64,000 nucleotides of DNA, taken from NCBI RefSeq assembly GCF_005860765.1, contig NZ_VCEI01000011.1:930001-994000 (forward strand), in the 5' to 3' direction. Made by a program: the position numbers and the translations under genes. The notes beneath the pieces were generated by a model. It worked only from the letters and a program-made list of their open reading frames with translations. It did not search any database and was not told the DNA's origin. This stretch comes from Dyadobacter sediminis. GTDB lineage: Bacteria; Bacteroidota; Bacteroidia; Cytophagales; Spirosomataceae. This document shows, piece by piece, positions 1 through 64,000 of this stretch (position 1 is the first letter of the stretch; each line of letters starts with the position of its first letter).

Positions 1-616
1 TATGCTTCCATTTGTCCGACTCCGGTGCTGCCATCCCGATGATCAGCGCAGCGATAACCGGAATGATCCCGATGCCAAATGCCGTGCGCCAGTCTGAAAA
101 AATCAGGTTGAGACTGCCTGTTGTTACAATGCCTACGGGAAAGCAGACGGCCAGAATGCCCAGCATCACCGCACTGCTGCGCTGTTCCCAGATCTCCGAG
201 ATGTACACGGTCGTAATCAGCAGTACGCCGCCTACGCCCATGCCCGACAGAAAACGAATGGCAAGCAACGTATTCAAATCGGGCACGATGGAAACCAGAC
301 AAGTGCCAAATCCATACAGCGCTGTCACCAGCGCAAGCGATCGGACCCGGCCGATGTTATCACTTACAACTCCGAAAAGCAATCCGCCGCACATCCATCC
401 ATACAGATAAACCGCATTGACATAAGCGCCTGCTTTCCCGAGTTCGGCCGGTGATAAAGTTGCCCCTTTCAGCTCCGGAACGGCAACCGGCAAATACACA
501 GACATCAGCGTGGAGACTGTTCCGCTCAGGATGTAACTTACGGCACACAGTCCAAAAGCAAACCATTTTTTGCTCATGCTGATCGTTTCAGCATTGTTTA
601 TTTCCAGTGTTTCCAT
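1..616 (-). CDS. MFS transporter, N-terminal part (cut by window edge)
   Basis: The minus strand reads openly from an ATG at 616 to the window edge, giving about 205 residues rich in hydrophobic helices. It carries the major facilitator loop after helix 2 (GVVSDNIGRVRS, the G-x-x-x-D-x-x-G-R type motif) and a helix 4/5 region with RFLSGMGVGG. About half of a typical 400-450-residue MFS protein is present; the C-terminal half lies outside the window. It starts 15 bp after the stop of the TonB-dependent receptor on the same strand, so the two are probably co-transcribed: the receptor would bring a solute across the outer membrane and this protein across the inner one. The substrate cannot be told from the sequence. 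Confidence 0.85.
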   Translation of the reverse strand, partial: METLEINNAETISMSKKWFAFGLCAVSYILSGTVSTLMSVYLPVAVPELKGATLSPAELGKAGAYVNAVYLYGWMCGGLLFGVVSDNIGRVRSLALVTALYGFGTCLVSIVPDLNTLLAIRFLSGMGVGGVLLITTVYISEIWEQRSSAVMLGILAVCFPVGIVTTGSLNLIFSDWRTAFGIGIIPVIAALIIGMAAPESDKWKH

Positions 617-631
617 TAAAGGCGTATTCGG

Positions 632-3397
632 TTACCTGAATAACTGATCAAAATTGAGGCTTATATAATACAAGCCGCCTACTGCCGGTGAGCCGTATGC
701 CTGCACGATGTACCGGTTGCCGATATTGGAACCGCCCAGTTTTACAATGGTTTTCATGCTGGGTATGCGGTAGCTGACCTGCGCATCCACCAGGTTGTAT
801 GCCTGCACTTTGCCGGGCAGCATTTCAGTGAATGTTCCATACCAGTCAAAAGCACTCTGCCAGTGCCAGGCTACGTTGAAACCCAGTTTGTCGGTCAGTC
901 TTGAATTTCCGAACACTACATTCGTTTTCCAGTTCGGTGTGTTAAAAGCCGGGATGTTGTTGGGATCAGCATTTCTGATGTTGAAATCAATATAAGTCGC
1001 GTTGCTACTGATCTTGTAATTCCCTGGCATGGAATACGTAATCCCAGCACTTACACCCTGGATCGAAACCTTGTCGGCGGCATTGGTATACAACTGGAAC
1101 AACTGCCGGTCTGCACCCAGCAACTCGGCAGCGGCAGCGGGATTCACCGATCCGTCTGCAAGCAGAATATTCGATTTTGCCCTTGCCACCACGGTATTGA
1201 TCATAAAATCGGTATACCGGCTGAAATAATAATTCACATCAAACAATACCTTTTTGCTGATCAGTCCCTTGTAGCCGATTTCATAGCTTTTAACCTTTTC
1301 GGACTTGATATACGGCACATTTGATTTGACCAGTTTGTCTTTATTGTTGGCAACGGCCTGTGGAAAAGGCGTTCCTTTCTGCATATCTGAGCCAAATGCA
1401 TTGGCAAATGCAGAGAAGGAAGCGATTGTTACCGAATTTTCATATGCATTCAGTCCCTGCGAGTTCACCGGAGCGCCACCCAGAATAATGATAGGTCCGA
1501 CATTCAGCTTGATGTACTGATCGCCGATTGTCGGATTTCGAAAGCCTGTCTGGTAAGAAGCGCGGAAATGGTGGTCTTCAGACGGTGAAAATACAGCCGA
1601 GGCTCTTGGCGTAAAACGTCCGGTAAAGTTTTCGTTTTTGTCATACCTGCCTGATAGCGTCAGTTTCAGATGATTTTTCCAGAATGACCGGGAAGCCTGC
1701 GCAAAAACGCCGTATTCTTCATTGGTCAGTTTTTTGTCTTTGTCATCAAAGAGCGTCCCGCCGGTATTGAGGAAATATTTGCGGTAGTTGCCGCCTACCT
1801 GAAAGTTGATGATTTTAAATACCGGACTAAAATCGTACATGCCTTCAATATGCCGCAGGCTGCACTGGCTCAGTATGCCCGCTCCGGCCAGCCCGCGCGT
1901 CCGGATCAGTCTTTCTCTGGCCGCATCATATGCCTCCGATCCCGGCAAAATCCTCCCTTGGTCCGCAAATGAACGTGCCATATTGTGATCCTGCGGCGTA
2001 ACGCCGGTAACGATGCCTTTGTATGCGGCTGCGTAACGTTCAAACCATGTTGCGTCCGCCTTTTCCGGTGCTACCGTATTGCCGTTCAAATCTTTAACCC
2101 ATGTTCGGTTAATCTGCTGCCCCAAAGCCCGGGTGTTGTAGGAATTGGTTGAATACTCGTGATTCGTGTACGCACGCAGATAAAAATTACTGCCTGTGAG
2201 TTCCAGCCTTTGCTGTACAAATTTGAAATCGTTAATCACAAAACGGTTACTGCCGGTATACTGCGCCGTACCCTGATTGTAATTTCCCTGATAAATCAAT
2301 TCCAGCTTGCTGGTAATGCGGTAGTGCAGCGCCCCGTTCAGTTTGAGACTGTAGACGCCGTAGGTTGCAAGGTCTTTTTCTTCATACCCCGTACGTGCCA
2401 CCCGGCCGATATCGGGCAATGTCTGCGCCACTTCGTCACCGTAAATGTTCAGCTGGTTTTTGCCGGGATTCTGAGGTCCGCGTTTTGCAGCCGGCGTATT
2501 GGGATCGATGTCTGTATAATCGTTGGCATACCAGTCCGTTCCTTTCAGATAGGATGCGTTTAACTTGAATGCCAGTCTGTCGTTAAAAGCTTTGGCATAA
2601 CGCACGGCCAGGTCGTACAACGGCTTTGCACCCAGGTCGGTGCCGTCTCCGATGTGGTTCATACCAAACTTGGTCTGAGCACTCAGCCCCTGATATTCAA
2701 AAGGATTTTTAGTACTCGTATTGAGCATTCCGTTGAAAGCGATCGGTCCATACAATGCGGAGGCTGCGCCCGGAATCAGTTCAGCACTTTCGACATCGAT
2801 GTCATGCGGGCCAAAAAGATTGCCCATTGCAAAACCCAGTCCGGAAGGCTGATTGTCTACTCCGTCCACCAACTGTAAAAAGCGGCTGTTGCCCGTCGTG
2901 TTGAAGCCCCGGGTATTGATTTGCTTGTAAGTAAGGCTGCTTGTGACCATATCCAGCGACTTCATGTTCACAAGTCCGTCGTAAAAATTGGCGGAAGGTG
3001 TTTGCTGGATCGTGCGGGCATCCATTTTTTCAATACTTACCGGAGAACGCATGATGTTTTCCTCCACGCGGGAAGCGGATATGACGACCTGATTCAGTTC
3101 TTCAATAGCGGGTTGCAAATAAATTTTCAGGATTTCACCGGAAGAAACTTCCTTTTCCAGCCGTGCATAGCCGACCAGCGAAATGACCAATGTTGCGGCA
3201 CCTGACGATCTCAGTTCAAAATATCCGTCCGGGCCGCTGACAGTGCCTCTGGTGCTTCCTTTTATGGAGATGGAAACACCTGAAACGGGTTTTCCGGATT
3301 CCTGATCATAAATATGTCCGGAAATTCCGGTGGCCTGTGCGCATGCCAACTGTATACAACATACGTAAAGCAGCAAAAAGCATAAATATCTATTCAT
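632..3397 (-). CDS. TonB-dependent outer-membrane receptor
   Basis: This 921-residue protein starts with a signal peptide (about residues 1-21, ending CAQA). Next comes a carboxypeptidase-regulatory-like beta-sandwich (about 25-105, with SGHIYDQESGKPVSGVSI and the SLVGY motif), a plug domain (about 108-230, with QLVDGVDNQ and GAASALYG), and a long beta-barrel to the C-terminus. It would move a solute through the outer membrane using TonB energy. There is no SusD partner, so it is a stand-alone receptor rather than a SusCD glycan pair. It sits 31 bp after an AhpD-like gene and 15 bp before the MFS gene, in a four-gene minus-strand operon. The ligand is unknown; the neighbours do not suggest iron or polysaccharide specifically. 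Confidence 0.93.
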   Translation of the reverse strand: MNRYLCFLLLYVCCIQLACAQATGISGHIYDQESGKPVSGVSISIKGSTRGTVSGPDGYFELRSSGAATLVISLVGYARLEKEVSSGEILKIYLQPAIEELNQVVISASRVEENIMRSPVSIEKMDARTIQQTPSANFYDGLVNMKSLDMVTSSLTYKQINTRGFNTTGNSRFLQLVDGVDNQPSGLGFAMGNLFGPHDIDVESAELIPGAASALYGPIAFNGMLNTSTKNPFEYQGLSAQTKFGMNHIGDGTDLGAKPLYDLAVRYAKAFNDRLAFKLNASYLKGTDWYANDYTDIDPNTPAAKRGPQNPGKNQLNIYGDEVAQTLPDIGRVARTGYEEKDLATYGVYSLKLNGALHYRITSKLELIYQGNYNQGTAQYTGSNRFVINDFKFVQQRLELTGSNFYLRAYTNHEYSTNSYNTRALGQQINRTWVKDLNGNTVAPEKADATWFERYAAAYKGIVTGVTPQDHNMARSFADQGRILPGSEAYDAARERLIRTRGLAGAGILSQCSLRHIEGMYDFSPVFKIINFQVGGNYRKYFLNTGGTLFDDKDKKLTNEEYGVFAQASRSFWKNHLKLTLSGRYDKNENFTGRFTPRASAVFSPSEDHHFRASYQTGFRNPTIGDQYIKLNVGPIIILGGAPVNSQGLNAYENSVTIASFSAFANAFGSDMQKGTPFPQAVANNKDKLVKSNVPYIKSEKVKSYEIGYKGLISKKVLFDVNYYFSRYTDFMINTVVARAKSNILLADGSVNPAAAAELLGADRQLFQLYTNAADKVSIQGVSAGITYSMPGNYKISSNATYIDFNIRNADPNNIPAFNTPNWKTNVVFGNSRLTDKLGFNVAWHWQSAFDWYGTFTEMLPGKVQAYNLVDAQVSYRIPSMKTIVKLGGSNIGNRYIVQAYGSPAVGGLYYISLNFDQLFR

Positions 3398-3428
3398 AGC
3401 CTGTTTTCAAATTTTGAGAAGGTTGATT

Positions 3429-4028
3429 CTATTTCAAATGATCGTAACCGTTTGGCAGGCGGTTGTAGCCGTTACTGACCAGCCTTTCTCCAAGCCCTTT
3501 GTAGAAATCCGGATCAGTCGGTGCAACGGTCGCCATTCCGTCCACATAGCGGTTGTACAGGCAAAACAAGGCTGCAATAAGCACCGTATCATGAATTTCA
3601 AGGTCGGTGGCCCCGTGATGCTTCGCTTCTGCAATGGATTCGGAAGTCACTGCTTTGCCGCTCACCTGAACCAGGCCGGCTATCTTTAGCAATGCTTTCA
3701 TTTTATGACTCACAGGGGCTGCGTCAATATCCTGTTTCATGATGTGGCAGGTTTCCGTATCGCCCAGCAGCAGGTCCGCAGCTGCAGTATGTGCGGCGGT
3801 ACAAAACCGGCATTCATTTTGGTGTGAAACGATCGTGGCAATCAGCTCGCGTTCGCCGGGTGTCAAGGTGGATGGACCTCTCAGCAAAAGCTGGGTCAGC
3901 ACCCGAATTGGCTGCGCACTTTCCTGGCTATACTCGAGTAATCCTGTTATGCCCGGCAAGTGTCCGGGCAGCGGTATATGTGGCATTCGGATTGATTTTA
4001 AAGGTAAAATGTTAAATGGCTGTTTCAT
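3429..4028 (-). CDS. AhpD-like / carboxymuconolactone decarboxylase family protein (copy 2)
   Basis: A 199-residue protein of the peroxidase-related AhpD-like fold. The signature NECRFCTAAH (E-C-x-F-C-x-x-x-H) gives the redox-active cysteine pair and the proton-relay histidine of the family. Members reduce peroxides or act on small cyclic acids; the actual reaction here is unknown. Two starts are possible. The upstream ATG at 4028 overlaps the previous gene by 17 bp, while the internal Met15 (3986) aligns with the start of the paralogue at 4012-4569 and removes the overlap, so 3986 may be the real start. It lies between its paralogue and the TonB-dependent receptor, all on the minus strand. 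The pair looks like a tandem duplication that has diverged. Confidence 0.85.
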   Translation of the reverse strand: MKQPFNILPLKSIRMPHIPLPGHLPGITGLLEYSQESAQPIRVLTQLLLRGPSTLTPGERELIATIVSHQNECRFCTAAHTAAADLLLGDTETCHIMKQDIDAAPVSHKMKALLKIAGLVQVSGKAVTSESIAEAKHHGATDLEIHDTVLIAALFCLYNRYVDGMATVAPTDPDFYKGLGERLVSNGYNRLPNGYDHLK

Positions 4029-4569
4029 CCACGTTTCTTACATATCCTGTAAAGGCCATACGCTGACCCATTTCACGGTATGCTTCGTTATCCAGCGGAG
4101 CCCACGTACCCAGCCCGTCCACATACCGGTTAAACATACAGAATGCTGCAGCAATGAGGACGGTATCATGAATGGTCCGGTCGTCTGCGCCATGGGTGCG
4201 TGCAGCAGCTACATCTTCTTCTGTAACCTGCCTGCCGCTTTTCTGCACTTTGGCTGCTATGCCGAGCAATGCATGCAGCTTTGGAGAAAGGGCTATTTCC
4301 TGAAAACCGTGTTTGATGTCATCGATCAATGACAAATCGCATTTCAGGTGCGCCATTGCAGCGGATGCATGGGAAGTATGGCAAAAATGGCAGTCGTTCA
4401 GGTGCGATACGTAAGCTGCGATCAGTTCGCGTTCTCCGCTGGTCAGAGGAGATTCTCCTCTCAGTAATGTTTCAGCCAGTAACTGCAGCGGAACGGCAGT
4501 TTCAGGTCTGAAGCTGAATAATCCGACTATGCCCGGAAGTGTTTCATCGGGCAATGAAATATGTGCCAT
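4012..4569 (-). CDS. AhpD-like / carboxymuconolactone decarboxylase family protein (copy 1)
   Basis: A 185-residue paralogue of the next gene with the same plan: an N-terminal LPGIVGLFSF segment, RGESPLTSGERELIAAYVSH, and the redox motif NDCHFCHTSH. It is the first gene of the apparent operon running through its paralogue and the TonB-dependent receptor to the MFS transporter. Two inverted repeats of the form TGATGTG-N4-CACATC lie 52 and 123 bp upstream of its start, which suggests that a dimeric repressor or activator controls the operon. AhpD-type proteins usually form oligomers, so the two copies may act together; that is inference. Confidence 0.86.
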   Translation of the reverse strand: MAHISLPDETLPGIVGLFSFRPETAVPLQLLAETLLRGESPLTSGERELIAAYVSHLNDCHFCHTSHASAAMAHLKCDLSLIDDIKHGFQEIALSPKLHALLGIAAKVQKSGRQVTEEDVAAARTHGADDRTIHDTVLIAAAFCMFNRYVDGLGTWAPLDNEAYREMGQRMAFTGYVRNVDETAI

Positions 4570-4620
4570 GTTGGAAAGGGTAATCTGTTCAAGTTATTTT
4601 TTGCTTTGATGCTCTGCTTT

Positions 4621-4638
4621 TGATGTGTCTTCACATCA
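4621..4638. promoter_or_regulatory. Perfect 7-bp dyad, operator candidate (proximal)
   Basis: TGATGTG-TCTT-CACATCA is a perfect inverted repeat with a 4-bp spacer. It sits 52 bp upstream of the first AhpD-like gene (start 4569, minus strand), the usual place for a dimeric transcription factor. A second near-copy lies 71 bp further upstream. No regulator gene of an obvious matching family is adjacent. Confidence 0.55.
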
Positions 4639-4691
4639 GAAGCAGAACTTTCCTCTGGAAGAATGGCTGCATCAAAAATACAGGCTATACG

Positions 4692-4709
4692 TGATGTGAG
4701 GACACATCC
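4692..4709. promoter_or_regulatory. Near-perfect dyad, operator candidate (distal)
   Basis: TGATGTG-AGGA-CACATCC repeats the same dyad as 4621-4638 with one arm mismatch and the same 4-bp spacing. The centres are 71 bp apart, close to seven helical turns. Both lie in the 197-bp gap before the AhpD-like/TonB receptor operon. Confidence 0.5.
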
Positions 4710-4766
4710 CGTGCATACATGCAAACAGCAAACAATCAAACCGGTAGGAGGAAAAAGAAAAACAGA

Positions 4767-5435
4767 CTAAAACAGATCCGGAGGCGGGAACGGGATTGCG
4801 GCAGGCAGTTCAGGTAAAACCACAAACGGTGAAGGGAATACAATCCTGTTATTTTCAATCCATTCCAGCACATAAAACATATGCTTGCAGCCATGATTCA
4901 TATACTCTTTCAGAAAGTTTTTCAGGATCACCGAGCGGGAGCCCTGTTCGGAACCGGTGTTGCCATCGCCGACCTGATCATTGATTCTGGAGACAAGATC
5001 GTAAAAACGTTCACGCGCGTACTGGTCATATTCGCAGACTACCAAAAGTGTGTCGTTGATCAGCTGTTTGCTTTTAAGCTGGTAAAATTTACCATCATGC
5101 ACAATCTGGCCCTCTGCCGGTTGCGGAAATTCCCAGTTATTCTGATAAGGTACAGCAACAGGCATTCTGATAACGATATCCTGAGAACCTGTCGATTGCT
5201 GAATAAAATCGTTACCCATGGCACTGACCGTCTGCCTGTCTTCCAACAGATAAACTATCGAGTAGCCTACCGTATTGTAAAGCAGCAGCACGAAAAGGAA
5301 TATGGGGATAATCCTGCGCAAGTTGAAAATAAAAGTAAATTCCCTGAATGATGCAAATGTATAAAAACAAAGGAATCCTATTTCTATTTTCACATTATTT
5401 TTAGAAAAAATAGAATAAAAAGCGGTTATATGCAA
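4767..5435 (-). CDS. Hypothetical single-span membrane protein
   Basis: The 222-residue reading frame has one strong hydrophobic segment (IIPIFLFVLLLYNTVGYSIV, about residues 42-61) followed by a charged, probably periplasmic, domain and a proline-rich tail ending FPPPDLF. The first 30 or so residues are unusually rich in Phe and Tyr, and the true start may be further in, just before FNLRRIIPIF. I do not recognise a named domain. It begins 12 bp after the stop of the LuxR-type response regulator on the same strand, so it may belong to that regulator's transcript. It is separated from the AhpD-like operon by a gap holding two operator-like dyads. Confidence 0.65.
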   Translation of the reverse strand: MHITAFYSIFSKNNVKIEIGFLCFYTFASFREFTFIFNLRRIIPIFLFVLLLYNTVGYSIVYLLEDRQTVSAMGNDFIQQSTGSQDIVIRMPVAVPYQNNWEFPQPAEGQIVHDGKFYQLKSKQLINDTLLVVCEYDQYARERFYDLVSRINDQVGDGNTGSEQGSRSVILKNFLKEYMNHGCKHMFYVLEWIENNRIVFPSPFVVLPELPAAIPFPPPDLF

Positions 5436-5447
5436 TCGGTCCGTAAA

Positions 5448-6092
5448 CTAGTGTTGTACGATGCGGTTTTCAATGGCTTTTACAACAGCTTCTGAAACAC
5501 TGTGGACATGAAGTTTCTGATACAGCCTTTTTACATGATTATGAACGGTATGAACCGAAATGAACAGATCTTCAGCAATCATTTTGTGGCTTTGCCCTTT
5601 AACGAGTTTGGTCAGAATATCCGTTTCCCGCTTGGAAAGGTCGAAGTTCCTTTTTTCCGGGCTCGGCTTCTTTTTACTGAAGTAATTCAGTATTCTGGCC
5701 GCTATGGATGGCGTGATCGGGGCACCGCCGTTTACGACATCGTAAATGGCTTCAATCAGCTTGTCGTTGGGCGCTTTTTTAAGAATATAGCCATTGGCCC
5801 CTGCCTGAATGCATTTGAAAATAGTATCGTCTTCTTCAAAGACTGTCTGCATGATGATGCTGGTTTCGGGATAATGCTGTTTCAGCAGCTTGACCCCTTC
5901 TATCCCGCCGACCTTGGGCATATTGATATCCATCAACACGACCGTGGGCGGATCACTGGCCAGGTTTTTAACCAGCCCGGCGCAGTTTTCGTAACTGCCC
6001 GTGCATTCCATTCCGGGCTGAAGACTAATAAGTAATTCTAACGCCTCACGTCGAGACTTGTGATCATCGTATACGACTACTTTTATCATCAT
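5448..6092 (-). CDS. NarL/FixJ-type response regulator (REC + LuxR HTH)
   Basis: A 214-residue two-domain regulator. The receiver domain (about 1-125) has the acidic pair Asp9/Asp10, the phosphoacceptor Asp55 in VVLMDINMP, and the conserved lysine in YILKKAP. The C-terminal LuxR-type helix-turn-helix (about 150-212) carries LSKRETDILTKLVKGQSHK and ISVHTVHNHVKRLYQKL. Phosphorylation by a cognate HisKA_3 kinase should promote dimerisation and DNA binding. The likely partner is the reg_prop sensor kinase whose stop lies 151 bp upstream on the same strand. The downstream gene is the single-span membrane protein at 4767. Confidence 0.93.
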   Translation of the reverse strand: MMIKVVVYDDHKSRREALELLISLQPGMECTGSYENCAGLVKNLASDPPTVVLMDINMPKVGGIEGVKLLKQHYPETSIIMQTVFEEDDTIFKCIQAGANGYILKKAPNDKLIEAIYDVVNGGAPITPSIAARILNYFSKKKPSPEKRNFDLSKRETDILTKLVKGQSHKMIAEDLFISVHTVHNHVKRLYQKLHVHSVSEAVVKAIENRIVQH

Positions 6093-6243
6093 TATTGCAG
6101 GGGTTCAAAGTCGATGCAATAATAATTCCAAAATACAGACTAAAAAATAGCCTAAACAGGCTAATTTCTTCTGATTTGCAAGGTACTTATTTAAAGGTAA
6201 TCAGCCTGTAACCGGTCAATTCAGCCGGTTTAACAGACACCAA

Positions 6244-9200
6244 CTAGAATACAAAGCGGAGTTTGGTACCCTTTCCAATTTCCGAAGTAATCATCAGCGT
6301 TCCCTTCAAGGCATTTGCCCGGAACCGCATGTTGCTCAGCCCGTTCCCGTTTTTTGCTGCCGCCTCCGGATCAAAACCCTTTCCGTCATCTTCGATGATC
6401 AGGTTTATCTGCTGGTTGCCGGTAGTCACCGCGATCCAGACATTTTTACCTTCTGCATACTTTGCAATATTGTTCAATGCTTCTTTGTAGATCAGATAAA
6501 AATCACGTCTTCGCTCCATCTGCAGTTTCATTCTGGAGAGCGACTCGTCAAACTGGAAGTGCAGCATATAGCCTTTTGCTTCAAAAAGCTGATATGCATG
6601 CTCACGCATTTTGATGATAATATGATCAAATGAATCGTTTTTCGTATTGATGTTCCAGACAATGTCGTTCATCGATTCCATAATTTCCGTTGCATGCTCC
6701 GTAATCTTTTTCAGCAGCGGTTCATTGTTAAAGGTTTTGATTCCGACATGCTCATGAACGATTTTCGAGTAAATAGCAATGGTACTGATCGAAGAACCGA
6801 CTTCATCGTGCAGGTCGCGGGCAATCCGGTTCCGCAATCCTTCCAGGCGCATCAGCTGATTAATCCGGTATTTGTAAAACGCATAGCACGACGATATGAT
6901 ACTGATTGTGACGAATGTATAAAACCAGTACGTGCGGTACCACGGAGGAACGATCACCAGCAGCATGGATGCCGAATCCGTTCCCCACGAACCGTTCCTG
7001 AACTTGCCCTGTACAACAAATGTATATTTTCCGGGATCCAGATTCGTGTAAGTCGCTTCATTTTCCTCGGCTGCATAAATCCAGTCGTTGTCAAACCCCT
7101 GCATTTTGTACCGGTATACAATCCTCTTTTTTGCCCGGAAATCCATTCCTGCAAAGCCGAACGTAACCACATTTTGCACATAGCGCAGCGTTATCGCCTT
7201 CACATAGGAAATATTTTTTCGGATGGGCGATCCCGGTTTTGTAAAATCGACCGGCTTGTTGAACAGGCGGAAATCCGTGAACATTACATTCGGGGGCGGC
7301 AACGGTTTTATTTCTTCCGGATCAAAATAGTTCAGGCCGTTGAGGCCGCCGAACACAAATTTTCCTGTGGAAGTTCTGAGGTAAGCGTACCGGTTGAACT
7401 CATTTCCCTGCAATCCATCCTCTTCGTTGAAGTTCTTGATATTTCCCGAAACAGGATCCAGTTGGGTCAGGCCGTTATTGGAACTCAGCCACAGTTTTCC
7501 GCTATCGTCCGGTAAAATGCCGTAAATCACATTATTGGGAAGTCCGTTTTTGGTACTGTACCGTTTGAACAACCCGGTCTTTTTGTCCAGCCGGTTTAGT
7601 CCTCCGCCTTTGGTTCCAACCCACAGATACCTGTCCGGGTAGTGTGTGTCTTTCGCCAGGGCAATTACGAAATCATTGCCGAGCGACTGGCCGTTGCCTT
7701 CTTCATTGGTAAAAGGCCTGCTCATTTTTCCGTTCTTTGTATCAAAACGGTATAATCCCTCAACGGTTCCAAGCCATAGAAAATGATCATCTTCGTAAAT
7801 GCACTGCAGGAAATCGAAGTCCAGCAGGAATGCAATGGAAGGATATGCAAAGCGCGAAAACGTTTCTGTAACAGGATCAAACCGGACAAGATAATTCCGG
7901 TAACCCATCCAAAGCTTGTTGTGACGGTCCGTAATCAGCGGAAACGGCGTTGATACAATATCGTTATAAGGAAGGCTGTATTTTTTCCCTTTTCCCGTTT
8001 TTACCTGATGCAGATAAACCGATGAAGACATGCCGATCCAGATATTCCCTGAAGAGTCCCTTGCAAGCGGCGATTCCGAAAGTGCCGTTAAAGACTGCTT
8101 CTTTATTTCCCTCAATCCGGTCATTTTTCTGCTGAGGTAAAGATTGCTCTTTTCCAGCTTTACGATTTGTAAATGGTGCGTAAGCAACGATTCCGGATCG
8201 AGTTCAAGAATCTGGTAAATGCTGTTTTCAGGTAATAAATGATGAAACGGTTCTGTATGCGGATCATACTTCAGCAAGCCGTACCCGCCCGAAGCAATCC
8301 AGACGACTCCGTTCCGGTCGGTGTACATAACCGTTGCTATTTCCAGTAATTTCATCTGTGCCGGATCAGAGGAATATACGTACCTTTCCATACAGGAATT
8401 CGGATCGATCAGCCTGACCTGTTTCTGATGATTTGCCCAGATCCGGCCCTGCTTATCCAGGGTCCAGCACGGTACTTCGCGGTTGGCTTCGAAGGCAGGC
8501 TGAGGATCTGTAAAGTCATACTTCAGAAAACGCCAAGATTGCTGGTCATTCACATACAGAATACGCCGGACGGTATCTTCCAGTATTTCAGGAATGGGAA
8601 ACACAGCCCTGGGGCCAAACCGGAATCTCGGAATCAAAGTATAGGTTTTTCCGTTTCGACTGAATTGCAGTTCCCACACATGCGTATGGGTGGTAACCAG
8701 AATCCTGTTTTTGCTGTCAACAAAAACCTTTTCTGCCCAGAACTCATCTCTGTGCCGCTCAAATTCAGTATCCAGCCGGATGTGCGTAAAGTTGTATTTT
8801 CCACTTTTTTCAATAACGAGCCTGTCCAGGCCTTCTCTGGTTTCGATCCACAGGGCACCGGTCCGGTCTTCAGTAATTTTATTGATTCCATCAGACCGGA
8901 TGCTGTTTTTTTCACCATGACGAAAATGCTTTGCCGTTTCCGTTTCCCGGTCAAACAAATCCAGGCCGTGATTTCTGGTCCCTATCCATAACCGCCCTTT
9001 TGAATCCTCAAAAATGCACGACAGATCATTCCCGCCAATGGTGGTGGAATCTTCCGGATCGTGATGATAGCTTGTCATTTTAGTTCCGTCATACCGGTTG
9101 AGCCCGTCGCTTGTAGTAATCCAGACAAATCCGTCGTGATCCTGCGTAATATCGCTGACGTACCCCTGTGAAAGACCCTCTGTCATGCCTACAGATTCAA

Positions 9201-9330
9201 ATTTCAGTGGCGGGGCGAGCTGGGCTGCTGTATGGAAATTTCTGAAAAACATACAAAGAAAAACAGCACATGTGATCGTCTTTTTCACAGCCAGCCGTAC
9301 ACGCACAATACAGAAGTTTTTATCTGTCAA
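6244..9330 (-). CDS. Sensor histidine kinase with reg_prop propeller and Y_Y_Y domain
   Basis: This 1028-residue protein has an N-terminal hydrophobic signal (about 15-36), two seven-bladed reg_prop propellers (repeats such as WIGTRNHGLDLFDRETE and WVGTKGGGLNRLDKKTG), a Y_Y_Y domain (about 700-790), a transmembrane helix (about 800-825), and a HisKA_3 and HATPase core. The H-box is RIARDLHDEVGSS with His841, and the ATP site includes IEDDGKGFD and GNGLSNMRFRA. Unlike hybrid two-component systems of polysaccharide loci, it stops after the ATPase domain, with no receiver or AraC domain, so it needs a separate regulator. The LuxR-type regulator at 5448 fits. Its ligand is periplasmic and unknown. 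Confidence 0.93.
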   Translation of the reverse strand: MTDKNFCIVRVRLAVKKTITCAVFLCMFFRNFHTAAQLAPPLKFESVGMTEGLSQGYVSDITQDHDGFVWITTSDGLNRYDGTKMTSYHHDPEDSTTIGGNDLSCIFEDSKGRLWIGTRNHGLDLFDRETETAKHFRHGEKNSIRSDGINKITEDRTGALWIETREGLDRLVIEKSGKYNFTHIRLDTEFERHRDEFWAEKVFVDSKNRILVTTHTHVWELQFSRNGKTYTLIPRFRFGPRAVFPIPEILEDTVRRILYVNDQQSWRFLKYDFTDPQPAFEANREVPCWTLDKQGRIWANHQKQVRLIDPNSCMERYVYSSDPAQMKLLEIATVMYTDRNGVVWIASGGYGLLKYDPHTEPFHHLLPENSIYQILELDPESLLTHHLQIVKLEKSNLYLSRKMTGLREIKKQSLTALSESPLARDSSGNIWIGMSSSVYLHQVKTGKGKKYSLPYNDIVSTPFPLITDRHNKLWMGYRNYLVRFDPVTETFSRFAYPSIAFLLDFDFLQCIYEDDHFLWLGTVEGLYRFDTKNGKMSRPFTNEEGNGQSLGNDFVIALAKDTHYPDRYLWVGTKGGGLNRLDKKTGLFKRYSTKNGLPNNVIYGILPDDSGKLWLSSNNGLTQLDPVSGNIKNFNEEDGLQGNEFNRYAYLRTSTGKFVFGGLNGLNYFDPEEIKPLPPPNVMFTDFRLFNKPVDFTKPGSPIRKNISYVKAITLRYVQNVVTFGFAGMDFRAKKRIVYRYKMQGFDNDWIYAAEENEATYTNLDPGKYTFVVQGKFRNGSWGTDSASMLLVIVPPWYRTYWFYTFVTISIISSCYAFYKYRINQLMRLEGLRNRIARDLHDEVGSSISTIAIYSKIVHEHVGIKTFNNEPLLKKITEHATEIMESMNDIVWNINTKNDSFDHIIIKMREHAYQLFEAKGYMLHFQFDESLSRMKLQMERRRDFYLIYKEALNNIAKYAEGKNVWIAVTTGNQQINLIIEDDGKGFDPEAAAKNGNGLSNMRFRANALKGTLMITSEIGKGTKLRFVF

Positions 9331-9655
9331 TATCGCAAATGTTCTATATAATGACTTAATTCAATACAGAAAAACGGCATAGGCAAGGTGTTGCATGGAA
9401 TTCTTTTCGTTTTGAGGACAAATTTATACTTAAGTCTTAGTTAAAGGCTGGTCAGGCTCTCAGGCTGTCTCCATTTCAATTGCTGCATGGTGGCCTGTTT
9501 TTAGCAACCATTGGATTTTACCGGACCATTCGGCCCTGGCAAATGGCATATGCTGTGCATAAAGGCATTGCCAACCGTTTCTTACAATTGAGAATGTTTT
9601 CAAAATCCGTTACAGCAAATTGGTGGCTGGCAGCATTTTTTTATCCAAAGGTTTT
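9331..9655. other. Intergenic gap with no gene seen
   Basis: A divergent gap of 325 bp between the sensor kinase (minus) and the DUF4174 gene (plus). I see no convincing short gene, terminator hairpin or strong Bacteroidota promoter match. It presumably holds both promoters. Confidence 0.4.
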
Positions 9656-10018
9656 ATGAAAACGATAACCGCACTCATGCTCATGATACTGACCATGGCC
9701 GATCAGCCCCGCAAGGTACTGCTGTTTTATAAACCCGCAGGCGAGCAACAATGGAAAGCGCAGTTGCAGGAACTGGAAGCAGCTCAAAAAGAAATCCGGG
9801 AAAGAGACATTGAAATCAGATCCATTTCCGGTTCTGCCCGGAATGCAGACGAATGGAAAAAGTGGAACGTCGATACTTCCGAAGCATTCACTTTTATCCT
9901 GATCGGACGCGACGGAGGCGAAAAACTCCGGTCTGCTGAAATTGTAAAAACCGACAAACTGTTCGGCCTCATCGATGCCATGCCGATGCGTCGAAGAGAA
10001 ATGAAGAAAGAGCCTTGA
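9656..10018 (+). CDS. DUF4174 domain-containing protein
   Basis: A 120-residue protein when started at the ATG at 9656, which gives a hydrophobic N-terminus (TITALMLMILTMADQ) resembling a signal peptide; a longer frame begins at 9620. The core RKVLLFYKP, the TFILIGRDGGEK strand and the terminal GLIDAMPMRRREM are the usual landmarks of DUF4174, a thioredoxin-like family of unknown function, often secreted. No catalytic CxxC is present. It is convergent with the cupin gene. Confidence 0.8.
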   Translation: MKTITALMLMILTMADQPRKVLLFYKPAGEQQWKAQLQELEAAQKEIRERDIEIRSISGSARNADEWKKWNVDTSEAFTFILIGRDGGEKLRSAEIVKTDKLFGLIDAMPMRRREMKKEP

Positions 10019-10043
10019 AAGCAGGATCAAACCGGTTTGCTGC

Positions 10044-10475
10044 TCATTTTACAAAATCCTCGCGCATGGGCGTAAACATATCGATCAGTACGCCGGCTTC
10101 CTTGCACACTGCTCCGTGCATGATGTTGGATGGAATATAATAACCGTCACCCGCTTTTAAAGTCTGCTTTCTGTCTCCGATCGTGATTTCAAAAACACCA
10201 CTTTCCACGTAGCTCATCTGCGTATGAACATGCTTGTGCGGCGTACCTATGCCACCTTTTTCAAATACGATTTTCACCATCATCATCTTCTCATCGTAAG
10301 ACATGATCTTGCGTTTCAGCCCGCTGCCAAGGTCCTGCCACGGAATTTCCGAATCAATAATAAACTGTTTTCCTTTCGCTTCCATGGATGGAGATGTGGT
10401 TTGTGCAACTAATGGATTGGTTAACAGGATTATGGTTACAAAAGTTAAACAGATTGGTATAAGCCTTTTCATCAT
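10044..10475 (-). CDS. Exported cupin-domain protein
   Basis: A 143-residue protein with a signal peptide (about 1-24, ending LVAQ) and one cupin barrel. Cupin motif 1 is visible as GTPHKHVHTQMSYVESGVFE, giving the histidine and glutamate metal ligands, and motif 2 as GDGYYIPSNIMHG, with the third histidine. Small exported cupins of this type bind a divalent metal; their substrates are mostly unknown. It ends 25 bp from the DUF4174 gene in convergent orientation and stands alone transcriptionally. Confidence 0.85.
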   Translation of the reverse strand: MMKRLIPICLTFVTIILLTNPLVAQTTSPSMEAKGKQFIIDSEIPWQDLGSGLKRKIMSYDEKMMMVKIVFEKGGIGTPHKHVHTQMSYVESGVFEITIGDRKQTLKAGDGYYIPSNIMHGAVCKEAGVLIDMFTPMREDFVK

Positions 10476-10789
10476 GCTGGACAGAAGTTAAATCGGGAGT
10501 CTGCAAACGCATGCAAATGTATCATTTATATCCTGAAACCTGCTTCTTGACGCGAGATTGTAGAAGTTAAAAACAACAACGTACTTCGTTTGAAATGTTC
10601 CTGTTTGTTATCAATAACGCTCCCAGCTGGCATTATACATCGGGAAACCGGAATACGACCGGGATTCCCGAACTGTAAACTGCATGCTTTTTACTGACAC
10701 GATGCATTGTTCAATCTAACCATTTTCATGACAGAAAACCAGGAAGGCACAGAATTTTTGCTGTTTTAATTACATCTAAAATCAGACTT
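10476..10789. other. Divergent intergenic gap with one hairpin
   Basis: This 314-bp gap separates the cupin gene from msrA. The only structure I see is an inverted repeat at 10640-10671: CGGGAA and CCGG arms around an AATACGA loop, closing with TTCCCG. No T-tract follows, so it is not a normal terminator; it could be an operator or a 5' leader structure of msrA. Confidence 0.35.
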
Positions 10790-11281
10790 ATGAATACTGA
10801 AAAAGCCATTCTGGCAGGCGGCTGCTTCTGGGGAGTAGAGGAATTGTTCAGGCACCATCCGGGCGTCATCTCGACGGTTGTCGGATACACCGGCGGCGAT
10901 GTACCCCATGCTACTTACCGGAACCACGGAACGCATGCTGAAGGCATCGCCATTACATTTGACCCGGAAAAATTGAGTTACCGGAAACTGCTGGAATATT
11001 TCTTCCAGATCCACGATCCGACTACAAGAAACCGGCAGGGCAATGACATAGGAACTTCGTACCGTTCGGCTATTTTTTATCTGGATGAAAACCAGCGTGA
11101 AGTTGCCAATACATTGATTGCAGAAATGGAAGCTTCCGGAATATGGCCGGGTAAAATCGTTACCGAGGTTGTACCGGCCACTGATTTCTGGAATGCAGAA
11201 ACGGAGCATCAGGATTATCTCCAGAAAAATCCGGGCGGATATACCTGTCATTTTGAAAGACCAAGCTGGAAGCTGAGTTAA
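10790..11281 (+). CDS. msrA: Peptide-methionine (S)-S-oxide reductase MsrA
   Basis: A 163-residue cytoplasmic enzyme that reduces the S-epimer of methionine sulfoxide in proteins. The active-site motif GGCFWG places the catalytic cysteine at Cys12. The following [37 protein letters not shown] and the terminal [18 protein letters not shown] are all standard MsrA landmarks. The length is normal and no MsrB domain is fused. A clean terminator follows at 11297, so it is a single-gene unit. Confidence 0.96.
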
Positions 11282-11296
11282 TCTTAAGTTATAACG

Positions 11297-11332
11297 AAAA
11301 CGGCGTTGATAGTCATATTAACGCCGTTTTTT
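11297..11332 (+). terminator. Rho-independent terminator after msrA
   Basis: AAAACGGCGTT and AACGCCGTTTT arms flank a 12-nt loop, with a short T run. The symmetric A/T flanks let it serve both msrA (plus) and the convergent gene ending at 11338 (minus). Confidence 0.85.
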
Positions 11333-11337
11333 ATACA

Positions 11338-12162
11338 TCATCTTCTGGATTTGGGCTCAAATATAACTCTTGCCATAAAGCTCATTCCTTCGGCATGAAA
11401 GTTCGTCGGAATTCCGGTAACAAGTCCAAGTGCCAGATTGGAAGCGAGAATCAGTTTCATCTGTGGACGCAGCACCGTGCGGCGGCTCATGGAAGAAAAC
11501 TCGTCATTTACCTCTAGCCCCACAAAGTTTCCGTCAGAAAGCACATAATGCATACTAGCATTGATCTGATAATATAACTCCTTTTTGGATTCTTCGGGTG
11601 TAAATTCCCATTCAGGCCCTGTGTAGATCATGGTATTTATTCTGTTCCCGAACTTTTTGGCCACAATAAAAAACGGACTGACAGAATTTCCTTTCAACAT
11701 GCCCCGGCCATGACTCATTGAATAGAAAGAATGTGCACGAAATTCATGCATATACCCGCCTGCCATAGACATCTGATTTTTTTCAGAAACCAGAAATGTA
11801 TATTGTGCAGCCAGTTTCATTCCTTCAATCCGGTTGCGGGGCACATCATTTCCTTCGTGTACATGTGTAGTTTTATAAAGTGCAAACGGCACTTCCACTT
11901 CCAGTCCCAGTCTGTTCAGGGGTGAAAATTCATATTCCACAAAAGAGTGATTGATCGTGTAATCTTTATGTCCTTCGACGCCGTATCCGACGTTCCATTC
12001 CTTCTCGCCCTTTCTCGCTCCAAGATCACGGATCAGATCCATATAGAGCGGCTCCGCATGACGGATTTTAAGGGGTTTTTCTTTCTGAACAGAATCAGTC
12101 TGCGCCATGACCGACAGACTTGCGACAGCGAACAGTATGGTATTGATTATGAAATTTTTCAT
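11338..12162 (-). CDS. Probable outer-membrane beta-barrel protein, unknown function
   Basis: Started at the ATG at 12162 the protein has 274 residues with a clear signal peptide (NTILFAVASLSVMAQ). An in-frame ATG at 12198 would add twelve polar residues before the signal and is less likely. After the conserved-looking EPLYMDLIRDLGARKGEKEW segment, alternating strands end in short turns (NRLGLEVEVPFALYK, RTVLRPQMKLILASNLALGL) and the chain finishes with ARVIFEPK, like small outer-membrane barrels. I do not recognise a specific family with certainty. It is convergent with msrA. Confidence 0.7.
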   Translation of the reverse strand: MKNFIINTILFAVASLSVMAQTDSVQKEKPLKIRHAEPLYMDLIRDLGARKGEKEWNVGYGVEGHKDYTINHSFVEYEFSPLNRLGLEVEVPFALYKTTHVHEGNDVPRNRIEGMKLAAQYTFLVSEKNQMSMAGGYMHEFRAHSFYSMSHGRGMLKGNSVSPFFIVAKKFGNRINTMIYTGPEWEFTPEESKKELYYQINASMHYVLSDGNFVGLEVNDEFSSMSRRTVLRPQMKLILASNLALGLVTGIPTNFHAEGMSFMARVIFEPKSRR

Positions 12163-12263
12163 GCATTTATCGTTTTTTGTTACAATGTTAAAGGTCAAAA
12201 CCGGAAGGAATTGGGAATAAAAAAATGCATTTTTGAAAAGGGATTTAAAAATGGAACATGGTC

Positions 12264-12711
12264 AACAGGAGGCCCCGCCGGGGCCATCGTCACATGCGGC
12301 GATGCAATTGCTATAAACAGGAGGCCCCGCCGGGGCCATCGTCATATATGGCGATGCAATTGCTATAAACAGGAAGCCGCTCCGCGGCGAGTTGTAAAGG
12401 GAATGAGGAAGTATTTTGCACTTGTTTGAAAACAGCCAGCTCCGGAGGAGCTTACTTGTTTATAGCAAAAAGATTTAAAGTTATTACGTGGCTCCGGAGG
12501 AGCCTGCTGTTTATAGCAAATGGAATTTACACATACGATTTAGCTCCGGAGGAGCTTACTGTTTATAGCAAAAAGAATTTAAAGTTATTACGTGGCTCCG
12601 GAGGAGCCTGCTGTTTATAGCAAAAAGAATTTAAGGTTATTACGTGGCTCCGGAGGAGCCTCCTGAATACAGCGGTGCAATTATTACAAACAGAAAGCCG
12701 CTCCAATGATG
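12264..12711. repeat. REP-like palindrome array with exact 52-bp period
   Basis: Eight main copies of one palindromic element. Three face forward (CAGGAGG/CAGGAAG blocks at 12266, 12318 and 12370, exactly 52 bp apart). Five face the other way, with the palindrome CTCCGGAGGAG at 12440, 12492, 12544, 12596 and 12648, again exactly 52 bp apart. A decayed forward unit follows at about 12690. The shared tail reads TGCTATAAACAG in one orientation and CTGTTTATAGCA in the other. The sequence between palindromes is also conserved, so these are tandem repeats, not CRISPR spacers. The same element recurs at 15185-15812 and 25251-25368. Confidence 0.85.
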
Positions 12712-13170
12712 CTTGAATAATAAATACAAACCCTAATTTACTTTTACTTACTAAAACCAAACTAAATGATTAATTACAAATGAGTAACTCTAATTATAAT
12801 ATGTATACAGTACTTACTTAATGTCAGTAAACTTGATATTAAAAAGTTTTTACAATTCCTCCCAAAGTTATATGATTGCAAATTGAATCAAATTGATGTT
12901 TTATTACTGAAACTTACAAGTTGATCCGTTCTTCAACCTTCCCTCCTGTCAGCAAGCAGAAAATTCAATTCCATAGCCATTATAGTTACCTAGTAACGCA
13001 TATGTTCCTTAGTCAGGAAGCTTTTTAGTAATTACAAGAAATATTTTACTCGCTTGTTTTAATCCTTCGGTGCATTTGCATTCTGACCTAATCGCTGGTA
13101 CAGGATTTATTATATGCGGTGAAATTTTAAAAGAACTTATAAAAAGTTCTTTGTACTTAAAAAAGCGGTT
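12712..13170. other. AT-rich intergenic gap, nothing identified
   Basis: About 460 bp of AT-rich sequence between the REP-like array and the GH1-like gene. I see no gene, RNA or clear terminator in it. Confidence 0.4.
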
Positions 13171-14961
13171 ATGAAAAATTCTATTAACGCTGTTGAAATC
13201 TGGGGAGGATTAGAATGTACAATTAACCGGGTCAATGACAGTTATTTTGATCAGCTCGAGTATGCCGGTCATTATACACGGGATGAGGATATTGGCATGA
13301 TTGGTTCACTTGGGATCAAAATCCTGCGGTATCCGGTTTTATGGGAAAGGCATCAGCCGGAACCGGATACAACTATTGACTGGCACTGCACGGAGGCTAA
13401 GCTTCAGCAGATCCGGCAGGACCATATGGACGTAATTGCCGGGCTTGTGCATCACGGAAGCGGCCCGCGGCATGTCAGTTTTTTTGATGGCAGCTTTGAA
13501 AAGGGTTTAGCAGATTATGCAAGGCTTGTAGCACAAAAATTCCCATGGATTCAATACTATACTCCCGTAAATGAGCCGCTTACCACGGCCCGGTTTTGTG
13601 GTCTTTACGGTCATTGGTATCCGCATCAAAGTGATGAACTCTGTTTTTACAAGATACTTCTCAGTGAATGCAAGGCTACAATCATGGCCATGCAGGCCAT
13701 TCGCGAAATAAACCCATCTGCAGAACTGATCCAGACAGACGACCTTGGCAAGTGTTACAGCACACCACTGCTGAAATATCAGGCCGATTATGAAAACGAG
13801 CGCCGGTGGCTTTCTTATGAGCTGATCTGCGGTACACTTACGCCGGATCATCTTATGTGGAAACGTCTTGTTGAGTCCGGTATCAGGCCGGAAGAACTGT
13901 ACTACTTTCATGAAAATAACTGTCGCCCTGCCATTGCCGGATTTAATTATTATATCACTTCCGAACGGTACCTGGATGAAGACATGTACAAGTACGACAG
14001 GCAGTATCATGGCGGAAACGGCATTCATTTTTACAGCGACATTGAAGCTGTTAGAGTTCCGCTTTTGGCGGAAAGTGGCCCGAAACTGCTTATCCGGGAA
14101 GCCTGGGAACGTCTCGGAATTCCGATTGCCATCACAGAATGTCATTTGTACAGTACCAGAGACGAGCAGATGCGCTGGTTTTGCCAGATGCTGAATACGG
14201 CAATGGCTTTAAGAAGCGAAGGAGTAGACGTGCGGGCTGTAACCGCATGGGCTTTGCTGGGCCTGTTCGGCTGGAACCGACTTGTAACGCAACCCTGGGG
14301 CGAGTACGAAGCGGGCATCTTCCATGTCAGCGGCGGACAAGTCCGGCCCACTGCGCTGGCAGCCATGATCAGAGCTTTGGCCGGCGGACTGCCGTTCAAG
14401 CATCCGGTTCTGGAAATGCATGGCTGGTGGCAACGCAAAATCCGACTGCTATCCACGTTCAGGAATGATTCGTCCGATGACTTTATGGAAAGTGAAAGCA
14501 CTTGTCAGCCATTATTGATCTTTAGTAAATCCGAAACATTTACAAATGCGATGGGAAAAGTATGTTCCGACAGGAATATCCGCTGGATTTCAGTTAATAC
14601 CGATAACCTGGCAGCCGGACCGGGATTGTATGAACTGGAGATAAAACGCCTTAATCCATGGGCTGTCCTCCACAGTCCGGCCGATGGTGCCCGGTTCCCA
14701 TCGCATGAACACAGACTTACAACGCTTGCCAATCTGTGCGGTGAGCTTGGTGTCCGCCTGATGATCTGGTTTTCGAACAACGATTTTGGCAGTTATGAAA
14801 ACATTCTTGATGCCAATCCATGTGCATTGATTTTAAATACTCCGTTGCATCCCGAACAATCGTACGAGTTATTGCATGAAGCACTTAACATGCTTCTGGA
14901 TGAAAATTCGGGAGTACATGACATGGAAAATGGTACCATTCCGGAGCGCGCTTCCATCTGA
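13171..14961 (+). CDS. GH1-like protein with degenerate RmlD-like tail
   Basis: A 596-residue protein. Residues 1 to about 420 look like a family-1 glycosidase TIM barrel: LRYPVLWERHQPE near the N-terminus, PVNEPLTTARFCG with the acid/base Glu135, and IAITECHLYS with a second glutamate, Glu323. The rest (about 445-580) resembles the sugar-nucleotide reductase (RmlD/dTDP-4-dehydrorhamnose reductase) domain usually fused to this group: PLLIFSK, then LNPWAVLHSPADGARF and LANLCGELGVRLMIWFSN. The glycine-rich nucleotide loop and the YxxxK pair are missing, and the tail is about half the normal size. The barrel may be active while the tail has lost catalysis. It stands alone between two repeat arrays. 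No signal peptide is seen. Confidence 0.75.
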   Translation: MKNSINAVEIWGGLECTINRVNDSYFDQLEYAGHYTRDEDIGMIGSLGIKILRYPVLWERHQPEPDTTIDWHCTEAKLQQIRQDHMDVIAGLVHHGSGPRHVSFFDGSFEKGLADYARLVAQKFPWIQYYTPVNEPLTTARFCGLYGHWYPHQSDELCFYKILLSECKATIMAMQAIREINPSAELIQTDDLGKCYSTPLLKYQADYENERRWLSYELICGTLTPDHLMWKRLVESGIRPEELYYFHENNCRPAIAGFNYYITSERYLDEDMYKYDRQYHGGNGIHFYSDIEAVRVPLLAESGPKLLIREAWERLGIPIAITECHLYSTRDEQMRWFCQMLNTAMALRSEGVDVRAVTAWALLGLFGWNRLVTQPWGEYEAGIFHVSGGQVRPTALAAMIRALAGGLPFKHPVLEMHGWWQRKIRLLSTFRNDSSDDFMESESTCQPLLIFSKSETFTNAMGKVCSDRNIRWISVNTDNLAAGPGLYELEIKRLNPWAVLHSPADGARFPSHEHRLTTLANLCGELGVRLMIWFSNNDFGSYENILDANPCALILNTPLHPEQSYELLHEALNMLLDENSGVHDMENGTIPERASI

Positions 14962-15184
14962 TTGAAATGTGTAACAACAGCATGTAAAATCCGGGCTGCT
15001 ATGTAATTATAACAGAACTACTTCTGCCAAATTAATTTATACTTCTTACGTATTATATATACCGGCGTGTTTTCTATTTTCTGTCTGTCAATCATTTTTA
15101 AAAGTGAAAATTCGTAATAATTGTCTTGGAACCAACCAGAAATTATTTATTCTTGAGGAACCGGAAACAATTCAATTTTTTTGT

Positions 15185-15812
15185 CATTTGCTACAAACAG
15201 GAAGCTCCTCGGGAGCTACATAAAATGGCTCATTGATTATCACTTGTTACAAACAGGATGCCCCTCCGGGGCTACACTAATTAACTTGTTTGTTTATCAC
15301 TTGCTACAAACAGGATGGCCCTCCGGGCCGATGTTTGCATTTGCCGCAGAGCGGCTTCCTGTTTCTAGCAATGGAAAAGGCATTTCACATTATTTCACAT
15401 TCATAGCCCTGGAGGGGCCTCCTTTCAGTCGCTAATCTCAGGATGCCCCTCCGGGGCTACACTAATTAACTCGTTGTTTATCACTTGCTACAAACAGGAT
15501 GGCCCTCCGGGCCGATGTTTGCATTTGCCGCAGAGCGGCTTCCTGTTTCTAGCAATGGAAAAGGCATTTCACATTCATGGACCCGGAGGGGCCTCCTTTC
15601 AGTCGCTAATCTCAGGATGCCCCTCCTGGGCTACACTAATTAACTTGTTTGTTTATCACTTGCTACAAACAGGATGGCCCTCCGGGCCGATGTTTGCATT
15701 TGCCGCAGAGCGGCTTCCTGTGTCTGGCAATGGAAAAGTCATTTCACATTCATGGCCCCGGAGGGGCCTCCTTTCAGTCGCCAACTGCAGGAAGCTCCTT
15801 CCGAGCACGTCC
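15185..15812. repeat. Tandem array of about 175-184-bp units built from REP-like elements
   Basis: Three near-identical long units start with CACTTGCTACAAACAGGATG at 15298, 15482 and 15657 (spacings 184 and 175 bp), preceded by partial units from 15185. Each unit contains a forward element (GCTACAAACAGGATGGCCC plus a CCGG palindrome), an inverted one (GAGCGGCTTCCTGTTTCTAGCAA), a GGAGGGGCCTCC palindrome and a GCCCCTCCGGGGC palindrome. This is the same family as the 12.3-kb array, arranged as alternating pairs, like BIMEs. Spurious reading frames cross the array; none looks like a protein. Confidence 0.85.
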
Positions 15813-15916
15813 TGTTACTAAACCATAATAATTTCACGATTTTATCCATTCTGATCCGTTTAATAAAAAGGTACTCTGATGTTTGCTTTCACAAAAACAA
15901 AATTTTTCAAAAGTCT

Positions 15917-15924
15917 TAGTTTTG
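15917..15924 (+). promoter_or_regulatory. Possible Bacteroidota -7 element
   Basis: TAGTTTTG matches the TAnnTTTG -7 consensus exactly and lies 67 bp before the ATG at 15991. I found no good -33 TTG at the right distance, so this is only a candidate. Confidence 0.3.
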
Positions 15925-15990
15925 CGGCATAAGTATTTCTGCGTGAGCATCTTTATTATTTTTCCTACCAACTTTCAAACCTTATCCCAA

Positions 15991-16986
15991 ATGAAAAAGT
16001 CCATTTTACTTTCTTTTGCTACATTCCTGACCCTTGCCATCGGCATTGCTGCCTGTACTACGGACCATGTAGTGCCCATTCCCGAACCAGCCCGGTTTGC
16101 AGTGACCACGGTTGATACTACATTACGCGCACCAATCGGACTGGATATGGATGGAGACGGAAATCTCTGGATTGCAGAAATTGGAACAGGAAACGATGAC
16201 GGTGCTATTGTAATGCTTACGCCGGGCGGACAAAAAACAACCGTAATCAGCGGTTTTCATTCAGCAGCCGGACCCGAATCCAATGAAGGTTTGAGCCACA
16301 TCAAATATATGAATGGCAAGTTGTACATATTGCATGGCATCGATGGTATTCTGTATGTTGCCGATGTTTCCAGTTTCAAAGCCGGAAACCCGCAAATTCC
16401 GGTGGCATCGCTGACAAAAACCGACATTGGTACTTACAGCAGAAGCCTCAACCTCACGGACCCGGTTAACTCCAACATTTTCGATATAGAATTTGACGGC
16501 GCAGGAAACTACTATGTGGCAGATGCCGGAGCAAATGCCATTTTCAAGTGGGATCAAAACAACGGTAACATTTCCCTTTTTGCAAAAATCCCTTCTGTTG
16601 CAGGCGGCACCATTGACGCAGTTCCAACCGGAATCGTATTTGACGGCAGCAAATTTCTTGTCAGTTCACTCACCGGTTTCCCTTTTGCACCCGGTAACGC
16701 AAAGATTTTTGCCGTAGACCTTAACGGCAATGTCTCTATTTACAAAGACGGCTTAACGATGCTGACGCACATCGAACTGAGTGCAAACAAAAAGCCGCTT
16801 GTAACCAAATTTTCAGACTTTGCCCTGCCAAACGGATTTGTTCCTTTCAGCGGAGCGGTACTCAACGAAGACGGAACGGTTCTGGCGGGCGGACTGATGA
16901 TGCCGACTGATATCCGCAGAACCGGCGACAGACAATTTCACGTAATCAGCTTTGCGCTGGGACAACTTTACAAGCTGACTTACTAA
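15991..16986 (+). CDS. ScyD/ScyE-like lipoprotein
   Basis: Started at the ATG at 15991, the 331-residue protein has a lipoprotein signal (TLAIGIAAC, cysteine at about residue 22); the longer frame from 15883 lacks a credible signal. The mature part is a beta-propeller of the ScyD/ScyE family, with PIGLDMDGDGNLWIAEIGTG, FDIEFDGAGNYYVADAGANA and PTGIVFDGSKFLVSSLTGFP as successive blade motifs. The name comes from scytonemin-cluster proteins of cyanobacteria, but Bacteroidota members are widespread and their role is unknown. It is probably anchored in the outer membrane. It is a single gene with its own terminator. Confidence 0.82.
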   Translation: MKKSILLSFATFLTLAIGIAACTTDHVVPIPEPARFAVTTVDTTLRAPIGLDMDGDGNLWIAEIGTGNDDGAIVMLTPGGQKTTVISGFHSAAGPESNEGLSHIKYMNGKLYILHGIDGILYVADVSSFKAGNPQIPVASLTKTDIGTYSRSLNLTDPVNSNIFDIEFDGAGNYYVADAGANAIFKWDQNNGNISLFAKIPSVAGGTIDAVPTGIVFDGSKFLVSSLTGFPFAPGNAKIFAVDLNGNVSIYKDGLTMLTHIELSANKKPLVTKFSDFALPNGFVPFSGAVLNEDGTVLAGGLMMPTDIRRTGDRQFHVISFALGQLYKLTY

Positions 16987-17002
16987 GGAAAATAAAGTTT
17001 AC

Positions 17003-17036
17003 AAAAAAGCCTGTTTGCAAACAGGCTTTTTTGTTT
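17003..17036. terminator. Bidirectional rho-independent terminator
   Basis: AAAAAAGCCTGTTTGC pairs with GCAAACAGGCTTTTTT. The A and T runs on either side make it usable from both strands, serving the lipoprotein gene (plus) and the TPR-CHAT gene (minus). Confidence 0.85.
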
Positions 17037-17057
17037 TGAAAGTTGTCAATTAACTAT

Positions 17058-19862
17058 TCAAGGTTGGCCAGTTACTTTTTCGAAAGTCTTGCCTTCCGGA
17101 TTTTTAAATTTTTTGTAATACCCGATACCAACAATCAGAATCGTTACGGTAACCGCCAGAATAAGCCACCACAAGTTTGTATTTGTTGTAAATTGAATTG
17201 GTTCCGGATTACCGATCAAAACCAGATTGGCCCAGTAATACGGCAAAAACTTTTCCATGCTGTTTTCTGAAATAAAGTCGAGTTTGGCCTTTTGCAAAGC
17301 TTTGTCTTTGGACAAACCTTGTGACAAATATTTGTGAAAATAAACAGACACAGCGTAAATAGCCTGCTCATCCGCTTTCCATAATGTGGCCGCTATAGAT
17401 GGAATTCCGGCCGCTGTAAAACCTCTTGCCAGACTGTAAATTCCTTCACCCGCTGCGCTTTTTCCAGCGTTTGTTTCACAGGCGCTCAGTATCACCAGCC
17501 GGGTGGCTATTTGATGATTCCATAATGGGAGTTCAGTAAGACGAATAACGGAATCCTGCATGAATAATAAAGGTTCATTTCCATTTTTGTCTGCCTTCGC
17601 ATGCGAAAAAACATGAACGATACTATAATCTTCAATATGGCTGATAAAATTATTTTTCGTTGCTTCTTTATTGGTAAATAACCTGGCTCCTTGGTAAAAA
17701 CCGGCCGCTTTTTCCAAGGAAAAAACCGCATTATTCAAATCTGCAACTTTAAGATACTGCTGATAACGGGACGGTGCAAACCCGGCGAAATTCCCGTTTG
17801 CCGCTTTATTGCCCCATGGTTTTAATAAATAGCCTGCGGAGTAAACGTAATCGAAAATGTATTTTCTTAAAAGAAATTCTTTGCCATGATTATCGCTGGT
17901 AAATGCTTCAAAAGGAACCAGAAAATGATCGGCACAAATAATGACTTTTCCAGCCGGCAATTTCAGAGGTTTGAACAATGATTTATATAATTCGCTGGAT
18001 AGTAAGGCGAATTCATTATAATGATTCAACAAGGTCTGCTTCTCTGAACACATTTGCATAAAATCATTAATTTTGGAAGGATTAAACTGTTCTTTTTTCA
18101 GTTTGAACAATTCAGCATTCCGGGCAGTAACTTTCAGCATATAAGTAACCGAATCATTCATGAAATAATGAACGAAACTGGCTTTTTCCTTTATAAGATA
18201 ATGCTGAAGCTTGTCTAAAGCAGGCACTTCAGATGAATATTTATAGTGATAATACGAGGGATATTTCTGTTCCAGTTTTTTGATATAGTGATCAAAATCC
18301 GTTTTGGCAGCCAGCATTTCAGCCTGAATTTTTTCTTTTTCCGTTTTGCCGGATGTGGAAGAAATCCATTTCTGCTGCGCATTGATAACAGCCATCCGGT
18401 ATTTATTTTCATTTACCGACTCCTGCACGGGCAATTTGGCAGAAGCGCCCAGCTCATTTAATTTATCATTCAGTAAAACCGCACGGCTTTTTTCCATAAA
18501 GAAAAAGGCAAGACGAACGTCATTGGAAAGATAACAGGCCTCAATCGCATGCTCATACATTGTATTTGTTTTCTCTCTCCAGTACAGTTTGGACTTTTCG
18601 CCATATTGTTTCCAACGCATCAAATCCACGGTTTTATCTGCCAGCCGGAATGTTTTCAATGCCGTTTTTAGCAGCGTTGTATCCTTTTTGATTTTGTAAA
18701 GATCCAAAAGCGCTTCTGCCTTGTTCGACAGTAAAGTGGATACAAAATAATCATTGGAAACAAGCATCAGCATTTTTAAATCCGGATTGCTTGTTATGGA
18801 AGTATTTGTAAAATGAACCGGTAATGCATTGAGGGCTTTTTGATAAAAATGCAGCGCCTGATCAAAATTCTTCTGACGCCAGTACAGATAACCTATATTG
18901 ATAAACAATCCGGATTTCTGATAATCATCCTTTGATTTATCAGCCATTTGCAATCCTTGTTCATATGCATTCAACGCTTTCGCAGTATCGTGCAAATGGC
19001 TGTCGTATAAATAGCCCAGGTTAAGCATATCTCTTGAACATTGTGCCCAGTTTCCCGTTGTCTCATTCAGCTGGTTTGATTGAAGATAATATTGAACTGC
19101 AGTATGATATTTCCGGTTCTTTTTCAATAATTGCGCGTAAACGGCGTAGGCAGTGGCCAGGCGGTTTGAATTTAGGGGATTGCCGTAAAAAATGGAAATT
19201 GCATCCTTGATATTTTGCTCCGCTTTTTCAAGATCATTCAGCTCGATTTGCGCCTGTGCTTTCTGACATAACAATGCGCCTTCTGCCAACGTATCCTTTA
19301 CTATTCCTGCAAATAAAATCCCTTCATCCGCCGTTTCAATTCCTTTTTCATAATCCCCGGTTTGAAAAAAAAGATATGCTTTTTGTTCATAGGCCATAAA
19401 AACCAGAAAGTATTTGGAAGGAAATTTTTTACCTGTAGCTACACATTCGTCCAGCGAACGGTGGGTATATTCGTAACGGTAAATCCGGCTGTAAAAAGTA
19501 CCAAGATTAAAATAGCTGTTGGCCAGAAATGAAGCATCTGCTTTCCTGCTTTTTCGGTTGACAGCGATGGCTTCCCGGGTAAAAGATATAGCTTTTTCGA
19601 TTTCTCCTGTTTTGCTGTAAATACCTCCTGCCCGATGCACAATCCGGGCATAAATACTGTCTTTAAATGGACGGCATTTTAAATAGGATTGCTGTAATTT
19701 CAGAAGTTGTTCCAGATTTTCCGAATCCGGAACTGACGTATTTTCTTCAATCTTTTTAAGCGATTGCCGGAATTCAAAATCCGTAGGACATTGCGCTTTA
19801 ACCTGCTGTTTGGATAAACACAAGTGTAAAAGCATAAGGAGCATTATAAACAGCTTATACAT
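17058..19862 (-). CDS. TPR-CHAT domain protein, caspase-like, membrane-anchored
   Basis: A 934-residue protein with a signal peptide (about 1-23), then many tetratricopeptide repeats (about 75-400; for example NIGYLYWRQKNFDQALHFYQ), a helical linker, a CHAT protease domain (about 620-890), and one C-terminal membrane helix (WWLILAVTVTILIVGIGYY). The CHAT dyad is intact: His754 in VHVFSHAKAD and Cys795 in LSACETNAG. CHAT proteins are caspase/separase relatives that cleave partner proteins. The signal and tail anchor suggest the protease faces the periplasm. It is the last gene of the sigma/anti-sigma/S8-protease operon, 21 bp after the subtilase. The substrate is unknown. Confidence 0.9.
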   Translation of the reverse strand: MYKLFIMLLMLLHLCLSKQQVKAQCPTDFEFRQSLKKIEENTSVPDSENLEQLLKLQQSYLKCRPFKDSIYARIVHRAGGIYSKTGEIEKAISFTREAIAVNRKSRKADASFLANSYFNLGTFYSRIYRYEYTHRSLDECVATGKKFPSKYFLVFMAYEQKAYLFFQTGDYEKGIETADEGILFAGIVKDTLAEGALLCQKAQAQIELNDLEKAEQNIKDAISIFYGNPLNSNRLATAYAVYAQLLKKNRKYHTAVQYYLQSNQLNETTGNWAQCSRDMLNLGYLYDSHLHDTAKALNAYEQGLQMADKSKDDYQKSGLFINIGYLYWRQKNFDQALHFYQKALNALPVHFTNTSITSNPDLKMLMLVSNDYFVSTLLSNKAEALLDLYKIKKDTTLLKTALKTFRLADKTVDLMRWKQYGEKSKLYWREKTNTMYEHAIEACYLSNDVRLAFFFMEKSRAVLLNDKLNELGASAKLPVQESVNENKYRMAVINAQQKWISSTSGKTEKEKIQAEMLAAKTDFDHYIKKLEQKYPSYYHYKYSSEVPALDKLQHYLIKEKASFVHYFMNDSVTYMLKVTARNAELFKLKKEQFNPSKINDFMQMCSEKQTLLNHYNEFALLSSELYKSLFKPLKLPAGKVIICADHFLVPFEAFTSDNHGKEFLLRKYIFDYVYSAGYLLKPWGNKAANGNFAGFAPSRYQQYLKVADLNNAVFSLEKAAGFYQGARLFTNKEATKNNFISHIEDYSIVHVFSHAKADKNGNEPLLFMQDSVIRLTELPLWNHQIATRLVILSACETNAGKSAAGEGIYSLARGFTAAGIPSIAATLWKADEQAIYAVSVYFHKYLSQGLSKDKALQKAKLDFISENSMEKFLPYYWANLVLIGNPEPIQFTTNTNLWWLILAVTVTILIVGIGYYKKFKNPEGKTFEKVTGQP

Positions 19863-19883
19863 ATCCTTATAGATATTATTATG

Positions 19884-21305
19884 CTAGGATGTCTTTCTGG
19901 TGCAGGTACCCTTTTTGATGTGCTTGAATTCAAGTTCGGGAACATCAAACATGACAGCCGGCGACGATTCGGAATCATCTACAAGGGTAAGGGTATGCAG
20001 CAATTGCGTCTTGTCCATATTTTCCAGACGAAGCAGTTTTTTTTGCCCGAAAGCTCCGATTACACCGGTTGCAATTGCCGTCGCAAACGAAGATCCGCTG
20101 ATCATATCCTTGCACGATTTGCCGTAAAACGGAACATAAAATTTCATACCCTCGTCTGCAAAAACCCCGAGATCAACGTGCCTGCTTGAAAAGTTCTGGG
20201 TCGAACTTATACTTTTTCCATCCGTTGTAGTTACAGTCAAAACACTGTTGGGGTAAATGCTGAGATCTGCAGGATAAAAGTGATGAATTGCCAGGTTCCG
20301 AAGCTGTTCATCGGTTATGTTCAATCCATATTCTGCAAGGTAAATTTCTTTTGCGATCAGTTCTTCATCGGCAAATTTGTTTCCAGCAGCTGTAACAAAC
20401 AATATCCCGCTTTCTTTGAGTGTCTTGTTGATCAGATGATCAAAATAGGCAAATTGATTACGGTAATAATAGTAAAATCCCCAGCTTGCATTGATCATGT
20501 TGGCGCCCTTGGCCATTGCAAAATGGATCGCGCAAATGATTCCGAAAAAATCCCCTTGGCCGTTTGCATTATGCGTTTTCAAAGGCATAATTTCAACTGC
20601 ATTGTTTTGGGAGTTAAGAAATTCATTAATGATAAACATACTGACCGCTGTGCCATGGCGATAAGGATTGTCATCCCTGAAATCCGGATTTCCTGTGTTG
20701 CCTGAACTCATTTCAGAAAAATTCCACCCGGATTCCACTTCTTTATAACAGCTGGAATCATTTAATTGGCTTTTCCATAAATATTGCGGATCAATCAATT
20801 GATCATCGAAGCCTGTGTCCAGTACGGCAACTACGATTTTTTCCTTGCCGTTATCAATGTCTTTCGGTTTTTGAAATAATGAGTAATTACTAAAAACGTT
20901 GAAATCTTCTTTCTCAAAAGGGGAACTATTAAAATAATTATGCGAATATTCACCAACAACCGGAGGACTTGGAACAGAACCGGCAACAACTCCTTCCGCA
21001 TTGATTACAGTATGAAACAATTCACCAATAAACAAAACAACCAAGCACCCGCAATCATCACATTTGATCACTTCAACTTCATTGGAATCGCTTCTTCTCC
21101 GGCCATTGATTTCCTTGGCTGTTACGAGCAGGAAATTTTTAACATTTGCAATATCTTCCGTTGTCGGCAGTTCTTTAAAAAAAACACAAATTTGATTTTG
21201 CTTGTATGTTTTAAGAAACAGGGAAGCATATCGATCCTTATTTTTTTTGGATCTTCTGATCCAGAGTGGCAAATCGCCGGATGGTTTCTTTTCCATTTCA
21301 GTCAC
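19884..21305 (-). CDS. Subtilisin-family (S8) serine protease
   Basis: A 473-residue protease with a complete catalytic triad: Asp163 in VVAVLDTGFDD, His217 in RHGTAVS, and Ser406 in ISGSSFATAIATG. The oxyanion asparagine is in TAAGNKFADE, and a further conserved motif is INASWGFYYY. The first 150 residues form an uncharacterised N-terminal domain with no signal peptide and a Cys-x-x-Cys-x-Cys cluster (CDDCGC), so the protein is probably cytoplasmic or exported by an unusual route. It lies between the anti-sigma-like TPR gene and the TPR-CHAT gene on one transcript. A protease coupled to an anti-sigma factor and a CHAT protein could form a cleavage cascade, but that is inference. Confidence 0.9.
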   Translation of the reverse strand: MTEMEKKPSGDLPLWIRRSKKNKDRYASLFLKTYKQNQICVFFKELPTTEDIANVKNFLLVTAKEINGRRRSDSNEVEVIKCDDCGCLVVLFIGELFHTVINAEGVVAGSVPSPPVVGEYSHNYFNSSPFEKEDFNVFSNYSLFQKPKDIDNGKEKIVVAVLDTGFDDQLIDPQYLWKSQLNDSSCYKEVESGWNFSEMSSGNTGNPDFRDDNPYRHGTAVSMFIINEFLNSQNNAVEIMPLKTHNANGQGDFFGIICAIHFAMAKGANMINASWGFYYYYRNQFAYFDHLINKTLKESGILFVTAAGNKFADEELIAKEIYLAEYGLNITDEQLRNLAIHHFYPADLSIYPNSVLTVTTTDGKSISSTQNFSSRHVDLGVFADEGMKFYVPFYGKSCKDMISGSSFATAIATGVIGAFGQKKLLRLENMDKTQLLHTLTLVDDSESSPAVMFDVPELEFKHIKKGTCTRKTS

Positions 21306-21408
21306 GGTTTAGTAATCCTGTATGTACTTCAACAGTTCATTTGCAAACCACTGTCCAGAGTTGTTTTATTTTCTTGTTTTCAGTCCGGTTTTTGTTCGTC
21401 GTGTTCAA

Positions 21409-22188
21409 CTAAAAGTTTTTTAACCATTCTTTGCTTTCCCTGCTTCCTTCTGTATTTTCAATTGCCAGTTTTTGCATAATTTGCTTCGCTGATTGCCGGT
21501 CGCCGCTTTTATCGCGCATTAAAAGGGTTATGGCTTTGAAAAACAGTCCCGGATTTCCATACAGATTTTGCATTTGCGCCAATTCTTCAAATGCTTCTAA
21601 CGCATGCGTATAATCACCTTTGGCGAGATAAGTCAAACCTGCATATTTTTTTGCCTCACTACTTTCAGGATGCCGGTTATAAATACTTTCAAAATAGATT
21701 AATGCCTTGTTATAGTCTTTCCTGTTATAAGCTGCAATTCCGGATTGGAGACTGTCATCTGCATTTCCCATTGTCTGGCTCAATTGCAAAAAATTCTCAT
21801 TGTAGTAACTGGTTGCCAGCACTTTGACATCATTTTTGGAAGGGAACAAAACAGAGTAGGAAATGAAAATAACCGCAATTGCTGCTGCTATCCATGAAAA
21901 TATCCGAGCTAACTTACCCGGATCAAACCGGATGATCCGGGCATCCGGTTGCTCCATTTCTGGTTTGAAATAACGCTCGTTTAACGTATGTAAGGAAGTT
22001 AATAATGCATGGTCGTTTATAAGGTGCTTTTCCTTTTCCCGCATGGCTACTTCAATCGTGCGGTAAATTTCAAATGTTGAATATAAATCCGAATCAGAAG
22101 ACAATTCAGCTTCGAAGTACGATCTTTCTTCGCTGCTCATTTTTCCATTCAGGTACAAGTCAAACTGCTCAAATCGGCGGGTTTCCAT
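21409..22188 (-). CDS. Anti-sigma-factor-like transmembrane TPR protein
   Basis: A 259-residue protein. Residues 1 to about 85 are a soluble, acidic N-terminal region (YLNGKMSSEERSYFEAELSS) of the zinc-less anti-sigma type. A membrane helix follows (about 93-112, FSWIAAAIAVIFISYSVLF), then two or three TPR repeats (YNRKDYNKALIYFESIYNRH, YLAKGDYTHALEAFEELAQM). The start lies 5 bp after the stop of the ECF sigma factor, the standard layout for a sigma/anti-sigma pair. The predicted topology puts the sigma-binding part in the cytoplasm and the TPR part in the periplasm as a sensor. There is no classical anti-sigma zinc motif. Confidence 0.8.
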   Translation of the reverse strand: METRRFEQFDLYLNGKMSSEERSYFEAELSSDSDLYSTFEIYRTIEVAMREKEKHLINDHALLTSLHTLNERYFKPEMEQPDARIIRFDPGKLARIFSWIAAAIAVIFISYSVLFPSKNDVKVLATSYYNENFLQLSQTMGNADDSLQSGIAAYNRKDYNKALIYFESIYNRHPESSEAKKYAGLTYLAKGDYTHALEAFEELAQMQNLYGNPGLFFKAITLLMRDKSGDRQSAKQIMQKLAIENTEGSRESKEWLKNF

Positions 22189-22193
22189 ATTTT

Positions 22194-22784
22194 TTATTTT
22201 AGAGAATTAAAGCGCGAAGAAGTTTTTACCAGATGAATGAGCTGAGCCATGCATTCCGACTTCTTTTTCCTGGCATAACCGTAAGTCAATCCCGTTATCT
22301 GCGCTACTTCTTCCATCGGTTTGCCTGCCCAGCTCAGACGCAGCAGTTGCCTGCAAACCGTACCAAGTTCTTCGAGCTTTTCCGTAATCAGGTTTAATCT
22401 TTCCTCATGAAACGTGAAATCCTCAGCCAGTTTGAAACTATCTTCGCTGATTGGAAATCCGTCTTCTTCCCAAGTTGTTACCTGATTAAACTTCTTTTTA
22501 TCCAGCTCGTTCAACCATTTCTTTTTACAGATCAGATACAGAAATGCATCCAGCGGACAGGTTAATACAAAATCATGCAAACGGGCTTTATGAAAAATCG
22601 AAATCAGTGCATCCTGAAAAATATCGGCTGCTTCCGCCTCCGTTCCGTTATTTTTCAGCACCATCCATTTTATTTTACCGGAGAACTTTCTGTACAATTC
22701 ATCCAGCAATATTCTGTCGTTATTCAACAGCGCATCTATGTATTTCTGGTCGGGATGATGCATTGGATCAAATTTAAAATACAA
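22194..22784 (-). CDS. ECF-type RNA polymerase sigma-70 factor
   Basis: A 196-residue sigma factor with region 2 (LLDELYRKFSGKIKWMV, AEAADIFQDALISIFHKA) and region 4 (LGTVCRQLLRLSWAGKPMEE, ITGLTYGYARKKKSECM). The 22784 start gives a slightly long N-terminus; Met8 (22763) is an alternative. It leads a minus-strand operon with an anti-sigma-like TPR protein, a subtilisin-like protease and a TPR-CHAT protein, and faces the double-glycine peptide cluster across a 372-bp gap. ECF factors of this kind often activate their own operon and nearby divergent genes, so the peptides and exporter may be part of its regulon. Confidence 0.9.
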   Translation of the reverse strand: MYFKFDPMHHPDQKYIDALLNNDRILLDELYRKFSGKIKWMVLKNNGTEAEAADIFQDALISIFHKARLHDFVLTCPLDAFLYLICKKKWLNELDKKKFNQVTTWEEDGFPISEDSFKLAEDFTFHEERLNLITEKLEELGTVCRQLLRLSWAGKPMEEVAQITGLTYGYARKKKSECMAQLIHLVKTSSRFNSLK

Positions 22785-23156
22785 CCTTAAATAACCTGAA
22801 TGGCTGCTGTTCTTAACTGCAGTTATGCTTTTTACAAGCTAAAAAAATTCACTTGCAGTTACATGATATTCTACTATGTAAAGATAAACGGTATACCGAT
22901 TTTCTGCTTGTTTTAAGACATTATCTACTTGTTTACAGGGCTGTTTTTATTTAACGGTTTTTATTATTTAGTTAACTGAAGTATAATAATCATCTGCATA
23001 CTCTTATGGATAGCCAGTTGCTTTAAAAGCGCAACAAAACTTACTGAAAGTTAATTATTTTATCAGATACGAGGTAACAACTGGAAAGTCGCCCGGATAT
23101 ATACCCGAACAAAGAAATTAAACTGATTTAGTATTTAAACTTTAAATTCTATCAAC
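22785..23156. other. Divergent promoter region between sigma operon and peptide cluster
   Basis: An AT-rich gap of 372 bp between the ECF sigma gene (minus) and the first leader peptide (plus). It should hold two promoters. I see no exact TAnnTTTG element and no short gene. A shared ECF-type promoter cannot be picked out by eye. Confidence 0.4.
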
Positions 23157-23300
23157 ATGGAAAATTTTGATCAGCTTGGCCTGGATTTGCTAAATGCAAA
23201 CGAATTACAGGAAACAGAAGGTGGATTTATTTTTGTCTTCGTAGCAGGATTTGCAGCGGGTGTTGCAGCAGGCGTAGCTATTGCAACAGCATTGAAATAA
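23157..23300 (+). CDS. Double-glycine leader peptide 1 (GxxxG-rich core)
   Basis: A 47-residue peptide. The leader ends LNANELQETEGG, with the spaced hydrophobic residues and GG site recognised by C39 peptidases. The predicted 24-residue core, FIFVFVAGFAAGVAAGVAIA followed by TALK, is a Gly/Ala-rich helix with several GxxxG-type spacings, as in two-peptide (class IIb) bacteriocins that pair in membranes. It shares the VAGF core motif with peptide 6 at 24957. It is the first gene after the divergent sigma operon, and the C39-type exporter is 3.8 kb downstream on the same strand. The product could be a bacteriocin, toxin or signal. Confidence 0.75.
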   Translation: MENFDQLGLDLLNANELQETEGGFIFVFVAGFAAGVAAGVAIATALK

Positions 23301-23344
23301 TGAATCGATATAGTTATTCTATTTACTTAAACGATTAAGAACAA

Positions 23345-23479
23345 ATGAAAATCTCGGACTATCCATTCCTTAAAGATTTAAATGCACGGGAAATCAACCA
23401 AATCAATGGTGGATTTTCACCTCTGTGGCTTCCACTGATTGCTTATAAAATAGCTCAAATGCTTTCCGAAAAAGGGTAA
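23345..23479 (+). CDS. Double-glycine leader peptide 2
   Basis: A 44-residue peptide with leader KDLNAREINQINGG and a short hydrophobic core (FSPLWLPLIAYKIAQMLSEK, then G). The leader matches those of peptides 1 and 3 at the LNA-x-E-[LI] positions, while the core is different: Pro/Trp-containing with a charged end. It lies 44 bp after peptide 1. I find no other features. Confidence 0.7.
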   Translation: MKISDYPFLKDLNAREINQINGGFSPLWLPLIAYKIAQMLSEKG

Positions 23480-23536
23480 ATGTAAATCATGTTTAAAATT
23501 AAGTTCATGAAAATAAACCATTAAACAATTAACAAA

Positions 23537-23659
23537 ATGGAAAATTCGGAGAATCTTGCTGCACAAGAATTAAATGCTACGGAGTTAAAGGAAATACAAG
23601 GTGGAATATGGTGGCTTATACCATTGTTAATTGCGCCGATCATTATTAAAAACTGTTAA
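23537..23659 (+). CDS. Double-glycine leader peptide 3
   Basis: A 40-residue peptide with leader QELNATELKEIQGG and a 17-residue, very hydrophobic core that starts IWWLIP and ends KNC. The core has a single C-terminal cysteine. The leader is nearly the same as that of peptide 1, so the three first genes look like a duplicated leader with exchanged cores. Confidence 0.72.
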   Translation: MENSENLAAQELNATELKEIQGGIWWLIPLLIAPIIIKNC

Positions 23660-23748
23660 GTGTTTTACATGTTTTAATATTCATACCGGCTGCAAACTGG
23701 GTGTATTTCAATCACTGAAACAATGTGAATCAATAAAATTACTTCGTT

Positions 23749-24180
23749 ATGGAAAAGCCAAAAGAATCCTTGCAATGCCCCAGTTATATTGCCAAGCCCG
23801 GCGCTGATCTGTTCGGAATTGTAGGCAAGGACGGAAAGGTTGAATACCTCGAGGAACCGATCAGAATTGATAAGACTTTTGTTGAGTCTGCCAGGGAATA
23901 CGAGGATAATACCGGAAAATCCGCCGAAGAACGATTCCGGTTTTCAGGAAAATGTATTGAGGGAGGATGCCATCAATGGAGCCACGAACATGCATCCTGC
24001 AGCCTTGTCAGTAAAGTAATTGAAGCCATGAACCAAAAGGCTGAAAGAGAAGAATTGCTTGTTCCTTGTGCAATCCGCAGAAAATGCCGCTGGTTTTCAC
24101 AACAAGGTGCACTTGCATGTGCAAACTGTGACGAGATCGTCCGGAATGCAGAAAAGGAAAGACAATCGATTGCTGCCTGA
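23749..24180 (+). CDS. Cysteine-rich 143-residue protein in the peptide cluster
   Basis: A soluble protein with eight cysteines in a regular pattern: LQCPSY, GKCIEGGCHQWSHEHASC, VPCAIRRKCRWF and ACANC. The C-x4-C, C-x5-C and terminal CxxC spacings plus CHQW and HEHASC histidines suggest a metal or Fe-S site. The wording GKxxxxC-QW, PCAIRxxCRW and ACxxC recalls a family I associate with RiPP-type clusters of cyanobacteria and Bacteroidota, but I could not verify this. It has no signal or membrane helix. It lies between leader peptides 3 and 4, so it is more likely a cluster partner (modification, redox or immunity) than a passenger. Confidence 0.7.
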   Translation: MEKPKESLQCPSYIAKPGADLFGIVGKDGKVEYLEEPIRIDKTFVESAREYEDNTGKSAEERFRFSGKCIEGGCHQWSHEHASCSLVSKVIEAMNQKAEREELLVPCAIRRKCRWFSQQGALACANCDEIVRNAEKERQSIAA

Positions 24181-24374
24181 CCTAAAAAGCCCTGCGGCAT
24201 TCTTAATTTCCGCGCAACAAATTAACCAATTTTATTAAACGTATAAGCTATACAGTTTTACGTTCTCAGCCTGTAATTAAATCAGAGACAAATTTTGGCA
24301 TCGGTTAAAGTTCCGTTGCCCGGGAAAACTTTATTCTTAATTTTTTATTCACAATTAAATTTAACAACTGTCCA

Positions 24375-24602
24375 ATGAAAACAAACCAAGAAGGGATCGT
24401 AGCGGGTCTGAAGGCATCGGCTGCGTCAAATGAGGATTTTATGCGTAAACTGGCGCAAATGGAAACCGGCGAGATTTCTCCCGAATCGCAGGAAAAGATT
24501 GATGGCGGAATATATGCGACCAGTTCCGTATATCGTGTTCCGTTTATCTGGGGTATAATCATCAATATCGAGAAGACGCTCAACTTGAATACGCAGTATT
24601 AA
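24375..24602 (+). CDS. Double-glycine leader peptide 4 (long leader)
   Basis: A 75-residue peptide with a longer, 45-residue helical leader (GLKASAASNEDFMRKLAQME ... EISPESQEKIDGG) and a 30-residue core, IYATSSVYRVPFIWGIIINI and on to NTQY. The long leader is reminiscent of longer RiPP leaders rather than short bacteriocin leaders. The core is aromatic and hydrophobic, with a polar end. It follows the cysteine-rich protein by 194 bp. Confidence 0.65.
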   Translation: MKTNQEGIVAGLKASAASNEDFMRKLAQMETGEISPESQEKIDGGIYATSSVYRVPFIWGIIINIEKTLNLNTQY

Positions 24603-24732
24603 CAATCAAAAACTTTCTGCTTTATGCAGCAAAGTAGGATGCATCCGGTTTTGTAAAACAGCCATGAAATCAGCATGCAGAGAAAGTAATCCTTCCAATT
24701 TTTTTCTTATTCACAATCTAATCATTACAGTT

Positions 24733-24915
24733 ATGTATTCTTACAATTCACAAACTTCAACGAAATCGCTTGAAGATCTTTTTACTAATTACGAAGGCGG
24801 AGAACTTGTATCATTGACTACCGATGAACTGTCGGAAGTGGATGGCGGCTTGCTGGCATTTCTTGTGGGAGTGGCAATTGGCGTAACGGTTGCCCATTAC
24901 ATTGCTACGCACTAA
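24733..24915 (+). CDS. Double-glycine leader peptide 5
   Basis: Started at the ATG at 24733 (60 residues); the longer frame from 24664 adds a non-leader-like extension. The leader ends SLTTDELSEVDGG and there is an earlier GG at NYEGGELV, so one of two sites could be cut. The core LLAFLVGVAIGVTVAHYIAT (then H) is a Gly-x3-Gly helix like those of peptides 1 and 6. Confidence 0.7.
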   Translation: MYSYNSQTSTKSLEDLFTNYEGGELVSLTTDELSEVDGGLLAFLVGVAIGVTVAHYIATH

Positions 24916-24956
24916 TTTTTTTATTTATCATTTTTAAATCTTTAACATTAAAAACA

Positions 24957-25100
24957 ATGAACGCTAATCTGACATTTGAAAATGACGGGCTTGTATCTTT
25001 AAGCCAATCCGAATTAACCGAAACTGAAGGCGGATTACTTCAGGTACTCGTAGCAGGTTTTATTGTCGGCGTACTTGCTTATGCCGCAGTAACCAAGTAA
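24957..25100 (+). CDS. Double-glycine leader peptide 6 (GxxxG-type core)
   Basis: A 47-residue peptide. The leader ends SLSQSELTETEGG, close to peptides 1 and 5. The core LLQVLVAGFIVGVLAYAAVT (then K) is a membrane-length helix with VAGFIVG spacing, matching the VAGF of peptide 1 at the same place. Peptides 1, 5 and 6 may therefore form one family of pairing membrane-active helices. Confidence 0.72.
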   Translation: MNANLTFENDGLVSLSQSELTETEGGLLQVLVAGFIVGVLAYAAVTK

Positions 25101-25105
25101 ACAGG

Positions 25106-25140
25106 TTATGCTCTGCTTTCCGAAAAAAGCAGAGCATAAA
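25106..25140 (+). terminator. Hairpin after leader peptide 6, possible terminator
   Basis: TTATGCTCTGCTTT and AAAGCAGAGCATAA form a 13-14-bp stem with a small loop just after peptide 6. It is followed by an A-rich rather than T-rich stretch, so it may be a processing or transcript-stabilising hairpin, or a weak terminator separating the peptides from the exporter genes. Confidence 0.5.
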
Positions 25141-25250
25141 TATCATTAAAAAATTGTAATGAAGGCTAATTATAACACCCTATTAATGCCACATCAAACC
25201 AACTAGTTTAATCATATAAATGGCCTTTTCTAACTTTAACTATAACACAT

Positions 25251-25368
25251 TTCGCAACAAACAGATTGCTCCTCAGAAGCGTATGTACCGTGGAGCGGTT
25301 TCCTGTTTATAGCATTCTTAAATTAAAAATACAATTATTAAACCCGGGACGGGTTGCCTGTTATTATT
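25251..25368. repeat. REP-like element pair in peptide cluster
   Basis: A forward element (CGCAACAAACAGATTGCTCC) and an inverted element (GAGCGGTTTCCTGTTTATAG) face each other at 25251-25314. A decayed unit with the palindrome AACCCGGGACGGGTT follows at 25341. It is the same family as the arrays at 12.3 and 15.2 kb, in the gap between peptides 6 and 7. Confidence 0.7.
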
Positions 25369-25478
25369 TCAAATTAGTAACTACTCTTATTTAATAGCAT
25401 GGTAACAAAACATCTTTTATAAGGATATAAAACAAAGCAAAAAAATAAATCAATAAGCATTTATTAAAGTTGAACAAC

Positions 25479-25652
25479 ATGAAAAATCAGGAACCATTTG
25501 AATGCTGCCAAACGGAACTGAACCCGGCTGAACAGCATGACATTCATGGCGGTGTGAAAACCGGAGGCTGCATCGGATCGTCAAAGCCTATTGAGGAATT
25601 TCCGTTTATTCCGTTCGGTCCGCCCTGTTATCCTCCCGTAATCTGGAAATGA
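25479..25652 (+). CDS. Double-glycine leader peptide 7 (Pro/Cys core)
   Basis: A 57-residue peptide started at the ATG at 25479. The leader ELNPAEQHDIHGG is recognisable but weaker than the others. The core differs from all the rest: rich in Gly, Pro and Phe (GGCIGSS, FPFIPFGPPCYPP) with two cysteines that could form a disulfide or thioether ring. It is the last peptide gene before the export genes and sits beyond the REP-like pair. Confidence 0.65.
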   Translation: MKNQEPFECCQTELNPAEQHDIHGGVKTGGCIGSSKPIEEFPFIPFGPPCYPPVIWK

Positions 25653-25768
25653 ATCCAGTACCCGGCCGATTGCATCACAACCAAGGGCTATTTGCCCGTA
25701 CTTCCCTCCTCTTTCCATTTCCTATCCTGCCATTTTCCGGATCTTTTTACACTCTAAAATCCAATGTT

Positions 25769-26956
25769 ATGCAAACGCAGCTTTACCCCGCTGAAATCAT
25801 GGAACATACAACGGAAGCTTATCTTCCGCAGGTCTCGGTGCAGGGACAAATCATTTATGTTTCGGTTGTACTTGCAGTTTTAACAGGACTATTGTCACTC
25901 CCGTTTATTCGTATAGACGTCTCCGTTCGGAGTTCAGGTATAATTCGTTCCAAAGCTGAACGCAACGAATTGCGGTCGCTGACCGGCGGAACAATTGCGA
26001 AAGTACTGGCGCACGAAAATCAGACTGTGAAAGCCGGACAACCGGTTTTTCAACTGCAAACGGCCATTCCGGACAGCAAACTCCGATTACTGCATGCACA
26101 ACAGACTGAAAAGCAACTATATATCCGTGATCTCACCTTGCTTGTTTCGTCACACGGTACCAATCGCCCAATTGCAGGATTGAAGTCTTCACTTTATCGC
26201 CAGCAATACGAACAATACATTTTTCAGCAGGCAGAACTGGCGCAAACCGAGCGGAAAAGAAAACGTGAACTGGAGATTAACCAAAATCTGTTTGCCGAAA
26301 AGGTAATTGCCCGGCAGGAGCTTGAAGACAAGGAATTTGCATTCAACACGGCGCAGGCGCAATACCGCTCATTCATTGAACGACAAGTCAGTGACTGGGA
26401 AAATGCACTTTCTCAATACAGGATGGCGCTGGACGAATTGCGGTCGCAAGAACAGCAACTTGTCAAGGAAAAAGAGCTGCTGACGATCACCGCGCCTGTT
26501 GCCGGTACCATGGGCCAGCTGGCCGGAAAGTATACAGGAAGTTATGTGCAGCCCGGAGAAATACTGGGCGTGATTTCGCCTGACTCCAACCTGATCGTGG
26601 AATGTTATATATCTCCGAAAGACATCGGACTGTTACGGAACGGCATGAAATCCCGCATGCAGGTGGATGCTTATGATTACAATCAGTGGGGAATGGCGGA
26701 AGGGACTATCATCAGTATTTCCAATGACGTTACGGTATCAGATCAGCAGACTTTTTTCAAGGTTAAATGCCGGCTCAACAAAGATCATCTTACGCTCAGG
26801 CAAGGTGTAAGAGGGTATTTAAAAAAAGGAATGACACTGCGGGCACATTTTATTATCACCGAGCGGAGTTTGTACGATCTGCTTTATGACAAGGCCGATG
26901 ACTGGCTTAATCCGAAAAATACGCCTTCGGTTCCGCATGCAGTTGCCGCCATGTAA
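25769..26956 (+). CDS. HlyD-family membrane-fusion adaptor of the peptide exporter
   Basis: A 395-residue periplasmic adaptor when started at the ATG at 25769, just before MQTQLYPAEI; a longer frame from 25649 has an unlikely N-terminal extension. One membrane helix lies at about 28-47 (IIYVSVVLAVLTGLLSLPFI). A lipoyl/barrel-sandwich half, a long coiled-coil hairpin (AELAQTERKRKRELEINQNL) and the returning half GTMGQLAGKYTGSYVQPGE follow. It bridges the inner-membrane ABC transporter and the TolC-like channel that come next on the same strand, giving a complete type I export line for the leader peptides. Confidence 0.9.
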   Translation: MQTQLYPAEIMEHTTEAYLPQVSVQGQIIYVSVVLAVLTGLLSLPFIRIDVSVRSSGIIRSKAERNELRSLTGGTIAKVLAHENQTVKAGQPVFQLQTAIPDSKLRLLHAQQTEKQLYIRDLTLLVSSHGTNRPIAGLKSSLYRQQYEQYIFQQAELAQTERKRKRELEINQNLFAEKVIARQELEDKEFAFNTAQAQYRSFIERQVSDWENALSQYRMALDELRSQEQQLVKEKELLTITAPVAGTMGQLAGKYTGSYVQPGEILGVISPDSNLIVECYISPKDIGLLRNGMKSRMQVDAYDYNQWGMAEGTIISISNDVTVSDQQTFFKVKCRLNKDHLTLRQGVRGYLKKGMTLRAHFIITERSLYDLLYDKADDWLNPKNTPSVPHAVAAM

Positions 26957-27011
26957 AGTGCTCTTCAACCGTTCCGATCAGCTTACCGTTTTATCCTAAT
27001 CTTTATTTGCC

Positions 27012-29258
27012 ATGTTTAATCAAAAAAAAATCTGCGTACGCCAACACGACATAACGGATTGCGGCGCGGCTTGTCTGGCATCCATTTGTGCATTTTACAA
27101 ACTCATTATGCCCATTGCACGCATCCGTCAGTACGCATCGACGGACAAAAAAGGCACCAATGTGCTTGGCATGATTGAAGCGGCGCACAAGCTTGGGTTT
27201 CAGGCAAAAGGCGTACGCGGCCATTTCGAAAATCTCGCCGGAATCCCGAAACCCGCCATTGCGCATGTGATTGTAAAAGAAGTGCTGCATCATTTTGTCG
27301 TGATTTACGAGGTGTCCGGAATGCTTGTTACCGTTATGGACCCCGGAACCGGAAAACTGGAAAAATACACGCATGACGCATTCAGAAAAATGTGGACGGG
27401 CGTACTGATCCTGCTGCTTCCCGGCGAACAATTTGAAACCGGAAATAACAAAAGGTCCGTCACAAGCCGTTTCTGGAACCTGATCAAACCCCACCGCTCT
27501 GTGATGACACAGGCCCTTTTCGGTGCCGTGATGTACACCGTACTCGGATTGTCCACTTCCATTTACGTACAGAAAATCGTGGACAACGTACTTGTGGAAG
27601 GCAACCGCAACTTACTTAACCTGCTGAGTACGGGCATGATCCTGATTCTTGGACTGCAGTTGTTTATAGGGTCGATGAAAAGTGTGTTTGCCCTTAAAAC
27701 CGGCCAGCAGATTGATGCGCGGCTTATCCTGGGTTATTACAAGCACCTTTTAAAACTGCCGCAGCAATTTTTTGATACCATGCGCGTCGGTGAAATCATT
27801 TCACGCGTAAATGATGCGGTCAAGATCCGGGCGTTCATCAATGACACGGCGCTTTCGCTGGTTGTAAACTTGTTTATCGTTGTGTTTTCATTCGGCATGA
27901 TGTTCACTTACGACTGGAAACTGGCGCTGATCATGCTGGCTGTGATCCCGTTTTATGCGGCTGTTTTTTTCATCATCAACCGGATCAACCGGAAAGGCCA
28001 GCGCAAGCTGATGGAAAATTCCGCTGACCTGGAATCGCAGCTTGTGGAATCGCTTAATGCCATGGGTACGATCAAACGGTTCGGGCTGGAATCGTATGCC
28101 AATGTGAAAACGGAAGTCGGGTTCATGAAGCTGCTGAAAAGTATTTTCACCTCTGCCTCGGTTTCCATCTGGGCAGGAAATGCTTCTGAACTGATTTCGC
28201 GCTTGTTTACCATCATTTTACTTTGGGTCGGTGCCGGTTTTGTACTGGACAATGCCATAACGCCGGGCGAATTACTCTCGTTTTATGCATTGATCGGCTA
28301 TTTTACAGGCCCGGCCAGCAGCCTCATCAGTTCCAACACGGTTATTCAGGATGCGCTGATTGCGGCCGACAGGCTCTTTGAAATCATGGACCTGGAACGT
28401 GAATCAGCTGAAAACAAGATCGAACTGAAGCCTGAAATGGTCGGTGACATTACGTTCCGCCATCTTTCCTTTCGTTACGGATCAAGGGTGCAGGTTTTTC
28501 AGGATCTTGACCTGACCATACCAAACGGGAAAGTAACGGCAGTTGTAGGCGAAAGCGGTTCCGGCAAATCCACGCTCCTGTCGCTTTTACAGAATATGTA
28601 TCCGCTACAGAGCGGGTCCATTCACATCGGCGATTACGACATCAAACACATCAGCAACGAAAGTCTCCGGCGCATCGTCAGCGTGGTTCCGCAGCAGGTC
28701 GATTTGTTCAATGGCCATGTCATTGACAATATCGCTGTGGGTGAATTCCAGCCGGATATGCAGCGTGTTCTAAAAACCTGCCAGCTGCTTGGCATCAGTG
28801 ACTTTATTGAAAAGCTTCCCAACGGATTCCATACGCATCTGGGCGAAAACGGCGCCAGCTTGTCCGGCGGACAAAGGCAGCGGCTTGCGATTGCGAGGGC
28901 TTTATACCGCGATCCGCAGATTATCATCCTGGATGAAGCCACTTCTTCGCTGGATTCCTTATCGGAAAAGGCCGTGCAGAATACGATTGAAAAATTGCGG
29001 GAATCCGGCAAAACGATCATCATCATTGCGCACCGTCTGAGCACCATAATGGGTGCGGATAAAATCATGGTGATTGAAGACGGCAAGCTGATCGAAGAAG
29101 GCAGCCATGCCAGGCTTCTGGCCAACCAACATGCCTATTACCGTTTATGGGCTTCCCAGTATATGATCGGTTCCGGAACAGATCTGCTCGATCATGCCAG
29201 TCTGGTGAATGTCTGCGCAAATGGTACAACGGTCGCAATGGACACCAATATTTCCTAA
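27012..29258 (+). CDS. Peptidase-containing ABC transporter (C39, PCAT-type)
   Basis: A 748-residue bifunctional exporter. The N-terminal C39 peptidase (about 1-140) has the catalytic Cys17 in HDITDCGAAC, a histidine in LHHFVVIYEV and the aspartate in DPGTGK. Six membrane helices follow (about 160-440), then the ATPase domain with Walker A GESGSGKSTLL, signature LSGGQRQRLAIARAL, Walker B IIILDEATSSLD and the switch IIAHRLST. Such PCATs cut leaders after GG and export the core peptide, exactly matching the seven GG-leader peptides upstream. It lies between the HlyD-like and TolC-like genes. All key residues are present. Confidence 0.95.
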   Translation: MFNQKKICVRQHDITDCGAACLASICAFYKLIMPIARIRQYASTDKKGTNVLGMIEAAHKLGFQAKGVRGHFENLAGIPKPAIAHVIVKEVLHHFVVIYEVSGMLVTVMDPGTGKLEKYTHDAFRKMWTGVLILLLPGEQFETGNNKRSVTSRFWNLIKPHRSVMTQALFGAVMYTVLGLSTSIYVQKIVDNVLVEGNRNLLNLLSTGMILILGLQLFIGSMKSVFALKTGQQIDARLILGYYKHLLKLPQQFFDTMRVGEIISRVNDAVKIRAFINDTALSLVVNLFIVVFSFGMMFTYDWKLALIMLAVIPFYAAVFFIINRINRKGQRKLMENSADLESQLVESLNAMGTIKRFGLESYANVKTEVGFMKLLKSIFTSASVSIWAGNASELISRLFTIILLWVGAGFVLDNAITPGELLSFYALIGYFTGPASSLISSNTVIQDALIAADRLFEIMDLERESAENKIELKPEMVGDITFRHLSFRYGSRVQVFQDLDLTIPNGKVTAVVGESGSGKSTLLSLLQNMYPLQSGSIHIGDYDIKHISNESLRRIVSVVPQQVDLFNGHVIDNIAVGEFQPDMQRVLKTCQLLGISDFIEKLPNGFHTHLGENGASLSGGQRQRLAIARALYRDPQIIILDEATSSLDSLSEKAVQNTIEKLRESGKTIIIIAHRLSTIMGADKIMVIEDGKLIEEGSHARLLANQHAYYRLWASQYMIGSGTDLLDHASLVNVCANGTTVAMDTNIS

Positions 29259-29271
29259 AATCCTGCAAGCC

Positions 29272-30702
29272 ATGTATTTTTTCACAAAAAAATTATTTCA
29301 GATTTCACTTTGTACGGCACTGGCCGTTCCGGCACATGCACAGGACACACTGTCGCTTATCGAATGCATTGACTTGGCACTTGTCCGGAATCTTGAAATC
29401 AAGGAAGCCGATCTGGGCCTGCAGTCTACGATCAATACACATCAGCAGACCAAACGGGAACTATTGCCCAGTGTGGAAGGCGTATTTAATCCCGGCTATT
29501 CGCTGGGCCGCAGCGTTGATCCTTATACCAATCTGATCACCAATAACCAGATTGGGACAAACAGCTTGTGGATCAAGGCAGACTGGATCATTTTCAACGG
29601 GTACCAGCGAAAGAATGCGCAGGAACAAGCTGCCATGAATCTGTCGGCCAGCCAGCTTGATGTCCAGTCGTCCAGAAATTCTATTGTACTGCATGTATTA
29701 CAGGCTTATATGCAAGTGCTGATGTCGAAGGAACTGCTCAATATGGCCCTGGCACAATCCGAATCCACGCAGCAGCAAATAGACCGCACAAACAAGCAGA
29801 TCCGGTTACAGGTTGTACCCGAGTCCGCCTTGTACAGTCTTCTGGCGCAGCTTGCCAATGACAAAATCCAGATCACCAATGCCGGAAATGACTTGCGGAT
29901 CGCCCGTATGAACCTGAACCAGCAGCTGAACAGATCTGCAACGGAAAGTGAGTTCGAGCTGACTCCCGTTGAAAACAGCGATACAATACTTGTACATGAA
30001 AACTGGAAGGATATTTATCTTGCCTCCTCAAATTTGCTTCCTGAAATAAAAGCAAGTGAAATACGGGTAAAATCAGCCGAAAAAAGCCTGGAAATTGCAA
30101 GAGGGCTGAAACATCCGGTTTTCTCGTTGAGCAGCTCGTTCGGAACGGCGTTTTCGTCTATTGCCCGGAAAACAGTGATCAGCGAAAACTATACGGAAAC
30201 ACCCATTAACGCCTTTGTAAATGTAGACGGGAAAAAATATCAGGCGACATCGTTCGGTCCGTCTGTGGAGCAGAAGACAATCGGCTACTTTAATCAGCTG
30301 GGGCTTAACAGGGCTTTTTCAATTAATCTTTCGATCCGGATTCCTGTATTTAACGCGACCCGTTCGTCTTTCAAAATGCAGGAGGCACGTATCCAGAAAA
30401 TGATTGCAGCAAATCAGCAGTCGCAGGTCCGTCAGGCCCTGATGCAACAGATTGAACAGGCTTTTATAACGTTTGAAAATGCTGTGGAACGCTACAAAAC
30501 ACTTTATGAACAAGTCGTTGTTCTGGAAAAAGCCTTGCATGTAGCCGAAATAAGGCTGGCCAACGGCGTGAGCAGCCCGCTGGAATATACCATGGCAAAA
30601 AGCAGCCTCGACCGTGCAAAAGCCAACCTGATCCAGACAAAATACGAATGCACAGTCCGGAAAAAGGTTTTGCAATTCTACGAGACCGGTTACGCTGAAT
30701 AA
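29272..30702 (+). CDS. TolC-family outer-membrane efflux protein
   Basis: A 476-residue protein started at the ATG at 29272, 13 bp after the ABC transporter stop, with a signal peptide (LFQISLCTALAVPAHAQ). Two long coiled-coil OEP repeats follow, with typical turns such as RRNG-type heptads and ALHVAEIRLANGVSSPLEYT near the end. It provides the outer-membrane tunnel for the peptide exporter. The frame beginning at 29209 overlaps the ABC gene and is not used. It converges with the AAA ATPase gene of the eCIS, 33 bp away. Confidence 0.92.
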   Translation: MYFFTKKLFQISLCTALAVPAHAQDTLSLIECIDLALVRNLEIKEADLGLQSTINTHQQTKRELLPSVEGVFNPGYSLGRSVDPYTNLITNNQIGTNSLWIKADWIIFNGYQRKNAQEQAAMNLSASQLDVQSSRNSIVLHVLQAYMQVLMSKELLNMALAQSESTQQQIDRTNKQIRLQVVPESALYSLLAQLANDKIQITNAGNDLRIARMNLNQQLNRSATESEFELTPVENSDTILVHENWKDIYLASSNLLPEIKASEIRVKSAEKSLEIARGLKHPVFSLSSSFGTAFSSIARKTVISENYTETPINAFVNVDGKKYQATSFGPSVEQKTIGYFNQLGLNRAFSINLSIRIPVFNATRSSFKMQEARIQKMIAANQQSQVRQALMQQIEQAFITFENAVERYKTLYEQVVVLEKALHVAEIRLANGVSSPLEYTMAKSSLDRAKANLIQTKYECTVRKKVLQFYETGYAE

Positions 30703-30735
30703 TTTTATTTGTTTTTCAGATCATTGAAAAACCGC

Positions 30736-32067
30736 TTACAACATCTTGCCTTCTTTGGCCAGCTCCTTCCTGATGCTTTCCGTAATCAAAGCATGGCTTA
30801 TACTCGTTTGCTCCGCAGCCAGTGCTTTCAGACAAACCTGCTGAACAATATTGATGATATTGGAGCCTGTAAGTTCGTACTGCGCCGCAATATTTTTTAA
30901 TGTAACCGATTTGTCCAGCGTAAGCTGCGATGGAAGCGTATTCTGCCAGATTTTCAGACGTTCGTCGCTATGCGGTTTCGGAAAATAAATGACTGACTGG
31001 AACCGTCGGATAAACGCTTCGTCCATATTGTCGCGGAAATTGGATGCCAGAATGACAAGGCCCGGATACGTTTCCACCCTTTGCAGCAAGTACGAAACTT
31101 CCTGATTTGCATATTTGTCATGCGCATCGCGAACGCCCGTACGCTTACCGAAAAGTGCATCGGCCTCGTCAAAAAACAGGATCCATTCGTGACTTTCGGC
31201 CGTTGTGAACAGATTGGAAAGGTTTTTTTCCGTTTCTCCGATGAATTTGGAAACAACCGTGGAAAGATCGATTTTGTACACATCCCTTTCGGTATATTTT
31301 CCCAGCAACGTTGCCGCCAGCGTTTTACCCGTTCCGGGCGATCCGTAGAACAACACCCGGTAACCCGGCTTGATCATGTGCTTCATATTCCAGTCTTTCA
31401 GCAGCGTGTTGCCGTGCAAAACCCAGTTCTGCAGGTCGCCGAGCTGCTGCATCGTATGCTCGTTCAGCACAAGATCTTTCCATTCCCTTTCGGTCTCAAT
31501 CAATCTGGCCGGAAAATGAATCCCGAACCGGGGCCTTGAAATTTTCCCGGTTGTCAGACTGTCGGTATATTCCGGCGACATGATGATTTTTCCGCTCATG
31601 GCCGGTTCTCCTGCCGGCGCATCTTCCAGCCATAAAATGCGTTTTCGCGCAAAGAAATGATCTTCTCCAAACAGTTGCTGCACTTCAAGACGCTTTTCAA
31701 GTTGGTCTCCGGCCAGTACAAACAAAACCGTTTCAGCCGTTGGTATAAACCCTCTGAACTGCTTTCCGCGAACGCCGCCGATGAGGTAAAAATCCGTCGG
31801 CTGATCAAAAAATGCATGAATTACATTGTCAAAGAAATCCGGTTTGAGGTGCGGTACAAGTGCGATCAACAGACAAATGATCTCGTCAAAAGACAATTTC
31901 TCATGCTCAAAAAATAAAGCAAGCGGTTCTTCAAATCCTGAAAAATCCGGAAATGGAATTTTTTCAATGCTTTTAAAATCAGTCTTTTGTTCGAAGTGTA
32001 TCCCAAGCCGCGTAAGGATCACCGGCCTTAAATAATCATCCAGTAAAGTGGAAAGGTAACGGGTCAT
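30736..32067 (-). CDS. eCIS AAA+ ATPase (Afp15-like)
   Basis: A 443-residue ATPase with an N-terminal domain (about 1-180) and a CDC48-like AAA module. Walker A is GSPGTGKT (Lys248), Walker B is WILFFDEADALFGKRTG, and the arginine-finger region is FIRRFQSVIYFPKP. ATPases of this kind are a core eCIS component, thought to assist assembly or cargo loading. It is the last gene of the eCIS operon, 4 bp after the effector-like gene. Confidence 0.88.
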   Translation of the reverse strand: MTRYLSTLLDDYLRPVILTRLGIHFEQKTDFKSIEKIPFPDFSGFEEPLALFFEHEKLSFDEIICLLIALVPHLKPDFFDNVIHAFFDQPTDFYLIGGVRGKQFRGFIPTAETVLFVLAGDQLEKRLEVQQLFGEDHFFARKRILWLEDAPAGEPAMSGKIIMSPEYTDSLTTGKISRPRFGIHFPARLIETEREWKDLVLNEHTMQQLGDLQNWVLHGNTLLKDWNMKHMIKPGYRVLFYGSPGTGKTLAATLLGKYTERDVYKIDLSTVVSKFIGETEKNLSNLFTTAESHEWILFFDEADALFGKRTGVRDAHDKYANQEVSYLLQRVETYPGLVILASNFRDNMDEAFIRRFQSVIYFPKPHSDERLKIWQNTLPSQLTLDKSVTLKNIAAQYELTGSNIINIVQQVCLKALAAEQTSISHALITESIRKELAKEGKML

Positions 32068-32071
32068 ACTT

Positions 32072-35000
32072 TTATAAATACCGGTCTTTCAGATCTTCCG
32101 CATTTTCAACATTTTTGTCATCAATGTCAACATGAATTCCGTCCTGACCTATACTGCTGTCTTTCACCCATTTGCCATCTTTCAGTTTCAGCTTGGAAGC
32201 TGTAAAAAACAAAGCTTTGGGAATATACTTTTCACTTTCCACAATCAGCCTGACCAGCTTCAGTCGGGCCAATTCTCCGGCAGTTGCAGGATCATTTGCC
32301 TGGCCTGAAAGACCCTTTATTTCTTTATCGATCAGTCCGAGCAATTTGGTGTTTGTTGCACGTCCATACTCAGCCCATACTGTGTAAGTATATACTTGAC
32401 CCTGTGCCACGCCGGCTTTTATTTTTTTCTCGATTTGTCTGTGGTGTTCCGAATTGGCTCCCTGCGTTATAGGAGCCAGATTGTAATTTGCTCCCGGCCC
32501 GCCCAGATTATCATTCAGTAAATGTCCCTGTACATAAAAAGATCTGTTTTCCATATTCCTGCGCATAACTAGTATCTTCCAGAAATCGGATGCCGAGCCG
32601 GTTGCAGGCGGCTTGGATCCTTTATTCGGGCCTGGCTTGACGGAAAGGATTTCGATGTTCATGGCTGTGCCGAATTCACCGGCATACGGTTCCTTCCACT
32701 CTGCTGCAGTAGATTCAGGAACCGGTGTTTTGGGTATTTTCTTGCTTTTTTTCTGAATATAATCATAATCCCAGGTTTCACCTCCGTCAGCAACAGAAGA
32801 TATTTCAATGACCGAAGCATGATCCTGATTAACTTTATCTTTGATCGTTTTTGCCTCGTCTTCTGTAATCCCTCCTTCATCTTCCTCCTTTTCTCCTTCT
32901 TCCTCAATTTCCCTTAACGCACTTGTGATGCTGTCTGCTCCTTCTTTTTCTTCTTTCCCAAACAGCTTTTCAATCCAGCTTTTGATTTTTTCCATTACCT
33001 TCCGGACGCCGTTCTCCACTTTCTGGCGCAGTTCCTGAATTACTTCCTTCACTTTGTCCACCACGCCGTTGAGGCCAAAAAGGGAAGACATGATGGCCAT
33101 CGCAACCGGGATCGCCGATGCAATGGCTGTTTCCAGCACAACGGCCGCTTGATCGATGATTCCTATAATAAGCGCCCCGATGTTGTCCAGAACGCGTTCG
33201 ATCATTTCCAGGATTTCACGGGCTTTTTCCACGACTGCCTGAAAGACGACAAAAACGTCTATAACCGTCGTGATAACAGCCATAATACCTGTCGGATCAA
33301 GCTTTTGTGCAATCCAGGCAAGTGCTTTTACCACAATTGTTTCTTCCAGCCAGCCGATGATGCCGTCCAGAACCATATCCCAAATACTTCCGACCGCAGC
33401 TTCCAGTTTGTCCCAGACACTGCCGCCTTCCGGGCCTTGATTCATCAGTTTCTGGAACCATTCCCATGCGTCGGAAATAACGCCGATGTAATTTTCTATC
33501 TTTTGTTTCAGTCCTTCTTTACCGGTTACCTCTTCCAGCTGTTTCAGAAGCATATCGACTGTAATTCCGAGAATCTGGAAAGCCAGTTTCAGCATGGACA
33601 TAAAACTGAAATCCTTGGGCATTTCGATACCCGTTCCTTCCAGTTTGCTCAGAAGCCACGCCTGAAGCCCGCCGAGCAGGTGTGTTCCCAACCGGTTAAA
33701 GAATTGTTCAAAACCCAGTTTCAATGCACTTATAAAATGTCCGAGAAAACCCAGCGGATCAGCCATGATAGCACTAAGCGACTGCGCAGCTTTGGCAATT
33801 ACCCTCGTTACAAGCTGAGGCGGAATTCCGATGATATCCAGCATGGTGCTGTAAAATGTCCAGATTGCCTTTCCAAGATCCCCGTCAATAAAAACCTGTT
33901 TTAAAGCCACAATAGCCATATTCTCGATCCGTTCCCAGATATTTTCTGCCTGTTTGAGTTTCTGGAAAAAGGACAGCCTGCCGAGAATCTGCTCGATGAA
34001 AAACTTTTTGACCGGTTCTTTGATACAATCCGGAAGTATGGCCCAGACCGGTCCAAGCAGGAATTCCGGCAGTTTACCAAGCAGATCGCCGAGTGCCGAA
34101 AAAATCTTGTGAAGCGCATCATAAATCGGCGTCAGGAAGCCCGACAAATACGTCAGACCGCTTTGAAGTACGTCAAAAAGTGCGGTTACCTGCGTCTGGC
34201 ACCAGTCCTTGAATTCGGCGGCTTTTGTTTCCAGCCACTCGATTGCACTTCCGGCCATGCCTAACAAAGGAATGTTCCTGACAGTGGAAAAGAAAGCCGT
34301 TACAGCGTTGTAAATGTCACCGACCTGTCCGTTTACCCAGGCCGAAGCTTCTGAAATCGAGCCCTTTAAATCTTGGATGGATGCCTGAACAGCCGGCAGA
34401 ATCTGGTTTCTGAGGCTCGTCTGTGCCGCTTCGTTGCCGATGTTGGAAGCGTCACCGCCCATGGCCGCCGAAGTGGCCACCACCTTGGCCAGCCAGTCCT
34501 GTATCGTCTGACGCAGATTCAGGATGGCACCCAGCGGAATAAAGGAGGCAATTCTTGTAACCAGCTGTCTTGCAGGTTCTATAACCGGACGGACCAGTTC
34601 CTTGATTTCTTCCCAAACCGCCTCCACTTTGCGCTGCGCCCATTGAATAAGCCCTTCTTCCCCGGTTTCGTCCGCGTTCTGTCCGAGCATTCTTTGCAAC
34701 CAGTCCCACGCAGCACTGACGGCATCTCGTATAGGTGAAAATCCTTTCCAAATGAACGCGGCAAGCTGTTTTATACCTTCCCAAATGGCTGCTGCCTTGT
34801 TTTTCAGCCATTCAATGGCGGGCAACGCAATCGAATTCCAGACTTCGGTAAAAAAGTCGATGGCCGGCTGAAAGAATTCGGTTATAGCGTCCCATGCTTC
34901 TCCCGCCATTTCGGTTACAATTCCTTTCAGTTCTTCCAGTGCTGCAAACAGCGGCTGACAATCGCCCTGCGCCAAGGCATTGATAATCACTTGCGCGCGG

Positions 35001-36268
35001 TTCAGCAACTCACCGAATTTCGGAAAAACCAAAGCAATAACGCCGGAATTGTTCTGCAGTCCGTCAAAAATGGTGTCGACAGCGCCAAGAAGCTTGTTTT
35101 TGAAAAATTCCGCAACGCCTGTATTTTGTATTTCCCTTAAAGTAGCCGTTAAACTGCTTCCGCCGATTTTTTCTACGACTTCCCAGAAAAGCGTTTCGCT
35201 GAATTCCAGCACTTCTCCGGCTGCGTCAACCAGTTGTCCGCCCGTTGCATTCCATGCATCGTTCAGTAAATCACGCTGTATATGCGGCATTCCGGAATGT
35301 CCCGAAGGATGAAACGGCGTTTGCGGCACGGCAAATCCTGAATTTGCCCCGGGTTTTATTTTCCGCTGAACACCGCCTTCCTGCTGTAACGTATGCGTCA
35401 GTTCATGCGCAAGTAAATGCTGGCCTTCTGTTGAATCCGGATTGTATTTTCCCTGATTGAAATAAATGTTTTGTCCATAGGTAAAAGCCTGCGCGTTGAC
35501 GGATTCGCTCATTTCCGCCGCTTTGCTTCCGGTATGTATGCGCACACCCGACAAATCCGCGCCCATTGAAGTTTCCATTCCGGAACGGATCCGTGCCGGC
35601 AATACGCTTCCCGAACCTTTGCCCGCGTTCAGTTTTTCCTCCAATCCGTCCATCGGCGCTGCCGTGCTGTCCGAAGTTTTTTTCTGCCTTTTTTCATCTG
35701 CAGATTTTATACTTCGCTTGACCTCTTTTTCAGCATCTGCTTTCCTGGCTACTTTTTCTTCCGGGCTGCGGTCTTTCAGCTTGTGAATGGCGGGCTTTTC
35801 CTCTTTTGCGAGTTTTCGCTTAACACTTTCTTTTTCGTCTGCCTTTGCTTTTTCTGGCAGATCCGAAGTACGGTGAATGGCTGTAAACGGTGCTATCCCG
35901 GCTGCTTTCCGATGCAGATCTTGATCCTGTCCGCCTTTGGGTTTTTCCTTTCTGGAAACCTTTTCTTCTGTGGCGCAATCGGTACACTTCCGCTGAATTT
36001 CTTTTTTTCCGGCATGGACAGAAGTTTCCGCTTTTTCCTGCGCCATTTTCTGAACTACGCTGCTGGCAACAGCATCCGCCTCTTTTTCATACTTGTCGCC
36101 CGGCTCGCCGATTTTCAATCTGGTTTGCAGCATCGGGAAAAAACGTTCTTCTGATCGCGACTTTGAAGAAAAAAAGCTGTCTTTTCCGTTTTTGTCAAAA
36201 AAAGGTTTTCCGGCAGATCTGGAGCCGGATTCCGGGTTTTTAGCAGTTTTGGCAGCAGCTTGCATCAC
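32072..36268 (-). CDS. eCIS-core (DUF4157) protein with C-terminal nuclease-like domain
   Basis: A 1398-residue protein, the largest of the locus. Residues 1 to about 215 are disordered and rich in Lys/Glu, with the RKCTDCATEE motif common before this domain. The DUF4157/eCIS-core domain follows, with MGADLSGVRIHTG and the HExxH zinc-type motif HLLAHELTHTLQQ (His288-His292). Residues about 330-1120 are long amphipathic helices rich in Trp (WDAITEF, EVWNSIA, AIWEGIKQ), reminiscent of tape-measure proteins. Near the end, GHLLNDNLGG and NLAPITQGAN (His1249, Asn1263, Asn1272) match the GHL...NL-P...N pattern of bacterial DNA/RNA non-specific endonuclease toxins (Endonuclease_NS_2-like). It is a strong effector candidate. 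No separate immunity gene is seen. Confidence 0.82.
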   Translation of the reverse strand: MMQAAAKTAKNPESGSRSAGKPFFDKNGKDSFFSSKSRSEERFFPMLQTRLKIGEPGDKYEKEADAVASSVVQKMAQEKAETSVHAGKKEIQRKCTDCATEEKVSRKEKPKGGQDQDLHRKAAGIAPFTAIHRTSDLPEKAKADEKESVKRKLAKEEKPAIHKLKDRSPEEKVARKADAEKEVKRSIKSADEKRQKKTSDSTAAPMDGLEEKLNAGKGSGSVLPARIRSGMETSMGADLSGVRIHTGSKAAEMSESVNAQAFTYGQNIYFNQGKYNPDSTEGQHLLAHELTHTLQQEGGVQRKIKPGANSGFAVPQTPFHPSGHSGMPHIQRDLLNDAWNATGGQLVDAAGEVLEFSETLFWEVVEKIGGSSLTATLREIQNTGVAEFFKNKLLGAVDTIFDGLQNNSGVIALVFPKFGELLNRAQVIINALAQGDCQPLFAALEELKGIVTEMAGEAWDAITEFFQPAIDFFTEVWNSIALPAIEWLKNKAAAIWEGIKQLAAFIWKGFSPIRDAVSAAWDWLQRMLGQNADETGEEGLIQWAQRKVEAVWEEIKELVRPVIEPARQLVTRIASFIPLGAILNLRQTIQDWLAKVVATSAAMGGDASNIGNEAAQTSLRNQILPAVQASIQDLKGSISEASAWVNGQVGDIYNAVTAFFSTVRNIPLLGMAGSAIEWLETKAAEFKDWCQTQVTALFDVLQSGLTYLSGFLTPIYDALHKIFSALGDLLGKLPEFLLGPVWAILPDCIKEPVKKFFIEQILGRLSFFQKLKQAENIWERIENMAIVALKQVFIDGDLGKAIWTFYSTMLDIIGIPPQLVTRVIAKAAQSLSAIMADPLGFLGHFISALKLGFEQFFNRLGTHLLGGLQAWLLSKLEGTGIEMPKDFSFMSMLKLAFQILGITVDMLLKQLEEVTGKEGLKQKIENYIGVISDAWEWFQKLMNQGPEGGSVWDKLEAAVGSIWDMVLDGIIGWLEETIVVKALAWIAQKLDPTGIMAVITTVIDVFVVFQAVVEKAREILEMIERVLDNIGALIIGIIDQAAVVLETAIASAIPVAMAIMSSLFGLNGVVDKVKEVIQELRQKVENGVRKVMEKIKSWIEKLFGKEEKEGADSITSALREIEEEGEKEEDEGGITEDEAKTIKDKVNQDHASVIEISSVADGGETWDYDYIQKKSKKIPKTPVPESTAAEWKEPYAGEFGTAMNIEILSVKPGPNKGSKPPATGSASDFWKILVMRRNMENRSFYVQGHLLNDNLGGPGANYNLAPITQGANSEHHRQIEKKIKAGVAQGQVYTYTVWAEYGRATNTKLLGLIDKEIKGLSGQANDPATAGELARLKLVRLIVESEKYIPKALFFTASKLKLKDGKWVKDSSIGQDGIHVDIDDKNVENAEDLKDRYL

Positions 36269-36283
36269 TTGGCAGTTAAAACG

Positions 36284-38128
36284 TTACATCCAGTCCACTT
36301 TCAGCATTTCATCCATCCACGGCAACTTGATGATCGAAATCGGATAAGGCAAATGATCGAGCAGCATGTCAAAACTTTTTTGCTCCACAATGATTTTCCA
36401 CAGTCCGTTTTCACGGTTCAGTTTTCCTTCCCGTGCAAAAAAAGACGACCGCAAACCTTGCACCGACGTATTTTTCAGAATCGCCCAGTTGGCAATCAGA
36501 TTTTCAAGCATCAGATTGACTTCTTTTTTTTCCTTCTTTTTCAGCCTTGGGTTTTTCGCAACAGGCATATGCAGCGGCATTCCGCAGAGGAGCTTGGCAA
36601 TCAGCAACTTCGGCTCTTCCGACTGTGCTTTTCCCGTTGCCATATAAGCCAGCAAATGAACGGCCCGATGCTGCGAACGCTCATTTTTAAACCCGGAATT
36701 CTTTGTAAAACCCAGTATCCTGAACAAGGTCGAAAGATATGGCCAGGCCAGCAATACACCCGAATGACTTGCATAGTAAAAATCCGGTTTAGCCAAAAAT
36801 TCACTTTCCTCAAACTGCCTAGTCGTAAACTTCCCCGCCTTTTCGCCATCGCTCCGTAATCTCTCATCCTGACCTCTTCCCCGTGTTTCAGGTTCGGTTC
36901 CATTCAAAAAACTACTCCAGTTACCTTTTTCCTCATCCAAAGATTGCAACGCCCCCTCCGTTTCCAAAGAAATACGCTCGCTCCTCTCTCTTCCACCCAT
37001 CTCCTCCATTCCCTCCTCCATCTTACCTTCCTCCCTTCCTCCTACCTTCCCCTTAATCTCTTCCTCCTTCCTCCTTAATCCTTTCTTCCCTTCCTCCCGA
37101 TTTTCACTTTCCGAAGTAAGTCCCAAACTCGTTTCAGCAGTTTTATTTCCCTTGTTCAAACGACTTTTCTCCCTTGATTTAAAGTTACTGCTTCTGCCAA
37201 ACTCCTTGTTTTTCAGGTACTTTTTAATCAGTAATGTAACTGTATTCCGGCGGTGCTTGGAAAGTTGTACAGCACTATTCAGAAGTTCATGTGCCTGCTG
37301 CGGATCTTTCCGGAAAACGGTTGTGACAAAAAAATCAATGTATTCCAATGGCCAAACATCCGGTTTTGAAGATGCTTTCAGACTCATCCATTTTACTATT
37401 TCGTACCGGTCATTTTTGTTCCGGAGTTTACTTTCAATTACCTCATTCTGAATGTCCTTTGTAAGGATGGCAGTGAGTTCGTTATATAGTTTTGAAAGCA
37501 ATTTGTATTCGGAAACAAAAAGCCCGCACAGAACCTGAGAATTAAAATCAGCCGTAAACTGGTTGTAAAGTCTTTTCCTTGCCGGCCTGTTCAACAATTG
37601 CTGCCGTAAGCCATGCAGTTTTTCAGGTCCGTTCCGGGAAATGACAACCGTCATTTGTTTTTGTAACAACTTAATCGTCTGCACACGGCTGTTCCACGGC
37701 AAAATCCCGTAATCCAGAAAATAACTGAAAGTATCCGTCCAGTGGCTGCTTTCGGCACCGTCCGCATGTGATGCGGCTTCGCTATTCCGGTTTTTTATGG
37801 CTCTGGAGAAATGCCGTTGCGTCTGCACCGTTTCAGGATAAGTTTCAATGATCGGGCGGCCTTGGAATATGCTGCTCAGCTTTCTTTCCAGCGCTTTCTC
37901 CAGCTCCGGCAGGAAGCTCTCTTTCGTTACGGAACCGATGTTTATTTCCAGCTTGTCGATTTCAAAATATTCTTCTTTCCCCGCATACTGATCAAAAAGC
38001 CTGTCCAGCATCGGCACAATGTTCATCTGGTTGAATTCGGACGCAGAACGGTTCCATGACAAGGCCTCTGCTTCATTCGTGAAGCTCAGTAATAGGCTTT
38101 GTTTCTGTATTTTGTGCGTCTGTTTCAT
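36284..38128 (-). CDS. eCIS tape-measure-type protein
   Basis: A 614-residue protein. The N-terminal part (HKIQKQSLLLSFTNEAEALS, YFEIDKLEINIGSV) resembles the Bacteroidota contractile-injection-system tape-measure family. A low-complexity Glu/Lys/Gly/Arg segment sits at about 330-400 (EEGKMEEGMEEMGGRERSER), coded by a nearly pure purine tract. A second folded region, about 430-600, has GVLLAWPYLSTLFRIL and VHLLAYMATGKA. It overlaps the Afp12-like gene by 4 bp and precedes the effector-like gene by 15 bp, the usual Afp14-like position. If it sets particle length, 614 residues imply a short tube; the neighbour's helical region may matter too. Confidence 0.72.
   Translation of the reverse strand: MKQTHKIQKQSLLLSFTNEAEALSWNRSASEFNQMNIVPMLDRLFDQYAGKEEYFEIDKLEINIGSVTKESFLPELEKALERKLSSIFQGRPIIETYPETVQTQRHFSRAIKNRNSEAASHADGAESSHWTDTFSYFLDYGILPWNSRVQTIKLLQKQMTVVISRNGPEKLHGLRQQLLNRPARKRLYNQFTADFNSQVLCGLFVSEYKLLSKLYNELTAILTKDIQNEVIESKLRNKNDRYEIVKWMSLKASSKPDVWPLEYIDFFVTTVFRKDPQQAHELLNSAVQLSKHRRNTVTLLIKKYLKNKEFGRSSNFKSREKSRLNKGNKTAETSLGLTSESENREEGKKGLRRKEEEIKGKVGGREEGKMEEGMEEMGGRERSERISLETEGALQSLDEEKGNWSSFLNGTEPETRGRGQDERLRSDGEKAGKFTTRQFEESEFLAKPDFYYASHSGVLLAWPYLSTLFRILGFTKNSGFKNERSQHRAVHLLAYMATGKAQSEEPKLLIAKLLCGMPLHMPVAKNPRLKKKEKKEVNLMLENLIANWAILKNTSVQGLRSSFFAREGKLNRENGLWKIIVEQKSFDMLLDHLPYPISIIKLPWMDEMLKVDWM
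36983..37110 (-). repeat. Homopurine/homopyrimidine tract inside the tape-measure gene
   Basis: About 125 bp are almost entirely C/T on the plus strand, made of irregular repeats such as CTTCCTCC and CCCTTCCTCC. It is read in frame as a Glu/Lys/Gly-rich linker. Such tracts can form triplex (H-DNA) structures and vary in length by slippage. Length changes in multiples of three would alter the linker only. Confidence 0.7.
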
Positions 38129-40527
38129 TTATCCGGTAAATAAATCTGTAACAGATCTGCAAGCCAGTTTTCATACAAAGCTTCAAATTCAACAATTTCC
38201 TTATAATCAAGCCAGCAGATATAAGGCAAAATGTGCGCGGGAACTTCTTCGGCAATCATATTTTCAACAAATTTCTTTCTGTCGAACCATACCGGATACC
38301 ATTTTGGTAAAATGACCGTAAGCTGGAAAGAATAAGGGTCCGCCGGCAAATTTTCCTGCATGAATGCCGCCAGATAATTGAAAAGCAGTGCGGCCGATTT
38401 GTTGAACCTGTTTTCGGCTTCGTTTGCACCCTTTTTCCCGATCAGCAAAATATGTTCGACCAGGTAAAATCCCGCCAGGTCATTTCCTTTTTCCCCGCTC
38501 AGTTTCCGGTGATTCAAGGCCGGATTGTCGATGCCCGTCAGCCGGTAAAGTCTTTTCTGAAAACCGGACAGCATATCCTGTTCCCAGATGGTCGTTCCAT
38601 CAGCGGTCAGCGGCAGCCCGGTGCCCCGGTTGCGTGTGATCAGCGGAACGTCGTGCAGCAGCATCCGCAGTTTTTCAAGCCGCTCGGTTTCCTTGTACGC
38701 TTCCGGTCCGGACAGTCTCACGAATGAGCCCGTAGTTGCAAATCTTGCAAGCAGGTGGTTTACAACCTTTGTTTGTCTGCTGGTACTGTGTCCGAAATCC
38801 GCTTCCAGTTCTTTCAGTTTGTCCGCATCCAGCATACCCAGTTCGTCCAGCTCAGGAATGGCTTTTCTGGCTTTTTCAATTTCATTTTCCAGCATAGGAT
38901 TCTGGTCTCTGACATTAAATAGCATGGACAAATCCGAAAGCTGCCCGAGATGACCGATCAGCAATCTTTCAAAAAAGAACAGATACGCTTTGAACTGCCG
39001 GATTTTTGCCTGTTGCGGATCGGGAATCTGCCCTGTACGCTTTCCTTCGCCAAGCTTGTAGTTTTCAGGAAAATCCTTTTGAATGGATACATATTCGGCA
39101 ATTTCTTTCATCAGCAGCGTGACATTCCGGACAGAGGGATCGGGACTTGTTTCCGCTTTCTGCCAATCCGGTAAAACCGTTTCCATGGACGGCCTGAATG
39201 CCGGCTTTTCGCCAGACGGGTTCCAATCAATGGCTTTTTCACCGAAATGGATGATCCGTACCGACGATTTTTGTTTGCTGAACCGCGGCGCAAAATACGT
39301 AAAGGGATGTAATTCAAGATTTTCAAAAACGGCTTCTTCGCCAAGCGGAATCGTTGGAACGCCGTCAATGTACAAATTCATGTTTCTGATCTTTGCCGCT
39401 TCCACTTCTTTCACTTTTGTGATAATTTCTTCAATCAGATTGGATGCGTAAAGGATATTGTTTCTGGAAGCGGAATCATTTCGCTTGGATTCTTTTACAA
39501 TCCGGAACAGAAATAAATCAAGCTGGTAAAATATGTCGCTGATCGCCGCATCCGGATCGTCCGTGCTGTTCTTAAGAATGACTTCAAGATCAATTTTGAT
39601 TTCCTGACTGTTCACAATCCGGAACGATATGAAATCCTCGCAAAGATTCCGGAACGGAAGAATGAACCGGTGAATATCCAGCAGAATCTGCTGCTTGTTC
39701 TTTTCCCTCAACAGTAGGTTGTTCAGTTCCTGAATAAACTCCGTACTTTCCAGCTTGGCTATGATATGTGTTTGGTAATCATCAAAATAATGAAGTGTAC
39801 CGAATGACAGTCCGGAGTAAATACTTCCGCGTGCCTTGACCTGCACCGGACTTTTCTCTGCTTCTGTCTGGCCGGCAAAAACGACTTCCAGCATCATCAG
39901 GATCTGGAAATTGTATTTTTCATACACAAAAAGATTATCTTCTTTCGAGCGGTCCCATTTGCAATCCAGCACCTTGTCTATACTGCTCCATTCCATTCTG
40001 CGGTTTTCTTCCGTAAAGAAGACAATGTCCATCCCGGTTTGGCCGTCGTCGAGAGAAAGCTGGATGCCGTCTGTGTTCAGCTCGCCCAGCTCGGGATGCG
40101 GCCGAAGCATCACGGCGATTTCATACGCGCCTCTGGCCGCATGGCCATTGTGGATGATTGCCGATTTTGTAAACCACGCGAGCAGCACTTCGGGGCTTTC
40201 CTCCACTTTCCTTTCGAAGTCATCGGCAGTGAGCGGAGCACTGGGGAAAAGTTCTGTTTTATGAAAGAAATACCGATCTGTAAATTCCGGCGAAATCGCC
40301 TTTCCCGACTCAAAAATTTCCTTCACTAGCTCGGTCCGGTAACCCAGATCGGTCAATGCATAGCAAAGTACTTCCAGCGTTGTAATGCCCGGATCGTGCA
40401 GGTTATGGTCCGTCCAGCGCTTGCCGGAAAGCGCACGGATCATCGACAATCCCTCTTCCCTTAATTTGTAAAAATTGAGGGACGGATTTTCAAACGGTTG
40501 TTTTGATATGCCGTTAACCGGGATCAT
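38125..40527 (-). CDS. Afp12-like baseplate wedge protein
   Basis: Started at the ATG at 40527 (Met15 of the longest frame from 40569), which avoids a 35-bp overlap with the previous gene; 800 residues. The N-terminus has RWTDHNLHDPGITTLEVLCY, a motif shared by gp6-like/Afp12 baseplate wedge proteins. The rest alternates acidic helices and beta segments without a recognised enzyme domain. With the gp25 and baseplate-J proteins it should form the wedge ring around the spike. It overlaps the tape-measure gene by 4 bp. These proteins are poorly conserved, so the assignment rests on the motif and gene order. Confidence 0.78.
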   Translation of the reverse strand: MIPVNGISKQPFENPSLNFYKLREEGLSMIRALSGKRWTDHNLHDPGITTLEVLCYALTDLGYRTELVKEIFESGKAISPEFTDRYFFHKTELFPSAPLTADDFERKVEESPEVLLAWFTKSAIIHNGHAARGAYEIAVMLRPHPELGELNTDGIQLSLDDGQTGMDIVFFTEENRRMEWSSIDKVLDCKWDRSKEDNLFVYEKYNFQILMMLEVVFAGQTEAEKSPVQVKARGSIYSGLSFGTLHYFDDYQTHIIAKLESTEFIQELNNLLLREKNKQQILLDIHRFILPFRNLCEDFISFRIVNSQEIKIDLEVILKNSTDDPDAAISDIFYQLDLFLFRIVKESKRNDSASRNNILYASNLIEEIITKVKEVEAAKIRNMNLYIDGVPTIPLGEEAVFENLELHPFTYFAPRFSKQKSSVRIIHFGEKAIDWNPSGEKPAFRPSMETVLPDWQKAETSPDPSVRNVTLLMKEIAEYVSIQKDFPENYKLGEGKRTGQIPDPQQAKIRQFKAYLFFFERLLIGHLGQLSDLSMLFNVRDQNPMLENEIEKARKAIPELDELGMLDADKLKELEADFGHSTSRQTKVVNHLLARFATTGSFVRLSGPEAYKETERLEKLRMLLHDVPLITRNRGTGLPLTADGTTIWEQDMLSGFQKRLYRLTGIDNPALNHRKLSGEKGNDLAGFYLVEHILLIGKKGANEAENRFNKSAALLFNYLAAFMQENLPADPYSFQLTVILPKWYPVWFDRKKFVENMIAEEVPAHILPYICWLDYKEIVEFEALYENWLADLLQIYLPDK

Positions 40528-40534
40528 AGGGATA

Positions 40535-41185
40535 TCATCTTGAAGAAAACGTAAAACCCAAACCGCCAAAACCTGTCAAAAGCAGCTTGTTATATGCTTC
40601 GGACTGATAAAAACTGCTTGGAAAGGGAATGGGTACTTTCATATTGTAATCAAATAGGATGTCGACGGAAAGGCCATGCCAGTTTTCCTGTGGTTTCGGA
40701 TCAAACTTTACTTCAATCGCCTGCTTTCCTGTTTTTATTTCCAGATTCTGCGAAATGATTTTTTCATATCCGTTAAAGATGTCCATCCGGATGCCGATTT
40801 CAAGATGGATCGTTTTTCTGGTGGGCGGCGATTCGCTTTCCACTACTTCCAGCGGTCCCATAGGCGGCAGCTGCAGATTCCATTCGATTTTTGAAAGCTG
40901 AAGATCTGCGCCGAGATTACAGGCGGGCAAGGAATAATTGTAAATTCTCGTAATCTGGCCGTTCAGATTCTTGAAAACAGGAACCAGCATGGTATCTCCG
41001 CCCTGCCTTCGGATGATCCTTGCCTCTTCGGAGTTTACAAGCACATGATAGCCGGACACGAAGGAAGTGTAGGCAACATCCTCGTTGTAAGAACAATCTA
41101 TAAGCTGGTGAAACTGCTCTTCATTGGGCCTTTTACCACTTTTGAAATATTCCTTCAGGGCTGTTTTGGCTATTTTGGCAGACAT
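40535..41185 (-). CDS. eCIS-associated protein, possible tip or fibre component
   Basis: A 216-residue protein of unknown function. The N-terminal KEYFKSGKRPNEEQFHQLID resembles the start of Bacteroidota phage/eCIS tail-fibre-like proteins, where this short helix anchors a fibre. The remainder is beta-rich (TIHLEIGIRMDIFNGYEK, GLSVDILFDYN) and ends GFGGLGFTFSSR. It sits between the baseplate-J and Afp12-like genes, 12 bp after the former. It could be a small fibre, an adaptor or a baseplate accessory protein. Confidence 0.6.
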   Translation of the reverse strand: MSAKIAKTALKEYFKSGKRPNEEQFHQLIDCSYNEDVAYTSFVSGYHVLVNSEEARIIRRQGGDTMLVPVFKNLNGQITRIYNYSLPACNLGADLQLSKIEWNLQLPPMGPLEVVESESPPTRKTIHLEIGIRMDIFNGYEKIISQNLEIKTGKQAIEVKFDPKPQENWHGLSVDILFDYNMKVPIPFPSSFYQSEAYNKLLLTGFGGLGFTFSSR

Positions 41186-41197
41186 ATTGGCTTGGTT

Positions 41198-44155
41198 TTA
41201 CTGCACTTCAAAATTGATATCGATCAACATTTGTCCGATTCCCCTGTAATTCTGGTAAGGAACCGTTTCTGCAATCACGGATTTAAGTTCATGCTTTCCG
41301 GACGATACCACCACCGATTTCTGGTCGAGGATGATTTCCTGATCGCGGACGGTCTCCCCGTTTTTTTCCCAGCTGATGCGATCTATAAAATTGATGTATT
41401 CCCTTGTTTCAATAAAGCTGATTACGGATGACAAATGAAGCTTGCTTCCGAGCTGAACTTCCATGTCTTCCCGGAATGCCCACGGGGAAAGAAAATCTTC
41501 CAGCTCTTTCTGCAGTTTATTAATGTAAAAACCTGCTTCCATCCGATGCCTGAAACTGATCTGTGCCACAATTTTAATCTCGACAAAAGCGGCATTGGTA
41601 ACCTCCGCCTGTACTTGCGGGGATTTTACGGAATCTACAAATCGGTCGATGCTGTTCAGCAGATTCTGTCCTGCAACGGGCCTGAACAACCTGCGCCGTT
41701 CGGCATGCATGATCCTGGGAATGACAATGATATGTACATGTCCGGGCTGCACGCGGTCTGATCCGGAACTGCTGTGCCGGATGCATTTCACCTTATATAT
41801 TTCGGGAAAGTTTTCCAGCACAAGATGTTCGAAATCCCATGCTGTAACCGCTTTGTTCTTGTGCCGGAGCATTTCACTGATTCGCACGAAACGGGCCTGA
41901 TTTGTTTCATCCGGTCTGCCTGAAAAGGACGGGTACGGCTGTTCTGTCTTTCTGATTTCCCGGATTGCCGGCAAAAAGGACTGAACCGATCCGGGGGGCA
42001 GTTTATTCAGATTATAAGTGACCGGCACCGACTCCATTTCTCTTTTTGCCCTGATTGCATTGGGCCTGATTTCCGTGATCCGGTCAAAATTGGCTGCATT
42101 TTCCTGAACCGAAATACGCAGCCAGTACTGTCCGGCGGGCATCGCCGGATTATGCATGGAAATGGTTTCCGGAAGCTGCAGGGTAAGGATACCCGTCTGC
42201 TGCAATCCCGTTGTGGTGTCTGACAAAATCTGGTTGGGCAGAAAATCCTTCCAGCTATCCAGTTCGGCAAAGGAAAAAGTGACGGTCCCTTTGGCAGCCG
42301 TACTTTCTTCCATAATGGCAAAGAACAGACTGATCTGAAGCGGAGGTTCAATCCCTTTCAGGCCAATGTACAAGTACCCTGAATTCTGCACAGAATCCGT
42401 CAGCAGGGCCGGAAAATTTCCGTCTGTAAACATGCCGGGCAAAACCGAACGAATGCCGAATGGCTCTATATGATAAAACTGCATACCCGCTTTCTGATCG
42501 CCGATATGCAGGCATTCGGCTGCCGTGTAAGACAGCCGCACTGACTCCATCACAGGTGTGTAAGGCTCGTTGGGAATCTGCACGTCTTTACCCTGCGCCT
42601 GCTGAATGCTGGCTCTGGTAAGTACCCTCGGGAAGAGCGCATGTCCGAATGCTTTGTCCGGAGAACTGATGGAAAGGCACAGCAAACCGTCTTCATTTTC
42701 CCAGCCGGCCAGCGAACTTTGCTTGTTTTCAAAATAACGGGCTACATTAAATTCCATTGGCTGCTGAAAAACCGGAAAACTAACTTCGTTTTCAGAAGCG
42801 GCAATGCTTTTCCATTCCTTGCAGCTGCGGACGGATGCGCTGACTTTAAAATCGTTATTGCTTTTCACCAGACTGTTGGTATCGCCGGTATAACCCTCGT
42901 AATAAATGGGAAAACCCTCTTCCGGAATTCCTTTCCATGCCATGTTGACTTTAAGCGAAAGAAGCGGCTTGTAAAAAATTTCTTCCAGACCAATGTACAG
43001 ACTGGAACCGACTACCGGGCTGAACCCGAAAGCCTGGCTTGCCTTACCGGCATCAAGCACTCCGTAATCATTGCTCAGGAGAACCGAAGCTGCATTTTCA
43101 CAGCTGACATGCATATCGATCCTGCCGAATCGGACGGAGCGGAGAAACTGATAAACAGATGCATCCGTTTTCCTGAGCCTGACACGTACAACCGGCCATT
43201 CCTTTGCGTTTATTGCATATCCGTGTACAGCCGGATCAAAGCCGGAAACGGCGGGTGCCGTTTCATCCAGAACGGTTACAAAGGAATAGTTTCCACCATT
43301 GAAAACGGGGGCGTCATTCAGCTTTGAGGAGAACCATTTACCGGCTGTTGTAAACTGCATTTCAAACAGATCCGCAGTGAGCATTCCATAGCCAGGGTTA
43401 ATGTCCGAGTCTGTACTGAGCTGCGAAAAAGTAATGCTGACTGTTCGCGTTCCTTCTTTCAACAATAGAACAGGCGAACTCAATGCCCAGCCGATTGTTG
43501 TATTTTCTCCATCGTTTTCCGCACCAAACGGATGCCAGCCCTGCTTGTCTTCGCCAGGGTCCACATTGGATTCCGGAAAGGATCGTATATTTTGTCCTGT
43601 TTCTTTCGGATTGTAGACGGATTTAAAGCCGGTCAGTTTTACGAGTGAAATAACCGTTTCCTTTTCCGTTGTAAACAGGATATTGTTTCCGACCTCATCT
43701 TTTCCGGCTGTAATTCTCGAATCTGCGGGTATAGCAAACTGCTGCACATTTCTGGCGAGTTCCGGGAAAATATAGATGCGGTCCGCCTGCGGCAAAATAT
43801 CCTTTAAACCCAGTACATGGCGGTAAAAAAAGTCAAGATGAGCAGAAACAAGCGCATTGAGGTCGTTCTGAAGGTATTTGTACAGATTCAGGAAAGTAAG
43901 GAATAGTGCAAGATGTGGAGACACATCCCCTTCACGATAATTCTCCGAAAGTACCTTTTCATCCAGTTCCTTAAAGAAAGCAGACCAGTTATCGCGTGTT
44001 GAACCGGCTTCATCCGGGTAAAAAATAACTGCTTCGGCAAGCCTGCGCGTTTCAGCATAGATTTCGGACATAGTCCTTGCATCCCTCCTGAAATAATCAG
44101 GCATCAAAGCGCGGGCATCCGCAATCCTGTCCTTTTGATTCGTACCCTGACTCAT
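41198..44155 (-). CDS. Baseplate J/gp47-family protein (Afp11-like)
   Basis: A 985-residue protein. The C-terminal third carries the gp47/baseplate-J features: KAVTAWDFEHLVLENFPEIY, then GHVHIIVIPR, SVKSPQVQAEVTNAAFVEIK and a final wedge-type domain with EDFLSPWAFREDMEVQLGSK. The N-terminal two thirds are long beta-rich extensions, as in Afp11-like proteins. It overlaps the gp25 gene by 4 bp, so the two are translationally coupled. It forms the wedge of the baseplate with gp25 and the Afp12-like protein. Confidence 0.88.
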   Translation of the reverse strand: MSQGTNQKDRIADARALMPDYFRRDARTMSEIYAETRRLAEAVIFYPDEAGSTRDNWSAFFKELDEKVLSENYREGDVSPHLALFLTFLNLYKYLQNDLNALVSAHLDFFYRHVLGLKDILPQADRIYIFPELARNVQQFAIPADSRITAGKDEVGNNILFTTEKETVISLVKLTGFKSVYNPKETGQNIRSFPESNVDPGEDKQGWHPFGAENDGENTTIGWALSSPVLLLKEGTRTVSITFSQLSTDSDINPGYGMLTADLFEMQFTTAGKWFSSKLNDAPVFNGGNYSFVTVLDETAPAVSGFDPAVHGYAINAKEWPVVRVRLRKTDASVYQFLRSVRFGRIDMHVSCENAASVLLSNDYGVLDAGKASQAFGFSPVVGSSLYIGLEEIFYKPLLSLKVNMAWKGIPEEGFPIYYEGYTGDTNSLVKSNNDFKVSASVRSCKEWKSIAASENEVSFPVFQQPMEFNVARYFENKQSSLAGWENEDGLLCLSISSPDKAFGHALFPRVLTRASIQQAQGKDVQIPNEPYTPVMESVRLSYTAAECLHIGDQKAGMQFYHIEPFGIRSVLPGMFTDGNFPALLTDSVQNSGYLYIGLKGIEPPLQISLFFAIMEESTAAKGTVTFSFAELDSWKDFLPNQILSDTTTGLQQTGILTLQLPETISMHNPAMPAGQYWLRISVQENAANFDRITEIRPNAIRAKREMESVPVTYNLNKLPPGSVQSFLPAIREIRKTEQPYPSFSGRPDETNQARFVRISEMLRHKNKAVTAWDFEHLVLENFPEIYKVKCIRHSSSGSDRVQPGHVHIIVIPRIMHAERRRLFRPVAGQNLLNSIDRFVDSVKSPQVQAEVTNAAFVEIKIVAQISFRHRMEAGFYINKLQKELEDFLSPWAFREDMEVQLGSKLHLSSVISFIETREYINFIDRISWEKNGETVRDQEIILDQKSVVVSSGKHELKSVIAETVPYQNYRGIGQMLIDINFEVQ

Positions 44156-44592
44156 GGCCTGACTGCGTTTATACCCACATTGCTGGCTTCATGCATGTAA
44201 AACGGAAATACCATGTTGGACCGCGAATTGGTTGCACTGATGATGTAAACAATGTCAAAAACCAGGGCACCGTCCGGAGCCGAACGGTCACTCACGTTTA
44301 TTTCTTCCAGCACGATTCTGGGTTCGTGATAAAGAATAGCCGTTTCGATCGTATCCCGCAAATACGTGATGGTGGTTGTATTTATCTTTTCAAAGACGAA
44401 GCTCTGAAGATTGCACCCGAACTGCGGCTGCATGACGCGTTCGCCGGGACGGGTGGAAAGCAGGATTCGCAGCGATTGCCGGATATCCTCTTCGCCCGCA
44501 GCCATAATTGCCTCGCCGTCGTACAGCGAAAATCCGGGTGGAAAAGCCCAGCCATTACCCAGGAAGCCTGAATCGTCTGTCATCATTTGCAC
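44152..44592 (-). CDS. GPW/gp25-family baseplate protein (Afp9-like)
   Basis: A 146-residue gp25 protein with the core IRQSLRILLSTRPGERVMQP and GCNLQSFVFE, matching the conserved E-P-R-[VL] wedge segment (YHEPRIVLEEINV). It nucleates sheath assembly at the baseplate. The start at 44592 has alternatives at Met3 and Met4. It lies 43 bp after the VgrG-like gene. Confidence 0.9.
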   Translation of the reverse strand: MQMMTDDSGFLGNGWAFPPGFSLYDGEAIMAAGEEDIRQSLRILLSTRPGERVMQPQFGCNLQSFVFEKINTTTITYLRDTIETAILYHEPRIVLEEINVSDRSAPDGALVFDIVYIISATNSRSNMVFPFYMHEASNVGINAVRP

Positions 44593-44635
44593 GCTATTTC
44601 AGAACGGATTGTTAATTCGATGCGCTTTTAAGCGG

Positions 44636-46351
44636 TCAGTTAATCTGCACCAATGATCCTTTCAATACGGCGATTGCCTTGGTTCTGATTTCTGCGCCGG
44701 CATCGGCCTCGGCAACAAATTTGCCTTTTGCCTTGTTTGAAATGTTCACGCCCTCTATTTCGATTCCGGTTTTTGCACGAATCCTGAGATTGCCGGAACT
44801 TTCAATGGAAATACCTTTTTCATTCATTTCAATCCGGTTTTGGTTTTTGTCGGTGATCGTGAGCTTTCCTGATTCTTCATTGATTTCAATGCTGTTTCCG
44901 GCGGGCGTGGAAATGGCGACAGCCTTTTTTTCATCGTCCCAGATCATGCTCATGTTGCTTTTTGTAAAGTTGCCTTTCCGGACATTTTTATCCGTTACTT
45001 TCAAAGCCGGTGCGTTGGCGCTGCTGTACAATGCACCGATGACGATGGCTTTGCGCGGATCGTCGTTCAGAAAACCTACAATCACTTCATTTCCGATTTC
45101 AGGGTAAAAGAAAAATCCGTACTGACTGCCCGCAGAAACATGGGCAACACGCGCCCAGATTCCTTCCACGTCATTTGCGGAAGCAGCCAGTTTTATCTTT
45201 ACACGAAACTCACCGTCAGGATCGCCTTCCAGCGCAGTGACAGTTCCCGTATGCAAACCTGAAATGGCAGGCAGCATCCCGTCGGCCGCCGCACGGAATT
45301 CCTTTTGTTGCCCGTACTTGTTATCCGACCAGCCAAACTGAATGTCGGAAGTCCAGCTGCCATTGTTCAGCTCATGCCTGATTCCCGTTACATAGGCGCG
45401 GCCATTGAACCGGTCGCCCAGGCCTGCAAGCCGGATTATTTTACCCGGAAAAACAGATGCGTTTCCGCGGATGCGTACCGTTCCCGTTGCTTTGGAAAGC
45501 GCGCTTTTCGTTGCTTTGGCCTTTGTCCAGGCTTTGAGTTCTTCCAGCGGCGTTCCGTCACCGCCGGTTAATGCGTATGGATCCGGGTTCAGCACGCCGG
45601 AAAGTTGTCCGGAAGTCAGGTTTCCGATTTCGTTAATAAATTCAGCAGTTTCTTCGGTCACAACGATTTCCTGCTCGGACGGTGACCACGCCGTACTTTC
45701 CACGGCTGAAAACTGATCTTCCGAATCGATCAGACCGTCGAATGCCAGTACATTGACGCCATACTGACAAGTGAGTGCATCGGTACCATCCATAGAAGGT
45801 TTTGAAACCGTAAGCTTTTCCTGATCAAACAGCATCATGCAGCCGCATGCTTCCACCCGCGACAGAATAAAATCCCAGGAAGTGCTGTCGTACTGAACCA
45901 GCTGCAAATGCCTGATATCTTCCATTCCGTCCATGGTATAATGAATGCCTGCATCGTCCAGGATCTGTGAAACGGCATCTTTGTCGCTTGCATTGCTGAA
46001 ATACCGGCTTTTCCGGACCGTAGTCAGCCTTACCACGGCATGCTTGCATTCTATTTCCAGTTGTGATTCACCGGATTCCCTGATTCGGATGCTATGCCTT
46101 ACGGCTATTCCTTTAAAAACGTTGTCTGCATTGCCTTCATAACCAAGGTCAATTTCAATTTTGGCACCCGGTTTGAAATAATCCTTGCTGCTGAGCTCAA
46201 AATCCTGCCTGCTTACATTTCCGTCCAGCAGGATCAGTCTGGCACGCGGTACCCTGTTGGCTTCATGGAACGTCACAATACTTTTCACCTTATAGCTGTC
46301 GGCAAATTCCTCGCCGTTGATCCTGATTTTGTAACTCGTAACACTCTTCAT
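44636..46351 (-). CDS. VgrG-like spike protein (gp27-gp5 fusion, Afp8-like)
   Basis: Started at Met17 of the longest frame (46351), which gives MKSVTSYKIRINGEEF; 571 residues. The N-terminal gp27-like part includes EIDLGYEGNADNVFKGIAVR and DILSRVEACGCMMLFDQEKL-like beta domains. The OB-fold region starts near GTVTALEGDPDGEFRVKI with GFFFYPEIGNEVIVGFLNDD. The C-terminal beta-helix has repeats such as KLTITDKNQNRIEMNEKGIS. It forms the central spike, capped by PAAR. No extra effector domain follows the beta-helix. Confidence 0.9.
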   Translation of the reverse strand: MKSVTSYKIRINGEEFADSYKVKSIVTFHEANRVPRARLILLDGNVSRQDFELSSKDYFKPGAKIEIDLGYEGNADNVFKGIAVRHSIRIRESGESQLEIECKHAVVRLTTVRKSRYFSNASDKDAVSQILDDAGIHYTMDGMEDIRHLQLVQYDSTSWDFILSRVEACGCMMLFDQEKLTVSKPSMDGTDALTCQYGVNVLAFDGLIDSEDQFSAVESTAWSPSEQEIVVTEETAEFINEIGNLTSGQLSGVLNPDPYALTGGDGTPLEELKAWTKAKATKSALSKATGTVRIRGNASVFPGKIIRLAGLGDRFNGRAYVTGIRHELNNGSWTSDIQFGWSDNKYGQQKEFRAAADGMLPAISGLHTGTVTALEGDPDGEFRVKIKLAASANDVEGIWARVAHVSAGSQYGFFFYPEIGNEVIVGFLNDDPRKAIVIGALYSSANAPALKVTDKNVRKGNFTKSNMSMIWDDEKKAVAISTPAGNSIEINEESGKLTITDKNQNRIEMNEKGISIESSGNLRIRAKTGIEIEGVNISNKAKGKFVAEADAGAEIRTKAIAVLKGSLVQIN

Positions 46352-46415
46352 CAGCATACAAATAATAATGACTTCATCAAACCTTCGGGTCCGACTCATT
46401 CAGCCAGGTTTCGGT

Positions 46416-47072
46416 TCATGGATTCAAAGGCGGAAAAACAATGCGCATGTTAGGCGTAAGATTTCTGAAATTGCTGATGCCGTTGAATTTTGCCACCTGA
46501 ATATACAACGCGGCATTACCGTATATCCGGTAAGTCATCAACGGCAGTGTGTCGCCTTCCTTTACATACCGGACATGCGTCAGGTCCGGAGAACTTGTAC
46601 GCATTTTCTTGGCGCGCAGCTCCTCTTCCACTACTGCCACAAACTTGGTGCTCAGGATCGCCCGCAATGCCGTTCCGTCCGGTTTAAATAGCGTATAATC
46701 TATTTTCAGCTCCTTAAGTACGCAGTTGAACGACAGCTCGCCCCATAGCAGTTTCAGGAATTTGGGACGGTGAATTTCTCCGTCGAAGTTGTAAACTGCT
46801 TCCTTGAATTTGGCAACCTCGTCCCTGACATTCTTTTTACCACTGATCACGCCGGTTCCGTCAAACAGGAATTCAAGCTGGATTTCCTCCGAGGGTGTTT
46901 TGTTGAAAGTCGGATTGCTGCCGTGTGTTCCCTGCTCCTGTTCTTCATTGTACCGGATGTTCAGCTTCCTGCTGAACCGGGCAGGATTTACCGGAACAGA
47001 AATGGAATCCACTTTGTCCTGAAAGCGGTCATCTTTGTAGACAATGATCTGAAGCTTGTTCGAGTCGGTCAT
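46416..47072 (-). CDS. LysM-domain baseplate hub protein (Afp7-like)
   Basis: Started at the ATG at 47072 (MTDSNKLQII), 218 residues; the frame from 47123 adds an unsupported extension into the DUF5908 gene. The body resembles phage gpX/gp53-type hub proteins (RYNEEQEQGTHGSNPTFNKT, LEFLFDGTGV). The C-terminal LysM module has VRYVKEGDTLPLMTYRIYGN and NLTPNMRIVFP. In eCIS it joins the tube to the spike. It ends before the VgrG-like gene. Confidence 0.85.
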   Translation of the reverse strand: MTDSNKLQIIVYKDDRFQDKVDSISVPVNPARFSRKLNIRYNEEQEQGTHGSNPTFNKTPSEEIQLEFLFDGTGVISGKKNVRDEVAKFKEAVYNFDGEIHRPKFLKLLWGELSFNCVLKELKIDYTLFKPDGTALRAILSTKFVAVVEEELRAKKMRTSSPDLTHVRYVKEGDTLPLMTYRIYGNAALYIQVAKFNGISNFRNLTPNMRIVFPPLNP

Positions 47073-47074
47073 GG

Positions 47075-47251
47075 TTATCTTTCTCTCTGCATCCGCAAAT
47101 ATTCCAGCACTTGCTCCATACACCGCGCCACGATCCGGTCTTCCAAAAGGAAATCCGCACCATTTTGTGCCGCCGGCTCAGGTGCATTTTTATTTACTGC
47201 TTGATTTTCCACCGTGGCCCGGATGATCAGTTCCCGTATTTCAATCGGCAT
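47075..47251 (-). CDS. DUF5908 small eCIS protein
   Basis: A 58-residue protein from the ATG at 47251, beginning MPIEIRELIIRATVEN, the typical DUF5908 start. It is rich in Asn/Ala/Glu in the middle and ends VLEYLRMQRER. These short proteins are found between tube and hub genes in Bacteroidota eCIS; their job is unknown. It begins one base after the tube gene's stop and abuts the LysM gene. Confidence 0.78.
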   Translation of the reverse strand: MPIEIRELIIRATVENQAVNKNAPEPAAQNGADFLLEDRIVARCMEQVLEYLRMQRER

Positions 47252-47252
47252 T

Positions 47253-47699
47253 TCAGTGCTGTTTGAAGGTAAAATAATGGTAATTGAGTTCAAGTGTTTC
47301 AATGAGCAGTCCGCTGCTTTCCGCATTCAGGCCGGAGCACGACCATTTTACGGGTATGGCATGCACCAGATTCCAGGTGCAAAGCTTTTTATGTTCTTCA
47401 TTCAGCAGGTTTACGGTGAGGTTTTTAGGCTCAAAATCCATTTCCTCCATGGCTTTTGTACACCAGCCTGTAATACGGGAATCTTTGATAATGCCGCGTT
47501 TCAGAACCAGGTTATCGTAAGTTGTCCCTTTCGGGAGCTTATGCGCAAACCGGTTTTCGCCGCCCTCGGCATAATCTTCCGTAGCCACATGCTGCGACAG
47601 TCCGCTTACCTCCTGAAAACTGGAATCCGTGCCGGCGGGCAGCCCTTCAAACTCCACCGAAAAATGAAATGCGACCGGCGGGTAATATGCTTTTTCCAT
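47253..47699 (-). CDS. Tube (gp19-like) protein 2
   Basis: A 148-residue tail-tube fold: YYPPVAFHFSVEFEGLPA, SFQEVSGLSQ, FAHKLPKGTTYDNLVLKRGI, and the terminal strand ETLELNYHYFTF. It differs from tube protein 1, and probably forms the first ring next to the hub (Afp5-like). It overlaps no gene and abuts the DUF5908 gene. Confidence 0.9.
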   Translation of the reverse strand: MEKAYYPPVAFHFSVEFEGLPAGTDSSFQEVSGLSQHVATEDYAEGGENRFAHKLPKGTTYDNLVLKRGIIKDSRITGWCTKAMEEMDFEPKNLTVNLLNEEHKKLCTWNLVHAIPVKWSCSGLNAESSGLLIETLELNYHYFTFKQH

Positions 47700-48128
47700 T
47701 TATTCCGTGGTTATTCCTTCGTGTACAACTTCCATGGTTTCAATGGCGACGCTGTTGTCATCCGATTTCAGCTCGGTTGCCTGCACTTTGGACGGCCAGG
47801 CATTCTTGATTTTCCACGAAATAACAGGCTGATGTTCTTCATTGAGCAGACTGATCGTAATATCTCTCCGCTTTACGGTTTCCAGCTTGTTTTCGGCCCA
47901 CCATTTATAGAATTCGTTGTCGCCCTTGAACGACCCTCTTTTCAGCGTTATGTTGCTGTATTTGGCCAGTCCCGGCATTTTCAGTTTGGAGTATTCCTTG
48001 CTGGAACCTTCGCGGTATTCAATGATTTCCCGTTCCATATCCAGACCGGTTACTTCTGTGAAAGCCATTTTTGACCCGCCCCAATCCACCTGAAAGTGAA
48101 ACTTGGGCAATGGATATTCGTTCGCCAT
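47700..48128 (-). CDS. Tube (gp19-like) protein 1, main inner tube
   Basis: A 142-residue tube protein with YPLPKFHFQVDWGGSKMAFT, EVTGLDMEREIIEYREG, ITLKRGSFKG and AIETMEVVHEGI. It is the usual main tube protein (Afp1-like). It is directly followed by tube protein 2. Confidence 0.92.
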   Translation of the reverse strand: MANEYPLPKFHFQVDWGGSKMAFTEVTGLDMEREIIEYREGSSKEYSKLKMPGLAKYSNITLKRGSFKGDNEFYKWWAENKLETVKRRDITISLLNEEHQPVISWKIKNAWPSKVQATELKSDDNSVAIETMEVVHEGITTE

Positions 48129-48158
48129 GCTATTTGAGGTTTATAATGTAAGTTGCTG

Positions 48159-48191
48159 TTGGCTTTTAGCGATTGGCTTTTAGCTTTCAGC
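48159..48191. repeat. Short TTGGCTTTTAGC direct repeat
   Basis: GGCTTTTAGC occurs at 48161 and 48175, with a diverged TAGCTTTCAGC after it, in the 156-bp gap between sheath and tube genes. It looks like a small minisatellite of the type common between Bacteroidota genes. No function is evident. Confidence 0.55.
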
Positions 48192-48284
48192 CGACAGGAA
48201 TGTAAAAATTGGCATTGAGCATTTGGTGTGGAATAGTAGTCTCAGCTAGTTCTTGACAATGACTTGTTATGGATTAGGAAAAGA

Positions 48285-49673
48285 TCAGATTTCCTGCATT
48301 TTGTGCGTGAAGCGCAGCACCAGAAATTCGGTGGGCCGAACGACGGCAAGGCCGATTTCTACATTCAGGATACCGTTCAGAATGTCCTCGCTGCTCATGG
48401 TAACGCCAAGCCCTATCCGTACGTAAAATGCGTCCCCGGCAGCAGCGCCGGCCAGCGCTCCCTGCCGCCACAGATTGGTCAGAAAATTTTCTATCATCGT
48501 ACTGATCCGCACCCACGTATTGGCATCGTTCGGTTCAAAAATGAATACCTGCGTGGCCTTTTTAATCGATTCTTCCACGAAATTATAGAACCGGCGGACG
48601 TTCACATATTTCCATTCATTGTCATTGCCCGCCAGCGTCCTTGCTCCCCAGACCAGAATACCAAGCCCGGTAAACGCACGGATTGCGTTGATCGACTTTC
48701 CGCCTTCTGCATGCACGTTGAGCTCGGCCTGCTCCTCATGAGAAATCTTGCGCGTAAGGCCGCTTACTGCATTCAGGCTAACATTCGCAGGCGCTTTCCA
48801 GACACCCCGGGTTGCATCCACATTGGCAAATACACCCGCTATGGCCGCACTTGGCGGCAGCACCATCATTTCGGATTTAAGCCTGAGCAGTATTTCCTGA
48901 CGGCGGATACTGCCTGTCTCCATCTTAGCGGTGACGGGCGGCTTGGGCTTTCTTTCCGCTGGCGGCGCCTCGCCCGGAGCCGCTGGCGGCGGAGGTGCGG
49001 CCGCAGCAGGCGGCTCTATCAATGAAATATCCTCATCATCCAGGGAAGCATATCTGGCAATGGACGTCTGCAGATAGGGATAATAAGCCGCACCGTATTT
49101 GAGATTATTGACACCCAGGCCGTTGCGGAAACTTTCAATTTCATCTTTCTCGGTTTCAGGAATGTCTATAATCACAAAACGGTCCATCAGCTTTGCAGCC
49201 TGGGCAAGTGCCTGCTGATAATATTCCAGATAATCGGCATAAGGAAGCTGGACCGCTTCGGGCGCCAGAATAAGCGTGGGCTCATCTTCTTTTTCTATGA
49301 CCGTCAAAGCATCCTGAAAGTCTTTTTTTTCGACACCCGCACCCTTTCTGGGACCCAGTGAAGCGATGTAGCACTTTCCGCCGCCATTGGCAAAATACAA
49401 CTGCAGGTGATAATACAGCTCATTTCTGGAAAAACTCTCTTCCCAGGTATTGTCCTGAACATTGTATTTAAGTTTCCAGTCGTCCCAGTTACAGAACTTC
49501 TGCTCAAATTCCATCAGCGTCCGGATCTTGACTGCATGGATTTCGCCGTCACCCGGCCGTGTATCGGTATAACCTATGAAAGCAGGCACGGCAGTGTCCA
49601 CCGCTGCGACAGAAGGAGGAAACAGCGGTACTTCCTCAATATATACCCCCGGAGTTTTTGTTACAATTGCCAT
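48285..49673 (-). CDS. Contractile sheath protein
   Basis: A 462-residue sheath protein, MAIVTKTPGVYIEEVPLFPP at the start, the conserved PAFIGYTDTR and a C-terminal domain with GLGILVWGARTLAG, VNVRRFYNFVEESIKKATQ and GAAAGDAFYVRIG. Only one sheath gene is present, whereas Afp has three. Residues about 219-247 form a Pro/Ala-rich stretch (PAAAAPPPPAAPGEAPPAE), a surface insertion where some sheaths carry a whole extra domain. It is one of the first genes of the minus-strand operon. Confidence 0.93.
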   Translation of the reverse strand: MAIVTKTPGVYIEEVPLFPPSVAAVDTAVPAFIGYTDTRPGDGEIHAVKIRTLMEFEQKFCNWDDWKLKYNVQDNTWEESFSRNELYYHLQLYFANGGGKCYIASLGPRKGAGVEKKDFQDALTVIEKEDEPTLILAPEAVQLPYADYLEYYQQALAQAAKLMDRFVIIDIPETEKDEIESFRNGLGVNNLKYGAAYYPYLQTSIARYASLDDEDISLIEPPAAAAPPPPAAPGEAPPAERKPKPPVTAKMETGSIRRQEILLRLKSEMMVLPPSAAIAGVFANVDATRGVWKAPANVSLNAVSGLTRKISHEEQAELNVHAEGGKSINAIRAFTGLGILVWGARTLAGNDNEWKYVNVRRFYNFVEESIKKATQVFIFEPNDANTWVRISTMIENFLTNLWRQGALAGAAAGDAFYVRIGLGVTMSSEDILNGILNVEIGLAVVRPTEFLVLRFTHKMQEI

Positions 49674-49829
49674 TGAATGTATTCAGATTGATATATGAAT
49701 GAAACAATAAATAGTTACTTTCAACAGGTCATCCAATTCGCAGCTCCATGAAGCAGATTGCTATAGAATACTATTTCACAACCGGCTGATTTATAGCATA
49801 CGTTTCCTTTCAGGTCATACAAACTTTTT

Positions 49830-50495
49830 TCAATTGTTGTCCGGACGGTAAATCACTGTCTCCGAGCTGTTTCTTTGCGGCACGCCGTCTCGGTTTCTTC
49901 CTTCAAATTCCCCGAAAGTACTGTTTGAAGACAGGATCACCGGCATGGCCGTACTTTCCTGGGTATCCACCAGTTCCAGCAACCGCATTTTGTACATCAC
50001 AGACGGTATCTGTTTGCTGCCCAGGCTGCTCCACATGTCGAAGGCTTCCTGAAAACCGATGTCGTGCAGTTCCAGTGTTACCTTTTGTTCCGGTTGCTGT
50101 TCGTCTTGAGGATCTCCTACCTGAAAATTTTTGTGTGCCTGAAAAAAAACGATGGTATCCGAAAGCAACTGCAGCGATTCGGCGTAGTTCTTTTTGGTTA
50201 CAGAAACCAGCAGGTACAGATTGAGAAATACAGGCGGGTTAAACTTTCTTGCTTCCTTTTCTTTTTTCCGTTCGGCTATTCCGGAGTAAAACGCGGTATT
50301 CTTAAGGCTGGCTTCTTCTTCAATTTTAATGAGCGTGATGATAATCCTGTTCTGAAGATCATTTTTTTCTTCGCTGATGCTGGCAATATTGTTCAGCTGG
50401 ACAATGTCACCGGTGCCGTTGATCGTATCTCCCCATTTACCGTAAATGGATTTGTTCAGCCGCTCCGCAATCGCTTTAAGTGCAGGATAAATCAT
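49830..50495 (-). CDS. DUF4255 (Pvc16-family) tail-terminator/cap protein
   Basis: A 221-residue protein with MIYPALKAIAERLNKS, ASISEEKNDLQNRIIITLIK and the conserved PPVFLNLYLLVSVTKKNYAE and QLLSDTIVFFQAH. This is the DUF4255/Pvc16 family, which caps the sheath-tube distal end in eCIS. It is the first gene of the main minus-strand eCIS run and faces the first TIR-like gene across a 121-bp divergent gap. Confidence 0.9.
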   Translation of the reverse strand: MIYPALKAIAERLNKSIYGKWGDTINGTGDIVQLNNIASISEEKNDLQNRIIITLIKIEEEASLKNTAFYSGIAERKKEKEARKFNPPVFLNLYLLVSVTKKNYAESLQLLSDTIVFFQAHKNFQVGDPQDEQQPEQKVTLELHDIGFQEAFDMWSSLGSKQIPSVMYKMRLLELVDTQESTAMPVILSSNSTFGEFEGRNRDGVPQRNSSETVIYRPDNN

Positions 50496-50616
50496 AGACA
50501 GATCCGGTTGAAAAGATAGAACTGTAAGTTATAAATTTATTTACAAGAGTAGGCTATATCAATATAAATTTCCGATTTTTATTATACGGTAAATCACTCA
50601 GTAAAAAACATTTAAC

Positions 50617-52437
50617 ATGCTCCATCTGCCTACTATCTATCTGGTTCACGCATCAGATGCCCCACAACATTTGTCCAGGCTGAAGAAAATTTTACAGGAA
50701 CTGGCAAGCAAGCGTTCCATCGGTGATTTTGTATCACTGGACAGTAATCAGAATTATGCGCTTCCGGAAGAAAACATCAGGGAAAATGACATGGTCATTA
50801 TTTTACTCAGCAATGGATTTACCGCCACCGAAGGGCTGAAAGAAGCCGTGGAAAAACGGATGTCGGATCTGGCAGCCAAAAACCGGTCGCTGAAACTGGT
50901 TGAAATCATCATTGACAGCATACCGTTCGATAAAAACTTCATGATCCTTCCGGAAGACCTTCAGCCGATCCGGGAACAGGCCGATATGGACAGCGTTTGG
51001 ACCCATATCAAAAGCAGGCTGGAACAGCTATACACTGCCGGCAAAAAACCGGTCAACTACAGGAAATACCTTCTTTACGCTGCCACAGCACTTGTACTCT
51101 TCTTGATCATCCGGTGGCTTTTATCACCGCCCGATTACTTGTCCGTGTACGACGACGCAGCCGTGGAAACCGAGACTACTGCCGAAACCAAACCTTATGA
51201 AAAACTGGGCGAATTTACTTACGGCGGGGCGGGTGTCGAAAGTATTACCTCTGCGGTGGCAACTCCGGACGGAGGCGCCCTGCTGGCGGGATCGTCCAGC
51301 TCCGATCCGACCAACGGAAAGTCTGATTTTAAAGTTGTAAAGATTACCGCCGACGGGACCAAGGAATGGGAAAAAAATTTCGGCGGCACACAGGATGAGT
51401 TTCTAACCACTATCGTAACCGTGCCAGGCGGTTATCTGCTGGGAGGACTGAGCTATTCTGCGGCAGAAACCGGCAAAACGGCTGCTCTGCTGGGCGAATG
51501 CGATTTCTGGCTTGTAAAAATGGACAGCAACGGCAATCAGCTCTGGGATAAAACCTACGGCGGTACAACCACGGATATCATCGAGGATATAATCCCGGTA
51601 CAGAATGGTTTTCTCCTCGGCGGCTATTCCAACTCCCAACCCGCACCGGACAAGACAGCGCCCGCCAAAAGCAGTGATTACTGGATCGTCAGAACCGATG
51701 CGCAGGGCCAGCGATTGTGGGACAAAAGCTTTGGCGGCACAGATTACGATTTTCTTTTCAGCATGGCGTATGATAAAAACAACAGGCAAATCATGCTTTC
51801 CGGCTATTCTCTTTCGGCCAAGGATCAGGATGGCAAAACAGCACAGGATTACGGCCAGGAAGATTACTGGATTGTCAGAGTAAATGAAGAAGGCGACAAA
51901 CTGGCCGAGTACAGCCTCGGCGGTTCAGCAGTGGATAAAGCATTCACATCGGCTTTTGACGGTTCGCTGCTGATCGGCGGTCCTTCGGATTCCCATGGCG
52001 GTACCGGCTCCAAAAGCATGGGCATGGCCAGAAATCTGGGCAAAAATGATTTCTACGTCGGCAAATATTCCGGTGACGGAGACAAGTTGTGGGATAAAAC
52101 CTATGGCGGACCCGAAGAAGATAAATTGTTGTTCATTTCGCCGGTCAGCGGCGGATTGCTGCTTGGCGGACAGTCGGCCTCGGATTCATCGCAGACAAAA
52201 AGCGCGCCGAATAACGGCAAACTGGATGGATGGATTGTAAAAGTGGACTCAACCGGAAAGAAATTGATGGACGTAACCTTTGGCGGCAAAGAAGATGACA
52301 CGATCAATGTCATTATAAAACTGAAAGACGGAAGTTACCTTTTATGCGGGGATTCCAGTTCACCTGAAGATGCGAACAAGCAAGCCGCAAGTTTCGGCAA
52401 TGCAGACTTCTGGGCAGTGAAAATAAAGTTAAACTGA
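50617..52437 (+). CDS. TIR-like domain + membrane helix + propeller-repeat protein
   Basis: A 606-residue protein in the middle of the eCIS locus but on the opposite strand. Residues 1 to about 135 resemble a TIR-like fold (PTIYLVHASDAPQHLSRLKK, NDMVIILLSNGF, VEIIIDSIP), with no obvious catalytic glutamate. A membrane helix follows (about 152-170). The outer part has roughly six repeats of the type YGG-TxD-II, GGxLLGGxSxS, DFWLVKMDSNGNQLWDKTYG, which build a beta-propeller in secreted Bacteroidota proteins. Predicted topology is cytoplasmic N-terminus and periplasmic propeller. The same TIR-like half recurs in the next gene. A sensor or anchor role is inference. Confidence 0.7.
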   Translation: MLHLPTIYLVHASDAPQHLSRLKKILQELASKRSIGDFVSLDSNQNYALPEENIRENDMVIILLSNGFTATEGLKEAVEKRMSDLAAKNRSLKLVEIIIDSIPFDKNFMILPEDLQPIREQADMDSVWTHIKSRLEQLYTAGKKPVNYRKYLLYAATALVLFLIIRWLLSPPDYLSVYDDAAVETETTAETKPYEKLGEFTYGGAGVESITSAVATPDGGALLAGSSSSDPTNGKSDFKVVKITADGTKEWEKNFGGTQDEFLTTIVTVPGGYLLGGLSYSAAETGKTAALLGECDFWLVKMDSNGNQLWDKTYGGTTTDIIEDIIPVQNGFLLGGYSNSQPAPDKTAPAKSSDYWIVRTDAQGQRLWDKSFGGTDYDFLFSMAYDKNNRQIMLSGYSLSAKDQDGKTAQDYGQEDYWIVRVNEEGDKLAEYSLGGSAVDKAFTSAFDGSLLIGGPSDSHGGTGSKSMGMARNLGKNDFYVGKYSGDGDKLWDKTYGGPEEDKLLFISPVSGGLLLGGQSASDSSQTKSAPNNGKLDGWIVKVDSTGKKLMDVTFGGKEDDTINVIIKLKDGSYLLCGDSSSPEDANKQAASFGNADFWAVKIKLN

Positions 52438-52633
52438 CACAGCTATACGCGGCCGGCAGCTTGCTGCATCATTCTACGGATTGAACCGGCCCGAAGCGCA
52501 TGACCGTACAGTAAATAGTTGATATTTTACATATATGCCCCTTTTTATCTGATTAAATTTAGGAAAGCTACACAGAACAGGATTCCTCAGAAATAGCAAC
52601 GAGATTATCTGAACAATTTAATTCATCCTTGAT

Positions 52634-54040
52634 ATGGCTAATCGTCCCAACGTCTATCTGATTCATGCCTCCGATGCTGTTCAACACGTGGATTACATGA
52701 AGGAAATACTGATCCGCCTCAAAGCCGGAAACCGGATCAGCAGTTTTATCCCGCTGGAAGGTGCCGCAGCATGGGCGCTTCCTGAAAAAAACCTGCTTGC
52801 CGGCGACGCCATCGTCGTTTTACTGACCAACCAGATCATCCCGTTTAAAGAAGAAGGTGAAAAGTACCTTAAAAGCCTTCAGAACAAAGACCTCAAAATA
52901 ATAGAAATCATTATCGACAGCATTCCTTACGATTCCGGATTCTACTTTTTTCCGGACGATGCACAGCCGATCCGGGAAAAGGGTAAAATGGACGAAGCCT
53001 GGGGAAAAGTTGAAAAAGGGCTGGAACAGATGTTTCCGCCGGTAAATGGAAAAGAGAAGAAGTCCGATTTTACAAAATACCTTAAATACGCTGTTGCCGC
53101 TATTGTTTTATTGTTGTTAATCTGGCTTGTTCCGAAGCTTTTTCATAAGAATGAAGTAAACTTTACTTTCCGGGTACAGGATGCATTGATGAAGCAAAAA
53201 AAGGATACTTCATCTTGTTATCAGCCGTGCCTTGCGAGCTTTTATGCAGAATCCGGCGACGCTGAAAATCTGGTCTGGAATTTCGGCGATTCTCTGCAAA
53301 AAACGGCGGTTACAGGCCAATATCCGGAATATCTGTTTACACAGGCCGGAACTTACACGATAAAACTGGCTGCCGGCAAAGAAGAGGATGCCGCAAGTAC
53401 GGAAAAGAAACTGGAGGTCAAACCTGTTCCGCAAGCAGACTTTGAAGTAGTGAACAATGGATGCGTGGCACCGTGCCAGCTTACATTTATCAACCGATCC
53501 GTTTATGCCGATCAGTATTCCTGGGACCTTGGCAATGGCATAACGACCACTGAAAAAGATGCCAAAAATATCCAGTACCCGGCCAGCGGAAATTTTACCG
53601 TGCGCCTGACGGCATCCAACAAGGACGGCATCAAGCTGGATACTTCCAAATCCGTAACAATTGCTGTAGACGAATCGCCTTTTGCACGGTTCACTGCGAG
53701 TTATTCAGGCGATGAACAGCATAAATACAGAATGACGTTTAAAAACAATTCCCAATACAGCGATGAATATACATGGTCATTCGGCGATGGCAGCGATTTG
53801 CTGAAAACAAATAATCAGGACGCCATCACACATGATTTTCCATCCCTGAAAACCTACCGGGTTGCCCTCACGGCATCCAAAAATCGATCAGCAACAGACG
53901 AATACACCGACGACGTTTACCCGAGAAAATTCATCTGGCAATACAAGGATTATATAAAAGCCGTCAATAAAACCAACCCGGCGTACATGGAGGAAATTAA
54001 AAAATATGCTGTCAAAGATGCAGCCAGATTTCCGAGGTAA
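52634..54040 (+). CDS. TIR-like domain + membrane helix + PKD-repeat protein
   Basis: A 468-residue paralogue of the previous gene in its first half: PNVYLIHASDAVQHVDYMKE, GDAIVVLLTNQI, IEIIIDSIPYD and ADQPIRE-like DDAQPIRE, then a membrane helix (about 153-172, LKYAVAAIVLLLLIWLVPKL). The outer part differs: three PKD domains with WNFGDS and AGTYTIKL, YSWDLGNG and SGNFTVRLTAS, YTWSFGDGS and KTYRVALTAS. It ends with a short helical tail. It follows the first TIR-like gene by 196 bp and converges with the PAAR gene 21 bp away. PKD domains commonly bind proteins or sugars. Confidence 0.72.
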   Translation: MANRPNVYLIHASDAVQHVDYMKEILIRLKAGNRISSFIPLEGAAAWALPEKNLLAGDAIVVLLTNQIIPFKEEGEKYLKSLQNKDLKIIEIIIDSIPYDSGFYFFPDDAQPIREKGKMDEAWGKVEKGLEQMFPPVNGKEKKSDFTKYLKYAVAAIVLLLLIWLVPKLFHKNEVNFTFRVQDALMKQKKDTSSCYQPCLASFYAESGDAENLVWNFGDSLQKTAVTGQYPEYLFTQAGTYTIKLAAGKEEDAASTEKKLEVKPVPQADFEVVNNGCVAPCQLTFINRSVYADQYSWDLGNGITTTEKDAKNIQYPASGNFTVRLTASNKDGIKLDTSKSVTIAVDESPFARFTASYSGDEQHKYRMTFKNNSQYSDEYTWSFGDGSDLLKTNNQDAITHDFPSLKTYRVALTASKNRSATDEYTDDVYPRKFIWQYKDYIKAVNKTNPAYMEEIKKYAVKDAARFPR

Positions 54041-54061
54041 TACGTACTTTATACAAGACCG

Positions 54062-54352
54062 TTACCCGATCAGCACCGTCATGCAGCCCAGCAGGATTGT
54101 ACCGCCGTGCGCCGTCGTATCGCCCAGCCTCGCAGCAGGTTTTCCTCCGATCAGTACCGTGCCGGAACCCGCTGCAATCATGTCGGGCGGCCCTGCGCAG
54201 GTACAAAGGCTTGTCACCGTTGCTGCCGGCATTCCGCCGATCAGAACCGTAGGAACGCCGGGCGGCATCACTGGCCCTCCGACGTGGGGAACCAAAGCTG
54301 TAATCATCGGGCAGACATGCATATCTCCTACTCTTGCTGCGGGCTGTCCCAT
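54062..54352 (-). CDS. PAAR-domain spike-tip protein (Afp10-like)
   Basis: A 96-residue PAAR protein: MGQPAARVGDMHVCP, GGPVMPPGVPTVLIGG, PAATVTSLCTCAGPPD and VLIGGKPAARLGDTTAHGG. The His and Cys residues (HVCP, CTC) fit the zinc-bound tip. It would cap the VgrG-like spike. It is detached from the main minus-strand run by the two plus-strand TIR-like genes and is transcribed separately. Confidence 0.9.
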   Translation of the reverse strand: MGQPAARVGDMHVCPMITALVPHVGGPVMPPGVPTVLIGGMPAATVTSLCTCAGPPDMIAAGSGTVLIGGKPAARLGDTTAHGGTILLGCMTVLIG

Positions 54353-54977
54353 CTTGCCGGTTAAATAGTTGAAAAGGGATTACAATGCCAGGCGATAATC
54401 AGACAAATAATTCCAATAATGCCAGTTATAAATGTAAATATAAATTTTTGTGCATTTTCAATAACGCGGGGCCATTTTTGTCAAATGCAGCCTGACAGGC
54501 TACCCATAAAATAAAATCTACAAATTAATTGTAGTTACTTGTGCATTTTTGTCGTACTTTTCTGTTATATAGTCAATGTCGGATAATCCGGATTGTTGCT
54601 TTAATCCGATTTGTTGATGTAACTGGTTACCCGGCATAGCCGATTAATGAATGATTTCAGGCATGGTATAAAGTACATTTGACAACGTTGTAAAATGACG
54701 GATTTTCCGGTTTTCCAAGGCAACATTTCGGGAATTTTCTACGTAACTGCTTATAAATGTTTGTATTTTGTTTAGAATTTAAATCGCTTTTCTTGAAACA
54801 GAGAATTATTTTATGTATATTTTGAATAAAGGCGCGTTTTTTGTGGTTAAAGAACTTACTGCGCATTGATCAATCGGTAAGTATTGCAGAATTCAATCAA
54901 ACAAAGCTCCTGATTCCGGAAGCCTTGTTTTTAATATCACACTACAATCATTTCTATATTGCTCGTAATATCATCCT
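54353..54977. other. Long AT-rich intergenic gap with one terminator-like hairpin
   Basis: A 625-bp gap upstream of the PAAR gene (minus) and the lyase-like gene (plus). I see no credible protein gene. It holds a small GCCTGACAGGC hairpin at about 54489 and the hairpin at 54899. A small RNA could be hidden here but nothing proves it. Confidence 0.4.
54899..54932 (+). terminator. Terminator-like hairpin just upstream of the lyase-like gene
   Basis: AAACAAAGCTCC and GGAAGCCTTGTTT pair with one mismatch and a small bulge, followed by TTTTT. It lies 45 bp before the ATG at 54978, with no plus-strand gene for 860 bp upstream. It may end a small RNA or act as an attenuator in the gene's 5' leader. 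Confidence 0.5.
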
Positions 54978-57224
54978 ATGAATGCAGAAAATCTACTCCC
55001 TCTAAAAGCATTTGATTTTAGGCATGTCCCTCTTTCCATGAACAATGACCTTTCTTTTTCCAGGGAAGGTGAAGCCTCTTTTTACGGTTCCGACGGTTAC
55101 CTGCACTTTGCACTTCCCGGAACGAACTGGCTTATTGACAGTGTTAAAATGACTGATTTGCCATGGAGTAAAGTAGGCACGACTGTTTCAGAAATCAACG
55201 ACAGGAACATTGCAGGGAATTTCAGTTTTGTAAAGAAACTGGCCGAGTCAAATGGCACGGGAGAACACCGGATTTCACAGGAAGTGAATGTGGTGATGGA
55301 TATTCCGCTGACGATCAGCGTTTATGTCAAAGCCGGCACCAGAAATCTGGTACAGTTCAGCTTTCTGAATGCTGCCACCTATACCGGAGGAAATCCGGGT
55401 ATGCGGGTTGACCTGACGAACGGCACCATTACTTCCAAAAGCTCCAATATTATTTCCTGTGAGGCCGTTGACAGTGGAAACGGCTGGTGGCGGCTTGCTG
55501 TTACCGGTGTTCCGGATCTGGGAACGGAATCGGGTCTTCATATTTACATACTCAACGAAAGTTATACGGTCAGCTATGACGGCAACCCGGATAAGTACAT
55601 ATATGTATGGGGTGCGCAGTTTGAGCAGGGTTTCAAGGCATCGGCTTTTACACCCACAACCACGGCACCTTATTTCGGATTAAGGTACAATTATAATCTT
55701 GCTTCCAAGCCTGTTCTGGCCGGCGTACTTATTGAACCCGCAGGAACGAACCTGTTTTTATACTCGCATACTTTCAACCAGAGTGCCTGGAAAGCCAAAG
55801 ATACCCGGATTAATCTGGTTTCGGAGCGTTCTCCGGACGGAACACTCAATGCCTATAAACTGACCGAGAACGCCGGTTATTCTTCCCATTATCTGATTCC
55901 GGAACCAATGGTGGAAACCGAAGCGGGAGGCGTTTATACCATCAGTGTTTTCCTGAAGGCTGCCGGCCGCAATTGGGCATATTTCAATATCAACGGCGTT
56001 ACGGCCCATTTCAATCTTGCAAATGGTATCCTGGGAAATCTAAGTTTTAAAATTGAATCTGCTGCTATGGAAAGCGCGGGCAACGGCTGGTACCGGTGCT
56101 CGTCCACGTTTGTTTCAGTGACGCCGGTTGCTTCCATAAGGATCGGTACCGAGATTGAAAATGCCGAAATGGTTTATACCGGGAATGGCAGCGCCGGAGT
56201 ACTGATCTGGGGTGCCCAGCTTGAAAAAGGTGATAAAACGACAAGTTACATCCGGACCAGTGAAAAGGCTGCTTCCCGCAGCGCAGACAAAGTCACACTG
56301 ACCCGCCCCAAATCCAATGTTCCGCTGGATGTTTTTATACAGCGAAGAAACGGCGGTATATGGATGACTGAGCAAACGGACGATCATGAAGTATCGACTT
56401 CCGAAAGTGAAGTTCAGCTTATACAATATTATAATCCGGAAATGCCGGATGTCAAAAAAGAGGAAATTTCGCAAAGTCTTTTCCCGCAGGAATATGGCTA
56501 TTTTGCAGATGATTCGGCTCAGGTAATGATTTTCGGCACTGAATACAAAGCACAAACGCCGAACAAGCCGTGGTCCCTGCAAAAAGCGTACAACAAAACT
56601 TCTCCGACTTTCCGGATGCAGGTTAAAAATGGCGACCGATGGAGCGGTGATATAAAAACCATGCGGTCAAGAGAACGTTCCGAGCTTTATCTTAAGAGCG
56701 CAAACCTTCCTTTTGACCAGGATGTCTGGCTTTCTTTTGCGATAAAAATAGAACCCGGCGAGGCGCTGGATCTGTCCGACAATGGTTTTTGCATCATCGG
56801 CCAGTTTCATGCGAGTGAAGATGCCGAAGATGTAAGTTCTGCCCCTATTCTGGGACTGCGGATGGAAGGAGCTGATACCATCCGGCTCTATACGTGTTCC
56901 ACTACAGAAAACCCGCATACAGTCGGGCCACCGATCGTTCCGAGGGCATTCAGCAGATTTACGCGCGGCATCTGGCACCGAATTGTTATCCGTGCCCGGT
57001 TTTCTCCTACCAATGCAGACCTGCAATGGTGGAAAAACGGTGAAGAACTGATCAATCTTACGGGTATCGGCATGGGCTTTCCGGATAAAACCGGTCCATA
57101 CTGGAAATTTGGCTTATACCGGTCAACGATGCGGCAGACACTTGCTGTAGAGTATGCCAATATGGAGCTGAGCTATACGGCCTCACTTCTTCCGCGAGTC
57201 AAGCAACCGCTGATTATCATATAG
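54978..57224 (+). CDS. Leaderless heparin-lyase-I-like protein with fibre-type carbohydrate-binding repeats
   Basis: A 748-residue protein without a signal peptide. Two repeats resemble the carbohydrate-binding modules of phage tail fibres: one at about 50-230 (VSVYVKAGTRNLVQFSFL-type, VWGAQFEQGFKASAFTPTTT) and one at about 250-430 (TNLFLYSHTFNQSAWKAKD, IWGAQLEKGDKTTSYIRTSE). The C-terminal part (about 505-740) looks like the heparin lyase I/polysaccharide lyase fold, with SRERSELYLKSANLPFDQDV, GQFHAS, GIWHRIVIRARFS and QWWKNGEELINL. It lies beside the eCIS locus. A fibre-bound depolymerase is an attractive reading, but secretion by another route is possible. Confidence 0.75.
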   Translation: MNAENLLPLKAFDFRHVPLSMNNDLSFSREGEASFYGSDGYLHFALPGTNWLIDSVKMTDLPWSKVGTTVSEINDRNIAGNFSFVKKLAESNGTGEHRISQEVNVVMDIPLTISVYVKAGTRNLVQFSFLNAATYTGGNPGMRVDLTNGTITSKSSNIISCEAVDSGNGWWRLAVTGVPDLGTESGLHIYILNESYTVSYDGNPDKYIYVWGAQFEQGFKASAFTPTTTAPYFGLRYNYNLASKPVLAGVLIEPAGTNLFLYSHTFNQSAWKAKDTRINLVSERSPDGTLNAYKLTENAGYSSHYLIPEPMVETEAGGVYTISVFLKAAGRNWAYFNINGVTAHFNLANGILGNLSFKIESAAMESAGNGWYRCSSTFVSVTPVASIRIGTEIENAEMVYTGNGSAGVLIWGAQLEKGDKTTSYIRTSEKAASRSADKVTLTRPKSNVPLDVFIQRRNGGIWMTEQTDDHEVSTSESEVQLIQYYNPEMPDVKKEEISQSLFPQEYGYFADDSAQVMIFGTEYKAQTPNKPWSLQKAYNKTSPTFRMQVKNGDRWSGDIKTMRSRERSELYLKSANLPFDQDVWLSFAIKIEPGEALDLSDNGFCIIGQFHASEDAEDVSSAPILGLRMEGADTIRLYTCSTTENPHTVGPPIVPRAFSRFTRGIWHRIVIRARFSPTNADLQWWKNGEELINLTGIGMGFPDKTGPYWKFGLYRSTMRQTLAVEYANMELSYTASLLPRVKQPLIII

Positions 57225-57244
57225 TGCTTCTAAACATTGAACAT

Positions 57245-57281
57245 AAAAAAGACTGTCTTGCAAGCCGAGACAGTCTTTTTT
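57245..57281 (+). terminator. Rho-independent terminator after the lyase-like gene
   Basis: AAAAAAGACTGTCT pairs with AGACAGTCTTTTTT around the loop TGCAAGCCG. A and T runs on both sides make it a strong terminator. Confidence 0.88.
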
Positions 57282-57396
57282 GTACATCCAATAAAAGTCA
57301 GAAATCCAGTTTCATATTTAAATAAATATTTTATACGCAATGCTGATTTCAGGATCGCCCATTCAGGAAAGCAAAACCGGTTTACAAGCCTGCTTT

Positions 57397-59265
57397 TTAC
57401 TTTTTCACAATCTGGTGCGTACTTCCGGAGCCATCCTGTTTAATGATGACCAGCGTATACAATCCAGTCTGTAAATGCCGCAAGTCAATTTCACTAACGG
57501 GCACTTCTGACTTAAACACCTGCTTTCCGCCGGTATTTAGCAAGGTTAAGCTTTTTATAATATTTTTATCCGCAGCTTCAATGTAGATCTTCTCGTGTGA
57601 CGGGTTCGGATATACTGAAAATGTTGATCCGGATATTTCAACATCTACGTTCTGAATCCGGCTGTAAGTAAAAGTCTGATCCTGATCAATCATTTTAAGT
57701 CTGTACAAATTCCGGCCTTTCATAGCAGCCGAATCAGTAAAAGTATAGTGGCTGTTCACTTGTGAATTCCCGGCAGATTGTACACTGCCAATTGTGAGCC
57801 ACTGTTTTCCATTATAGCTGCGCTGGACTTCAAAACTTTTACTGTTTTCTTCACTGGCAGTTTTCCAGTCTAGCTGCACATTTCTTTCAACTGCCTTGGC
57901 TGTAAAGCTGATGAGTTCTACCGGAAGAACTACATCATTCATGTAGCGGGCAAGTGCGAAATTGTAATCGCTGCCATTTTTGGTATAACCGGCAACAACA
58001 ATCTTTCCGTTTTTCTGAAGAGCCATACTGGTTCCAAAATCCCAGTTTCCAGCAAAATCTGTGATGACTTTCCCGTTTGCACCAAAGCTGTTGTCCAGCG
58101 TACCATCCGTATTGTAACGTGCAAGTGCAAAGTCCAGAGTAGTTCCGTTATTTCTGGCTGTAAAGCCAAATGCCAGAATTTTCCCATCCGTTTGTAGCAC
58201 CACAGAAGCAGGAACATCATCTGTATTATCAAATGTTGTTAATACAATGCCATTGTTGCCGAACGTATTATCAATGCTGCCGTTGCTATTATAGCGGACG
58301 AGTGCAAAATCATCAAAGCCTCCTATTTTCACAGCTTTAGTTGTGCCAGTTGTAATAATTTTTCCATCTGCCTGAATCTTAAGTGATACTGCAACATCCC
58401 ACTTTCCCAATGTAGTTTTTACAATGCCATTTGTGCCAAAAGAATAGTCCATTTGCCCATCAACTTCAAACCGAGATATTAAAAATATATTATTGAATGT
58501 GTCATTAATTTCATCGTATACTTCTGTAAAACCTGCTACAACAATCTTTCCATTAACTTGTAATTCCATTGCTCTAATAGATTGCCAACTTCCCAATATG
58601 CCAACATGTGATATTCTTCTACCATTTATACCAAAATTAGAATCTAAAGATCCATCATTATTGTACCGAGCCATTGCTAAATCAAGATCAGTGTTAGATA
58701 GATCACCTGAATATCCACCTACAATAATTTTACCGTCCGGCTGCAAAAGAACCTTATTTGCTTTTTCATTGGTATTGTTAAAATCTGTTGTAACAACGCC
58801 GCCAGTTCCAAAACCCAGATCTCTGCTGCCATTAGAATTGTATCTAACCATTGCAAAATCATAATTGGTACCATTCCAACTGTATCCTGCCGCAATGATT
58901 TTCCCATCTGGCTGAATAACCACTGAATATGGAATATCTTCATCAATGCCCACAATTGTTTTAACTACTCCGAAATTACCAAATGAATTATCTATAGAAC
59001 CATCTGAATTGTAACGAACAAGTGTGAAATAGGCATTATAGTCTACGGGCGTACAATACCCTGCCATAATTATCTTTCCGTCATCCTGTACAAGAACAGA
59101 TGTAGCGATATTTCTTGTCTGATCAACATCAGTTACTACTTTTCCATTCTGCCCGAATGAAGCATCCAGCATTCCTGATTGGGCAAACAAGTGGGTAGAA
59201 CAAATAAGAAAAGCAGGTGTAAACAGGGAAAGTGTAAAGTGGAAAAGTCTTGTCATCAAGTTCAT
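57397..59265 (-). CDS. Delta-60-repeat protein with T9SS type A sorting domain
   Basis: A 622-residue secreted protein. A signal peptide (about 1-29, ending HLFAQ) is followed by about seven delta-60 repeats of some 55 residues, such as VIQPDGKIIAAGYSWNGTNY and FALVRYNSNGSIDNTFGNNG, likely a beta-propeller. A fibronectin-like region (LDWKTASEENSKSFEVQRS) and a C-terminal T9SS sorting domain follow (VYPNPSHEKIYIEA ... LQTGLYTLVI). It would be exported across the outer membrane by the type IX system and fixed to the surface. Its target is unknown. Confidence 0.92.
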   Translation of the reverse strand: MNLMTRLFHFTLSLFTPAFLICSTHLFAQSGMLDASFGQNGKVVTDVDQTRNIATSVLVQDDGKIIMAGYCTPVDYNAYFTLVRYNSDGSIDNSFGNFGVVKTIVGIDEDIPYSVVIQPDGKIIAAGYSWNGTNYDFAMVRYNSNGSRDLGFGTGGVVTTDFNNTNEKANKVLLQPDGKIIVGGYSGDLSNTDLDLAMARYNNDGSLDSNFGINGRRISHVGILGSWQSIRAMELQVNGKIVVAGFTEVYDEINDTFNNIFLISRFEVDGQMDYSFGTNGIVKTTLGKWDVAVSLKIQADGKIITTGTTKAVKIGGFDDFALVRYNSNGSIDNTFGNNGIVLTTFDNTDDVPASVVLQTDGKILAFGFTARNNGTTLDFALARYNTDGTLDNSFGANGKVITDFAGNWDFGTSMALQKNGKIVVAGYTKNGSDYNFALARYMNDVVLPVELISFTAKAVERNVQLDWKTASEENSKSFEVQRSYNGKQWLTIGSVQSAGNSQVNSHYTFTDSAAMKGRNLYRLKMIDQDQTFTYSRIQNVDVEISGSTFSVYPNPSHEKIYIEAADKNIIKSLTLLNTGGKQVFKSEVPVSEIDLRHLQTGLYTLVIIKQDGSGSTHQIVKK

Positions 59266-59609
59266 TTGATAAGCGTGTGTAAATGATTTTGTTCATCACT
59301 CGGGTGAAATTAGCAGATCGAGTTGATGGATTAAAGAAACTCAAACTTTGCGAATCCAGAAACCATCTAGGCCGTTCAGTTTTCAGCCGGTACTTATCAT
59401 TATACAAATGGTATTTACAGGGTTTAAAATAGCGTCGAGTAATGTAATTAGAACGATTAAACACTTTTGCACAAACGTGTTAATACAGCATGAAAAAGCC
59501 CCGTTCTGCATGTGAACGAGGCATTTGGAATAGTTAACTATGTTTTGAATGGATATCCTCAATCTGTAATTATCAGCTATTTTGGATAGCAGTAATAAAT
59601 GACATTCAA
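59266..59609. other. Intergenic gap
   Basis: A 344-bp gap between the delta-60 protein's start and the SDR gene's end. Apart from the terminator hairpin at 59493-59522, I see nothing in it. Confidence 0.4.
59493..59522 (-). terminator. Terminator for the SDR gene
   Basis: On the minus strand, GCCTCGTTC and GAACGGGGC form a stem with one G-T pair around ACATGCA, followed by TTTTTC. It lies about 90 bp after the SDR stop. Confidence 0.7.
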
Positions 59610-60500
59610 TTAAATCGTCGGTGTACCGCCTGTAACCTGTATCGTAGAAGCGGTCATGTAGCTCGAATCCTGCGAAGCCAGCAATACATATGCAGGTGCA
59701 AGTTCCGCTGGTTGCCCGGCACGTTTCAACGGTGTATCCGAACCAAATGACTTTACTTTTTCAGGCGGCATGGTGGATGGAATCAGCGGTGTCCAGATCG
59801 GGCCGGGCGCCACACAATTGACACGAATGCCTTTTTCTCCCCACAACTGACCCAGACCGGCTGTGAAATTCTGAATGGCTCCTTTGGTAGAAGCATAAGC
59901 CAGTAATCCGGGCGATGGACGGTATGCATTTACAGAAGTGGTATTGATAACGGTGCTGCCAGGCTTAAGATGCGGCTCGGCTGCCTTGCACAAGTAGAAC
60001 ATGGCAAATATATTGGTCCGGAAAGTGCGGTCCAGTTCCTCTGCGCTCAGTTCCTGTAATGATTCGTGCGACATCTGGAAAGCCGCGTTGTTCACCAGAA
60101 TATCCAGTCCGCCCAGTTCATTGACGGCTCGTTCCACAATTTGCTTGCAATGCGCTTCTTCCTGAATGTCACCGGGTACCAATACGGCCTTTCTGCCTGC
60201 CTGCTCTACATATTTGGCTGTTTCTCTGGCATCTTCGTCTTCACTAAGATAGGAAATCAGCACGTCGGCGCCTTCACGGGCAAAAGCAATAGCAACAGCT
60301 CTGCCTATTCCTGAATCACCGCCGGTTATGATTGCTTTCCTGCCCGTTAACTTGCCGGAGCCTTTATAAGAATTTTCGCCGTGATCCGCTTCCGGAGTAA
60401 GCTGCTCTTCGTAGCCCGGTACTGGCTGTTCCTGATCCGGGAACGGCGGTTTTTCATATTGTTCCAACGGATTCTGCATTTCGTTGCTGCTGTTTTCCAT
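59610..60500 (-). CDS. SDR-family oxidoreductase (YghA/YhdF-like)
   Basis: A 296-residue short-chain dehydrogenase with a long Pro/Glu-rich N-terminal extension (about 1-48) typical of the YghA/stress-type SDRs. The NAD(P) loop is TGGDSGIGRA (59-68), the NNAAFQ motif follows, and the catalytic Tyr202/Lys206 pair sits in YASTKGA. The terminal PAELAPAYVLLASQDSSYMT is also typical. It reduces an unknown sugar, aldehyde or quinone-type substrate. It is monocistronic, with a terminator at 59493. Confidence 0.93.
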   Translation of the reverse strand: MENSSNEMQNPLEQYEKPPFPDQEQPVPGYEEQLTPEADHGENSYKGSGKLTGRKAIITGGDSGIGRAVAIAFAREGADVLISYLSEDEDARETAKYVEQAGRKAVLVPGDIQEEAHCKQIVERAVNELGGLDILVNNAAFQMSHESLQELSAEELDRTFRTNIFAMFYLCKAAEPHLKPGSTVINTTSVNAYRPSPGLLAYASTKGAIQNFTAGLGQLWGEKGIRVNCVAPGPIWTPLIPSTMPPEKVKSFGSDTPLKRAGQPAELAPAYVLLASQDSSYMTASTIQVTGGTPTI

Positions 60501-60810
60501 AATGGTAAGTTTTAGTTAAAATTTAGAACGGCAACCGTATTGCCAACAAAATTGAGAAGGAAGAAAATCACAGTGTTATATGCATTCCTTTTACATGCCA
60601 TATCTTTGATGTTTCATCCGTTCGGGTACTTTTATCCGAATGCACTGTGCCCTGCAAATATGATGCCGCAAAGAAACCGCCAAACCTTGTTCCGCTCCTC
60701 TTTCCTGTTTTTACCCTGAATCATTTTTCAAAGAATCCGGGTTTTGGTACTTTCCACACCGTTTATATCACTTTTATCTTTAAATTGACGCTTTTAACTT
60801 TCAAGCTTGT
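60501..60810. other. Divergent intergenic gap, nothing identified
   Basis: A 310-bp gap between the SDR gene (minus) and the DUF1080 gene (plus). I see no gene and no clear promoter match. Confidence 0.35.
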
Positions 60811-61788
60811 ATGAACCATTTATTCCAGACCAACCTGCACCGGCGTTCCCGGTTTTCTCTTTTACCCGCACTTACTTTGCTGCTGGCCTTTTTCACGCTG
60901 AATACTTACGGCCATGGGCTGAAACCAATGGCTTCCCCGCTCGAAGGACGATGGGATATTACGATTGATGTTTCCGGAAAACCGTCTCCTTCGTGGCTGG
61001 AAGTGAGGCATTCCGGAACACATACGCTCGTCGGGCAGTTTACGGGGATTTCCGGAAGCGCCCGCCCTATTTCCGAAGTTCATTTCAAAGACGGCAAACT
61101 AAGCTTTGAAATTCCGCCGCAATGGGAAAAAGGCGATAAAAACCTGAGTGTGGAAGGAACACTCGCCGGGGAAAAATTGTCGGGCACACTCACAACACCT
61201 GATGGAAAAACCTATAACTGGAACGGCGTACGTGCGCCATCTCTGAGACGGCAGTCGCAGCCTTCCTGGGGAAAACCCATCAAACTAACTGAAGGAAATA
61301 CAATTAAAGGCTGGCATGCAGCAGGTGAAAACCAGTGGATTGCGGAAAACGGCATTTTGCGCAGTCCGAAATCCGGTGCCAACCTGATTACGGATGAAAA
61401 ATTCAATGACTTCAAACTGCATGTGGAATTCCGCATTCCGAAGGGAAGCAACAGCGGCGTATATCTGCGCGGCCGCTACGAAGTGCAGGTGACAGACAGC
61501 AAAGGCATGGAACCGGCACTGGATCAGCTTGGCGCCATTTACGGCTTTATCAGCCCCACAGAAATGATGGCCAAAGATCCGGGAGAATGGCAGTCATTTG
61601 ACATTACACTGGTCGGAAGAATGCTGACGCTGGTTACAAATGGCAAAACGGTGATCTGCGGACAGGAAATTCCGGGCATTACCGGCGGCGCATTGGACAG
61701 CAACGAAGGCGAACCCGGCCCGTTGTACATTCAGGGCGATCATGGTCCTGTGGAATACCGCAATATTGTAATTACGCCTGCCAAATAA
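60811..61788 (+). CDS. DUF1080 (3-keto-disaccharide hydrolase) family protein
   Basis: A 325-residue exported protein with a signal peptide (about 1-35, LLPALTLLLAFFTLNTYG). Residues about 40-145 form a small beta-sandwich (GRWDITIDVSGKPSPSWLEV). The DUF1080/3KDH domain follows (about 150-325): NTIKGWHAAGENQWIAENGI, DFKLHVEFRIPKGSNSGVYL, RGRYEVQVTDS and GPLYIQGDHGPVEYRNIVI. The family hydrolyses 3-keto glycosides. A Gfo/Idh oxidoreductase of the sort that makes or uses keto-sugars lies convergently next door, so the two may act on the same glycoside. Confidence 0.9.
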   Translation: MNHLFQTNLHRRSRFSLLPALTLLLAFFTLNTYGHGLKPMASPLEGRWDITIDVSGKPSPSWLEVRHSGTHTLVGQFTGISGSARPISEVHFKDGKLSFEIPPQWEKGDKNLSVEGTLAGEKLSGTLTTPDGKTYNWNGVRAPSLRRQSQPSWGKPIKLTEGNTIKGWHAAGENQWIAENGILRSPKSGANLITDEKFNDFKLHVEFRIPKGSNSGVYLRGRYEVQVTDSKGMEPALDQLGAIYGFISPTEMMAKDPGEWQSFDITLVGRMLTLVTNGKTVICGQEIPGITGGALDSNEGEPGPLYIQGDHGPVEYRNIVITPAK

Positions 61789-61807
61789 CAGGTATAAAAC
61801 TTTCTAT

Positions 61808-61849
61808 AAAACGCAAAAAGCAGTCCAGAATGGCTGCTTTTTGCGTTTT
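61808..61849. terminator. Bidirectional terminator
   Basis: AAAACGCAAAAAGCAG pairs with CTGCTTTTTGCGTTTT around the loop TCCAGAATGG. It sits between the two convergent genes (DUF1080 and Gfo/Idh). Confidence 0.88.
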
Positions 61850-61864
61850 AACGGCTTTTTACTT

Positions 61865-63220
61865 TCAACCAATTTCCGGCTCCGGACCACGGTGTTCCGC
61901 CACTTTGACAGCAGTGTTTATTTTTACAGGCTTTCCTTCCTTTGCCGACTGATAAATGGCTTCCATCAGCAAATGATCCTGCAGACCTTCTTCTCCCGGC
62001 GTAAAAGGCTTTGTGTTTTTTAAAATACATTCCGAGAAATGGTCTATTTCAGCAGCGAACTGATTGTTTTCTGCCATTCCGATATTTTCATGCAGTTCCA
62101 GTTTGCCATTTGCCCTGGCACTTGTAAGGTCCTGTCCTTTATAGGCATATGCTTTGTCCATGTTGAGCCAGCCCCGTTCGCAAAGTACGCGGTAACGGCG
62201 GCTTTCATGAACATTATAATGCGTGGCGCAGTTGGCAATCACTCCGTTCGGAAAGCGCATTTGCCAGGAAATAAATTCCTCCACTTCGGCAAACAACGGA
62301 TTTCCGGGCGTACTGTATTGATAAGCAAATACTTCTGTCGGTTCTTCACCGAGGATAAAACGCGTTGTATTCAGGCAATACAGGCCAATGTCGGGCAAAG
62401 CGCCGCCTCCGGCCAGTTTCTTTTTGTGCCTCCAGTGATCCGGATTGGCGCTGCTCTGGCAATTGGCGGCTTCAATATATTTCGCCGGACCGAATTCTTT
62501 CTTTTGCAGCAATTCTCTCAATTTTCTGTTATGCGGCTGATACTGAATCCGGTATGCAATCATCAGTTTCACATTTGCCTTGTTGCACGCATCGATCATT
62601 TCGCGGCATTCTTCCGAAGTATTTGCCATCGGTTTTTCACACAGAATATGCTTTCCTGCCTTGGCGCCCCGTATAGTATATTCCTTGTGCATTCCGTTCG
62701 GCAAAACAATGTAAATGACATCGACGTCCTTATTGTTTTTAATCTGGTCGTATGTTTCGTAGCTGTAACAATTTTCCGGTTTCACACCGTATTGCGCGGC
62801 TACTTTCTGCATTTTGTCAGGCGTGCCGCTCACGAGCGCAGCCAGTTTTGATTTTTTACAGGTATGAAGGGCAGGTATAATCTCTTCCAAAGACAAATGT
62901 CCGAGTCCGACTATTGCATACCCGATGCGCTGATCCGGCGGAAGCGGCATCGGTACCGGTGCAGACTGCTGATCAAATTCCGATTTCCATTTTTCCAGCA
63001 CGATCTGATCTTCGGGTTTGTATGGAACCATCGTTGCAGACGAAACCGGTTTTTTAACCGTCTGTGCAAAAATCCTGTTTTTACCGCTTGCAGCCACGAT
63101 ATTTCCCATTGCTCCGATTGCCGCATATTTTCCGGTCATGGATAAAAAACCTTTCCGGGAAATAATTTCCTTTTCGCTGATGTTTGTTGATGAAGTATCA
63201 TTCAGTTCATTTTCTTTCAT
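61865..63220 (-). CDS. Gfo/Idh/MocA-family oxidoreductase with Tat-type signal
   Basis: A 451-residue NAD(P)-dependent sugar oxidoreductase. The N-terminus has SRKGFLSMTGKYAAIGAMGN (about residues 21-40), a Tat-like signal, suggesting folded export with cofactor. The Rossmann part starts RIGYAIVGLGHLSLEEIIPAL, and the catalytic lysine is Lys196 in CEKPMANT. The C-terminal sheet has GGALPDIGLYCLNTTRFILG. It is similar to glucose-fructose oxidoreductase in layout. It ends near the DUF1080 gene; both may work in periplasmic keto-glycoside metabolism, as judged from family behaviour rather than from this sequence. Confidence 0.93.
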   Translation of the reverse strand: MKENELNDTSSTNISEKEIISRKGFLSMTGKYAAIGAMGNIVAASGKNRIFAQTVKKPVSSATMVPYKPEDQIVLEKWKSEFDQQSAPVPMPLPPDQRIGYAIVGLGHLSLEEIIPALHTCKKSKLAALVSGTPDKMQKVAAQYGVKPENCYSYETYDQIKNNKDVDVIYIVLPNGMHKEYTIRGAKAGKHILCEKPMANTSEECREMIDACNKANVKLMIAYRIQYQPHNRKLRELLQKKEFGPAKYIEAANCQSSANPDHWRHKKKLAGGGALPDIGLYCLNTTRFILGEEPTEVFAYQYSTPGNPLFAEVEEFISWQMRFPNGVIANCATHYNVHESRRYRVLCERGWLNMDKAYAYKGQDLTSARANGKLELHENIGMAENNQFAAEIDHFSECILKNTKPFTPGEEGLQDHLLMEAIYQSAKEGKPVKINTAVKVAEHRGPEPEIG

Positions 63221-63474
63221 TATAAAAGTTACTTAGCTGTTGATAAAGGTTCCCATTGTTGGTATTTGGTACCAGGAAAAAATATTATACCCGACTGTCT
63301 GTAAATGTATATTTCTAACAGACTGAAAATTCTTGCAAAAAATCGATAGAGAACTAATTCACAACAGTTTGTAGCATCAGTTCATTTAAAAATAAAACTG
63401 GACAGAGAGTATACAAAAGTCCGGCTTATTGTTGTTAGCATGAGAGATTATCTATCTATGAGACTGGACGCTTT

Positions 63475-64000
63475 ATGAGCAAGCACTTACACGAAAAAAG
63501 CTGCTGGACCGAAAATGCACCGGACGGCAGCGAACGCCATCTGTTTAAAATTCAGCATAAAGGTCTGGGCACCTACAGAATCCTGAAAGATCTTCATCCC
63601 GGCTTGCTGAATAAAAAAGCAGAAAATCAGTTTCGGCTATGGGATCAACAATGGAGTGCGATTTTAAGCCAGAACGACGTTCTTGTTTCCAAAACAAAAA
63701 CGCCTGCACTTGCCGGAGAAGCTACTGCGAAAGCCAGAAAGGCAATTCAGGAAATAGAAGATATTGCCGTTGAATCAACTCCGATGCATCTTGGTGACCT
63801 GAGCTGGAACGCACTGACCGATCATTCTGCATTTCCGGAAACCGATCCCGCCGAGTTGCTGCAACGTGAATTGATGCATTTTGAAGAAATTCCCGAACCT
63901 GCGCTGCATGTCCCGCCCGAAAAGCCGGATGAGGCTGATTTTATCCCAGAGCTTACTTTCGCAGCCAGGAAATTAGGTTTTCTGGCAGATCGGAGCATAG
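63475..64000 (+). CDS. Hypothetical protein, 3'-truncated by window edge
   Basis: An open frame from the ATG at 63475 runs to the edge (175 residues) and has no stop. The N-terminal region has HLFKIQHKGLGTYRILKDLH and RLWDQQWSAILSQNDVL. A charged helix (AGEATAKARKAIQEIEDIAV) and a Pro-rich stretch (EIPEPALHVPPEKPDEADFI) follow. The style of the second half recalls the linker before Mrr-type restriction endonuclease domains in Bacteroidota, but the catalytic part is outside the window, so I make no functional claim. Confidence 0.6.
   Translation, partial: MSKHLHEKSCWTENAPDGSERHLFKIQHKGLGTYRILKDLHPGLLNKKAENQFRLWDQQWSAILSQNDVLVSKTKTPALAGEATAKARKAIQEIEDIAVESTPMHLGDLSWNALTDHSAFPETDPAELLQRELMHFEEIPEPALHVPPEKPDEADFIPELTFAARKLGFLADRSI

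Follow-up and report, generated by a model that had tools for sequence, protein, structure and literature searches.

A promoter-like motif suggests sigma factor control of GG-leader peptides beside a subtilase and TPR-CHAT protease operon in Dyadobacter sediminis

In a 64,000-nucleotide stretch of Dyadobacter sediminis DNA (the window), two gene sets stand back to back, and the question is whether they form one system. An operon on the minus strand (22784-17058) encodes an ECF sigma factor, a membrane anti-sigma-like protein, a subtilase and a CHAT protease. Divergent from it, the plus-strand set (23157-30702) encodes seven short peptides with GG leaders, a Cys-rich protein and HlyD, PCAT and TolC proteins, and the two sets together make up a 13.6-kb island. 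The original prediction was that the sigma factor controls both the peptides and a proteolytic switch. Every gene that it named was found (Table 1). Its range, 22194..30702, takes in the whole plus-strand set but only the sigma gene of the minus-strand operon, which extends to 17058.

Table 1. Features of the island, in window coordinates
Feature	Position	Strand	Basis or remark
TPR-CHAT protease	17058..19862	-	PF12770 123.6 bits; TPR matches; His-Cys dyad
Subtilase (S8)	19884..21305	-	PF00082 65.9 bits; conserved triad; N-terminal Cys-x-x-Cys/CxC region (alignment)
Membrane anti-sigma-like protein	21409..22188	-	TPR matches, TM scan, position after sigma
ECF sigma factor, KKKSEC class	22194..22784	-	TIGR02937 above curated cut-off; relatives track module lineage
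Internal promoter-like site in sigma gene	22455..22482	-	One mismatch to GGTAACA-N15-GGATAT
Promoter-like motif, unit 1 (six GG peptides and Cys-rich protein)	23073..23101	+	GGTAACA-N15-GGATATA
GG-leader peptide 1	23157..23300	+	ORF list, GG-leader scan; TIGR03949 21.0 bits, cut-off 21.5
GG-leader peptide 2	23345..23479	+	ORF list, GG-leader scan
GG-leader peptide 3	23537..23659	+	ORF list, GG-leader scan
Cys-rich protein, 143 aa	23749..24180	+	Shared with D. bucti (76%) and G512 (63%)
GG-leader peptide 4, long leader	24375..24602	+	ORF list
GG-leader peptide 5	24733..24915	+	GG-leader scan
GG-leader peptide 6	24957..25100	+	ORF list, GG-leader scan
Possible terminator hairpin, 15-bp stem	25106..25139		Between the two peptide transcription units
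Promoter-like motif, unit 2 (peptide 7 and HlyD/PCAT/TolC)	25401..25429	+	GGTAACA-N15-GGATATA
GG-leader peptide 7, Cys/Pro-rich core	25479..25652	+	ORF list
HlyD-type adaptor	25769..26956	+	PF13437; TIGR01843 under cut-off
PCAT (C39 peptidase, ABC membrane and ATPase domains)	27012..29258	+	TIGR01193 537.3 bits, cut-off 523.85
TolC-type outer-membrane protein	29209..30702	+	PF02321

The plus-strand set has all the parts of a C39-ABC exporter with GG-leader substrates, as follows. The C39 and ABC domains, the GG peptides, an adaptor and an outer-membrane channel are clustered, and a strict GG-leader scan recovers five of the seven peptides; when the region was block-shuffled 200 times, the scan averaged 0.005. 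Two starts were revised: peptide 5 probably begins at 24733 rather than 24664, and HlyD probably at 25769, where the window reads MQTQ, as the D. flavalbus ORF begins. The Cys-rich protein has no match in Pfam or NCBIfam. The peptides had been described as membrane-length; of the seven predicted cores, only those of peptides 1, 3, 5 and 6 are strongly hydrophobic (GRAVY 1.78-2.06), and those of peptides 2, 4 and 7 score 0.49, 0.37 and 0.12. Against TIGR03949, the model of the Cerein 7B family (class IIb), five peptides score 15.2-21.0 bits, all under the cut-off of 21.5. Once exported, the peptides are probably bacteriocin-like weapons, and they may act on membranes. Leader type, PCAT, HlyD and TolC are shared with GG-leader bacteriocin export by C39 ABC transporters. 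Such bacteriocin systems are under two-component control; in contrast, dedicated ECF sigma control is predicted here, and the peptide profile matches fall slightly under cut-off.

The sigma factor scores 56.3 bits against TIGR02937 (cut-off 42.9), which places it among the ECF sigma factors with regions 2 and 4; the separate Pfam sigma-70 models stay under cut-off (region 2, 19.1 of 24; region 4, 14.4 of 25.7). Its probable start is the ATG at 22763 (MHHPDQ...). Relatives of 63-92% identity are confined to genomes of the module lineage (25 searched), apart from one 42% match and weaker ones. The anti-sigma-like gene lies directly 3' of the sigma gene in every operon examined, and its product has an N-terminal domain, one TM segment (96-114) and TPRs predicted to be periplasmic. 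The N-terminal domain matches the anti-sigma model NF052375 weakly (E 0.12). We infer from sequence and gene order that this TPR protein is the anti-sigma factor of the adjacent sigma.

Both proteases appear catalytically intact, as first described: the subtilase triad residues D163, H217 and S406 are each kept in 54 of 54 aligned rows, and the CHAT dyad in 67 of 68 (His754) and 63 of 68 (Cys795). The CHAT protein has an N-terminal signal-like segment and a C-terminal TM segment (897-915). No signal peptide is seen in the window's subtilase, and several relatives have one; without it, the subtilase would not meet a periplasmic target. A phmmer comparison of the CHAT protein with PDB chains (E up to 0.01) gave 29 matches, all to TPR proteins, and no sequence kinship to Csx29. 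Membership of a defence system was considered and set aside, the PADLOC matches being weak (a TPR model at E 1.8e-4; IetS at E 2.2e-4 over about 100 residues).

The four-gene module of sigma, anti-sigma-like protein, subtilase and CHAT occurs commonly among Bacteroidota, in most cases with no peptides beside it. We initially favoured chance neighbours, as the module mostly stood alone at 60 CHAT loci: in these family-wide samples, HlyD/TolC is labelled beside a single locus, that of D. flavalbus, and close relatives of the exporter occur without the module. A genus-wide search, together with the motif described below, led us to abandon this reading. The CHAT lineage is present in 4 of 48 Dyadobacter genomes; a complete lack of co-occurrence of sigma-CHAT operons and peptide clusters in other genomes had been set beforehand as refuting the linkage, but in all four the peptide/exporter set lies divergent from the module, with differing surroundings in at least two. 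In D. bucti and Dyadobacter G512, homology to the window spans CHAT to TolC and ends at both island edges, and sequence matching the window beyond TolC is absent from both. The CHAT and anti-sigma genes of G512 are each broken across two frames. Given the island in four of four lineage genomes, the differing surroundings and the shared motif, it is highly improbable that the two sets are unrelated. The linkage is thus kept within the Dyadobacter lineage, and outside it the module usually lacks peptides. A GG-leader scan of 80 named loci gave six and seven matches in the two Dyadobacter loci and none or one in the other 78; therefore, the peptides are one cargo rather than a universal part of the module.

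Both plus-strand units are headed by the motif GGTAACA-N15-GGATATA. Exact copies with N15 number two in the window and none in 100 shuffles, and these two are the only ones across the 6.2-Mb genome. The four Dyadobacter genomes with the island hold seven exact GGATATA-type sites (2, 3, 1 and 1), all 48-57 bp upstream of a GG-peptide ATG; one in D. flavalbus heads a remote peptide gene. Within the 80 CHAT loci the spacer is 15 bases in seven cases and 16 in thirteen, and the remaining lengths from 5 to 30 sum to two. The two units may be separated by the hairpin listed in Table 1, the longest stem in a scan that was barely above shuffles (12 vs 8.7).

A third site lies within the sigma gene, about 295 bp upstream of the anti-sigma gene. 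A weight matrix, partly derived from the window's own two sites, scores those at 31.5 and 28.6 and the internal site at 20.4, with at most 9 elsewhere in the window and at most 11.1 in ten shuffled windows. Among 82 conserved degenerate codon columns of the sigma genes, only three use a single codon, and two of those three stand side by side as the GTA ACA of the motif. These codons are invariant in 24 of 24 rows, representing 23 distinct genes.

The motif is tied to the KKKSEC sigma class. Genomes with a sigma of this class or a Cyclobacteriaceae S8-CHAT pair hold 33 matches (19 of 22 genomes), and comparison genomes with neither hold two (1 of 30); a reversed-pattern control gave one and four, respectively, and the counts are not independent, since the matches of G530/G525 and of G524/G538 are homologous pairs. 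The exact motif is absent from 11 Dyadobacter genomes and from G497, all without a KKKSEC sigma, and three close exporter loci without that sigma have no motif site. For the larger KTSRLRC class, bipartite patterns were enumerated in the DNA preceding 81 sigma genes, and neither a comparable motif nor an invariant codon pair emerged; counts were low, with a poly-A/poly-T pair best at 10 loci and AGTCG-N17-GGTAA at 8.

Might the motif be read by another transcription or sigma factor, with the KKKSEC module only travelling along? We found no motif directed at the sigma gene itself, and some sites are not near a module, as such a factor would allow. However, the motif is found together with this sigma class in three groups, Dyadobacter, Cyclobacteriaceae and Chitinophagaceae, and the exact motif is missing from the twelve sigma-free genomes just named, so we judge another reader improbable. 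We suggest instead that the motif is the promoter recognised by the KKKSEC sigma. Motif placement, the association with the sigma class, conservation of the island and the motif-free exporters without the sigma argue that this sigma very probably drives both the peptides and its own proteases.

On these grounds, we consider it likely that the island is one functional unit for secretion, controlled by a sigma factor that a protease releases. The anti-sigma-like TPR protein would tether the sigma at the inner membrane until an envelope cue leads to proteolysis and sets it free. The likeliest cutter would be the membrane-anchored, caspase-like TPR-CHAT protease, with the subtilase assisting or finishing. 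Freed sigma would then recognise the GGTAACA-N15-GGATATA promoters and transcribe the two units; PCAT would remove the leaders as the peptides are exported, and the internal site would boost the anti-sigma, subtilase and CHAT genes as feedback. The initial proposal thus stands for peptide control, through the shared motif, the island in all four Dyadobacter genomes and the exporters that lack both motif and sigma. The proteolytic switch is drawn by analogy with DegS/RseA and Csx29/Csx30; either protease may cleave the anti-sigma or the peptides, and the acting protease, the cue and the peptide function named here are our inferences.

The two analogies are as follows. In the CASP/Craspase of type III-E CRISPR, the TPR-CHAT protease Csx29 cuts the inhibitor Csx30 and relieves CASP-sigma, and in the RseA/DegS system the membrane anti-sigma of an ECF sigma is removed by regulated proteolysis (PMC10028731). 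Like CASP, the island encodes a TPR-CHAT protease with an ECF-type sigma and a candidate sigma inhibitor. Unlike CASP, the CHAT protein is predicted to be secreted and membrane-anchored, a TPR protein with one TM segment stands as candidate inhibitor, the operon has a subtilase as well, and secretion genes are predicted as targets; no CRISPR parts or Cas effectors were found among the window proteins scanned by profile. The order of a sigma gene and then a one-TM anti-sigma-like protein, with an envelope protease, recalls RseA/DegS, from which the island differs in that its proteases are a caspase-like CHAT and a subtilase encoded within the same operon. Sigma-adjacent CHAT proteases are widespread, but in the paper listings and opening lines of abstracts that our search covered, no output is described for them outside type III-E CRISPR. 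For the pair studied here, comparison of genomes supplies a definite promoter-like sequence, a predicted regulon of small size and natural contrasts of with and without.

The proteases could also be outputs of the sigma, serving self-processing, immunity or suicide, with another envelope protease or direct TPR sensing freeing it. Both proteases are predicted sigma targets, since in Cyclobacteriaceae the motif lies directly upstream of S8-CHAT and the internal site comes before the genes for anti-sigma, subtilase and CHAT. Further, the subtilase is missing from 14 of the 80 named loci, several of which carry a 40-110-aa lipoprotein- or membrane-type peptide in its place. Self-feedback is nevertheless common in switches, which makes target status compatible with a trigger role, and the presence of CHAT at all loci follows from the way these were collected. 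We regard proteases that are outputs as possible but rather unlikely, and continue to favour a protease that releases the sigma.

The Cyclobacteriaceae suggest what else such a sigma may control. There, 12 of 118 genomes hold 29 motif matches (control, 12), and 20 of these, in eight genomes, lie within modules, heading T6SS, lipoprotein or S8-CHAT units. A T6SS of the Bacteroidota type (TssC, TssD, TssN; PF17541, PF17642, PF17555) is enclosed by a module of the same kind in three genomes, those of Cyclobacterium plantarum, C. roseum and G641. In contrast, the Dyadobacter window has no T6SS here, and the injection system adjoining the island is an eCIS, with no exact motif copy inside. A link between island and eCIS was set aside, given this lack of a motif copy and the absence of matching sequence past TolC in D. 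bucti and G512. It is tempting to propose, tentatively, a portable weapons switch in which one chassis of sigma, anti-sigma, subtilase and TPR-CHAT, with its promoter code, serves interchangeable weapons, and in which the caspase-like protease outside the inner membrane senses envelope damage inflicted by rivals and fires the switch. Its cargo might, equally tentatively, be bacteriocin peptides and the exporter for them in Dyadobacter, an entire T6SS in Cyclobacterium and secreted lipoproteins elsewhere. If true, the switch would parallel the Csx29-Csx30-sigma relay without any CRISPR component. The comparison of genomes yields a testable link from caspase-like proteolysis to the way bacterial antagonism is controlled, through peptides in one lineage and T6SS in another. 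The motif also offers a route to targets of the KKKSEC class in further genomes; in Chitinophagaceae, 12 exact matches lie outside sigma genes, only about two with module context, and the rest look coding-like or unrelated.

The locus lies in the window G000:C1:930001-994000. Its minus strand encodes an ECF sigma factor, a TPR protein with one transmembrane (TM) segment, a subtilase and a TPR-CHAT protease. On the opposite, divergent side are seven GG-leader peptides, a Cys-rich protein and a complete HlyD/PCAT/TolC exporter. Sequence and profile matches recovered every gene of this arrangement as named in the original prediction. The strict GG-leader pattern occurs in five of the seven peptides (shuffle mean 0.005 matches, n = 200 shuffles); strong hydrophobicity is confined to four of the seven cores. 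A hairpin with a 15-bp stem separates the two peptide transcription units. Relatives of the Cys-rich protein lie beside other GG-peptide exporters (labelled in loci L145, L147 and L151), so this protein may belong with that exporter kind. Directly past TolC begins an extracellular contractile injection system (eCIS) with sheath, tube, tape measure, baseplate, AAA ATPase and Pvc16-type genes; its 1398-aa eCIS-core protein has a weak, below-cut-off DNA/RNA endonuclease-like match at the C-terminus. By gene labels, D. flavalbus retains the ATPase and eCIS-core genes at the corresponding place.

Coordinates of features at the locus and in related loci
Feature	Coordinates	Strand or orientation
Sigma/TPR/subtilase/CHAT module	22784-17058	minus
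GG peptides, Cys-rich protein and exporter	23157-30702	plus
Cys-rich protein	23749-24180	plus
Motif before peptide 1	23073..23101	
Motif before peptide 7 and exporter	25401..25429	
Motif inside sigma gene	22455..22482	
Hairpin	25106-25139	
eCIS	30736-50495	minus
Second, distant TPR-CHAT gene of the same genome (L141)	G000:C1:422262-424202	convergent to its own sigma and TPR genes
Subtilase replacement, L126	L126:9290-9871	
Subtilase replacement, L139	L139:9722-10345	
Subtilase replacement, L140		

As read from sequence, the minus-strand operon is a module in its own right. Across the family, 92 of 150 genomes searched gave a CHAT relative (E up to 1e-10) and 35 a subtilase relative; a phylum sample of 345 genomes, screened at E up to 1e-25, had CHAT in 36. 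The four genes are consecutive in 40 of 60 CHAT loci examined in detail, and six more have a second TPR copy with sigma farther upstream, giving 46. A set of 80 named loci, sharing some genomes with the 60 and drawn from Dyadobacter, Pedobacter, Chitinophaga, Larkinella, Spirosoma, Runella, Mucilaginibacter, Flavobacterium and others, comprises 38 contiguous modules, 7 with one extra gene or copy between, 14 missing the subtilase, 13 with subtilase-CHAT and no upstream sigma, and 8 that are otherwise arranged or cut by a contig end. The catalytic residues of CHAT and subtilase are conserved among aligned relatives. Most CHAT proteins have a predicted N-terminal signal-like segment and a C-terminal TM segment, which would place them outside the inner membrane, and the same side is predicted for the TPRs of the anti-sigma-like protein. 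Subtilase topology varies, with signal or lipoprotein-like starts in some and none in the window's.

In subtilase-less loci (L173, L174, L181, L182, L184, L187, L188, L189, L196, L205, L215, L216, L223, L230 and L242), lipoprotein-like or single-TM peptides of ~40-110 aa frequently occupy the position between anti-sigma and CHAT. In three loci (see table), unrelated proteins of 194-208 aa without an NCBIfam match replace the subtilase. Larkinella-type loci L084-L087, L089 and L090 carry a tandem duplicate of the anti-sigma-like TPR gene, and in several of them a small response-regulator-like gene, encoded on the opposite strand, separates the two copies.

That the module and the peptide exporter are unlinked neighbours was initially favoured by family-wide counts. 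Close exporters without the module are widespread, the module lies near a close exporter only in the window genome and D. flavalbus among the matches listed, and exporter HlyD and TolC are labelled in one of 60 CHAT loci, that of D. flavalbus. These counts are outweighed within Dyadobacter. A CHAT match occurs in 17 of 48 genomes, and the window's CHAT lineage in four: the window genome, D. flavalbus, D. bucti and Dyadobacter G512 (54-100% identity; next Dyadobacter match 33%; the window's CHAT is 77% identical to that of D. flavalbus and 64% to that of D. bucti). These identities mark the host as a Dyadobacter species near D. flavalbus and D. bucti. The predicted pairing of sigma-CHAT module and GG-peptide set, sought in other genomes, recurs in all four, where the sigma gene diverges from the exporter (PCAT 81-100%), the Cys-rich protein and the GG peptides. 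The D. bucti and G512 loci match the window from CHAT to TolC and no farther on either side, so a ~13.6-kb unit is retained amid differing surroundings. Two reading frames are needed to cover each of the CHAT and anti-sigma genes of G512, which may mean a defective switch or sequence errors. Dyadobacter G497 has a fifth close exporter (84%) without the window's sigma or CHAT lineage, on a contig that stops a few kb upstream.

A three-species alignment of the intergenic region shows a conserved block, AGGTAACA ... CGGATATA, before peptide 1. The derived motif GGTAACA-N15-GGATAT has two exact copies in the window, one heading peptide 1 and the other heading peptide 7 with the exporter, and none in 100 shuffles. 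They are the only exact matches at that spacing in the 6.2-Mb genome; eight further sites deviate at a single base, of which most fall in coding frames and one lies within the sigma gene. A one-base-longer match lies inside a frame on another contig. All seven exact GGATATA-type sites in the four Dyadobacter genomes stand 48-57 bp before a GG-peptide ATG, including one heading a remote peptide gene in D. flavalbus, and D. bucti has an additional one-mismatch site before HlyD. With a weight matrix built partly from the window's two peptide sites, these score 31.5 and 28.6, the site inside the sigma gene scores 20.4 and no other exceeds 9; the top score in ten shuffled windows was 11.1.

The motif is associated with one sigma class. 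By region-4 motif we distinguish KKKSEC sigmas, including the window's, from KTSRLRC sigmas. In the 80 CHAT loci, the motif occurs 7 times with a 15-base spacer, 13 times with 16 and twice with all others from 5 to 30; the same spacer scan found none in 20 exporter loci without the module. Genomes with a KKKSEC sigma or a Cyclobacteriaceae S8-CHAT pair, a set including the loci that first yielded the motif, gave 33 exact matches in 19 of 22 genomes (reversed control 1), and 30 other genomes gave 2, both in one genome (reversed control 4). Three of the 33 lie inside sigma genes, and most of the 12 other Chitinophagaceae matches have no clear target. The window's sigma (63-92% identity) has a counterpart in the Cyclobacterium MAG G533 and in all nine genomes tested from Dyadobacter and Cyclobacteriaceae that bear the motif; none was found at E up to 1e-12 in 14 other genomes tested. 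Pedobacter G541 has a sigma relative at 42% identity. Three close exporter loci without the sigma gave no weight-matrix score above 9.

Cyclobacteriaceae are an independent lineage for the association of motif and module. Their 118 genomes contain 29 motif matches against 12 for the control; 20 of the 29 are at unit heads inside or at modules, in eight genomes, and the other nine are background-like. In Cyclobacterium roseum and G641, and in C. plantarum from the whole-genome comparison above, the order is sigma, TPR protein, a gene that we read as ClpV-like, motif, TssB, TssC, Hcp and VgrG. Additional motifs precede a collagen-like lipoprotein and TssE-F-G-N-K, and the row ends with subtilase and CHAT. 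Pfam cut-offs are exceeded for TssC, TssD, TssN, TssF and gp25, and not for VipA and VasE. Judged by gene content, a T6SS is thus placed inside the module in these three genomes, comparable to the GG peptides beside it in Dyadobacter. In the MAG G533, the module stands at the equivalent position and carries a 900-aa gene instead.

The motif copy inside the sigma gene lies ~295 bp before the anti-sigma gene. Among 24 aligned sigma rows (23 distinct genes), 82 codon columns are amino-acid-conserved and degenerate, and three use a single codon; the adjacent GTA ACA codons of the motif are the two lowest-chance columns of these. The internal site is found in 18 of 18 KKKSEC loci scanned (weight-matrix scores 15.8-30.8), and 0.94 Mb of other-class background loci gave four matches above 13, the top at 18.3. 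The invariant codons, and the recurrence of the site in every locus scanned, suggest that a promoter within the sigma gene serves anti-sigma, subtilase and CHAT.

The sigma factor would most likely be freed when the TPR anti-sigma-like protein is proteolysed, and would then activate both the weapon genes and its own switch. As a precedent, the closest is the cutting of the sigma inhibitor Csx30 by the TPR-CHAT protease Csx29 (PMC10028731); the likeness is a TPR-CHAT protease set against a sigma inhibitor. We infer that CHAT may likewise trigger sigma release. Since both proteases are predicted targets of the sigma, subtilase and CHAT could instead be its outputs. The literature searched, mainly titles and abstract openings with few subscription journals, yielded no description of a sigma/TPR/subtilase/CHAT and GG-peptide combination.

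Eight Chitinophagaceae loci (L179, L186, L190, L195, L197, L201, L203 and L221) have, 30-49 bp before the sigma gene, a motif copy that is oriented away from this gene and lacks a convincing downstream gene; in Segetibacter L205 and L215, the same outward-pointing motif heads a 225-aa lipoprotein. The outward-pointing Chitinophagaceae sites possibly serve a small RNA or are put to some other use. Upstream of 81 KTSRLRC-class sigma genes, AGTCG-N17-GGTAA occurs in eight regions and GGAAAC-type boxes in nine, a possible different promoter code for that larger class.
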